Both the position numbers and the translations under genes were made by a program. Shown in pieces: positions 1 to 35,953 of a stretch of 35,953 nucleotides of DNA. Each line of letters starts with the position of its first letter. The first letter of the stretch is position 1. This stretch comes from a virus: positions 1 through 35,953 of IMG/VR virus record IMGVR_UViG_3300028844_002848; one strand, 5' to 3'. Below the pieces are notes generated by a model. The model made no database searches and was not told where the DNA came from. It saw only the letters and a program-made list of their open reading frames with translations.

Positions 1-1
1 T

Positions 2-493
2 AGAAAAGATTATAAATCTTCTCCTAAAGAAAGGGGTATGAGAGGTGTGTTTGGAAAATATGGTGAAGAAATTCCACCATCGGTTCTTAGATATATGAGA
101 AAAAATCCTACAGCAATAGTTAATAGGTTATATAAACTTTATGGTGATAAAATCTTTGATAATGTTAAAGGTTCTGAAGAAGAGTTTATGGCGGTTGATG
201 CACAAAGTGGTAAATATGGTCCTTATGATAGAGACAATGATGGTATCGCAAGTAGTGTTGATCAAGATGATGATGGTGATGGTGTATTAGATTTAAATAA
301 CGATATGGTCTCTGAAGAAGAAATGATGTCCGTATATGATGACGCATCTAACTTAACTAACGATTTAGAATCTGATAAAGTTAAAAGAGGTCAAACAGTA
401 GGAGTTAAAGACAATAAAGGTACTGTTAGAACTATAACTGTTAATGAATCAACAAAAAAATTACTCAAAAAATTTCTAAATACTAGAAAGTAA
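2..493 (+). CDS. Partial hypothetical protein with Asp-rich calcium-binding-like motif
   Basis: The reading frame is open to the left edge of the window, so this is probably the 3' part of a longer gene. An internal ATG at 38 would give 151 aa, but the residues before it (from codon 2-4 on) read as ordinary protein. Counted from that ATG, residues 64-85 hold two Asp-rich stretches, DRDNDG and DQDDDGDGV, which look like thrombospondin type-3 calcium-binding repeats. The C-terminus is basic (KKLLKKFLNTRK). It is followed one base after its stop by the next gene, so it belongs to the same transcript as the putative virion genes downstream. The function is unknown; a virion or structural role is inferred only from position. 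Confidence 0.6.
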   Translation, partial: RKDYKSSPKERGMRGVFGKYGEEIPPSVLRYMRKNPTAIVNRLYKLYGDKIFDNVKGSEEEFMAVDAQSGKYGPYDRDNDGIASSVDQDDDGDGVLDLNNDMVSEEEMMSVYDDASNLTNDLESDKVKRGQTVGVKDNKGTVRTITVNESTKKLLKKFLNTRK

Positions 494-494
494 A

Positions 495-821
495 ATGAAA
501 AAAAGAGATATCGTAAAAGGTTTGATAAATGAAAAGTTCGCTTCAAAGGCACAGCAACGATTCTTTTATGCTAAATGTGATGATGCTTCTAATAAAGAAG
601 AAAGAGAATGGTGTGATAGAGCTAAAGAATTTTCTGATGATACCGACTTTGATGATATTCCTGAAAAAGTAAAACAAAAAAATAACCCCAAAATAAAGAA
701 AGGTGAATTAATGGAATACATTAATTTCAAAAAAAATGGTGGTGTTAGAAAATTAACGAAAAATGATATCTTACGAGAACAATACGATGGTATAGAGGCT
801 CATGTATTTAGAAGATATTAG
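495..821 (+). CDS. Hypothetical small charged protein (SKAQQRFF motif)
   Basis: 108 aa, starting one base after the upstream stop. The N-terminus MKKRDIVKGLINEKFASKAQQ is basic and then carries the phrase FASKAQQRFFYAKC, which resembles small phage and bacterial proteins with an 'SKAQQRFF' signature. Two cysteines (YAKCDD and REWCDR) sit about 13 residues apart. The rest is highly charged and probably helical. No catalytic motif is seen. The LINE tripeptide near the N-terminus resembles the L/I-x-E prohead-protease signature, but the next residue is K and not a small residue. Function unknown. Confidence 0.65.
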   Translation: MKKRDIVKGLINEKFASKAQQRFFYAKCDDASNKEEREWCDRAKEFSDDTDFDDIPEKVKQKNNPKIKKGELMEYINFKKNGGVRKLTKNDILREQYDGIEAHVFRRY

Positions 822-1191
822 AGAAAGTGGTTTAATTAATATGTTCGGTGCAGCACCTATCCTTAATTGGACTAAGGATGATTTACATAGGTGGTTATAT
901 GGTATGAGTAATGATATTGAGTCATTAGAAAGTCGAATTGAATCTCTTAAGGATGAAGATGATTATGAAGATGATAATGAATATGAGATAGATTCATTAG
1001 AAGAACAATTAGAAATAATAAATCGTTTATTAGGTAATAAACAAAAAATTAGGGATATATTAATTAGGGCAGCTTTAACTAGAATAGAAAATGGGGATGG
1101 TAATACGGAAACCAGAAGAGTTCAAAGGTTATTTGAAAAGTTAGCTAAGGAGTCTTGGATGATGTGGACAACTGGTATTCATGGTTCATAA
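802..1191 (+). CDS. Hypothetical acidic coiled-coil protein
   Basis: 129 aa. The start at 802 overlaps the previous gene by 20 bases. A later ATG at 841 exists, but the preceding residues MYLEDIRESGLIN look like part of the protein (RESGLINMFGAAP reads as one conserved-looking block), so the upstream start is preferred. Residues about 35-85 are strongly acidic and heptad-like (ESLESRIESLKDEDDYEDD, then EEQLEIINRLL), which suggests a coiled coil. No enzymatic motif is visible. Its place in the left-hand run suggests a virion or assembly protein, but function is unknown. Confidence 0.65.
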   Translation: MYLEDIRESGLINMFGAAPILNWTKDDLHRWLYGMSNDIESLESRIESLKDEDDYEDDNEYEIDSLEEQLEIINRLLGNKQKIRDILIRAALTRIENGDGNTETRRVQRLFEKLAKESWMMWTTGIHGS

Positions 1192-1197
1192 AAAAAT

Positions 1198-2652
1198 ATG
1201 AAAAAAAATATGAAAAAAAATATTATAAACAATGTAACTAAAAGAGTTCTAAAAGAAAAAATTAGAAACAAAAGAATTACAGAAGCGATAGAGTATGATC
1301 CTGAACACCCTGAAAGGATGAATCCAGGTATCGAAAGAAAACTAAGAAGTGGTGAACATATTTTTGGTAAAAGTAAATCAGTACCATCTGGATCAGAAAA
1401 TCAAAACTATTCCGAAAAATTAGCCGGTAAGAGATTTAAAGAAATCATCAATAAAGTTAAAAGATATCATGGGGTTCAAAACATAAGCCCTAGTATGATG
1501 AATGAAATGTTTCAGATAATGCAAGAAATTGGTCAAATAGAAACTACATATAAGGATAAATTAGAAAAATTGGCGGTAGATATAGTATCTGAAGAATTCG
1601 ATATCCCAGATCAAATGTTAGAAGCTAATTTATCCCCTCCTGGTTCTGATTTAAACTTCGGTGGTGATGAAGAAGAAGAGGAAGAGGAAGAGGAAAATTA
1701 CGATTCTGATTTTAACTTACCTAAAGCACCTAAAAGTGCGGAAAGAATGGAGCAGTTAGAGATGGAGGTAGATAAAAGAAGGGTTATAAACGCTTTAATG
1801 CAAGGAGCCTCTAAAAAAGGTCATTACATTTTTCATATGGTAGCAGATGAATTAGATAAATTAAATCCAAGACTTATGATTTTGTACGGTAAACTTATGT
1901 CATTAGCCGATTTCCAATATTGGATTATACCAGAAAGTGTAATGGGTGGTACTGCAGGTGGTACGGAAGAAATTGTATGGAGAAAAGCTGAAAAAGCAGA
2001 AGATAAAGATGAGGAAGAAGAGATGGAAAAAGTAAACGTTGAGGAAGGTGATGAAATACCTGTAGTAGTAGCTAACGCATGGGTTTTCCCACTTTTAGTT
2101 CATGAACTTATTAAAGGTACTTTAGAATTGTCAGCTATCAATTGGGCTGATGGTCATTTAGATTTTGATGAACAGAGAGAAGTGATTGAAAAAGCTGACA
2201 CAGTAGAAGGTGAGATATGGGGAATGAGATTAGGTCCAGGTATGTGGGAAAAATTCTTAGATTGTATCGATCCGGATGATTACGATATTAAACAATGGTT
2301 ATTTCATGAATTAAGTAAGTTACCAGCTAAACAATTTCATGAGTTTATGAAAGAGATATTGGTAGGTAGTGAGAAATGTAAAGAAGTAATTAAAACATTA
2401 AAAGATTTACACTATGAAGAACCAAGTGAAGGTTTAGATGATATTATTGACGATACGATTGATAATATAGAGTCCGATGATATGGGAGATATATTAGATA
2501 ATCTTGGTATTGAAGTAGAAGATGATATTGAACCAGAAACTGAAGATGTAGACTACTCTGAAATGTCTAAATCTGAAATTCAAAGTCTTATAAATAAAGC
2601 CTTAGATGATAAAGATTTTGAAAAACTCGAAATATTACACAAATATCTATAA
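1198..2652 (+). CDS. Hypothetical structural protein with poly-Glu tract
   Basis: 484 aa. Two in-frame ATGs four codons apart sit in a tandem 12-base repeat (atgaaaaaaaat twice from 1198), so the start could be 1198 or 1210. The N-terminus is basic and contains RITE-A (residues 26-30), which fits the T4 gp21 cleavage pattern I-x-E|A. A region about residues 45-135 (ERKLRSGEHIFGK, then EKLAGKRFKEIINKVKRYHG) is mostly helical. A glutamate run lies at about 158-166. The C-terminus (SEMSKSEIQSLINKALDDKDFEKLE) is a short helical domain. A strong terminator follows directly, ending this transcription unit. It resembles uncharacterised virion proteins of T4-like marine phages; the exact role is unknown. 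Confidence 0.7.
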   Translation: MKKNMKKNIINNVTKRVLKEKIRNKRITEAIEYDPEHPERMNPGIERKLRSGEHIFGKSKSVPSGSENQNYSEKLAGKRFKEIINKVKRYHGVQNISPSMMNEMFQIMQEIGQIETTYKDKLEKLAVDIVSEEFDIPDQMLEANLSPPGSDLNFGGDEEEEEEEEENYDSDFNLPKAPKSAERMEQLEMEVDKRRVINALMQGASKKGHYIFHMVADELDKLNPRLMILYGKLMSLADFQYWIIPESVMGGTAGGTEEIVWRKAEKAEDKDEEEEMEKVNVEEGDEIPVVVANAWVFPLLVHELIKGTLELSAINWADGHLDFDEQREVIEKADTVEGEIWGMRLGPGMWEKFLDCIDPDDYDIKQWLFHELSKLPAKQFHEFMKEILVGSEKCKEVIKTLKDLHYEEPSEGLDDIIDDTIDNIESDDMGDILDNLGIEVEDDIEPETEDVDYSEMSKSEIQSLINKALDDKDFEKLEILHKYL

Positions 2653-2677
2653 TTATTACAACCAATAATATATAATA

Positions 2678-2701
2678 AAATCCCACTCAGTGGGATTTTT
2701 T
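2678..2701 (+). terminator. Rho-independent terminator
   Basis: A near-perfect inverted repeat AAATCCCACT / AGTGGGATTT, with effectively a 3-5 nt loop once end pairs open, followed by a T run. It lies 25 bases after the stop of the 484-aa gene. Confidence 0.85.
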
Positions 2702-2712
2702 GTTTATATTAA

Positions 2713-2721
2713 GTATTTATA
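2713..2721 (+). promoter_or_regulatory. Putative late promoter box (GTATTTATA)
   Basis: An ATATTTAT-like box placed after the terminator at 2678 and 6-7 bases before the ATG at 2728. If it acts as a T4-type -10 element, the transcript would be almost leaderless. It is one of eight such boxes described in the findings. Confidence 0.35.
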
Positions 2722-2727
2722 TGTAAG

Positions 2728-3831
2728 ATGAAAGGAAACATTAAAAAAATACTATTAGAATATATTGATTTATCTAGATATAAAAAACTTAAAAACGCTG
2801 TTTACAGTTATTTAGATTATGAACTTAGTGATGAAGAACTCGAAAAAGATGATTATACAGAGGAGGAGAAATTAGAGTTATTACCTTATATGATGTCATC
2901 TGATTTTAATGTAGATGAAAATGACGCTATTCAGTTTATATTTAAATATTTTATGGATAAAGGTGAGGACCCATTAGAATATATTGAATTCGTTACTTTA
3001 AGGGGTAAAATGTATGGGTCCGAAATTAGTGATATGTTTGGGAAAACTGGGTGGTACGACAAATATCTGAAGGATGAACGAGCCTTTCCACAATTGTTTA
3101 ATGATGTAGTAAAAAAAGGGGATAAGTTTTATCTTACTATTGATCATTGGAGTGAGTTAACAATGTTAGTTAATAAAGGTGATCGAGATTATGCTGAACG
3201 TATACTGGGAGAAGATTGGGCTGAATTATATGGTTATTATGATGTGGATTGGTCTAGTGATATTGTAGATAACCTTGATGAAGAAAGTATAAAACACATA
3301 AAAGATCATATTAAAGAAGGTGATTTTATTGGTCAAGAAATGAGTGAATATTCTATGGATGATGGACAGTTCCATACACTAACAGAAGATATAGTAAATG
3401 ATACTGATACTATATTAAGATTAATAGATGAGGAACTTATCTTTGATGAATTACGTCGTGAATTGGCATCCCAATATAGGTGGGCGTATGAACAGGCTGG
3501 TGAGGATGAGTTATTTAATAACCTTAAAGATAGTATAGAAGAACTTTTAGGTTCTAAAGGTAAGTGGGAAGATGTGAAAAATAAAGATGGTGATATTATA
3601 AAACAATTAATTTATTTTGATATTACGGATATATTTTATAAGTATTTAATCGAATCTTTAGAAACAACAAGTGAAATGCCTGGAGAATATTATTCCGATT
3701 ACATAAGTATGTTATCAGAAGTTTTATATGAAACAGATGAGTTAATATCGTTACCAGATATGAATTATTTTTATCCGGATTCTACAAAGACTTGGGAATA
3801 TTTTAATTATAACTTACAAGGAAATATTTAA
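2728..3831 (+). CDS. Hypothetical acidic protein
   Basis: 367 aa, first gene after the terminator. The N-terminus MKGNIKKILLEYIDLS is basic then hydrophobic and ends in LLE, similar to the beginnings of other unknown genes here, although the following Tyr is not ideal for a gp21-type cleavage site. The rest is very acidic and rich in aromatic residues (for example FGKTGWYDKYLKDERAFPQL at about 110-130 and ILGEDWAELYGYYDVDW at about 160-175). No catalytic motif, signal peptide or membrane span is seen. It ends one base before the next ATG, so the two are probably cotranscribed. Function unknown; a packaged or structural protein is possible. Confidence 0.65.
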   Translation: MKGNIKKILLEYIDLSRYKKLKNAVYSYLDYELSDEELEKDDYTEEEKLELLPYMMSSDFNVDENDAIQFIFKYFMDKGEDPLEYIEFVTLRGKMYGSEISDMFGKTGWYDKYLKDERAFPQLFNDVVKKGDKFYLTIDHWSELTMLVNKGDRDYAERILGEDWAELYGYYDVDWSSDIVDNLDEESIKHIKDHIKEGDFIGQEMSEYSMDDGQFHTLTEDIVNDTDTILRLIDEELIFDELRRELASQYRWAYEQAGEDELFNNLKDSIEELLGSKGKWEDVKNKDGDIIKQLIYFDITDIFYKYLIESLETTSEMPGEYYSDYISMLSEVLYETDELISLPDMNYFYPDSTKTWEYFNYNLQGNI

Positions 3832-3832
3832 A

Positions 3833-4693
3833 ATGAAAATAAGGTTAACTGAGATACAATATCGTAAACTAATTAAAGAAACTACTTTAAAATTTAATAA
3901 AGACATTACACCGATGGTTGAGGTGTTTGTTGAAGACATTAAAAATATTAAACACCCAATAAAGGTGATGAACTTATTTTTTAATATTTATAAACTAACT
4001 TTAAACGATATAAAAAATAATAAGTTATTATATAAAACAATGTATAATATTGATTGGTGGGGTATTAATGAAGAAGTTGTTGTGGATAGATATAAATATA
4101 GTGAGATAGTTGAGTTTTTCTTACAATCAGAATTTGATAGAATTATGAATATGTCTACCCCATATCAAAGGTTTAATAATTTATTTTCATTACGTAATAA
4201 ATTCGATGGTTGGGAGGATATGAAAACTATGGATAAAATTAACCACCAAATGATGAATGATAGTTTTTTAGTTATCGAAGATATTTTAAATACTTATTCA
4301 GGTGTGGAAGCCATAAAAAGGTTATCTATATTTAATAAAAGAACAAAATATAGATTTCATACCGAAATATCTGATGTTGTGAATAATATCACCAAAGAAA
4401 ATGAATTAACATTAGTTAATAAAAGTGGTGGATATAGTTTACAAAAAAAAGAGGGTTCGATGGTTAGACAATTAATAGATTATATGACAGATGACGTAAA
4501 TGCGGAAAGAAAAACAAAAAGAGGTTTCTTAGAATATATAGGGTCAGAATATTCAAGAGGTCAATTCGCAACTTTTTGGTCAGCAGTAAATAAACAAGGT
4601 ATTATAGAAAAAGTTGGTGGTGGTTCTAATGTAACATATAAACTAGGTCCAAATTACGATGATTGGGAAAAGGGTAAGGTAGTAGCGTTTTAA
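3833..4693 (+). CDS. Hypothetical protein upstream of terminase; possible DNA-binding C-terminus
   Basis: 286 aa. It begins MKIRLTEIQYRKLIKETT; I14-K-E16|T17 fits the T4-type prohead protease cleavage rule (L/I-x-E followed by a small residue), so the first 16 residues may be a capsid-targeting peptide. The middle is helical. The C-terminal 65 residues (RGFLEYIGSEYSRGQFATFW, then NKQGIIEKVGGGSNVTYKLG) look like a compact winged-helix-type module, but this is only a visual impression. It sits where T4 has its small terminase gene, immediately upstream of the large subunit. Small terminase is therefore one possibility; an internal or structural head protein is the other. Neither is proven. Confidence 0.65.
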   Translation: MKIRLTEIQYRKLIKETTLKFNKDITPMVEVFVEDIKNIKHPIKVMNLFFNIYKLTLNDIKNNKLLYKTMYNIDWWGINEEVVVDRYKYSEIVEFFLQSEFDRIMNMSTPYQRFNNLFSLRNKFDGWEDMKTMDKINHQMMNDSFLVIEDILNTYSGVEAIKRLSIFNKRTKYRFHTEISDVVNNITKENELTLVNKSGGYSLQKKEGSMVRQLIDYMTDDVNAERKTKRGFLEYIGSEYSRGQFATFWSAVNKQGIIEKVGGGSNVTYKLGPNYDDWEKGKVVAF

Positions 4694-4703
4694 ATAAATT
4701 ATT

Positions 4704-6506
4704 ATGGATAGGAATGAAAAATTAAAAATATTTGCCAAATGTTTAGGTGACCCTATATACGCTGTCGAAACATTTCTTAAAACATATGACTTAACCCAAA
4801 AAGGATTTGTACCATTTAAACTATTTTATAAACAAAAACAGATAATTAAATCTTACGAAGAAAATAATCGTAACATTGTAACTAAACCAAGGCAAGCAGG
4901 TGTATCTACTACTACTGCAGCATATATCGCAATAAAAATTGCGTTTTGTGACCCTAATAACCCATGGAAGGTCTTAGTTTTAGCCAATAAACAAACGTTG
5001 GCTCAAGAATTTCTTAAAAAAATTAAAGATTTTACTGATCAAATACCTGAATGGGTATGGGGAATATCAGAAGGGGACTCTTATTTAGATATAGAAGCTA
5101 AGGGACACATAAAAACAAAAACCACTAAATGTGAGGTTAAGGCACTAGCAACTTCAAAAGATGCTTTAAGGGGATATACACCAACATTTTTAGTTATGGA
5201 TGAGGCAGCCTTTATAGATAACGGTGCAGAGGTATTCGGTGCCGCTTTAACGTCATTGGGTACAGGTGGTAAAGTTACGTTAATATCCACACCTAATGGT
5301 CAAGACGCTTTATACTATAAAACATATGACGGTGCAAAACAAGGTGACAACAATTTCAACATCATTGAGATGAAGTGGCACGAAGATATTAGATATAATA
5401 GGGAATTAAGGTGGTTGAGAGGTGAAGAAGAAGTAATCACATGTGAAACCATAGGTAGAGAAACGTTGAGGTGGGAATATAGTGGTAACACATACGAAAC
5501 AGATGGTACACATATCGAAGATTATGATGTGATGTTAAAAGATGGGTGGAAAGCAACATCTCACTGGTATGAGGAAATGTGTAGAGATATGAACGGTAAT
5601 AAAAAACAAATAGCACAAGAGCTAGATGTTTCATTTGTTTCTTCAGGTGGTAACGTAATAGACGATGAGTATATCGATTACCAAAACGAAAATTATGTTA
5701 AAGAACCTAAATATAAGGCTGAAATGGAAAAATCTATGTGGATTTGGAAAGAACCTGAAGAGGGTCATAAATACATTATGGGTGTTGATGTTTCTAGAGG
5801 TGATGGTAAAGATAGTTCTACTATAGTTATTTTAGATTTTGATGGTTTGGAACAAGTGGCAGAATTTAAATATAAATTACCACCGGATTTATTAGCAGAA
5901 ATAGTTTATAAATATGGTAACCTATATAAAGCATATACTGTTGTCGATATAACAGGTGGTATGGGAGTTTCTACAGTAATGAAGTTATTAGAAATGGAAT
6001 ATAAATATTTACATTATGATGACCCAAAAAGTAGGAAACTTAGTGAAAAATACGCTAAAACAGTTTATAAACAAGGTGATAAAGTACCCGGATTTAATGT
6101 TGGTAGTAGTAGACTACAAATGGTTAGTGATTTAGAAGAACATATTAGAGAAAGTAAAACGATTATAAGATCAGTTAGATTGATTTCTGAATTGAAGACT
6201 TTTGTTTATAGAAATGGTAGACCAGATCATATGGATGGGTATCACGATGACATTATTATGGCGTTGGCAATGCCACTATTTGTAGTACAAACTACATTTA
6301 AAAAATTAGAAACCATAGAAAAACAAACAAAGGCAATGTTAGACGGTTGGGTTAATACTAATTCAACAAACGAAGTAAATAAAGTGAATAAAAATTATAC
6401 TAACCCCTTTTATAATAATACCCTCACTAATAATTCAACTATCCCAACTAACCCTAATGACAATAACAATGATGGTGATTATAACTGGTTATTTGGTTTT
6501 AAGTAA
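4704..6506 (+). CDS. Terminase large subunit (gp17-like)
   Basis: 600 aa, close to T4 gp17 in length and architecture. This motor ATPase/nuclease cuts concatemeric DNA and pumps it into the prohead through the portal. The N-terminal ATPase has a variant Walker A loop at about 61-70 (KPRQAGVSTT), Walker B at about 161-167 (FLVMDE, with D166 and E167) and the coupling motif ISTPNG at about 194-199. The C-terminal RNase H-like nuclease shows its acidic residues at D362 (GVDVSRGDGKD), D415 (VVDITGGMG) and the D515/D516 pair (GYHDDIIMALA). The last 60 residues are Asn/Thr-rich and look like a flexible tail. It lies 10 bases after the preceding gene and upstream of portal. Confidence 0.96.
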   Translation: MDRNEKLKIFAKCLGDPIYAVETFLKTYDLTQKGFVPFKLFYKQKQIIKSYEENNRNIVTKPRQAGVSTTTAAYIAIKIAFCDPNNPWKVLVLANKQTLAQEFLKKIKDFTDQIPEWVWGISEGDSYLDIEAKGHIKTKTTKCEVKALATSKDALRGYTPTFLVMDEAAFIDNGAEVFGAALTSLGTGGKVTLISTPNGQDALYYKTYDGAKQGDNNFNIIEMKWHEDIRYNRELRWLRGEEEVITCETIGRETLRWEYSGNTYETDGTHIEDYDVMLKDGWKATSHWYEEMCRDMNGNKKQIAQELDVSFVSSGGNVIDDEYIDYQNENYVKEPKYKAEMEKSMWIWKEPEEGHKYIMGVDVSRGDGKDSSTIVILDFDGLEQVAEFKYKLPPDLLAEIVYKYGNLYKAYTVVDITGGMGVSTVMKLLEMEYKYLHYDDPKSRKLSEKYAKTVYKQGDKVPGFNVGSSRLQMVSDLEEHIRESKTIIRSVRLISELKTFVYRNGRPDHMDGYHDDIIMALAMPLFVVQTTFKKLETIEKQTKAMLDGWVNTNSTNEVNKVNKNYTNPFYNNTLTNNSTIPTNPNDNNNDGDYNWLFGFK

Positions 6507-6522
6507 CATTTAAACTTTTTTG

Positions 6523-6530
6523 ATATTTAT
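6523..6530 (+). promoter_or_regulatory. Putative late promoter box (ATATTTAT)
   Basis: Box 29 bases before the portal ATG. It is followed by two copies of TTATTATTATAAAA (about 6526 and 6547), the second running into the start codon. Confidence 0.35.
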
Positions 6531-6559
6531 TATTATAAAAAAAACATTATTATTATAAA

Positions 6560-8479
6560 ATGGCAAGAAAAACTATATTTCAACAGTTAAATGACTTATT
6601 TGGTCCAGAAATGAAAAGACCACAAAATAAGTCAACGTATTCTTTAAACGATAAAGAGTTATTAAAAACAAAATCAAAAGAAGAGTACGATTACGAAAAA
6701 TTAAAACAACAACAAGATAAGTATTTATCTGGTATGTGGCAAAAGGTTGATAATGAAATTTATCAACACTCAATTTATTATGAAACTACTAGATTAGCTT
6801 CTTATGCAGATTTTGAAGGGATGGAATTTTTCCCTGAAATCGCAGCAGCTTTAGATATAATGATGGAAGAATCCACTACTTTAAATCCAGATAATAAGGT
6901 TATAAATATATTTTCAGAAAGTAAAAGAGTAAGAAGAATATTAGAAGATTTATTTTTTAATAGGTTAGATATACACACTACATTACCTATGTGGACTAGA
7001 AATACGTGTAAATATGGTGATAATTTTTTATTTTTAAGTATAGACAGTGAAGAAGGTATAACTGGTGTTAAACAATTACCAAATATTGAAATCACTAGGA
7101 AAGATAGTGCTGGGTTCGGTGAAAATTCTATAAACGAAGAAGAGGATCAATTTAATCCCGTTAAATTTGTTTGGGGTCAAAGAGATATAGAGTTTAATGC
7201 TTGGCAAATAGCTCATTTTAGATTGTTAGGTGACGATAGAAGATTACCTTACGGTACATCAATGTTAGAAAAGGCTAGACGTATATGGAAACAACTATTA
7301 CTTTCTGAAGACGCTATGTTAATATATAGAGTAACTAGAGCACCTGAAAGAAGAATATTTAAAATCTTTGTTGGTAATATTGATGAGCAAGATGTACCAT
7401 CATACGTACAAAAAATTGCTAACAACTTTAAAAAGAGTCCTGTTATTGATCAAAATACTGGACAGATAGATACTAGATATAATCAAATGGCGCAAGATCA
7501 AGATTACTTTATACCGGTTAGAGACCCAAACGCCCCTAGCCCAATAGATACTTTACCAGGTGCAACTAACCTTTCAGAAATTGCGGATATACAATATTTA
7601 CAGAAAAAATTATTTACAGCACTTAGGGTTCCTAAACCATTTTTAGGTTTTGAGGAGGTTAACGGTGATGGTAAAAATTTAGCACTACAAGATATAAGAT
7701 TCGCAAGGACAATTAATAGGATTCAGCAATCTATGTTACAAGAATTAAATAAAGTTGCTATAATACATTTATATATTTTAGGTTTGGAGGATGAATTAAA
7801 TAGTTTTACACTATCACTTAATAACCCTTCCACACAAGCAGAGATGTTAAAGATTGAACAAACTCAATTAAAAGTTACCTTATATAAAGATGCAGTAGCA
7901 GATGCAGGTAATGGTTTTGGTGCGATGTCAATGACTAGAGGTAAGAAAGAAATATTGGGTATGTCAGATGAAGACATTAGAAACGACTTAGAACAACAAA
8001 GGTTAGAAAAAGCTGCTTCTGCGGAAATGGAACAAACAGCTAACATTATTAAGAAAACTGGTTTATTCGATAGGGTGGATAAATTATACGGTGACTTTAA
8101 TAGTTTGGTACCTGATAGTGATACTGAAAATTCAGGTGAAGAAGGTGATGTTGGTGATGCTGGTGGAGAAGGTGGTGGTTTTGGTGCTGATTTTGCAGAC
8201 GCAGCTGATAGTTTAGCTGGTGGTGAAGCAGCCGCTGCTGAAACTGCAACTGCCGTAGAATCTACTAAAGAAAAGGATAACTTATTGACTGAAGAGAATA
8301 GGAGAAAATACGTAGAAAAAACAAAAAAATATCAAGGTATGTACCTTAAAAGACTTACTGAAAGTTTAGAAAAAAATGACCATATCTATGATTTAGATTC
8401 AGTAGAAAAAGACGCATCTAAATTAAATAAAAACATAGAAGATATGACAAAAGAAATAGATAAAATCATTAAAGAGTAA
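6560..8479 (+). CDS. Portal vertex protein (gp20-like)
   Basis: 639 aa. It would form the dodecameric ring at the DNA-entry vertex and dock the terminase and the neck. Family features include the N-terminal helical region (YYETTRLASYADFEGMEFFP at 73-92), YGTSMLEKAR at 231-240 and the hallmark TRAPERRIFKI at 259-269, followed by VGN. Residues about 525-575 are Gly/Ala/Glu-rich low complexity (EGDVGDAGGEGGGFGADFAD), then a helical, charged C-terminal end. The Ala/Gly tract is a long addition compared with T4 gp20 (524 aa). Position after terminase matches the T4-like order. Confidence 0.93.
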   Translation: MARKTIFQQLNDLFGPEMKRPQNKSTYSLNDKELLKTKSKEEYDYEKLKQQQDKYLSGMWQKVDNEIYQHSIYYETTRLASYADFEGMEFFPEIAAALDIMMEESTTLNPDNKVINIFSESKRVRRILEDLFFNRLDIHTTLPMWTRNTCKYGDNFLFLSIDSEEGITGVKQLPNIEITRKDSAGFGENSINEEEDQFNPVKFVWGQRDIEFNAWQIAHFRLLGDDRRLPYGTSMLEKARRIWKQLLLSEDAMLIYRVTRAPERRIFKIFVGNIDEQDVPSYVQKIANNFKKSPVIDQNTGQIDTRYNQMAQDQDYFIPVRDPNAPSPIDTLPGATNLSEIADIQYLQKKLFTALRVPKPFLGFEEVNGDGKNLALQDIRFARTINRIQQSMLQELNKVAIIHLYILGLEDELNSFTLSLNNPSTQAEMLKIEQTQLKVTLYKDAVADAGNGFGAMSMTRGKKEILGMSDEDIRNDLEQQRLEKAASAEMEQTANIIKKTGLFDRVDKLYGDFNSLVPDSDTENSGEEGDVGDAGGEGGGFGADFADAADSLAGGEAAAAETATAVESTKEKDNLLTEENRRKYVEKTKKYQGMYLKRLTESLEKNDHIYDLDSVEKDASKLNKNIEDMTKEIDKIIKE

Positions 8480-8496
8480 TTTTTTAAAAAATCTAG

Positions 8497-8509
8497 ATAT
8501 TTATAAATA
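8497..8509 (+). promoter_or_regulatory. Putative late promoter box (ATATTTATAAATA)
   Basis: Contains ATATTTAT and, overlapping it at 8502-8509, an exact TATAAATA, the T4 late promoter -10 consensus, reading toward the gene at 8517. The box ends 7 bases before the ATG. Confidence 0.45.
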
Positions 8510-8516
8510 AAAAAAC

Positions 8517-9296
8517 ATGGAAAATTTCGGTAATATAAAAGATACATTTAAAACTATTGTAATAGAGTCTATATTAAAAAAAGAAAAAAGTGGTAAAGAA
8601 CTATTTTCTAAATTCGTTAAACTAATTAAAGAAGATAAGACACTAACTAACCAATACTTAATTTATAAAAATTTACAAACAAAAAAGTTCGATGATTCAT
8701 CGGAAGCTAAAGACTATATTAAGGAAAATATTACATTATTAAAATCATTAAACGAAAATAAAGTAATAGAATCTAACGAAAAATTAATTAATATCTTAAG
8801 TGGTAAAAATATTATTAAAGAAAATGATGAGTTTTATTCACATATCGATTTTTTATCAAAAACTACTAAGTCTCCATTAAACATAGATAAAATTACTGAA
8901 TCTATAAACTACATTAAACATCTGATGTTAGAGAAAGAGGAAGAAGTTGTTACAGAAAAAATTGATTCTGAATTACCTCCAAGTGTGTTAGCTAAATTAT
9001 CTGTTAATAAGTTTAACGATAAATACTCCGACATCAGTGAGTCCGAAAAAAGAATTATAAGAACTATTTTAAATGGTGATGACAATGATAAAGAAGAAAC
9101 GTTCTCTACATTAAAAAGAGAATGTATAGATACTATTGATAATAGATTATCTGAATCTTCTGATATTGACTTAAAAGATAAATTACTCAAAGTTAAAGAT
9201 AAACTATTAAATATGAACTTTGATAATGAGAATTATATTGATGACATCAATAAAGTTTACGAACTTAAAGAGTCTGTATCAGTAACTTCCGAGTAA
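8517..9296 (+). CDS. Hypothetical helical head-region protein
   Basis: 259 aa, rich in Lys, Glu, Ser and Asn and predicted by eye to be almost all helix. It lies between portal and protease, where T4 carries small prohead core genes (67 and 68), so a core/scaffold component is a reasonable inference from position only. Several L/I-x-E|S tripeptides occur (for example KITES at about residue 125), which would fit proteolysis during maturation, but such triplets are also expected by chance in this composition. No enzymatic motif is visible. Confidence 0.65.
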   Translation: MENFGNIKDTFKTIVIESILKKEKSGKELFSKFVKLIKEDKTLTNQYLIYKNLQTKKFDDSSEAKDYIKENITLLKSLNENKVIESNEKLINILSGKNIIKENDEFYSHIDFLSKTTKSPLNIDKITESINYIKHLMLEKEEEVVTEKIDSELPPSVLAKLSVNKFNDKYSDISESEKRIIRTILNGDDNDKEETFSTLKRECIDTIDNRLSESSDIDLKDKLLKVKDKLLNMNFDNENYIDDINKVYELKESVSVTSE

Positions 9297-9311
9297 CTTT
9301 AAACACCCTAA

Positions 9312-9342
9312 TTGACTTTAATTTATATTATTACTATACTTG
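9312..9342 (+). promoter_or_regulatory. Possible host-type promoter
   Basis: TTGACT (9312-9317) and TATACT (9335-9340) are separated by exactly 17 bases. The downstream element extended to TATACTTG also fits the Bacteroidota -7 box TAnnTTTG with one mismatch. It lies 34 bases before the ATG at 9376. No ATATTTAT box is seen before this gene. Confidence 0.4.
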
Positions 9343-9375
9343 TTATTAATAACAATAAAATGTAAATATATATGA

Positions 9376-9813
9376 ATGAAGTTAGGAAAGGAATTGAAGT
9401 TAGAACTAGTCCCAAATTATAAAACTAAAATAGGGACTGTAAACAATAAAGAGTCAAAAAGTATATATATAAATCTCACAGCTTGGGGTGAGATAAACGA
9501 TATTAACGAAAACACTAATTACGATTCAGTAGTAAGTGGTTTAAGAAAAAAAATAAAACAAAATATTAACACTAACGTTAATAAAGAGTTATTTCATAAT
9601 GATAAGTATATTGTGGATTTAGATATGAGAACTTCTGGGTTTGTAAATACAAAAAGAAGTTTTATGTCTTGTGAAATAACCCTCTACCAAAAAAAGGGGT
9701 TACCCATTAATCAACCCACATTAGTAGAATCATCTAAAACTATTATTCATGAAATTGTAAATAACTGTTTAGATAATAATAGTTATTTCACCTTTTATAA
9801 AACTAAAAAATAG
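9376..9813 (+). CDS. Hypothetical protein, possibly virion-associated
   Basis: 145 aa, unrecognised. The alternating pattern (LKLELVPNY, KSIYINLTAW, KYIVDLDMRTSGF, FMSCEITLYQK) suggests a beta-rich fold with a central helix (SVVSGLRKKIKQNINTNV). It stands alone between a possible host-type promoter and a late-type promoter box, in the head gene block. The ATG at 9376 is used; the ATG at 9372 is in another frame and opens no long frame. The function cannot be assigned. Confidence 0.6.
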   Translation: MKLGKELKLELVPNYKTKIGTVNNKESKSIYINLTAWGEINDINENTNYDSVVSGLRKKIKQNINTNVNKELFHNDKYIVDLDMRTSGFVNTKRSFMSCEITLYQKKGLPINQPTLVESSKTIIHEIVNNCLDNNSYFTFYKTKK

Positions 9814-9831
9814 AGTTTTTATTGTAATGGT

Positions 9832-9844
9832 ATATTTATAAATA
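9832..9844 (+). promoter_or_regulatory. Putative late promoter box (ATATTTATAAATA)
   Basis: ATATTTAT overlaps an exact TATAAATA (9837-9844), 15 bases before the protease ATG at 9860. A perfect 12-base palindrome, AATGATATCATT (9845-9856), fills the space between box and start. Confidence 0.45.
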
Positions 9845-9859
9845 AATGATATCATTATT

Positions 9860-10549
9860 ATGGAAATAATTAAAAAAAACGAAATCAATAAAAAAGGTAT
9901 CCTTATCGAATACGATGCAGGATATATTTCACCAAAAGACAATAAAGAATTTGTTAATGAAGTTAATAAATTATCACAAGGTCAACCAATAGTATCTGAC
10001 CCTTTAATTGTCTACGCAGTAATGCAGAAATATGGTGTAGAAAATAAGAATGAAAGAATCTATCCAGAATCCTTATTAAGAAAAGAAGCTGAAAATTACC
10101 TTAAACTTATTAAAGATAAAAGGGCTATGGGTGAGGCAGATCATCCAGAGAGTTCGATAGTTGCCGTAAGTAGAATATCTCACAACGTTGTAGACTTATG
10201 GTGGGAAGGTAACGTATTAATGGGTAAACTTGAAATAATTATGTCACCTGGTTTTGTTAATCAAGGAATAATTTCGTGTGAAGGAGATAGAGTTGCCAAT
10301 TACATTAGAAAAGGATTAAAGATAGGTGTTTCCTCAAGAGGTGTTGGTTCGTTAGAAAAAGAAAATGGTAAAAACATTGTACAAGATGATTACGAATTAA
10401 TCTGTTGGGACATTGTAACTTCTCCATCAACACCAGGTTCTTGGATTTATAATGAAGAACCATCTCAAGAACAACAAATGTCGGAGTCTAATAAAAAAAA
10501 TGAAAATAAATTACTAAACAATTCATTAGATAATTTTTTATTAGATTAA
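9860..10549 (+). CDS. Prohead maturation protease (gp21-like)
   Basis: 229 aa serine protease of the T4 gp21 / herpesvirus assemblin-like class, which digests the scaffold and trims the capsid protein after prohead assembly. Catalytic signatures are H95 in GEADHPESS (residues 91-99) and the serine in GVSSRGVG (S158/S159), with the typical IYPESLLRKEAENYL helix before them and WDIVTSPSTPGSW at 183-195. The C-terminal 30 residues are polar and disordered-looking and may be lost by self-cleavage, as in T4. It sits directly before the scaffold gene, the expected position. Confidence 0.93.
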   Translation: MEIIKKNEINKKGILIEYDAGYISPKDNKEFVNEVNKLSQGQPIVSDPLIVYAVMQKYGVENKNERIYPESLLRKEAENYLKLIKDKRAMGEADHPESSIVAVSRISHNVVDLWWEGNVLMGKLEIIMSPGFVNQGIISCEGDRVANYIRKGLKIGVSSRGVGSLEKENGKNIVQDDYELICWDIVTSPSTPGSWIYNEEPSQEQQMSESNKKNENKLLNNSLDNFLLD

Positions 10550-10584
10550 AAAAAACAACAAAAAGTAAGTTTTTTATCTTTTAT

Positions 10585-10618
10585 TGCATATTTATTAAAA
10601 AATGCATAATAGTGCATT
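10585..10618 (+). promoter_or_regulatory. Two mutually exclusive small hairpins in the scaffold leader
   Basis: TGCAT (10585-10589) can pair with ATGCA (10602-10606), or AATGCA (10601-10606) can pair with TGCATT (10613-10618) across a 6-base loop. Both use the same central strand. The stems are short, so regulation is only a possibility. Confidence 0.25.
10588..10595 (+). promoter_or_regulatory. Putative late promoter box (ATATTTAT)
   Basis: Box in the 104-base gap before the scaffold gene, 58 bases before the ATG. It lies in the loop of one of two alternative small hairpins (see next entry). Confidence 0.35.
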
Positions 10619-10653
10619 CACAATAATAAAATATAATTTTAAAAAAAATTAAA

Positions 10654-12009
10654 ATGGCTACAAAAAGAAAATCAATCATCGAAGAGGCTTTGTTAGATGC
10701 TAAGTCTTTAGAGGATGCCTTAAAAGCCAACACGAAAGAAATGCTTTCGGCTCATATGTCGAAAGAAATTGAGAGTATCGTAGAGTCGTCTTTGAAAGAA
10801 CAAGATGAAGAAACTATTGAATTAGACGATATTGAATTAGAAGGATCCGCAGATGATGAGGAAGAAGTTGAGTTAAGTCTTGACAATGAATTAACAGATG
10901 ATTCTGAAGAAGAATCTGAAGAGTTAGAAATGGACGTTATGGATTTACCAGATGATGGTGAAGAAATGGCTGACGTAGAATTAGACCTTGATACTGTTCT
11001 AGATTTAGACGGTGAGGAAGGTGGAGAATTAGATCTTGAACCTATGGATATGGAATTAGGTATGGGTGACGATATTTTAGATATGACAATGGCTTCAGAT
11101 GATGAAGTTGTTACTGTATTTAAGAAATTGGGTCCAGACGATGAAGTAGAGGTAGTTAAAGATTCTGATGGAATTCATTTGACAGATAACGAAACTGGTG
11201 CAGCTTACTACATTAAAGAATCTTTGGAAGAAATTGACGAAGAGGAATCAGTGTGTGAAGGTTGTGGTATGGATGAAGAAGAAACTATTTACGAAATCGA
11301 AATGGATGAGGAATCTGAAATGTCGGAAATGTGGGGTAGTAAATCTCATGAGTACAAAAGAAGAGACGGTCATAAAGCTGGTGATGTTGACGGACATTAC
11401 AAAGATTATGAAAGTCCTTTCACAATGGAAGAAGAAACTGATGACATGGAAGAAGGTCACTACAATGAAGAAGAAGAACTAGTGGATGAAGATCATACAT
11501 TAGCTAGAACTAAAGGTCGCCAAAGAAAGGGTGGACATAGAAATAGACAAACTTCTGAATCTAGAATAGCTCGTAAACCAGTTGTTCGTAGAAAACCAAA
11601 AACTGAAACAGTTTCTGAAACAAAAATGATGAAAGAATACAAAGAGTTAAAAAGTAAAAATAACGAATACAAAAAAGCTCTTAACGTATTTAAAGACAAA
11701 CTAAACGAAGTGGCGTTATTTAATACTAACTTAGCTTATGTAAATAGATTGTTTACTGAACATTCGACAACTAAAAAAGAAAAAATGGAAATTCTTAAAA
11801 GGTTTGACAATACTGATTCAGTAAAAGAATCTAAATCTATTTATAAGGTTATTAAGTCTGAATTAGATGGTAAAACACCAATTAGTGAGTCTGTTGAAAA
11901 TAAAGTTAACAAAACTGTTAAATCTTCTAAATCTGATTTAAATGAGTCTACTGCTTATGTAGATCCACAAATTTCAGCTATTAAAGATTTAATGAAAAGA
12001 ATATCATAA
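10654..12009 (+). CDS. Prohead core scaffold protein (gp22-like)
   Basis: 451 aa. Residues about 50-150 are extremely acidic (long runs of Asp/Glu with Met/Leu), then a small His/Cys-containing section (CEGCGMDEE and EEGHYNEEEE), a basic stretch at about 285-320 (RTKGRQRKGGHRNRQ) and a coiled C-terminal half (KEYKELKSKNNEYKKALNVF). This is the layout expected of a T4-like core protein that nucleates the capsid and is then digested. The C-terminus contains L429-N-E431|S432-T and I410-S-E412|S413, matching the L/I-x-E|S cleavage rule of gp21; the LNE|ST site is identical to the one in the capsid protein downstream. It lies between protease and capsid genes. Confidence 0.85.
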   Translation: MATKRKSIIEEALLDAKSLEDALKANTKEMLSAHMSKEIESIVESSLKEQDEETIELDDIELEGSADDEEEVELSLDNELTDDSEEESEELEMDVMDLPDDGEEMADVELDLDTVLDLDGEEGGELDLEPMDMELGMGDDILDMTMASDDEVVTVFKKLGPDDEVEVVKDSDGIHLTDNETGAAYYIKESLEEIDEEESVCEGCGMDEEETIYEIEMDEESEMSEMWGSKSHEYKRRDGHKAGDVDGHYKDYESPFTMEEETDDMEEGHYNEEEELVDEDHTLARTKGRQRKGGHRNRQTSESRIARKPVVRRKPKTETVSETKMMKEYKELKSKNNEYKKALNVFKDKLNEVALFNTNLAYVNRLFTEHSTTKKEKMEILKRFDNTDSVKESKSIYKVIKSELDGKTPISESVENKVNKTVKSSKSDLNESTAYVDPQISAIKDLMKRIS

Positions 12010-12041
12010 AAATAATAACAAAATAAAAACTCAAAAATAAA

Positions 12042-13808
12042 ATGGGACATTTATTAAACTCAGGTGAAGTCGGAAATATAGGACTTGAACACTTGAAACA
12101 AATAAGATCTAAAACTATTTCTAAGTGGAACAAAATTGGTTTCCTAGAAGGTTTAAAAGGTCACGTAAAAGAGAACATTGCTCAGTTGTATGAAAACCAA
12201 GCTTCTTCTCTATTAAACGAATCTACGAGTTCAAACTCTTCAGGTTCATTTGAGACTGTAGTCTTTCCAATCGTAAGACGTGTATTCTCAAAATTATTGG
12301 CTAACGATATTGTATCGGTACAAGCGATGAACATGCCAATCGGAAAATTATTCTACTTTGTACCAAAAACATCTGGTAGAGATCATGCTCCTTTAAACGG
12401 ACCAGCTTTACCAGGACAAGAATGTGTATTTTCAGCTTGTAACGGTACATCACTAACTCAATTTCAAGAAAAGAATCTTTACGATATCTTTTATAATGAT
12501 GGTTTATTTGATGCATCTAAAGGTACTGCTACTGTTAATACTACTACTGCTGGTTTTAATCCAGTTATCTTAAGTGCTAACGGAGAAACTGTTGATACTG
12601 CGTTTGCTGATCAACCAGTTGCTGCAGATGGTAGTCTCAGACACGCTACAATGTGTATTACAGGATTCACTTCTGCCGGTGCTGGTAGACTTACTGGACC
12701 TGACGGAAATGAAATGGATACTGAAACGTTTTTAGCTTCATTACGTATTACTACTGATAAAGAAATTAAAACAAGTGTTGCAAATGGGGATAAAGTAATT
12801 ATCCCAGAAGGTGGATCAATTCCATTTAGATTAGTTGCACAAAAATACGGAAGAGGTATCGTTGATTACGGTAAAGATATCTGTGACGCTGATGGTTGTC
12901 TTTTAGTTGAATTGGACCTTACAACACCAGCTTGTGTTAGCTGTTCTGCTAGTACTTTTGATGGTTATGTAGGTTCAGATTTAAAAGGAGCTGGAGTTAT
13001 ACTTAGAGATGATATGTTGGTGTCATGGGTGACATACGCATCTTTAGAATTCGCAACTGAAATGGGAGAAGTATCTTTCGAACTTGATGAGGTTGTTGTT
13101 TCTGTAACAGAAAGAAAATTAAGAGCAACTTGGTCTCCAGAATTAGCACAAGATGTTAGTGCATTCCACAACATCGATGCTGAAGCTGAATTGACAGCTT
13201 TATTGTCTGAACAAGTAGCGGCTGAAATCGATAGAGAAATCTTGAGAGATTTGAGAGTCGGAGGTGCTTGGGCATTAAGATGGGATTATAATGGATGGAA
13301 ACGAACTGCTAGCGGTGGTTTCAACGCTTACACTCAAAAAGAGTGGAATCAAACGTTGATTACTAAAGTTAACCAGATTTCAGCTCAAATCCACAAAGCA
13401 ACTTTAAGAGGTGGTGCTAACTTTGTAGTAGTATCTTCTGAAGTTTCAGCGATTTTTGATGATTTGGAATACTTCCACGTATCAAACGCTAATCCAGAAC
13501 AAGATCAATACAATATGGGTATTGAGAAAATTGGTTCATTAGGTGGACGTTACACTGTGTATCGTGATCCTTACGCACCAGCTAACTCAATTATCATTGG
13601 ACATAAAGGTAAGTCTTTATTGGACACAGGGTACATTTACGCACCTTACGTACCATTACAACTTACTCCAACGTTACAAAACCCGTTCAACTTCGCTCCA
13701 ACGAAGGGTATTATGACTAGATACGCTAAGAAAATGGTTAATAACCGTTTTTATGGAACGATTACTGTTGATGGTGTTGTTACATTTGACGTTAATGAAT
13801 TAAGATAG
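12042..13808 (+). CDS. Major capsid protein (gp23-like)
   Basis: 588 aa, the T4 gp23 HK97-fold family. The N-terminal 60 residues are a helical delta-domain that should be removed by the prohead protease: L58-N-E60|S61 lies almost where T4 gp23 is cut (after residue 65). After it come SGSFETVVFPIVRRVFSKLL and the family motif VQAMNMPIGKLFYF. The A-domain and P-domain segments follow (ATWSPELAQDVSAFHNIDAE near 385, EIDREILRDLRVGGAW near 420). The end, GIMTRYAKKMVNNRFYGTI, is typical of gp23. Codon use is richer in C-ending codons than its neighbours, as expected for a very highly expressed gene. A strong terminator follows. Confidence 0.95.
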   Translation: MGHLLNSGEVGNIGLEHLKQIRSKTISKWNKIGFLEGLKGHVKENIAQLYENQASSLLNESTSSNSSGSFETVVFPIVRRVFSKLLANDIVSVQAMNMPIGKLFYFVPKTSGRDHAPLNGPALPGQECVFSACNGTSLTQFQEKNLYDIFYNDGLFDASKGTATVNTTTAGFNPVILSANGETVDTAFADQPVAADGSLRHATMCITGFTSAGAGRLTGPDGNEMDTETFLASLRITTDKEIKTSVANGDKVIIPEGGSIPFRLVAQKYGRGIVDYGKDICDADGCLLVELDLTTPACVSCSASTFDGYVGSDLKGAGVILRDDMLVSWVTYASLEFATEMGEVSFELDEVVVSVTERKLRATWSPELAQDVSAFHNIDAEAELTALLSEQVAAEIDREILRDLRVGGAWALRWDYNGWKRTASGGFNAYTQKEWNQTLITKVNQISAQIHKATLRGGANFVVVSSEVSAIFDDLEYFHVSNANPEQDQYNMGIEKIGSLGGRYTVYRDPYAPANSIIIGHKGKSLLDTGYIYAPYVPLQLTPTLQNPFNFAPTKGIMTRYAKKMVNNRFYGTITVDGVVTFDVNELR

Positions 13809-13830
13809 TCTTAATTTATAAGTTAATATT

Positions 13831-13862
13831 AAAAGGGTGGGATTTATTTCTCACCCTTTTTT
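13831..13862 (+). terminator. Rho-independent terminator after capsid gene
   Basis: AAAAGGGTG pairs with CACCCTTTT around a 12-13 base loop, followed by a run of six Ts. It starts 23 bases after the capsid stop codon. Confidence 0.85.
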
Positions 13863-13872
13863 GTTTTATAAC

Positions 13873-13880
13873 ATATTTAT
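13873..13880 (+). promoter_or_regulatory. Putative late promoter box (ATATTTAT)
   Basis: Box immediately after the capsid terminator and 18 bases before the next ATG, a good place for restarting transcription. Confidence 0.4.
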
Positions 13881-13898
13881 TATTATATTAACAACCAT

Positions 13899-14744
13899 AT
13901 GAGAATTAAAAAAAAATATGTTTTATTAGAGTCTAATTTAATAGATTCGTTAAATGAATTTACCGAACAAGAAAAAAGACTACTTTTTGTATTAAATAAA
14001 GAATATGGTATACCCAACATCAAAACTTTTGATATGTGGGTGGCAGCAGCCTTTTTAATAGAGTTATTCGATATACCTTACGATTTGGCGTATGAAATGT
14101 CAACAACGTATTTTTATAATGGATATAAACTATTTGGGGAAAGGGACTCCTTAAGAAAAAAACAAATTACTTCTGAGATATTTTTTAGACACCTTGGGGA
14201 TATGACTAAAAAATTTAGAAATGATATGTCAATTAGAGATGGTGTCGCTGATGGCGATGAAGTAGGAAATATTAAAGTTAATTTTGAAGGTGATGACTTA
14301 GGGGAACATAAATCTTTATTTGAAAATAGGGAAATTGTAATGTGGGATAATAATTATGGGTTTACTTTATACATACCTTTACACTCATCAAGTGGTTTAC
14401 GTGGTGTATATCTATATGGTAAAGATGTTAGTCCGAGGTTAATTATGGCTACTGTTAAAATAAAACCAATACCAATACCTAGATCAGACGATAATAAATA
14501 TGGGTGGTCAGCTAACGCTGATAATGTTGAGGTAGTTGTTAATCTTAGAGTTGGGGACACACCATTAGAAGGTATTGGTTATGGTGATGATACTTGGATG
14601 TCTTTTGAGGTACCCTTAATTAAACCACTATCTAAAGAGAGTTACATAAAAACTTTAGATGGTATCTATAACGATGTTGTAGAAAAAATCGAATCAACTA
14701 ATTTTAAATTACCCGATGGTGTAGAACCATTAAATCTAGTGTAG
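13899..14744 (+). CDS. Hypothetical virion protein
   Basis: 281 aa in its own short unit (terminator, promoter box, gene). It begins MRIKKKYVLLESNLIDSL; L9-L-E11|S12 fits the gp21 cleavage pattern and gives a short basic leader like that of the 286-aa protein before terminase. Residues about 15-110 are helical (EQEKRLLFVLNKEYGIPNIK); the rest is beta-rich (GFTLYIPLHSSSGLRGVYLY, RLIMATVKIKPIPIP). No enzyme motif. Its stop overlaps the convergent tail gene. Position suggests a head or head-neck component; function unknown. Confidence 0.65.
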   Translation: MRIKKKYVLLESNLIDSLNEFTEQEKRLLFVLNKEYGIPNIKTFDMWVAAAFLIELFDIPYDLAYEMSTTYFYNGYKLFGERDSLRKKQITSEIFFRHLGDMTKKFRNDMSIRDGVADGDEVGNIKVNFEGDDLGEHKSLFENREIVMWDNNYGFTLYIPLHSSSGLRGVYLYGKDVSPRLIMATVKIKPIPIPRSDDNKYGWSANADNVEVVVNLRVGDTPLEGIGYGDDTWMSFEVPLIKPLSKESYIKTLDGIYNDVVEKIESTNFKLPDGVEPLNLV

Positions 14745-14774
14745 ATTATCTACTTGATTTACTACACTAAATTT
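14732..14774. terminator. Inverted repeat at the convergent junction (possible bidirectional terminator)
   Basis: A 13-base stem with one mismatch (AAATCTAGTGTAG at 14732-14744, CTACACTAAATTT at 14762-14774) encloses a 17-base loop. It spans the stop codons of both converging genes, which overlap by 9 bases. T-rich sequence follows on the + side, with only weak U-tracts. Confidence 0.5.
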
Positions 14775-16142
14775 TAGTTTTGTAGTATATGTCTTAACCA
14801 ATTCATTAGAAATTAATTTAATATCAATATAGTATTCATTAGGGATTAACCAAGAAGTATCCAAAACAAAATAATTTTTAAGAAACGATCTATTAACATC
14901 TTCCCAATCAATAACATTAACTTGTGTTGTACCTTCTCTAATCCACATTCTATATTGTAAACCATCTATAACACTTGATTGATTAATTGTATAGGGAAGT
15001 CTAGCGTTTACAAATACTTTTCTTTTATCACCTCTTTTAATCTTTTCATCTCTTTTAATACCACTTAAAGATACCATATATTCTATAGGTAATGACTCAC
15101 TATCACCGAAATTATAATATTCATCATCAGACTTTACTTCAAAATTTAATGTTACATCTGATCGACTTATACCGTTTATGTTAATATCACTCCACGTATC
15201 GGAGAATAAAACACAATCATCTTCCGTAACTGGTACAAAGACATCAGCGTAATAAATACCTGTGGAAGTTTGTATGGTTTGTGCCGATGTAATGGCTGAA
15301 AAAACGTCACCATCTTCATCTTTTATTGTCACACTAGGGTTATTATCTAAATTAGTGGGTTCTCCACCTATATTAGTGTAAAAGTATAACCTATTAACCT
15401 TACCCTTATAAAAGTTCTTCCTGTCGTCTCTAATTGGGTCATTATATACTGTCTCTAAAAATGGTTCATAATATGTTTGAGTATGTCTTGTAAAGAACCC
15501 AACATATTGTGATGGATTTTTAACTATTAATTCTAAATCTCTTTCGAATGAAATACCGTATCCGTAATTTGTAGTACCACCAGTTATTAAACTATTAACT
15601 TCATCGGTAATATCCATAGAAATATTTTCATTACCTTTGTCAAAATGTTGTGTCGACACTGTAATACCTGATGGTGATCCTGAATATACACCACCCTCAG
15701 TCCAACTCGTACTAGTTGTTGCGTTTAACCAGTTACTAGCTGATTCTACAAAGGTTATATTATCTTTAGATTCAAAACTAAGTACTTGTTGATAGTCATA
15801 ACCACAGCCTTCATCCCAATCTTTATCAATTCTAAATAAGTTTAAATCAAACGAAGATGTTCTTTGTTTACCATCTAACAATTTTTGAGCTTGTAAGTCA
15901 TTATCGAAGTATGAACTATTTGTCATCCTTAACGTATGTACTACTTTAGATAAATCACCTAATTCACCAGCAGCATATCTACTTTGTAAATCCGTAACAT
16001 CAAAATAAAGTAAGTGTCTACTATAATCGGTAACTGAATTATCCCCCCCGTAATAAATCTCAGCAATAGGGTTTCTACCCGTATTTATTTGGGTATTTCT
16101 TGTGATAGTATTATTTTTATCAATATAAGTTCTAATTAACAT
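14736..16142 (-). CDS. Virion structural protein, tail/baseplate region
   Basis: 468 aa, beta-rich. The N-terminus has NPIAEIYYGG, then YSRHLLYFDVTDLQSRYAAG, a pattern seen in uncharacterised phage structural proteins related to DNRLRE-type beta-sandwich domains. Later segments (GYGISFERDLELI, FFTRHTQTYYEPFLE, then RLYFYTNIGGEP) read as repeated beta-sandwich modules. The C-terminus (LDTSWLIPNEYYIDIKLI, TTKLKFSVVNQ) also looks immunoglobulin-like. It is the most downstream gene of the - strand tail block and ends against the convergent head gene. The exact tail role (baseplate, neck or fibre attachment) is not clear. Confidence 0.7.
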   Translation of the reverse strand: MLIRTYIDKNNTITRNTQINTGRNPIAEIYYGGDNSVTDYSRHLLYFDVTDLQSRYAAGELGDLSKVVHTLRMTNSSYFDNDLQAQKLLDGKQRTSSFDLNLFRIDKDWDEGCGYDYQQVLSFESKDNITFVESASNWLNATTSTSWTEGGVYSGSPSGITVSTQHFDKGNENISMDITDEVNSLITGGTTNYGYGISFERDLELIVKNPSQYVGFFTRHTQTYYEPFLETVYNDPIRDDRKNFYKGKVNRLYFYTNIGGEPTNLDNNPSVTIKDEDGDVFSAITSAQTIQTSTGIYYADVFVPVTEDDCVLFSDTWSDININGISRSDVTLNFEVKSDDEYYNFGDSESLPIEYMVSLSGIKRDEKIKRGDKRKVFVNARLPYTINQSSVIDGLQYRMWIREGTTQVNVIDWEDVNRSFLKNYFVLDTSWLIPNEYYIDIKLISNELVKTYTTKLKFSVVNQVDNLH

Positions 16143-16155
16143 TTTTTCTTTTTAT

Positions 16156-16163
16156 ATAAATAT
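16156..16163 (-). promoter_or_regulatory. Putative late promoter box (ATATTTAT, minus strand)
   Basis: On the minus strand the sequence reads ATATTTATATAAAAAG, with the box ending 13 bases before the ATG at 16142. It lies within the 22-base gap between two tail genes. Confidence 0.35.
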
Positions 16164-16164
16164 A

Positions 16165-17478
16165 TTAATTACTATTAATGTTCTTATTTAATATTTTATT
16201 TAAGTCAAATCCCATAACATCTGTGGTAGTTTTACTCGGATCAGCAGGTAAACCATTATATGGATGGACATGTGATATGACGTATTTTTTAATCAATTCT
16301 AAAAATTCTACTAAAGTATCACCATAGACTAATGGGTGTGCTTCATTATTAATTCTTTCTTGTTCATCGTCAGTAATTAAATTTTCAGGATCAGTTAATT
16401 CGAAGGTGTTAGCACCATCAGATATACTTAAAAGATTAATCTTCGATGCAACTACGTTAATAACACTAGAAGTGGGATCGTCTTTTTTAGAGACTTTATT
16501 AACTTTAATTTTCTTTTTAACTTCAATAGGTTCTGCTGTAAATTGGGCAATATTACCTTCACCTTTATATATCTTAATTACGTCTGAAGAATCTGACTTT
16601 ATTTGCCACCTATCACCTTTATTGGTGTCAATAAATTCTTTAGTCGCATCTAAGGCTTGTTGTCTAGAAACAGAACCAATATAATCAGTTTCGTTTTCAA
16701 GTCCAATAATTAACTCACCAGTTTTAATATTACGAACTTCAATAAATAATTCAGTCCTATCAATATCATTTTCTTTATATCGTTCTTTAGGTAACTTATT
16801 GGATAAAACTACATCAGTAGTTAGAATAGTTTTTAACTTAACACTAATAACAATTTCAGGACTTGGTGTAATATAATTAACAATCTCCTTATCAACAGTT
16901 TCTCTTTTTAACTTTTCTCCACCATATTTTAATTGTATATACCCAACGTCTTTAGAATTAAACTCATTATTGGCACCTTCAATAAACTTACCAGCTCTTA
17001 ACCATATTTGTCTATCCTTTTGGATTATGTCGGTATTATACCTACCTTGTAAAGTGATATCTTCATCATTACCATAGGTACCATCTTCAATTTTTGGGTC
17101 TTTTAATTTAACATAACCGTCAGGTAGTATAGACATTGCATCAGTATAATTCTCACCATCTAATTTTGTTGGTTGAGTAATCAATGGTCCAATCCAAAAC
17201 CTTTTAGTTTTAAATGATGCTGTTGGGTTAGTGTTGTTATTTTCATATTGAAAAACAAATACACATTCTCCAGGTTTCGGTAAGATTGTTAAATATTTAG
17301 GTAATAGTGGGACACACTTTATTAATGAACCTTCTGTTTCAGTATCATCGATACCTGTAATTTTAACTTTAATTCTTCCAGATTTAGTAGAATCTGAAAC
17401 GCTAACAACTTCACCGATTCTTATTATCGGTACAGTATTACTATCTCTACTATCTTTACTAAAATCATTTATACCCAT
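16165..17478 (-). CDS. Baseplate hub / central spike protein, OB-fold (gp5-like N-terminus)
   Basis: 437 aa from the ATG at 17478; a GTG one codon upstream overlaps the previous stop, but ATG is preferred. Residues about 20-110 form an OB-fold like the N-terminal domain of T4 gp5/VgrG spikes: IGEVVSVSDSTKSGRIKVKI, LIKCVPLLPKYLTILPKPGE, VFVFQYE, FWIGPLI. No lysozyme domain is visible, unlike T4 gp5. The C-terminus (HPLVYGDTLVEFLELIKKYV, then SHVHPYNGLPAD) is a conserved-looking block in related phage proteins. It probably forms the centre of the baseplate that pierces the cell envelope. Confidence 0.8.
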   Translation of the reverse strand: MGINDFSKDSRDSNTVPIIRIGEVVSVSDSTKSGRIKVKITGIDDTETEGSLIKCVPLLPKYLTILPKPGECVFVFQYENNNTNPTASFKTKRFWIGPLITQPTKLDGENYTDAMSILPDGYVKLKDPKIEDGTYGNDEDITLQGRYNTDIIQKDRQIWLRAGKFIEGANNEFNSKDVGYIQLKYGGEKLKRETVDKEIVNYITPSPEIVISVKLKTILTTDVVLSNKLPKERYKENDIDRTELFIEVRNIKTGELIIGLENETDYIGSVSRQQALDATKEFIDTNKGDRWQIKSDSSDVIKIYKGEGNIAQFTAEPIEVKKKIKVNKVSKKDDPTSSVINVVASKINLLSISDGANTFELTDPENLITDDEQERINNEAHPLVYGDTLVEFLELIKKYVISHVHPYNGLPADPSKTTTDVMGFDLNKILNKNINSN

Positions 17479-17480
17479 CA

Positions 17481-17678
17481 CTATTCACCCTTATATCTTT
17501 TTGTTAATATTTTATTACCATAATAATATTCTTTTTCAAGTTCCTCTAAGTTTTTAGATAAAGTAACTATTTTTTCAATAATTGTATTTTGTTGTACTTT
17601 AAGACTTTCTAACTCCATCTTAATTGAGGTGTTACTACTGTTATCCCAGTCTATTGTATTTTTTATCGTATTTTCCAT
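17481..17678 (-). CDS. Small coiled-coil protein
   Basis: 65 aa, packed between two tail genes with one-base spacing upstream and two bases between its stop and the ATG of the OB-fold gene. Residues about 18-55 have a heptad pattern (KMELESLKVQQNTIIEKIVT, then LSKNLEELEKEYYYG), so a helical coiled coil is likely. It may be a small baseplate or chaperone component. Unrecognised otherwise. Its tight packing supports it as a real gene despite its length. Confidence 0.6.
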   Translation of the reverse strand: MENTIKNTIDWDNSSNTSIKMELESLKVQQNTIIEKIVTLSKNLEELEKEYYYGNKILTKRYKGE

Positions 17679-17679
17679 A

Positions 17680-18093
17680 TCACCTAACTATACCTTTACA
17701 TTTTACTAATTGTGTCGTTGTACCTATAACTTGTATTGGTCCACCTGCGTTAGCACCAGTAGCTGTTAATTGAATACCGGGTGGAATCTCAATTTCTATA
17801 ACTGCATCAGTTAATAATGCGTTAACTATTTCTTCAATCCTTATCACTTCCATCTGAAGATCTATATTTTTACCACCACTAGGTAATGGTTCTATACCAA
17901 TTCCCACTTCTTTCTTCCTCTCAACTATCCTACTAGCGATATCTATAGGACTTAAACCATTTCTAAATTTAGTACCAGTTAGTATTAATCCTGGTGGGAT
18001 AGGTTTAAGTTTGGTGGGTGGTTTAAATGCATTTTTAATTAAAGAAGCAATAACCCCTATCGTACCCATTACACCGTTTGATCCTGTTGCCAT
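17680..18093 (-). CDS. Hypothetical baseplate-region protein
   Basis: 137 aa, Gly/Ile/Pro-rich. The N-terminus (MATGSNGVMGTIGVIASLIK) is mildly hydrophobic, not a convincing membrane span. The middle has KPIPPGLILTGTKFRNGLSP, and the C-terminal 45 residues are beta-rich (AVIEIEIPPGIQLTATGANA, then QVIGTTTQLVKCKGIVR). It sits between a large tail protein and the coiled-coil gene, 12 bases from its upstream neighbour. A small baseplate wedge, hub or spike-tip protein is possible, but no PAAR motif was recognised, so it is left unassigned. Confidence 0.65.
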   Translation of the reverse strand: MATGSNGVMGTIGVIASLIKNAFKPPTKLKPIPPGLILTGTKFRNGLSPIDIASRIVERKKEVGIGIEPLPSGGKNIDLQMEVIRIEEIVNALLTDAVIEIEIPPGIQLTATGANAGGPIQVIGTTTQLVKCKGIVR

Positions 18094-18105
18094 AATTTTA
18101 TTTTT

Positions 18106-19782
18106 TTAATCACAAAATCTACCTTTACTACCTGATTGTAGATTTATGTTTACGTTACTTAATGAGTTTAAATTTACGCTGTTGGCAAATCCACCCACTT
18201 TATCTGCAGCACCCTGTGCTTTACCAAATAACTCATTAACTTTTTCTAATGAATTATTAATACCTTTAGGTAGTAAACTATTAACACTTTTAATGTCATT
18301 AATATTTCTTTCTTTAAGTTTTTTAGTTATATAACAAGTTATTAAATTTTTTAATGCTTTTAACACTAAAGGTAATAGGTAATCATATATCAATTTTCTA
18401 ATTATTTCTGAAATAATATCCTTAATTACACACTTAAACTCATTTAATATTTTTTTAACCTTGGTTTCCTTTATCGGTTCACCATTAACTAAAAAATATA
18501 ACATATTCATCATTAGTAAATTTTTAGGTGTTAACACTAATTTAGTTAATGATATATTTAATGACGTTATGAAATTAGCTAAAAACTCTGCAGAGGCATT
18601 ATTTTTATCTAAATTTTTAACACCTTCAGTAGATTCATCTATTAAGTCATCTATTGCATCAGTATATGATTTTACTTTATCAGACAAATTATTAGATGAT
18701 TTTATATTGTTATTAATAGAATTTAGAGTTTCAAATGATATTGAACTAGTTTGTTTACCACAACATTTTTTGAATTGTTTAACACCAAGTTTTTTTTGTT
18801 TCACCAAATCACTAATGTCATCATCTACCTCATCATCTAAAGAATCGTCAATATTGTCAATACCCTTTTCTATATACTCCCTCATCGCAGATTCAAACGA
18901 TACAACTTTATTAACACATTCATCAGATAAGTCTATTTTATTTGTTAAAGCCCCATATATTATATCTACTACATTAGGTATGACTTTATCTACATCAAAA
19001 AGTGGGTTTTGACTATTAAAATAATCGTTTATGAAAGTGATTAATGTTTTATCTCGATAACTATCCATTATCCTAACATTAATTACTCTGGGTCTATGTT
19101 CAATATTCTGGTATTCTACATTACCGTCAGACTCTATAAAAGCATTATTACTATTAAGGGAAACACCATTTTCATAATATCTAAATTCTGCAATGTTCAT
19201 ATTATTAATAGAATCTTTCCATATTAGTGGTTGACCATTTGCTTGTATCACTTCCCATAAAAAAGCGTTCATATCGTTACAAATACCATTTGGGTCACAA
19301 GTACCTTCATAAAATAATTTACCAGATTCGGTATTAGGATTCGCAGCAAACAAACAAACTAAATCAATTTTATTTAATTCTACATTATATCCTATTCCTG
19401 TAGTACCATCACTTTGTGTTTGTAATAACCAATCAGGTATTGTAGGATCAATTTTACACGCATAACAACTTTTTAACGATAATTTAAGATTAAGAGCTAA
19501 ATCTTTTGATAGTGGTTCTAATTGTTCAACTAACCAATTAATCAATTGCATACGCATTCCATCATAGTTGATACCAGTAATAAGCGCTAATAAATCATTT
19601 AAGAAATCTACAACTGACTGACTGGGGTTTAAATTTGGTACGTCAGGTAGGACGTTTGGGATTTCTAAGTTTGGTAAGTTATTACACGTTGTTTGTTTTA
19701 GAGTGATTAATTCAAAAATCTGCCTTTTTATACCTTCGATAATATCAGGTTCACATATAACATTTTTTAATTTTTTTCCCAT
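18106..19782 (-). CDS. Large tail/baseplate structural protein
   Basis: 558 aa. The N-terminal 100 residues are helical with a Pro-rich stretch (LEIPNVLPDVPNLNPSQSVV). Cysteines occur in CYACKIDP and EGTCDPNGIC. The central part contains GQPLIWKDSINNMNIAEFRY, then an acidic helical region near 300-330. The C-terminal part has helices and a hydrophobic stretch (KLIYDYLLPLVLKALKNLIT), which could be an amphipathic bundle and not a true membrane segment. It is upstream of the baseplate genes in one operon. The specific role is unknown; virion status is inferred from context. Confidence 0.7.
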   Translation of the reverse strand: MGKKLKNVICEPDIIEGIKRQIFELITLKQTTCNNLPNLEIPNVLPDVPNLNPSQSVVDFLNDLLALITGINYDGMRMQLINWLVEQLEPLSKDLALNLKLSLKSCYACKIDPTIPDWLLQTQSDGTTGIGYNVELNKIDLVCLFAANPNTESGKLFYEGTCDPNGICNDMNAFLWEVIQANGQPLIWKDSINNMNIAEFRYYENGVSLNSNNAFIESDGNVEYQNIEHRPRVINVRIMDSYRDKTLITFINDYFNSQNPLFDVDKVIPNVVDIIYGALTNKIDLSDECVNKVVSFESAMREYIEKGIDNIDDSLDDEVDDDISDLVKQKKLGVKQFKKCCGKQTSSISFETLNSINNNIKSSNNLSDKVKSYTDAIDDLIDESTEGVKNLDKNNASAEFLANFITSLNISLTKLVLTPKNLLMMNMLYFLVNGEPIKETKVKKILNEFKCVIKDIISEIIRKLIYDYLLPLVLKALKNLITCYITKKLKERNINDIKSVNSLLPKGINNSLEKVNELFGKAQGAADKVGGFANSVNLNSLSNVNINLQSGSKGRFCD

Positions 19783-19784
19783 GA

Positions 19785-20162
19785 TTAAACATCGTATTCA
19801 GTATTATTTTTATCACTCTTTTCTTTAAACAACTCCCTTAACATATCTTTATCTTTTTCTGTTATAGAATCGTTAGTAGGTACCTGTTTATCATCACTTT
19901 TATCAGTTACTATTTGACTTTGTAGTTTAGCTAAAGATAGTTTTTTATCTATAGCAGTTTCTAATATTTTAAGTGTTTCATTATTAACTTTACCTATCTG
20001 ATATTCATCATTTACATCGTCAATCTCAGCCCTAGTTTTCCTTTCATTTAGTTCTTTTCTAGCACTATTCATTATATTAACACAATCATTATAAATTTCT
20101 TGCATAAATTCTTGTAGACTATCTTTATCTAAATTAATTTTAGTTTTCTTAGGGCGACCCAT
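19785..20162 (-). CDS. Small helical protein (MGRPKK start)
   Basis: 125 aa, basic start MGRPKKTKINLDKDS, then long helices (LQEFMQEIYNDCVNIMNSAR, KILETAIDKKLSLAKLQSQI) and an acidic polar tail. The helical core ending in 'LAKLQSQIV' resembles the small helical domains of phage terminase small subunits, and the basic N-terminus would suit nucleic acid contact, so it is an alternative small-terminase candidate. A regulatory partner of the neighbouring late sigma factor is also possible. Both are inference. A putative late promoter box precedes it and the large tail gene follows after two bases. Confidence 0.65.
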   Translation of the reverse strand: MGRPKKTKINLDKDSLQEFMQEIYNDCVNIMNSARKELNERKTRAEIDDVNDEYQIGKVNNETLKILETAIDKKLSLAKLQSQIVTDKSDDKQVPTNDSITEKDKDMLRELFKEKSDKNNTEYDV

Positions 20163-20177
20163 ATCTTTTATTTAACT

Positions 20178-20185
20178 ATAAATAT
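20178..20185 (-). promoter_or_regulatory. Putative late promoter box (ATATTTAT, minus strand)
   Basis: On the minus strand it reads AGATATTTATAGTTAAATAA, with the box ending 15 bases before the ATG at 20162. It would head the tail operon (19785 down to 14736). Confidence 0.4.
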
Positions 20186-20200
20186 CTAAAAAATAAAATT

Positions 20201-20953
20201 TTAAATTAAACCATCGTCAATTTTATCATTTTTCAAAAGAACGTATATCTTCTTAAACCTTCTCATAGATACTCTAATATCTTTTGTGGTTAAATCAGAC
20301 ATTTCTCTTATATATGATAATATCAAATTTTTGTTGTATTTGTTACCACTTTCTACTTGTTCAAATATGGTTTCCCAATTATCTAAAACAGTGATTAAAG
20401 AATTACCTACCTTTATTTCGTTTTCAGATAACTTAGTACCACTATTATCTGACAATTCCTTTTTAATACTATCTGATATCTCACAGATAAACACATCTAA
20501 TGGTGTTTTATCGTTATCTTCTATATTATTATAGATGAAATCATCCATAGTTTCTATAGTCTTATAAACATCATCATACCTTATATCAGTCCTCACTTTC
20601 TTATCATCTTTAATTAATTGACCTAAAAGATAATGTTTACAAATAGTACCAAAATAAGAATATGCCTTCTTATTTTTATCGGGTTTAAAATTATGCATTT
20701 TAGTTACTAAAAATGAAAGAGTATCAGCATGCATATCCTCAAAAGTATAGTCTTTACGATATAACTTATATCTCCTAATAATAGAATCTATCATTTTATT
20801 TATAGGATGTCTAAGATAATCATTATATATTTTATTCCTTTCACTATACGACTCAGAAGTTAAAAATTCAACTACTGCAGTTTCTTGTTCAGGTCCAAAA
20901 TATAGGTTTGTTGTTCTTTTACGACCTCTTTTTTTAGGTTGTTCTTCCGACAT
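20201..20953 (-). CDS. Late-transcription sigma factor (gp55-like)
   Basis: 250 aa. Region 2-like helices run from about residue 50 to 118: DSIIRRYKLYRKDYTFEDMH, FLVTKMHNFKPDKNKKAYSY, FGTICKHYLLGQLIKDDKKV. The phrase 'FNPDK..KAYSYF..I..' is characteristic of T4 gp55-type sigma factors, which direct host RNA polymerase to short -10-only late promoters. A further helical domain lies at about 145-240 (ILSYIREMSDLTTKDIRVSM), which could act as a short region-4-like segment. The N-terminus is basic (PKKRGRKRTT). It lies directly upstream of the tail operon it probably controls, and eight bases after the GT2 gene stop. Confidence 0.85.
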   Translation of the reverse strand: MSEEQPKKRGRKRTTNLYFGPEQETAVVEFLTSESYSERNKIYNDYLRHPINKMIDSIIRRYKLYRKDYTFEDMHADTLSFLVTKMHNFKPDKNKKAYSYFGTICKHYLLGQLIKDDKKVRTDIRYDDVYKTIETMDDFIYNNIEDNDKTPLDVFICEISDSIKKELSDNSGTKLSENEIKVGNSLITVLDNWETIFEQVESGNKYNKNLILSYIREMSDLTTKDIRVSMRRFKKIYVLLKNDKIDDGLI

Positions 20954-20961
20954 AACATATT

Positions 20962-21741
20962 TTAATTTTCATATGTTATCTCTCTATCTTCAGTGAAAAA
21001 ATATTCTTTTTTAGCTTTATTAACCCAAAACTTACTTTCTAACACATCAATAGTATTTTTATATTCTACAAATAACGAACCTTCTCTATTGTTAGTATGT
21101 TTATAACCTAACTTTGGTATTACCATAATAGTTACGTCATTATAAGACATCCTTAACAAAAATTCATATGTGAATGTTAACTTCATATTAGTTTTTAACC
21201 CACCTGATTCTAAGAACAACTCTTTTTTCACTATCATACCATCAAAATTAAAATTCTGAACTTTCTGTAGTGTGTTATTATCTAAAACACCCATAACTTC
21301 ACTAAATTCTTTAGCCCAAACACTTTCATTAGTAAATGAGATAAATTGTCCATTTTCATCAGTTTCATAAACTATCGGTAAAAATACGCCAACTTCAGGG
21401 TATGAATCGATATATTCAGACCCATTTTTAATCCATATCGGGGATAATTCATCGTCGTACTCTACAAATGTGAAATATTCTGTTTCACATTGTTCAACAC
21501 CGTAATTGATTTGGGATTGGAAATCATAATTCCCTGTTTCATTATGGATAACTTTTGTTATTTCCTTTAAATCACCAAAATCATAAGTTTCTAAAAACTT
21601 AGTTAAATTAGTATCGTCTGATCGAACAATTAAAACTTGATCAGGTATCGTCTTTTGATTTTTTATACTTTCAACACATCCGTTAATGTATTTTTCTTCT
21701 AACTTATGGATGGGTATAATTACTGTTATATTATTTGACAT
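20962..21741 (-). CDS. Glycosyltransferase, GT2-like (GT-A fold)
   Basis: 259 aa. It begins with the GT-A nucleotide-binding strand ITVIIPIHKLEEKYINGCVE and reaches a DxD-like metal site VEYDDELS at 93-100; NFDGMIVKKELFLESGG (about 165-180) is the acceptor-loop region common to GT2 proteins. It probably transfers a sugar from a nucleotide donor in the cytoplasm. It stands next to a GT4-type gene and the late sigma factor, apart from the main sugar locus, which suggests a job tied to virion assembly, for example virion protein glycosylation. The minus-strand leader contains TATAAATATAAATT just before the ATG. Confidence 0.85.
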   Translation of the reverse strand: MSNNITVIIPIHKLEEKYINGCVESIKNQKTIPDQVLIVRSDDTNLTKFLETYDFGDLKEITKVIHNETGNYDFQSQINYGVEQCETEYFTFVEYDDELSPIWIKNGSEYIDSYPEVGVFLPIVYETDENGQFISFTNESVWAKEFSEVMGVLDNNTLQKVQNFNFDGMIVKKELFLESGGLKTNMKLTFTYEFLLRMSYNDVTIMVIPKLGYKHTNNREGSLFVEYKNTIDVLESKFWVNKAKKEYFFTEDREITYEN

Positions 21742-21761
21742 AATTTATATTTATATTTTTA

Positions 21762-22886
21762 TTATTTTTCAGTTACAACTGTTTCTTGTTCTTGTAATTT
21801 GGTTACCATAGTTTGTAATTCAACAGTCCTATTAGTAAAAAGTTTACTATATACTTCATTAAGTACCTCATCAGATGTCTCAACAGTATACTTATCTTGA
21901 TATTCTTTCATACCATTTAGAATGTTTTCAGGTAACGCATCCTCTAAATATAAACCAACCATAGTTGCAACAACATCAGGAATTGAATTTAAATTAGCTG
22001 TCCATATACCATTATCATTTAAGTTTAAGTTACCATTTTCATCTACAGTACCCATCCATTCAGGAACCATTCTAGGTATTTTACCAATTACTGGAGTGTT
22101 ACACTTCATAGATTCTATTGGGAATGTACCGAAACCAGATAACTCATCTAACCAAACACTAACAAAAGACTCTCCTAATTGTTTAGCGAAATCTTTTCTT
22201 GGTAATCCTGACATATCTCTAAAAGTAACAAACCTATAGTGTGGGTATTTCTGATAGAATATTTTAACTATCTTTAACAACTCTCTTTTGTCTCTAGATG
22301 ACATAGCAATTGTTGGTACCTTTGGTTTATCACTATTTGTGAAATAATCTGGAATACCTATAGGAATTTCATTTACATTCACACCTCTAAATAAAGACTT
22401 AGCATAATCACTAAGGTTTTTATTTGTAGTGATAACGTCTCTAATATTAAATTGTTCCCAACCTTCTCCAATCTCTAACATTTCAAAGATATATTCGTAA
22501 GATTGTAAAAATATCACTCTTTTACAAGGGAAATCTTTAGTTTGTTTCATTACACTAGCAAAAGCTTCAGGTATGATTACAAAATCTTGTGGACCAACTT
22601 GTAACTGTTGGGACTCTATAGAAATATGTGGTAAAGTAGCATATTCTTCACCCAACCATTCAGCGATACCCATACCTTCTTCATCTTCTCTTAATTTATA
22701 ATCGTTTTTATCGTGAAGTATCTGTGCGTTATAACCTAAGTCTCTAAGTTTTTTAGCATGTTCATATATTGTTGCAACACCGGCTGTTGGGTTACCTTTC
22801 GTATCTAACGTAAAAAAATAAATACCGAAGTCTTTGTTTTTAATTTTTTCGATAGAATTTTTAATGTTTTCTAATTGTTCACTCAT
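21762..22886 (-). CDS. Glycosyltransferase, GT4-like (GT-B fold)
   Basis: 374 aa. The N-terminal Rossmann half starts with FGIYFFTLDTKGNPTAGVAT and YEHAKKLRDLGYNAQILHD. The C-terminal half contains TIAMSSRDKRELLKIVKIFY and the GT4 donor-site signature SGFGTFPIESMKCNTPVIGK (the E of PIES being the conserved glutamate). A hydrophilic Gln/Glu/Thr tail ends it. It probably works with the adjacent GT2 gene; the two are 20 bases apart. The acceptor is unknown. Retaining transfer from a UDP- or GDP-sugar is typical of the family. Confidence 0.85.
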   Translation of the reverse strand: MSEQLENIKNSIEKIKNKDFGIYFFTLDTKGNPTAGVATIYEHAKKLRDLGYNAQILHDKNDYKLREDEEGMGIAEWLGEEYATLPHISIESQQLQVGPQDFVIIPEAFASVMKQTKDFPCKRVIFLQSYEYIFEMLEIGEGWEQFNIRDVITTNKNLSDYAKSLFRGVNVNEIPIGIPDYFTNSDKPKVPTIAMSSRDKRELLKIVKIFYQKYPHYRFVTFRDMSGLPRKDFAKQLGESFVSVWLDELSGFGTFPIESMKCNTPVIGKIPRMVPEWMGTVDENGNLNLNDNGIWTANLNSIPDVVATMVGLYLEDALPENILNGMKEYQDKYTVETSDEVLNEVYSKLFTNRTVELQTMVTKLQEQETVVTEK

Positions 22887-22909
22887 CTTTTTTTTATTTT
22901 ATTTTATTA

Positions 22910-23227
22910 TTATAATTCTTTTAATATACCCTTCATTAATAAAGTATTAAATGATAATTTAAATGGTGTACTAGTAGAATTCAAACCTACCATACCCATT
23001 TTATTGTCGATCTGTTCATTATATGATAACAATGAACCTATCATTTCTCTATACATCTCATATTTGATGACATCTAACTGTATACCTATCGTCTCAACTA
23101 CAGGTATGGAGTCGTCAACTACTTCTTCTTCAACATTAAAGTCATCTTCAATCCTACATATTTCAGATAACCTTTCAATATCAAAATACAATTCTTTCCC
23201 ACAAATTTCTAGTAATAAACTTTCCAT
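22910..23227 (-). CDS. Hypothetical small acidic protein
   Basis: 105 aa, acidic in the middle (RIEDDFNVEEEVVDDS) and hydrophobic at the end (FKLSFNTLLMKGILKEL). It is in line with the surrounding minus-strand genes, 23 bases before the GT4 gene. An opposing frame on the + strand across the same bases is longer by a few codons, but strand context and the absence of overlap with the GT4 start favour the minus-strand gene. No recognised domain. Confidence 0.55.
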   Translation of the reverse strand: MESLLLEICGKELYFDIERLSEICRIEDDFNVEEEVVDDSIPVVETIGIQLDVIKYEMYREMIGSLLSYNEQIDNKMGMVGLNSTSTPFKLSFNTLLMKGILKEL

Positions 23228-23270
23228 ATTTTTTATTTAAATTTTATAGTAAAAATATTATAAGTAAACA

Positions 23271-23900
23271 TTAAACATCTTCAAAATCTACTGTTTCAGT
23301 ATTTAACACTTTTTCTAATATTTTTTTATCGTCTACTAACTCTTTTAAATCTATTATGGTATAATCAGATTCACAATCTTTATTATAGTGGTTAATGACT
23401 TTAATAGAAACTTTACTTCGTGGTTTAGTATCTAATGTCGTAGGATTAGCTGTGATTAATATATCTACATGTTCCCACTTTTTATCAAAATCTCTAACGA
23501 AAATAATATTATTAACTTTAGAAGATAATTTAGATAAGAAGAATAATGTTGCTGGTTTACTATTATTTAACTCCTTACTTATCACTATAGGTGTGTGACC
23601 CATATCCTCAATTAAATTATGTAACTGATTTAAATGTTCAACACTATTTAATTTAGTCTCACCAGCGTGTCCGAAAATCTCTAATGATGACTCTACATAC
23701 ATAAATTCATTTAGTTGTTTTGTACCACCAGAAAAATCAAAGTAGTCTAATAAATCTAAAGACTTAATATTTCTTTCAGGTGTTTCCACACTTTCTTCTT
23801 CACCCTCTTCTAATGGTAAAGGGTTGTATTTGTCGTAAACCGACTCGAACTTTGTGATGAAATCTCTTATGACACCATCTATTGTTATACCTACTCTCAT
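23271..23900 (-). CDS. HAD-like protein with altered motif I
   Basis: 209 aa. The N-terminus MRVGITIDGVIRDFITKFES has the shape of HAD motif I as in 5'(3')-deoxyribonucleotidase-like proteins (hhhDxDGV), but the first Asp, the nucleophile, is replaced by Thr (T-I-D-G-V). Later segments fit the fold: HTPIVISKELNNSKPATLFF as motif II-like region and HVDILITANPTTLDTKP as motif III/IV-like. Loss of the nucleophile suggests it is not a phosphatase; it may bind nucleotide or serve a structural role. It lies nine bases after the phoH remnant in the same direction. HAD assignment is moderate. Confidence 0.65.
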   Translation of the reverse strand: MRVGITIDGVIRDFITKFESVYDKYNPLPLEEGEEESVETPERNIKSLDLLDYFDFSGGTKQLNEFMYVESSLEIFGHAGETKLNSVEHLNQLHNLIEDMGHTPIVISKELNNSKPATLFFLSKLSSKVNNIIFVRDFDKKWEHVDILITANPTTLDTKPRSKVSIKVINHYNKDCESDYTIIDLKELVDDKKILEKVLNTETVDFEDV

Positions 23901-23909
23901 ATAAAATTC

Positions 23910-24577
23910 TTATTTATCAGTTGAGTCCTCAATGTCTTCGAATATATCTTCGATAACTTTTATTATTGGATTTCTTACGACATCTTCTTGTTCCCTTAAC
24001 TCAACAGTACCAAAACCTTCAATGTCTTTAAACTTATTTAAAACAATCTCTAAAGAACTATCTTTTTTGTTTCTAATATCTTTTTGTCTAACATCTCCCA
24101 TAATAACCATTTTTGAGTTACTTCCAATTCTAGTCATTAATGTTCTAATATTATCCATAGATATGTTTTGAGCTTCATCAATTAATATTATAGAATTATC
24201 TATACTCCTACCCCTAGCGAATGCTATTGGTACTATTTCGATTACCCCTAATTCCATCAATTTTTCCATTCTAGATCTACCAATAATTTTTCTTATATTA
24301 TCGGTAAATGATTCCATAATTGGTGCCATTTTTTCTTTTAAATCACCAGGTAAATGCACGATAAATATGTTTTACCACTTCCTGGTAATCCACTACAGAT
24401 GGTAATTTCATTTTGTTTTATTGAGTTAACTAATTTTTTCTGGTTAACACTTTTACATTTGACGTTTATGGAAATTGTTGAGAAGAGTTTGTCCTCTTCA
24501 ACATTGTTTCTATTAAGATAATCTTGCATTTCAATTATCTCTTCTTCCGGAATTTCTTTATATTTTCTTCTACCCAT
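23910..24577 (-). pseudogene. phoH: phoH-like ATPase, broken by internal deletion and frameshift
   Basis: Two overlapping minus-strand frames together resemble one PhoH P-loop ATPase. The upstream half (24338-24577, 79 aa) carries the N-terminus and Walker A GLPGSGKT (63-70) and then reads TYLSC before running out of frame to a stop. The downstream half (23910-24359, 149 aa, opening with GTG in a different frame) starts at LPGDLKEKMAPIMESF and has Walker B ILIDEAQN (58-65) and sensor-like MGDVRQKD. In intact phage PhoH proteins roughly 30-40 residues, including the conserved strand before 'GFLPGDL', lie between these points; they are missing here. The frame change implies a deletion length of 3n+1. 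Natural decay, an assembly error, or two separately made halves are possible. Confidence 0.8.
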
Positions 24578-24629
24578 ATGTTAATAATAGTGTGTTAATT
24601 AAATATTGTGAATGTTATTTCCTAATATT

Positions 24630-25628
24630 TTACGCGTATATAATATCCTTTTCTTTATAATATGCTAACCAATACTCTACCATCTCATCTAACATCGTTT
24701 TAAACGTATATTTAGGTTCCCAACTCAACTTACTTCTTAATTTAGTAGAATCACCTTTTAAATCGGTTAATTCTTCAGGTCTCATATGTTTACCTGAAAT
24801 GACAACATAGTTTTGATAGTTTAAATCTAACTTAGTGAATACATAATCACAAAGTTCTTTAACTGAATGTGAAACGCCAGTGGAGCAAACATAATCATCA
24901 GGGTTATCAGTTTGTAACATTAACCACATAGCTTCAACATAGTCTTTAGCGTGTCCCCAATCTCTAGTTGCGTCTAAGTTACCTAAATGTAAATTATCCT
25001 GTAACCCTAATTTAATTTTAACTGCCGCCTTAACAACTTTATTGGTAACAAAATTAGTTCCACGTCTTGGTGATTCATGATTGAATAATATTCCATTCCA
25101 TATTTTCATTCCATATGAGTTTCTATAATTCCTACAAATATTATATGAAAATACTTTTGCACACCCATAAGGTGATACTGGTGATAGGGGCGTTGATTCT
25201 CTTTGGTACCCATCATTATCAATATTGTTACCAAACATTTCTGATGAACTTGCTTGATATATTTTAGATTTTGGTGAAACCATTCTAACTGCCTCTAATA
25301 AATTAAGTGTCCCTAACCCAGTTGCGTTTGCTGTGTAAATTGGTTGATCAAAACTAACTCTTACGTGTGATTGCGCAGCTAAATTATATATTTCATCTGG
25401 TTGAACCTCTTTTAAAACTCGCACTAAGGATGACATATCAGTTAAATCAGCGTATTCTAAATTAATTTTACCTGATGAACGTAAATGTTCTATCCTTGTT
25501 GATTGAGTTTCAGATACGGAATTACGTTTAACTGTTCCCCATACTTCATATCCTTTTTCTATTAAAAATTCTGCAAGGTAGGACCCATCTTGTCCGTTAA
25601 TTCCTGTTATTAGTGTTGTTTTTCTCAT
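24630..25628 (-). CDS. gmd: GDP-mannose 4,6-dehydratase
   Basis: 332 aa extended short-chain dehydrogenase that converts GDP-D-mannose to GDP-4-keto-6-deoxy-D-mannose, the precursor of GDP-fucose, GDP-rhamnose and GDP-perosamine. NADP-binding GINGQDGSYLAE at 9-20, NLAAQSHVRVSFDQP at 82-96 (typical of GMD), SSSEMFG at 127-133 with S128/E130, catalytic Y154-x3-K158 (SPYGCAK), NHESPRRGTNFVTNK at 183-197 and DATRDWGHAKDYVEAMW at 219-235 are all present and intact. It is the last gene of the sugar locus in transcription order. A perfect 12-base palindrome lies two bases before its start. Gmd genes are known in cyanophages and chloroviruses. Confidence 0.95.
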   Translation of the reverse strand: MRKTTLITGINGQDGSYLAEFLIEKGYEVWGTVKRNSVSETQSTRIEHLRSSGKINLEYADLTDMSSLVRVLKEVQPDEIYNLAAQSHVRVSFDQPIYTANATGLGTLNLLEAVRMVSPKSKIYQASSSEMFGNNIDNDGYQRESTPLSPVSPYGCAKVFSYNICRNYRNSYGMKIWNGILFNHESPRRGTNFVTNKVVKAAVKIKLGLQDNLHLGNLDATRDWGHAKDYVEAMWLMLQTDNPDDYVCSTGVSHSVKELCDYVFTKLDLNYQNYVVISGKHMRPEELTDLKGDSTKLRSKLSWEPKYTFKTMLDEMVEYWLAYYKEKDIIYA

Positions 25629-25630
25629 TC

Positions 25631-25642
25631 GATAATATTATC
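25631..25642. promoter_or_regulatory. 12-base palindrome before gmd
   Basis: GATAATATTATC is a perfect palindrome ending two bases before the gmd ATG and within the 31-base gap to the previous gene. It could be an operator or RNA-processing site. The prohead protease start has a similar-sized palindrome of different sequence at 9845-9856. Confidence 0.25.
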
Positions 25643-25659
25643 AATAAATTCACTTAAAG

Positions 25660-26103
25660 TCAATAGTTCGTGATATAATCGCTACAAATACCAATACATT
25701 TAGTCACATCATCATTGTTGATCTCTGGCATTACCGCAATACTTCCCTTAGTTGGTTGTTTACCAGGGTATGCCCAAATGTAATTAAGAGATGTTAATGT
25801 TACATCATCCTCTTGATGCCAAAAGAAGTGTATTGGGTGTTCAGAGTTTTGAAAGTATACTAGCGATTCTATATTCTTACAATGAACCCATAATTTTTTT
25901 ATTCTCTCTATAAAAAAATTAATAGTGACACCATATTGTGGTTTATCATGTCCTAAAAAAATAAGGTTTTTATGTTCAGGTAAAACCCACACATCAACCT
26001 CAACGTCATATCCATTTTTAATGGCTATGTCGATATAATTTGGTTCATTCTCATATGATTCAAATTTACCATTAAGGTTACCTCTATGTGATATTAATTT
26101 CAT
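25660..26103 (-). CDS. Short GDPD/PI-PLC-like protein
   Basis: 147 aa. Begins KLISHRGNLNGKFESYENEP, the His-Arg-Gly opening of glycerophosphodiester phosphodiesterases, followed by NGYDVEVDVWVLP (metal-binding acidic strand, E-V-D) and FLGHDKPQYGV (second His, GHD). The later LWVHCKNIESL fits the lysine strand 'CKN'. Full GDPD barrels are about 240 aa, so this is a short form, similar to small family members found in polysaccharide loci. It may hydrolyse a phosphodiester in a glycan or lipid-linked product; the substrate is unknown. Six bases separate it from the upstream sulfotransferase gene. Confidence 0.75.
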   Translation of the reverse strand: MKLISHRGNLNGKFESYENEPNYIDIAIKNGYDVEVDVWVLPEHKNLIFLGHDKPQYGVTINFFIERIKKLWVHCKNIESLVYFQNSEHPIHFFWHQEDDVTLTSLNYIWAYPGKQPTKGSIAVMPEINNDDVTKCIGICSDYITNY

Positions 26104-26109
26104 TTAATG

Positions 26110-26838
26110 TTATATTATTTTATAATTGAAGTAATTTAATAATTCATTATTATCATTAAAATATTCAGTCTTACTTTCACCATCCTTTATTGATGTTACC
26201 TTTTTTAACTTACCAAGTCTACCATTACCAGGGCTATTTATAATTATTTCTGGCCCCAAAGAACCTATAAATGGCATTTTATTTAATATTTTATTGGAGA
26301 CTACGTGAATATCATCACACAATTCTTCATATGTTATTAGTATTGAATTATCTTTGTATTTTTCATAAGTATCTTTTTGCATCTGAGCAAATCTATCCCA
26401 TAACTTATAAGAAATTTCTTTGGGGGTTACATTCAAAGTATTCTTACCACCAAAATGACCACTACCGTAGTTTGTAGTGTATGGGTCTCTTATTTGTATT
26501 ATAAAATAAACCTCACCCCTTTTACTGAAATAGTCATATATCTTATCAGCTCTAATAATGTTTGGCGGTGATTTATCACATAAAACTGGTTTACTCATAT
26601 CCCAATTCCTATTAAAATGTTTTTCGGTTAACTGGAAATTAATTTCATAATCTTTATTCCATCTATTTTCAGAATATAATTTATCAGTATTGGCGATAAA
26701 ACATTGACCCTCACCCATATGTGGAGCCTTACCTAAAAATGTACTAACAGATGGTGACGTATCCATTAAGCGATAGATAAGTGTTGACCCTTGAAACGGT
26801 GGGCATAATATAAATAAATATTTTTTACTCAAAATCAA
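26110..26838 (-). CDS. Sulfotransferase
   Basis: 242 aa. PAPS-binding features are visible: the 5'-phosphosulfate loop PPFQGSTLIYRLMDTSP at 13-29 (compare PxxSGTT of the family) and the 3'-phosphate site YFIIQIRDPYTTNYGSG at 111-127 with R117. It probably transfers sulfate from PAPS to a sugar hydroxyl. It overlaps the upstream SGNH hydrolase gene by 14 bases, so the two are cotranscribed and probably act on the same glycan. It is unrelated in sequence to the second sulfotransferase at 32.8 kb. Confidence 0.82.
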   Translation of the reverse strand: MILSKKYLFILCPPFQGSTLIYRLMDTSPSVSTFLGKAPHMGEGQCFIANTDKLYSENRWNKDYEINFQLTEKHFNRNWDMSKPVLCDKSPPNIIRADKIYDYFSKRGEVYFIIQIRDPYTTNYGSGHFGGKNTLNVTPKEISYKLWDRFAQMQKDTYEKYKDNSILITYEELCDDIHVVSNKILNKMPFIGSLGPEIIINSPGNGRLGKLKKVTSIKDGESKTEYFNDNNELLNYFNYKII

Positions 26839-27457
26839 TAGTATTTTTAAAAGCGTTTTTAATTAATACTAGTGAATTATCGTTTAAGTGAATACCTGTT
26901 TTATCTAAATAATTAGTATTAGTTTTACCATTAGGTAAAAGCATGTCATAATAAATTGTGAAGAATGGTATTGTTTCAGTTTCACATAAAGATTTAATGT
27001 ATTCGTTAAATTCCTTTGTTATTTCATTTCGTTCTAAACATGTACCGAACGATGGACCTGGATATGGGTTGGTGACATCCCATGATGCAATAGGTCCCCA
27101 AACCATTACATTAATCCCAGATCCTCTATAATGTAAAATTGTTTTAAAGTACCTATCAACACATTCTTTAACAATATCTTTAACTGACCTTTTCTGCATG
27201 TCTATTTGTTTCTTAAGATGGGCCCTAATATCAACTTCACCAAAACAAAACATTAACGAATCTTTCTCCTTATTAAGCAATTTAACAATGTTATTTAATA
27301 TTGGTAACTTATTATCTAATTGGTATGCGGTAGCTGGTCCTATTCTATAAGACCTAAAATTATTTAACATATCCTTAGACCTTGTTGGCCAAACTGGTTG
27401 CATCACCTCTGAACCACTAAATATCGATGCGTGGCTATCTCCTATACAATGTATCAT
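26825..27457 (-). CDS. SGNH/GDSL-type hydrolase
   Basis: 210 aa. The catalytic serine is in block I (CIGDSHASIF, S8), followed by block-III-like FGEVDIRAHL (72-81, where the usual GxND Asn is replaced) and the C-terminal D185-x4-H190 in DKTGIHLND. Family members are esterases and O-acetyl hydrolases of polysaccharides. In this locus it may remove or transfer an acyl group on the glycan, or simply modify an intermediate. No signal peptide is seen, so it acts in the cytoplasm. It follows the cupin gene by one base. Confidence 0.78.
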   Translation of the reverse strand: MIHCIGDSHASIFSGSEVMQPVWPTRSKDMLNNFRSYRIGPATAYQLDNKLPILNNIVKLLNKEKDSLMFCFGEVDIRAHLKKQIDMQKRSVKDIVKECVDRYFKTILHYRGSGINVMVWGPIASWDVTNPYPGPSFGTCLERNEITKEFNEYIKSLCETETIPFFTIYYDMLLPNGKTNTNYLDKTGIHLNDNSLVLIKNAFKNTIDFE

Positions 27458-27458
27458 A

Positions 27459-27779
27459 TTAATCTACGTATTTATCATTACTAACCGATGGTGTCTTAAC
27501 AACGACTGTTACAACGTCTGTTAAACATTTAAAATCAGTACTCTCATTCGGTTTTATTATTATTATATCATCCTTACCATATTTAATACCATTCATCTCA
27601 ACATCACCACTAACTATTGCAGTGTATTCTATTGCTATCTTATGGTGATGTTTTTCTTCATAGTCACCCTCGTCATATCTTTTTATTGCCACTTCGAAAT
27701 CATTGGTGTCATTTAATGTTGGTTGGAAGTTACCGATGAACCACCCTTTAAACATGACTTCTAAATTAAACTTATCCAT
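27459..27779 (-). CDS. Cupin-like protein
   Basis: 106 aa from the ATG at 27779, which gives an 8-base overlap with the upstream gene; a start 11 codons earlier adds MMLYTLTKNII and is less likely. The single cupin barrel shows YEEKHHHKIAIEYTAIVSGD with three consecutive His as metal ligands, then KYGKDDIIIIKPNESTDFKC. Cupins in sugar loci are often isomerases, epimerases or small sensors. The fold is fairly clear but the reaction is not. Confidence 0.75.
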   Translation of the reverse strand: MDKFNLEVMFKGWFIGNFQPTLNDTNDFEVAIKRYDEGDYEEKHHHKIAIEYTAIVSGDVEMNGIKYGKDDIIIIKPNESTDFKCLTDVVTVVVKTPSVSNDKYVD

Positions 27780-28572
27780 TATAATATTTTTTGTTAATGT
27801 ATATAACATCACACTCCCCGATAGAACCTTTTAGTTCATTTAAAGATGTGACTTCCCTACTACCCATATGGAATGTTTGTAATTCTATAAAACCTTTACT
27901 TAATAATAGATTATCTAACTCATCTTTTAGGATCGATCCACTATACATATGTGATATCTCAACTTCGCTACAAATACATTTAACGTTATTAAGTATATCA
28001 CCACAACCTTCGAATACCATTTTTTCTGCTCCTTGAACATCTACCCATAATAGATCGACATTATCTACCTTATTAATCCTACACCAGTCATCAATCCGTA
28101 CCACGTCAACCTCAACCTCTCTTTGTGGCCAGTTTCTACTTCTAGGGTGATCGTTAACCTGCAATAAAGACGATGCACCGACATTATTAGAAGCGATATA
28201 AAACTTTGTTTTACCATTAAAATCACCAGCCGCCTTAGGTACTAATGTAACATTTTGATTTTTTAATACATTTTCACATAGACTTATTTGATTAGGGTTA
28301 GCTTCAAAGGCAACAATTTTAGCATCTGGAAACCATGTTCTGAACTCAACACTCTGATACCCATCCCTACTACCAATGTCCAGTATGGTATTTACTTCGT
28401 TAAAGTCTATAAAATTTGAGATAGTCTCAATAAAATCAAATGTCCACCATTTATTAACTGGTTGACCTGTGGCATATATAGTAGCATCTACCCTATCAGT
28501 ATAAACCTTATTAGAAGGTATCTTTGGATTTATTAATCTATATTTCATAGGTGTTAGTCTGTGTTTATTCAT
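27772..28572 (-). CDS. FkbM-family methyltransferase
   Basis: 266 aa SAM-dependent enzyme. Motif I TILDIGSRDGYQSVEF lies at 62-77, the acidic ribose-binding E90 in IVAFEANPNQ, and WVDVQGAEKMVFEGCGDIL (about 175-193) is the characteristic FkbM block. The family O-methylates sugars and small molecules. It overlaps the upstream HAD-nucleotidyltransferase gene by 8 bases. A second Met at residue 9 is an alternative start. It probably caps or decorates the glycan made by neighbouring transferases. Confidence 0.9.
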   Translation of the reverse strand: MNKHRLTPMKYRLINPKIPSNKVYTDRVDATIYATGQPVNKWWTFDFIETISNFIDFNEVNTILDIGSRDGYQSVEFRTWFPDAKIVAFEANPNQISLCENVLKNQNVTLVPKAAGDFNGKTKFYIASNNVGASSLLQVNDHPRSRNWPQREVEVDVVRIDDWCRINKVDNVDLLWVDVQGAEKMVFEGCGDILNNVKCICSEVEISHMYSGSILKDELDNLLLSKGFIELQTFHMGSREVTSLNELKGSIGECDVIYINKKYYNG

Positions 28573-29935
28573 AATTATCTAAAAATTTATTTAAATCTTC
28601 TGGTGTACCTAGACCCCACATTTTATTTATATTATATATTTTAACCTTCTTCCCATCTAATACAGCTTCATTATAAACTGGTGCGACATAAAATTCACCA
28701 TTCACTCTAATATTTTTTTCTATCATTTGTTCTGCATATTTCACATAGTCTGAACCCCTACTCCAGTGATAGATACCCACAGTTGCAATATTACTAATAG
28801 GTTTCTTTTCTGCTAACTCTGTTAGGTAACCATTAACGTCTAATTTAACAAAACTCCACTTAGGGTGTGTTGACTCAAAGGTTAAAATAGAACCATCTAT
28901 TTTAACATCACTAGCCGAATAATAGAAATTATTACTATCCCATTCTATAAATTGATCAGAATTAGCGATTAGTAAATGTTTATCATTATCAATATAATCT
29001 TTTGCTAATAATGTAGTACATGCGGCACCTTCAGTAACACCATCGACTTGTATTATCTTACAGTTCGGTGTGATTAAATTTAATAAATATTTTAAGTTAT
29101 ATTTCTCATAATGTTCTTTCTGAACTAAATAAATAAAGTTAGCTTTAATGTTAAGATTCTCAACGATAACCTGTATCATTGGTTTATGATTAACCTCGAT
29201 TAGTGGTTTTGGAAATGTATACCCTGCATTAACAAACCTTGAACCAGCACCAGCCATCGGTATTACTACATTGAATTCATCAGTCACCCATTTAGTTTTA
29301 CCACCATCACTATCGTTGATGTCTCTTATTTGTTTATCTATTTTTTTATAAGTCACACCTTCAGGTGTATCAACGGCACAAAGATAACCACCAGAATCAT
29401 TTGCTGACTGTCTACCATGATAACTATCCTCTATTATAATAGTTTCTGATGGTTTAACATCTGCATGTACCATAGCCCTCAAATAAATTTCAGGACTTGG
29501 TTTAGGTGATTTAACATCATCATTTGAGAGGTAATAATCAACAAACTCAATTAACCCAGTTTTATACAACATCAATTTAAGACTCTCCCTAATCGAATTA
29601 CTACAAACGTATACTATATAACCATCATTCTTTAACCGTTGGAGTACTGACCTTAATCTCTCATCAAAAGGTAATTTATCTTTTATGACTGAGGCAGTTA
29701 ATTCTTGTTTCCTTTCCCATATTTGGTTGTGTGTTGTTTTTGGTAGCCCTTTAGTTTCAGTAAGTATATCTAATTTTTTTATAGTAGGTAAACCATCAAA
29801 CACATTCATGTGTTCTTCCCTATCAATTATAAATTTTTCATCTACTTCAGATAGTGATCTATTTAATGACTCATAATGTATTTCTTTAGCATCAACTAAT
29901 ACACCATCTAAATCGAATATTACTAATTTAATCAT
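28565..29935 (-). CDS. Fusion: HAD phosphatase + sugar nucleotidyltransferase
   Basis: 456 aa, two complete domains. Residues 1-205: a HAD hydrolase of the beta-phosphoglucomutase/phosphatase type, with motif I FDLDGVL (D8, D10), a helical cap, CSNS (S112), K145 in KSPKPSPEIY and IIIEDSYHG (E169/D170). Residues 222-456: an NTP-transferase domain, VVIPMAGAGSRFVNAGYTFP with PKPLIEV (K243), later LLIANSDQFIEWD as metal site and HPKWSFVKLD. Such a protein could remove one phosphate from a sugar bisphosphate (or act as a mutase) and then activate the sugar-1-phosphate to an NDP-sugar, the logic of the heptose GmhB/HddC steps. The substrate is unknown. It overlaps both neighbours by 8 bases. Confidence 0.9.
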   Translation of the reverse strand: MIKLVIFDLDGVLVDAKEIHYESLNRSLSEVDEKFIIDREEHMNVFDGLPTIKKLDILTETKGLPKTTHNQIWERKQELTASVIKDKLPFDERLRSVLQRLKNDGYIVYVCSNSIRESLKLMLYKTGLIEFVDYYLSNDDVKSPKPSPEIYLRAMVHADVKPSETIIIEDSYHGRQSANDSGGYLCAVDTPEGVTYKKIDKQIRDINDSDGGKTKWVTDEFNVVIPMAGAGSRFVNAGYTFPKPLIEVNHKPMIQVIVENLNIKANFIYLVQKEHYEKYNLKYLLNLITPNCKIIQVDGVTEGAACTTLLAKDYIDNDKHLLIANSDQFIEWDSNNFYYSASDVKIDGSILTFESTHPKWSFVKLDVNGYLTELAEKKPISNIATVGIYHWSRGSDYVKYAEQMIEKNIRVNGEFYVAPVYNEAVLDGKKVKIYNINKMWGLGTPEDLNKFLDNYE

Positions 29936-30614
29936 TTATTTCTTTTAATTTTTTTATTGTTATTTCATCGGACACCTCAAAAGCAATATTTTTATTCGGT
30001 TTGAGTATCTGAACTGTTGAGTGTGGGTTCATTGAGAAATCATACCTTAACCTAATTCTTTTAGACCACTCAACATCTTCACCTTGTCCCCAACATAAAC
30101 CTTCATTTAATGGGAAGTCTTTCATTACACTTTTCTTTGCCACCCAGTAACTACCAGAAACATACATATATTTAGATAAATTCTTGATATCGTAAGGTAT
30201 TAAACACTGACGACCAATTAATTTGTCCATGAAGTTCCCATTATTTGGCCAAATACACCAATCCCTAAACCGTTTACCTTCTTTTGTTAATATCTTATCA
30301 ACCCTAACTTTATAATCATCTCCAGCAGTTAATTGACCATCGTACCACCCACTATTAAATGATATATAATCATGCATAAATACAATATTATCATACATTG
30401 CGTTAGAAGTTATTAAATTTTTCTTTTTAGTAATCCATCTTTGTTTTTGTGTCTCATCAAACGGTATAATATTAACGTGTTCTCTCTTAATATTAGATAA
30501 ACCAATAACTATTACCTCATAATTAGGTATTTTCTCACGCTGAATTGAGTCTATGATGGTGTTAATCATAACATCATTCCCACCCCCAGTTATTATTCCA
30601 AATGTAAAATCCAT
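29928..30614 (-). CDS. Glycosyltransferase-like protein (GT-A fold)
   Basis: 228 aa. FTFGIITGGGNDVMINTIID at 3-22 and NYEVIVIGL are the nucleotide-binding half; NIVFMHDYISFNSGWYDG (about 76-93) replaces the DxD loop with HDY, and YVSGSYWVAKKSVMKDFPLN and CWGQGEDVEWSKR (around 174-186) are the acceptor-side motifs with the ED pair. It therefore looks like a divergent GT2-type sugar transferase. Sixteen bases separate it from the fucosyltransferase-like gene. Substrate unknown. Confidence 0.8.
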   Translation of the reverse strand: MDFTFGIITGGGNDVMINTIIDSIQREKIPNYEVIVIGLSNIKREHVNIIPFDETQKQRWITKKKNLITSNAMYDNIVFMHDYISFNSGWYDGQLTAGDDYKVRVDKILTKEGKRFRDWCIWPNNGNFMDKLIGRQCLIPYDIKNLSKYMYVSGSYWVAKKSVMKDFPLNEGLCWGQGEDVEWSKRIRLRYDFSMNPHSTVQILKPNKNIAFEVSDEITIKKLKEIND

Positions 30615-30628
30615 ATAAATAGTTTTGT

Positions 30629-31444
30629 TTAAATATAGTCTACGTTAGTAAAATTATCAATATTATCCCACCTAGTAAAGTTCATTAATTTATTAAAATA
30701 TATTTGACCATCACTTAGGTAAGCAGCTAAGATTGAGAATGTACTTAGTCCTGTCACTAAAATATCAATAGATGACAACATCCTAAATGTTTCAATATCT
30801 GAACCATCTAAATGAAATACTACATCACTACCCTCTAACTCTTTAAATGTGTCAACCGCCCCTTCTGAGAATATATGAAATTTAACTGGGTTAGGGTATT
30901 TTTTATCCCTTAATGTATCCATCAGTTTAAGATAATCATTTAATTCTAACCACCTATTACTATTACCTTCTTTCGATATATCCCCACGTCTTATGTGTAA
31001 TCCTATATTGGTGTTATCAGTTTCAAAAACATACTTTGTCTTATCTAACCAATAAGACTCTTTGAATCTATGGGCGTAGTTTATAATTTTCTCACTTAAT
31101 ATCCCTGGAAATGTATCGAATGGTATTACAAATAATGTTCCATCATCAGCATCTTTAATAATATCAACCCACACTTTAAGATTACCATTGGCGAGTCTTT
31201 CATCATAAGATGGGTTATGACCTAAATCTAAAATAGGTAAATTGACCGTATTTTTATAATCTGCGGTAGACTCAAAAATAGTATTAAAGTTAAATACTTT
31301 TTCCCACTTTTCAGATTTACCACTGAATGGTTTGTGAATGTATTCACAATTAGTTAATTCACTTAACACCATACCAGTTGACATATTATGAAATTGGTGA
31401 CCTAATCTCCCATTGTGGTTGGGTTGTGTTGTTATATACTTCAT
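30629..31444 (-). CDS. GT11-like (alpha-1,2-fucosyltransferase superfamily) protein
   Basis: 271 aa. Begins with NGRLGHQFHNMSTGMVLSEL (11-30), the NxxGNQ/LGHQ-type opening of GT11/O-fucosyltransferase-like enzymes, and has the signature IGLHIRRGD at 147-155, with the HxRRGD motif that binds GDP-fucose. A third block, SSIDILVTGLSTFSILAAYL (about 224-243), matches the 'SSFS/STFS' motif III. The donor is probably GDP-fucose or a related GDP-6-deoxyhexose, which fits gmd in the same locus. An AAGGAG sequence 8 bases before its ATG comes from the coding end of the upstream gene. Confidence 0.82.
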   Translation of the reverse strand: MKYITTQPNHNGRLGHQFHNMSTGMVLSELTNCEYIHKPFSGKSEKWEKVFNFNTIFESTADYKNTVNLPILDLGHNPSYDERLANGNLKVWVDIIKDADDGTLFVIPFDTFPGILSEKIINYAHRFKESYWLDKTKYVFETDNTNIGLHIRRGDISKEGNSNRWLELNDYLKLMDTLRDKKYPNPVKFHIFSEGAVDTFKELEGSDVVFHLDGSDIETFRMLSSIDILVTGLSTFSILAAYLSDGQIYFNKLMNFTRWDNIDNFTNVDYI

Positions 31445-31446
31445 AT

Positions 31447-32004
31447 TTAAATCTCCTTAAACCAAACTCCGTCAGAACTTATTTTAAAATCCTCTATCAA
31501 ATCATTAACTGCTTCTTTAACACCACATGGATTATCATAATCATGACCACTAATAATCCCACCCTTCTTCATTTTTGGTAACCACGATTTAATGTCTTTA
31601 ACTACAGAGTCATACTCATGATCAGCATCAATAAAAACGAAATCGACAGTACCATCTTCAAAGTTATTTGACATATCCCAAGACATACCTTTTAAATCGG
31701 TGATCATATCATACACACCGTTTTGTTTTTTAATTTCATTATAAATGTCATATAAGTAAGGCACTTGACTTCTTAGTTGATCGTTACCCTCCCATTTATA
31801 CGTCTCATCCCATAAATCAACACCATATATGTCACAGTCATAACCTAATTCTTTCATTTGATTGGCGAGGAATGAGATAGAGTGTCCTTTCCACACACCA
31901 ACTTCAACTAAAACATCATAGTTTTTATTTGCAATCATTTTATAAAAATCCTGATAATTAAACCACCAATCAGTATTTAAGTTTTCTTTAATTATTTGTT
32001 CCAT
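31447..32004 (-). CDS. Class I SAM-dependent methyltransferase
   Basis: 185 aa. Motif I is VLVEVGVWKGHSISFLANQM (31-50), followed by IYGVDLWDETYK as the acidic strand and DFVFIDADHEYDSVVKDIKS (about 120-139), a block typical of the Methyltransf_24/CmcI-like group; GGIISGHDYDNPCGVKEAVN closes the domain. It probably methylates a sugar or other small molecule, with metal help from the Asp/His residues. It overlaps the GT10 gene by 17 bases and ends two bases before the GT11-like gene. Confidence 0.87.
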   Translation of the reverse strand: MEQIIKENLNTDWWFNYQDFYKMIANKNYDVLVEVGVWKGHSISFLANQMKELGYDCDIYGVDLWDETYKWEGNDQLRSQVPYLYDIYNEIKKQNGVYDMITDLKGMSWDMSNNFEDGTVDFVFIDADHEYDSVVKDIKSWLPKMKKGGIISGHDYDNPCGVKEAVNDLIEDFKISSDGVWFKEI

Positions 32005-32833
32005 TTTGTATTACTTTAATTTTTTTATTTATCACCTCCCAAATATTATATTCATCTAATATTAGATCCCTGGATTCTTTAATCTTCACTATATCGTCAT
32101 TGGATATTTCAGTATTAATAATATTATTAATTTCCTCCGTTGGATTATTACTGTCTATATTTAAAACCCTATAACTACCATCTGGAAAATATTTATTTAG
32201 ATTAGGGCAACCCCAATATATTGGCATACACCAAGATAAATAAGCATCAGCTAATTTTTCAGTCCAATAATTTTTTTGGGTCGAGTTCTCCATAACTATG
32301 GAATACGAATAATCAATAAGACCGTTAAATTTACAATTACCATTATAATCTAATTCACCCTTATAACTTTCACCAAAGGTAGTAGTATTATGACCCCTAC
32401 CGTATAAATCTATGTTGGGGTTTCCGTAGAATAATTTAGAGATATAGTTTCTTCTATGTGTGTGTTTAGATGAAACGACACAACTAGCATCTTTTGTTTT
32501 AATAGGGTACTCTAAACTTTTTAATTCATCATAAGTCTTACCTAACCAATATGTCACACCACCATTAGTCTCTCTAAAATCAATAATGTGTTTATATTTA
32601 TTATTGGTTAATGGTTTAATAAAATCTGGTTCTCTTTTGATGTATATTGTTTTATCTATCGGTGTGTTAATATTAGACCCCTCTAGGACTATAAAGTAAT
32701 CAGCATCGCTAATGTCTGCAACACCAATAAGATTGTCCCAAACACCTTTAGATTTTGGTGTTTGCTTTGAGTATCGTATTAGAATATCTTCTGTTGACTC
32801 ACCCCAATTATTAATAAAATGAATTTTTATCAC
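31988..32833 (-). CDS. GT10-like alpha-1,3/4-fucosyltransferase
   Basis: 281 aa. The C-terminal half carries the GT10 donor-binding signature: YSIVMENSTQKNYWTEKLAD at 177-196 (compare FxxxFENSxxxxYxTEK) followed by LSWCMPIYWGCPNLNKYFP at 199-217. The preceding VVSSKHTHRRNYISKLF and NIDLYGRGH also fit the family. These enzymes add L-fucose from GDP-fucose to GlcNAc-containing acceptors in Helicobacter, Bacteroides and eukaryotes. The N-terminal acceptor half is divergent. It has no signal peptide or membrane anchor. With gmd and the GT11-like gene it supports a fucosylated (or 6-deoxyhexose) product. Confidence 0.88.
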   Translation of the reverse strand: MIKIHFINNWGESTEDILIRYSKQTPKSKGVWDNLIGVADISDADYFIVLEGSNINTPIDKTIYIKREPDFIKPLTNNKYKHIIDFRETNGGVTYWLGKTYDELKSLEYPIKTKDASCVVSSKHTHRRNYISKLFYGNPNIDLYGRGHNTTTFGESYKGELDYNGNCKFNGLIDYSYSIVMENSTQKNYWTEKLADAYLSWCMPIYWGCPNLNKYFPDGSYRVLNIDSNNPTEEINNIINTEISNDDIVKIKESRDLILDEYNIWEVINKKIKVIQNGTNN

Positions 32834-32844
32834 CGTTAAAAATT

Positions 32845-33441
32845 TTAATATTGAAATTTGAAAATTTCGATATCTTTTTCGTATATCTTATTAACAATTT
32901 CTTTAGTCTCATCATCATAATACTCTTTATAATTATTATGAATCTTATTACTTTTATTGATTGTTTTTAGATTAGGAATGAGAGTTTTAAATAGTTCACT
33001 ACCTAATTCATCTATATTGAAAACATTATCCACCATTATACTATCATTCAAGTCGCATATGTATTTATATTGTGAACCCCACCCTTGATGTTTTAAAAAA
33101 TTACTATCTTCTTTAAAGTTTAGTAACATATCTTTAAATGTAACATCTTTTAAAGTTTCGTAATCAGGGTGAACACCATATTTTCTATTAACATTTTTAG
33201 AATGCCAATAACTTTCTGACATTTTAGAGTATTCGTAATTAGAGACAACCCTATCCCATGGGTCTCTAATTATTGCAAATTTATTATATTCTTCCCATTG
33301 TTTTGGGTAGTTATCTTTATAAAATTTAGACGTATGGTGACCATGCAATTCAAAACCGATATTATCAGACTCAGTTATTGAAGTTCCAGCGTTTTTTGGG
33401 ATGTGAACGAATATTAATTTATTTTTGTTTGATATTGGCAT
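32845..33441 (-). CDS. Sulfotransferase (Sulfotransfer_2 type)
   Basis: 198 aa. The PAPS 5'-phosphosulfate loop is FVHIPKNAGTSI (11-22) and the 3'-phosphate site FAIIRDPWDRVVSNYEY (55-71), with R59. These motifs match carbohydrate sulfotransferases of the heparan 2-O-sulfotransferase-like/Sulfotransfer_2 group. It is compact, with no membrane anchor, in contrast to the Golgi enzymes. It probably sulfates a sugar in the locus product. On the minus strand TATAAATA ends one base before its ATG, but it lies inside the operon, so promoter use is doubtful. Confidence 0.88.
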   Translation of the reverse strand: MPISNKNKLIFVHIPKNAGTSITESDNIGFELHGHHTSKFYKDNYPKQWEEYNKFAIIRDPWDRVVSNYEYSKMSESYWHSKNVNRKYGVHPDYETLKDVTFKDMLLNFKEDSNFLKHQGWGSQYKYICDLNDSIMVDNVFNIDELGSELFKTLIPNLKTINKSNKIHNNYKEYYDDETKEIVNKIYEKDIEIFKFQY

Positions 33442-33535
33442 CTATTTATATTTTTTTTTAATCCCCATATTAACCTTATGGTTTTTTTTATTGATACTAA
33501 ATGTAGTTAACTTTACCCATATATGAACCATATAT

Positions 33536-34159
33536 TTAAAATAACCATCTATTATCTTGTTCTCTATTCTGTATGTCACTATAACTAGCTCTTTGTAAAG
33601 CAATACTAGGGTTAAACGAATAACACTCATACCCCTTTTGTATGTCTGAATAATATACGTCAACAGGTTTTTGTCTTTTTTCTAATAAATTAATTACTAA
33701 ATCATAAATAGATTCATTAAAACCAATACAGTGTGTGGAGTAAGTTTGACTACACTTAATTATTTTATCATTTATTAAATTTATTTTATTCCCCATATGT
33801 TTATTATGGTTACCACCGAACCATAAAATGTCCCAATTTTCAGGTAGGGAACTAAAATAATTTCCCACCTTATTTATCTCTTCAGTAAATTCTATATCAT
33901 CCTCTAATAATAAAATATTTTTATATCCATTTTTTTTAGAGTCTTTTATAATACTAAGGTGAGTCTCGATTAAACCTAATTCACCATTATTAACATTATA
34001 GGGGTTATTATTTATCTTATTACCATCAACCGCAGGGTATCTCTCAACCTGATCAAGTAAACCCCATTTTTTTAATTCTTTCTCAGTTTCTTCCCACCTA
34101 TCTTTTCTCCGATCAAGATTTATACAATATATTTTATCAAAATATTTATCTAATCTCAT
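33536..34159 (-). CDS. Glycosyltransferase family 25 protein
   Basis: 207 aa. The N-terminus FDKIYCINLDRRKDRWEETE is the family-25 hallmark; ELGLIETHLSIIKDSKKNGY and ILLLEDDIEF (82-91, E86-D-D) give the metal-binding acidic site; WDILWFGGNH follows. Family 25 includes LPS beta-galactosyltransferases (LgtB type) and collagen galactosyltransferases. Here it probably adds galactose or a similar sugar. It starts with a 4-base ATGA overlap with the upstream two-domain transferase. About 95 bases after its stop hold no clear gene. Confidence 0.88.
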   Translation of the reverse strand: MRLDKYFDKIYCINLDRRKDRWEETEKELKKWGLLDQVERYPAVDGNKINNNPYNVNNGELGLIETHLSIIKDSKKNGYKNILLLEDDIEFTEEINKVGNYFSSLPENWDILWFGGNHNKHMGNKINLINDKIIKCSQTYSTHCIGFNESIYDLVINLLEKRQKPVDVYYSDIQKGYECYSFNPSIALQRASYSDIQNREQDNRWLF

Positions 34160-35559
34160 GTTACAATTTTATTATCTTTAACCTCAAAGTTTTTATACAT
34201 TATTTTCATATATAGTTCTTGAAGATTTTTATTGGCTTCAGTAGACACTGTACCATCTTTTTCGTGATGAAAATACACAAATAATGGTTTAGGTATTCTT
34301 TTACCCACATATCCCTCTTTCATCATTCTAATCCACATATCATAATCTTCCCAACCAGTTAGTTCTTCATCATATCCGTTAACCTTTTCAAAAGCTTCTC
34401 TATGGAACATCGAACAATTAACCATAAATGGTCCTTTTAATAATCTTTCTTTATCCCATTCTGGACGTTTTTCAATTCCTTGCATTTGTCCAACATGATG
34501 TGTATCACAATAAACTGGACTTATTTTTTTATCTCTTTTTAAAATCGCAACACATGTCTTAATGTACCCATCTAAAATCATATCATCAGAATCTAAAGGT
34601 AATATAAAGTTACCACTACAATGTTTAAACGCTTCATTTCTAGCTGAAGATGGTCCACCATTTTCTTTATATACAACTTTAATTTTTTCATTATTTTCCA
34701 GTTGTTTAAGTTTTAATTTCACAAATTCATCAGTTGACCCATCATCAACCAATATAATTTCATAGTTTGTATAATCTTGATTAAAAACAGAATTTAATGT
34801 TTGATTGATTCTATTACCATAGTTGTATATTGGCATTAAAATAGAAACCAAAGGTTCATTCTTCTTTATGTTTTTAGTTTTATATGTGTATGGTATTATT
34901 TGTGGTAACTTATCTTCATATTTTTCCACAAATTGTTTTTTATTATTTTCCCATTGTTCATTTGTTTGACCAATGGATAAATGTGTAATTGTAATATCAG
35001 ATATTACACCTACCTTTACACCATTTAAAAAATTATTAAAACAAAAATCTATTTCATAAAAGTGGAATCCTTTGATAACTTCATCAAAATTAGATTTAAT
35101 ATTATTCTTATTTACAACAAAGAATAAACCATCTACCATAATTGCATCCTCTATTTTATTACCAAAAAATTCATTATATTTAGATAACCATTTTTTCCCT
35201 TCATTCTGGTGATATACTTGACCAACAACTTCTGTCATACCATTATCCCACCAACAACCAGATTTCGGTAGGTATTTCGAACCAGCTTTACCTAAAATAC
35301 CATAATCAGGATTTCTTTTAAAGTGTTTTAATATTTTATTACCCCAATTTTTAGTGTCAAAAACTACGTCATCGTGGCAAAAAACCACAATATCATTTGT
35401 AGTTTCTTTTAAAGCTCTATTATATAATTCAGTTAACCCAAACTCACCATCGTTAATATATTGAATCACTTCTAACCCCTTATAAATCCCAGAAGTTTTC
35501 TTTATATGTTCAATATGGGATGGGTTATCCTTTCTTGTCGAAAATACTACACTAATCAT
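34156..35559 (-). CDS. Two-domain glycosyltransferase (GT-A + GT2)
   Basis: 467 aa. Residues 1-225: a GT-A domain like those in tandem glycosyltransferases, starting ISVVFSTRK, with FCHDDVVFD (60-68, D63/D64) as the metal site and HFYEIDFCFN near 166-175. Residues 236-460: a canonical GT2 domain, VSILMPIYNYGNRINQTLNS, ILVDDGSTDE (269-278), GGPSSARNEA, LPLDSDDMILDGY (320-332) and GWEDYDMWIRMMKEGY. Two active sites suggest it adds two sugars in succession, as in bifunctional polymerases and LPS/O-antigen transferases. No membrane anchor. Overlaps the upstream small gene by 8 bases. Confidence 0.92.
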   Translation of the reverse strand: MISVVFSTRKDNPSHIEHIKKTSGIYKGLEVIQYINDGEFGLTELYNRALKETTNDIVVFCHDDVVFDTKNWGNKILKHFKRNPDYGILGKAGSKYLPKSGCWWDNGMTEVVGQVYHQNEGKKWLSKYNEFFGNKIEDAIMVDGLFFVVNKNNIKSNFDEVIKGFHFYEIDFCFNNFLNGVKVGVISDITITHLSIGQTNEQWENNKKQFVEKYEDKLPQIIPYTYKTKNIKKNEPLVSILMPIYNYGNRINQTLNSVFNQDYTNYEIILVDDGSTDEFVKLKLKQLENNEKIKVVYKENGGPSSARNEAFKHCSGNFILPLDSDDMILDGYIKTCVAILKRDKKISPVYCDTHHVGQMQGIEKRPEWDKERLLKGPFMVNCSMFHREAFEKVNGYDEELTGWEDYDMWIRMMKEGYVGKRIPKPLFVYFHHEKDGTVSTEANKNLQELYMKIMYKNFEVKDNKIVT

Positions 35560-35755
35560 TCTTTAAACTATTATAATATTTTCTTATTTCTTTTCCTAAC
35601 TCCCCATCATTTGGGGTCTCACGAATTAAATCAACAATGTATTGAGGATCAAAATTAACTTTTCTATAATACTCATTTACCACCTTTGTTTTTGGTGTGG
35701 TATACCCATAAGTTTTAACTTGTCTTAACTCATCTATTGTTCTTTCTTTTGACAT
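35552..35755 (-). CDS. Small hypothetical protein
   Basis: 67 aa, MSKERTIDELRQVKTYGYTT with a helical, charged remainder (YIVDLIRETPNDGELGKEIR). It lies between dUTPase, 11 bases upstream, and the two-domain transferase, with an 8-base ATGATTAG overlap at its end, so it is translated in the same operon. No known domain. Confidence 0.6.
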   Translation of the reverse strand: MSKERTIDELRQVKTYGYTTPKTKVVNEYYRKVNFDPQYIVDLIRETPNDGELGKEIRKYYNSLKND

Positions 35756-35766
35756 AATATATATTT

Positions 35767-35953
35767 TTATTGTTTACCTGTTGATCCGAATCCGCCCTCA
35801 CCTCTTTCAGTATCTGTTAGTGTATTCGTTTTTGTTAATGTTGAAATATTCTGTCCGATAACATTCATAATAACTCCCTGAGCGATTCTTTCACCAGGTT
35901 CTATCGTATAGTCCTCATTACTTAGGTTTACCGCTATTACTCCAACATCTCCT
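35767..35953 (-). CDS. dut: dUTPase, C-terminal part (cut by window edge)
   Basis: The gene runs off the right edge; only the last 61 codons are here, ending at TAA 35767-35769. The translation contains trimeric dUTPase motif III-like GDVGVIAVNLSNEDYTIEPG, motif IV GERIAQGVI and the C-terminal motif V GEGGFGSTGK, the P-loop-like tail that closes over the substrate. The enzyme hydrolyses dUTP to dUMP and PPi, keeping uracil out of phage DNA and feeding dTMP synthesis. The frame is complete and looks functional. It marks the beginning of a nucleotide-metabolism neighbour region. Confidence 0.92.
   Translation of the reverse strand, partial: GDVGVIAVNLSNEDYTIEPGERIAQGVIMNVIGQNISTLTKTNTLTDTERGEGGFGSTGKQ

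Follow-up and report, generated by a model that had tools for sequence, protein, structure and literature searches.

A stretch of phage DNA encodes two putative fucosyltransferases and a GDP-mannose 4,6-dehydratase (GMD, gene gmd), which makes only a 4-keto intermediate, and no GDP-L-fucose synthase (Fcl/GMER, gene fcl) is visible beside them. How, then, would the two transferases obtain their donor? An earlier reading made from the sequence alone (the sequence-only reading) offered three options: fcl lies elsewhere in the phage, the host provides this step, or the sugar is another GDP-6-deoxyhexose such as rhamnose or perosamine.

A complete glycan-modification island in a T4-like phage

The window, by which we mean the whole stretch of 35,953 nt that was analysed, is a virus fragment from a T4-like phage of bacteria. 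It contains a glycan-modification island that runs from the dUTPase gene to phoH. Because the window contains both core flanks, phoH and the C-terminus of dUTPase, the island is complete even though the record is a fragment. The same two flanks are found in a related contig, L005, whose dUTPase is 47% identical to the part in the window. The region 30629-32833 on the minus strand comprises three genes encoding a GT11-type protein, a Methyltransf_24-type methyltransferase, and a GT10 protein. The features of the island and its flanks are:

23910..24577, minus strand: phoH, core flank, broken (PF02562 in two ORFs; tblastn; comparison with L197)
24578..24629, minus strand: 52-bp spacer separating gmd from phoH; fcl occupies this slot in L005 and L007 (sequence)
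24630..25628, minus strand: gmd, GDP-mannose 4,6-dehydratase, 332 aa (PF16363, E=3.5e-122)
26110..26838, minus strand: second sulfotransferase, weak match (PF13469, E=9.3e-5, 23.2 bits, under the gathering score of 27)
27772..28572, minus strand: FkbM-type methyltransferase (PF05050, E=1.9e-17)
28565..29935, minus strand: fusion of a HAD phosphatase and a sugar nucleotidyltransferase, 456 aa (PF13419, E=6.9e-28; PF00483, E=8.4e-11)
29928..30614, minus strand: island protein of 228 aa with no Pfam match (68% identity in L002)
30629..31444, minus strand: predicted divergent GT11-type fucosyltransferase, 271 aa (PF01531, E=4.3e-8)
31447..32004, minus strand: Methyltransf_24-type O-methyltransferase between GT10 and GT11 (PF13578, E=9.2e-21)
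31988..32833, minus strand: predicted GT10 (alpha-1,3/4-type) fucosyltransferase, 281 aa, GTG start (PF00852, E=3.1e-10)
32845..33441, minus strand: sulfotransferase adjoining GT10 (PF03567, E=1.1e-11)
33536..34159, minus strand: GT25-type glycosyltransferase (PF01755, E=2.9e-8)
34156..35559, minus strand: two-domain GT2-type glycosyltransferase (PF00535, E=1.8e-37, two stretches)
35767..35952, minus strand: C-terminal part of dUTPase, core flank, truncated by the contig end (PF00692, E=5.6e-10)

An exact-match search found no further contig past the right end of the window. The capsid and terminase proteins are 27-42% identical to those of the nearest named phages, which infect Microcystis, Flavobacterium, Synechococcus, and others. 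Since these phages are distant and their hosts mixed, assignment of a host by this route was dropped.

The two transferases belong to different fucosyltransferase families

The gene at 31988-32833 is predicted to encode a GT10 fucosyltransferase. The protein scores 40.4 bits against PF00852 (gathering score 23.9) and matches the Helicobacter pylori fucosyltransferase (HpFucT; 2nzw) with E=1.6e-9 in phmmer. HpFucT residues N240, Y246, E249, and K250, which we take to be donor-site residues, align with N183, Y189, E192, and K193, so that all four are conserved. An AlphaFold model of the protein (pLDDT 87) had FUT9 as its top PDB fold match (Z 15.2), and HpFucT matched with Z 12.5; other GT-B enzymes came within 1 Z of FUT9, so the GT-B fold by itself is non-specific. 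Over the whole length, cellular relatives of this protein reach no more than 34% identity. They lie beside gmd in 2 and beside fcl in 3 of 80 loci, and we rejected their neighborhoods as uninformative about the donor. One GT10 relative, at L047:8969-9847, has TRVNED in place of the usual TEK motif and may differ in its donor or catalytic properties.

The protein encoded at 30629-31444 scores 33.2 bits against PF01531 (gathering score 23.9), with a match confined to the C-terminal portion of the profile (positions 162-269 of 298). For this reason, motif and fold comparisons were added. Homologues in L047 and L115 had no Pfam match at E 0.01, and a sequence search of solved structures with the window protein gave no match. 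The protein contains the motifs LGxQ, HxRRGD (HIRRGD at 150-155), and STFS, and it has G15, Q17, S193, S234, and S237 in common with an annotated cyanophage alpha-1,2-fucosyltransferase. A structure model built from three sequences was of moderate confidence (pLDDT 71). The first 43 fold matches to this model were all fucosyltransferases, namely POFUT1, NodZ, FUT8, POFUT2, and AtFUT1 (Z 12.5-11.2); other glycosyltransferases began below them at Z 10.1. Judged by its motifs and modeled fold, the protein is predicted to be a divergent GT11-type fucosyltransferase of the alpha-1,2/alpha-1,6/protein-O superfamily. In L047, the divergent GT11 gene is in tandem with GT10, with a gmd-fcl pair approximately 3 kb away, and in LR756508 the gene order is MT24-GT11-fcl-gmd. 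Peptide patterns, which are strict, found no relatives of this group in 84,980 cellular genomes. The group is a small set of candidate enzymes that is phage-only so far.

The sequence-only reading had proposed two different fucosyltransferase families, and profile searches placed both transferases inside GT10 and GT11 with scores above the gathering scores of PF00852 and PF01531.

The island contains gmd and lacks fcl

The identification of gmd is firm. Besides the PF16363 match, the protein matches TIGR01472 with E=1.7e-119 and 399 bits, slightly under the equivalog cut-off of 415 bits. Its top PDB matches are GMDs, and the segments SSSEMFG and YGCAK, which carry the catalytic Ser/Thr-Glu-Tyr-Lys residues, align with solved GMDs. 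We confirmed that fcl is missing from the window. The sole Epimerase-family (PF01370) match there is gmd, and there is no match to the Fcl profile NF047922. A remnant was also sought by permissive tblastn with five phage Fcl proteins against the window and L002, and none was found; in the window, the best E was 0.09 and above and the top match was gmd itself. With only one Epimerase-family gene, the island also has no RMD or other SDR.

Close relatives retain the missing gene. L004 and L005 (3300008050_004459 and 3300006750_000002) and L007 (3300047373_000579) resemble the window in having GT10, the methyltransferase, a gmd that is 84-89% identical, and the phoH flank, and L004/L005 share a sulfotransferase with it as well. 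They differ in lacking GT11 and in keeping fcl after gmd. This fcl lies between gmd and phoH at L005:16652-17596 and L007:4682-5617, and in L004 it follows gmd with the contig end just beyond. The L005 and L007 genes match NF047922 with E 1e-66 and 5e-68, and Fcl from L007 matches human GMER (4e5y) with E 3.9e-91. A collinear sibling of the window phage, L002 (3300024319_000791), carries GT10, GT11, and gmd along with the accessory genes found in the window and likewise has no fcl. It differs from the window in that a 323-aa protein with no Pfam match (L002:9236-10207) fills the slot between gmd and phoH.

In the window, phoH has a 94-bp deletion at 24356 relative to the contig L197 that splits it into two frames, reflecting either assembly error or strain variation. 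Since this deletion is within 300 bp of the slot, we suspected an assembly fault in which fcl had been dropped along with, perhaps, the 94 bp of phoH. L197 is an independent contig with 99.98% identity to the window over 18286-24356 and 99.93% over 24356-25868. In it, gmd is followed directly by an intact phoH with no fcl between them. This fcl-less junction excludes assembly error as the reason for the missing fcl, and loss of fcl during assembly is scarcely credible. The 31.8-kb record of L197 contains no Epimerase-family gene besides gmd and prolongs the known sequence leftward of the window by approximately 5.8 kb. Approximately 42 kb of the phage is thus known, comprising the window and approximately 5.8 kb in L199. 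Thus, fcl is absent from its place next to gmd in two independent contigs.

In a gmd tree, the window gene is sister to that of L007 (100/93) in a clade where 13 of 16 members have fcl. The fcl labels on this tree were based on profiles; labels based on BLAST only had mislabelled several loci. At least six changes of label are required, indicating that fcl was gained or lost repeatedly. The lineage of the window phage seems to have lost its own fcl or come to do without it, while its relatives keep theirs; we infer the direction of this change (loss versus gain). L007 also has a second, divergent gmd paralogue (L007:2-2226) that adjoins GT10 and is preceded by a C-methyltransferase (PF08484), which suggests a C-methylated GDP-sugar in that phage.

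A loss of fcl could have left gmd as a relic, with host GDP-fucose alone feeding the transferases as in the Synechococcus phage S-SM2, and phages with GT10 and GT11 but neither gmd nor fcl do exist. We consider this very improbable for the window phage, where gmd has its full length, shares 89% identity with the fcl-partnered gmd of L007, is identical in L197, and has catalytic motifs that align with those of solved GMDs.

Phages with GT10 differ in how much of the pathway they encode

We surveyed 47 records with GT10 relatives. Similarity and length guided their selection; the sample is non-random and contains near-duplicates. We found gmd in 28 of the 47 and fcl in 21, always together with gmd. 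Seven records, including the window and L002, have gmd without fcl, and 19 have neither. GT11 occurs together with GT10 in 21 of the 47. The sequence-only reading had called GT10 enzymes in phages rarely discussed, but the idea that they are unusual finds no support: relatives are encoded on at least 595 IMG/VR stretches, and annotated cases occur in cyanophage genomes. The pairing of GT10 with GT11 is not unusual either, given its frequency in the surveyed records.

This survey bears on whether the phage might carry its own fcl in a part of the genome beyond the known sequence, leaving a complete pathway split over two loci. The record is a fragment, and so are all of the gmd-only records (15 to 43 kb). 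Among the 13 GT10 records of at least 100 kb, gmd and fcl are either both present (8) or both absent (5), and none has gmd only. In the huge phage LR756511, 178 kb separate gmd (at 116 kb) from fcl (at 294 kb). However, the gap between gmd and fcl calculated from coordinates is only 11 to 3,552 bp in all 21 GT10 records that have both, whereas in the window phage no fcl occurs within approximately 10 kb in one direction or 30 kb in the other, and the island itself is complete. A distant fcl is therefore possible, if rather doubtful.

Supply by the host has precedents. S-SM2 (GU071095), a complete Synechococcus phage isolate, has GT10 and two GT11 genes and neither gmd nor fcl, and the 232-kb contig L006 has GT10 and no Epimerase-family gene. 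The complete genome of S-SM2 implies that there are phage fucosyltransferases relying on host GDP-fucose, if these enzymes use GDP-fucose. Among close relatives, phage nucleotide-sugar pathways are thus graded from gmd with fcl, to gmd only, to transferases only. This gradation offers a way to test how far phage glycosylation depends on the host, and it means that a phage gmd is no proof of a complete fucose pathway.

GDP-L-fucose is the best candidate donor

Family and fold, neighborhood, and descent point to GDP-L-fucose as the best donor for the GT10 and GT11-type enzymes. It is favored because the same transferase families adjoin gmd and fcl in relatives, including the close GT10 relatives L004/L005 and L007, and because the window gmd belongs to a mostly fcl-bearing clade.

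The sugar could instead be something other than fucose if GMD alone yielded GDP-D-rhamnose or if the 4-keto intermediate were turned into an amino sugar. There is precedent for the first route, as the GMD of the algal chlorovirus PBCV-1 (A118R) has a second, reductase activity that yields GDP-D-rhamnose (PMC9614988). The GMD of ATCV-1 lacks this reductase activity (PMC9614988), so the activity is not general. Evidence consistent with the second route comes from GT10 loci without fcl in which gmd adjoins a gene for a short DegT-type aminotransferase (L009, L034, L042, L055, and L069), and from LR756511, where an aminotransferase-like protein is next to gmd. However, no PF01041 match was found among the island proteins scanned, neither the window nor L197 has a second SDR, and the window gmd falls outside the clade (100/97) that unites the DegT-linked gmds. 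Both transferases are also predicted to be fucosyltransferases by family and fold. We therefore consider a sugar other than fucose unlikely in this phage. Of the options raised by the sequence-only reading, host supply emerges as the most likely and fcl elsewhere in the phage as possible, whereas rhamnose or perosamine is unlikely here since the island has no second reductase and no aminotransferase and its gmd is of an fcl-partnered lineage.

The DegT-type aminotransferases (approximately 200-260 aa) are encoded beside or near gmd at L009:11252-12031, L042:11836-12540, L034:8048-8641, and L055:12757-13380. By eye, a small cupin-like protein follows GT10 in several DegT-bearing loci. A GDP-amino-sugar route of the perosamine type is plausible in these phages, which are cousins of the window phage and not the phage itself. 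An SDR that adjoins gmd in L030, L032, and L046 was considered as an RMD and rejected, because the best PDB matches of the L030 protein were NAD-dependent epimerases such as UDP-sugar 4-epimerases; its match to 2pk3, a GDP-6-deoxy-D-lyxo-4-hexulose reductase, was far weaker (E=1.9e-12).

A model for a split fucose pathway

We modestly favor a model in which the fucose pathway is split between phage GMD and an external Fcl, with fucosylation by GT10 and GT11 and with fcl lost or dispensed with. GMD would convert host GDP-D-mannose to GDP-4-keto-6-deoxy-D-mannose. The epimerase/reductase Fcl/GMER from outside the island, most likely from the host, would then produce GDP-L-fucose. From this donor, the GT10 and GT11-type enzymes would add fucose to a glycan that other island enzymes may also methylate and sulfate. 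The target could be a glycan on the host surface (for instance, as a defense against superinfection) or on the virion, and we prefer neither. In this model we infer the donor, the host supply, and the acceptor glycan.

Parts of this arrangement are already known. The T4-like Synechococcus phage S-SCSM1 (MK867354), known for a cell-wall gene cluster, combines gmd in one genome with fucosyltransferases of several families (POFUT-type, GT11, and NodZ-type) (PMC9602691). It differs from the window in that fcl directly follows gmd and the fucosyltransferases listed for it do not include GT10 (PMC9602691), and its GT11 is 21% identical to the GT11-type protein of the window. Pairs of gmd and fcl occur in further cyanophages, and viral contigs commonly encode GT10 homologues. 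S-SM2 resembles the window in its transferases and lack of fcl and differs in also lacking gmd and in its cyanophage gene context. PBCV-1 (A118R/A295L, GMD/GMER) likewise has a viral GMD that uses host GDP-mannose, but it encodes GMER too (PMC9614988). What is new here is the gmd-only state of the island, shared by both contigs of this phage and the collinear sibling L002, and the small group of divergent GT11 proteins.

Other genes of the island

The Methyltransf_24-type gene has an equivalent position beside GT10 in L002 and L003/L004/L005. Together with the sulfotransferase it forms a recurrent cassette, sulfotransferase-GT10-methyltransferase, at 31447-33441 in the window, L002:985-2967, L005:9401-11549, and L006:9402-11487, hinting at a sulfated, methylated, and fucosylated glycan. 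Downstream of the sulfotransferase and GT10 genes in L006, an APS kinase and a nucleotidyltransferase are encoded (L006:11497-12536), and this phage may make its own sulfate donor. The HAD-nucleotidyltransferase fusion at 28565-29935 is 79% identical in L002, where it is kept together with the FkbM-type methyltransferase, a small HHH-motif protein, an SGNH-like hydrolase, and a 147-aa protein. These proteins may constitute a candidate nucleotide-sugar or head-group pathway.
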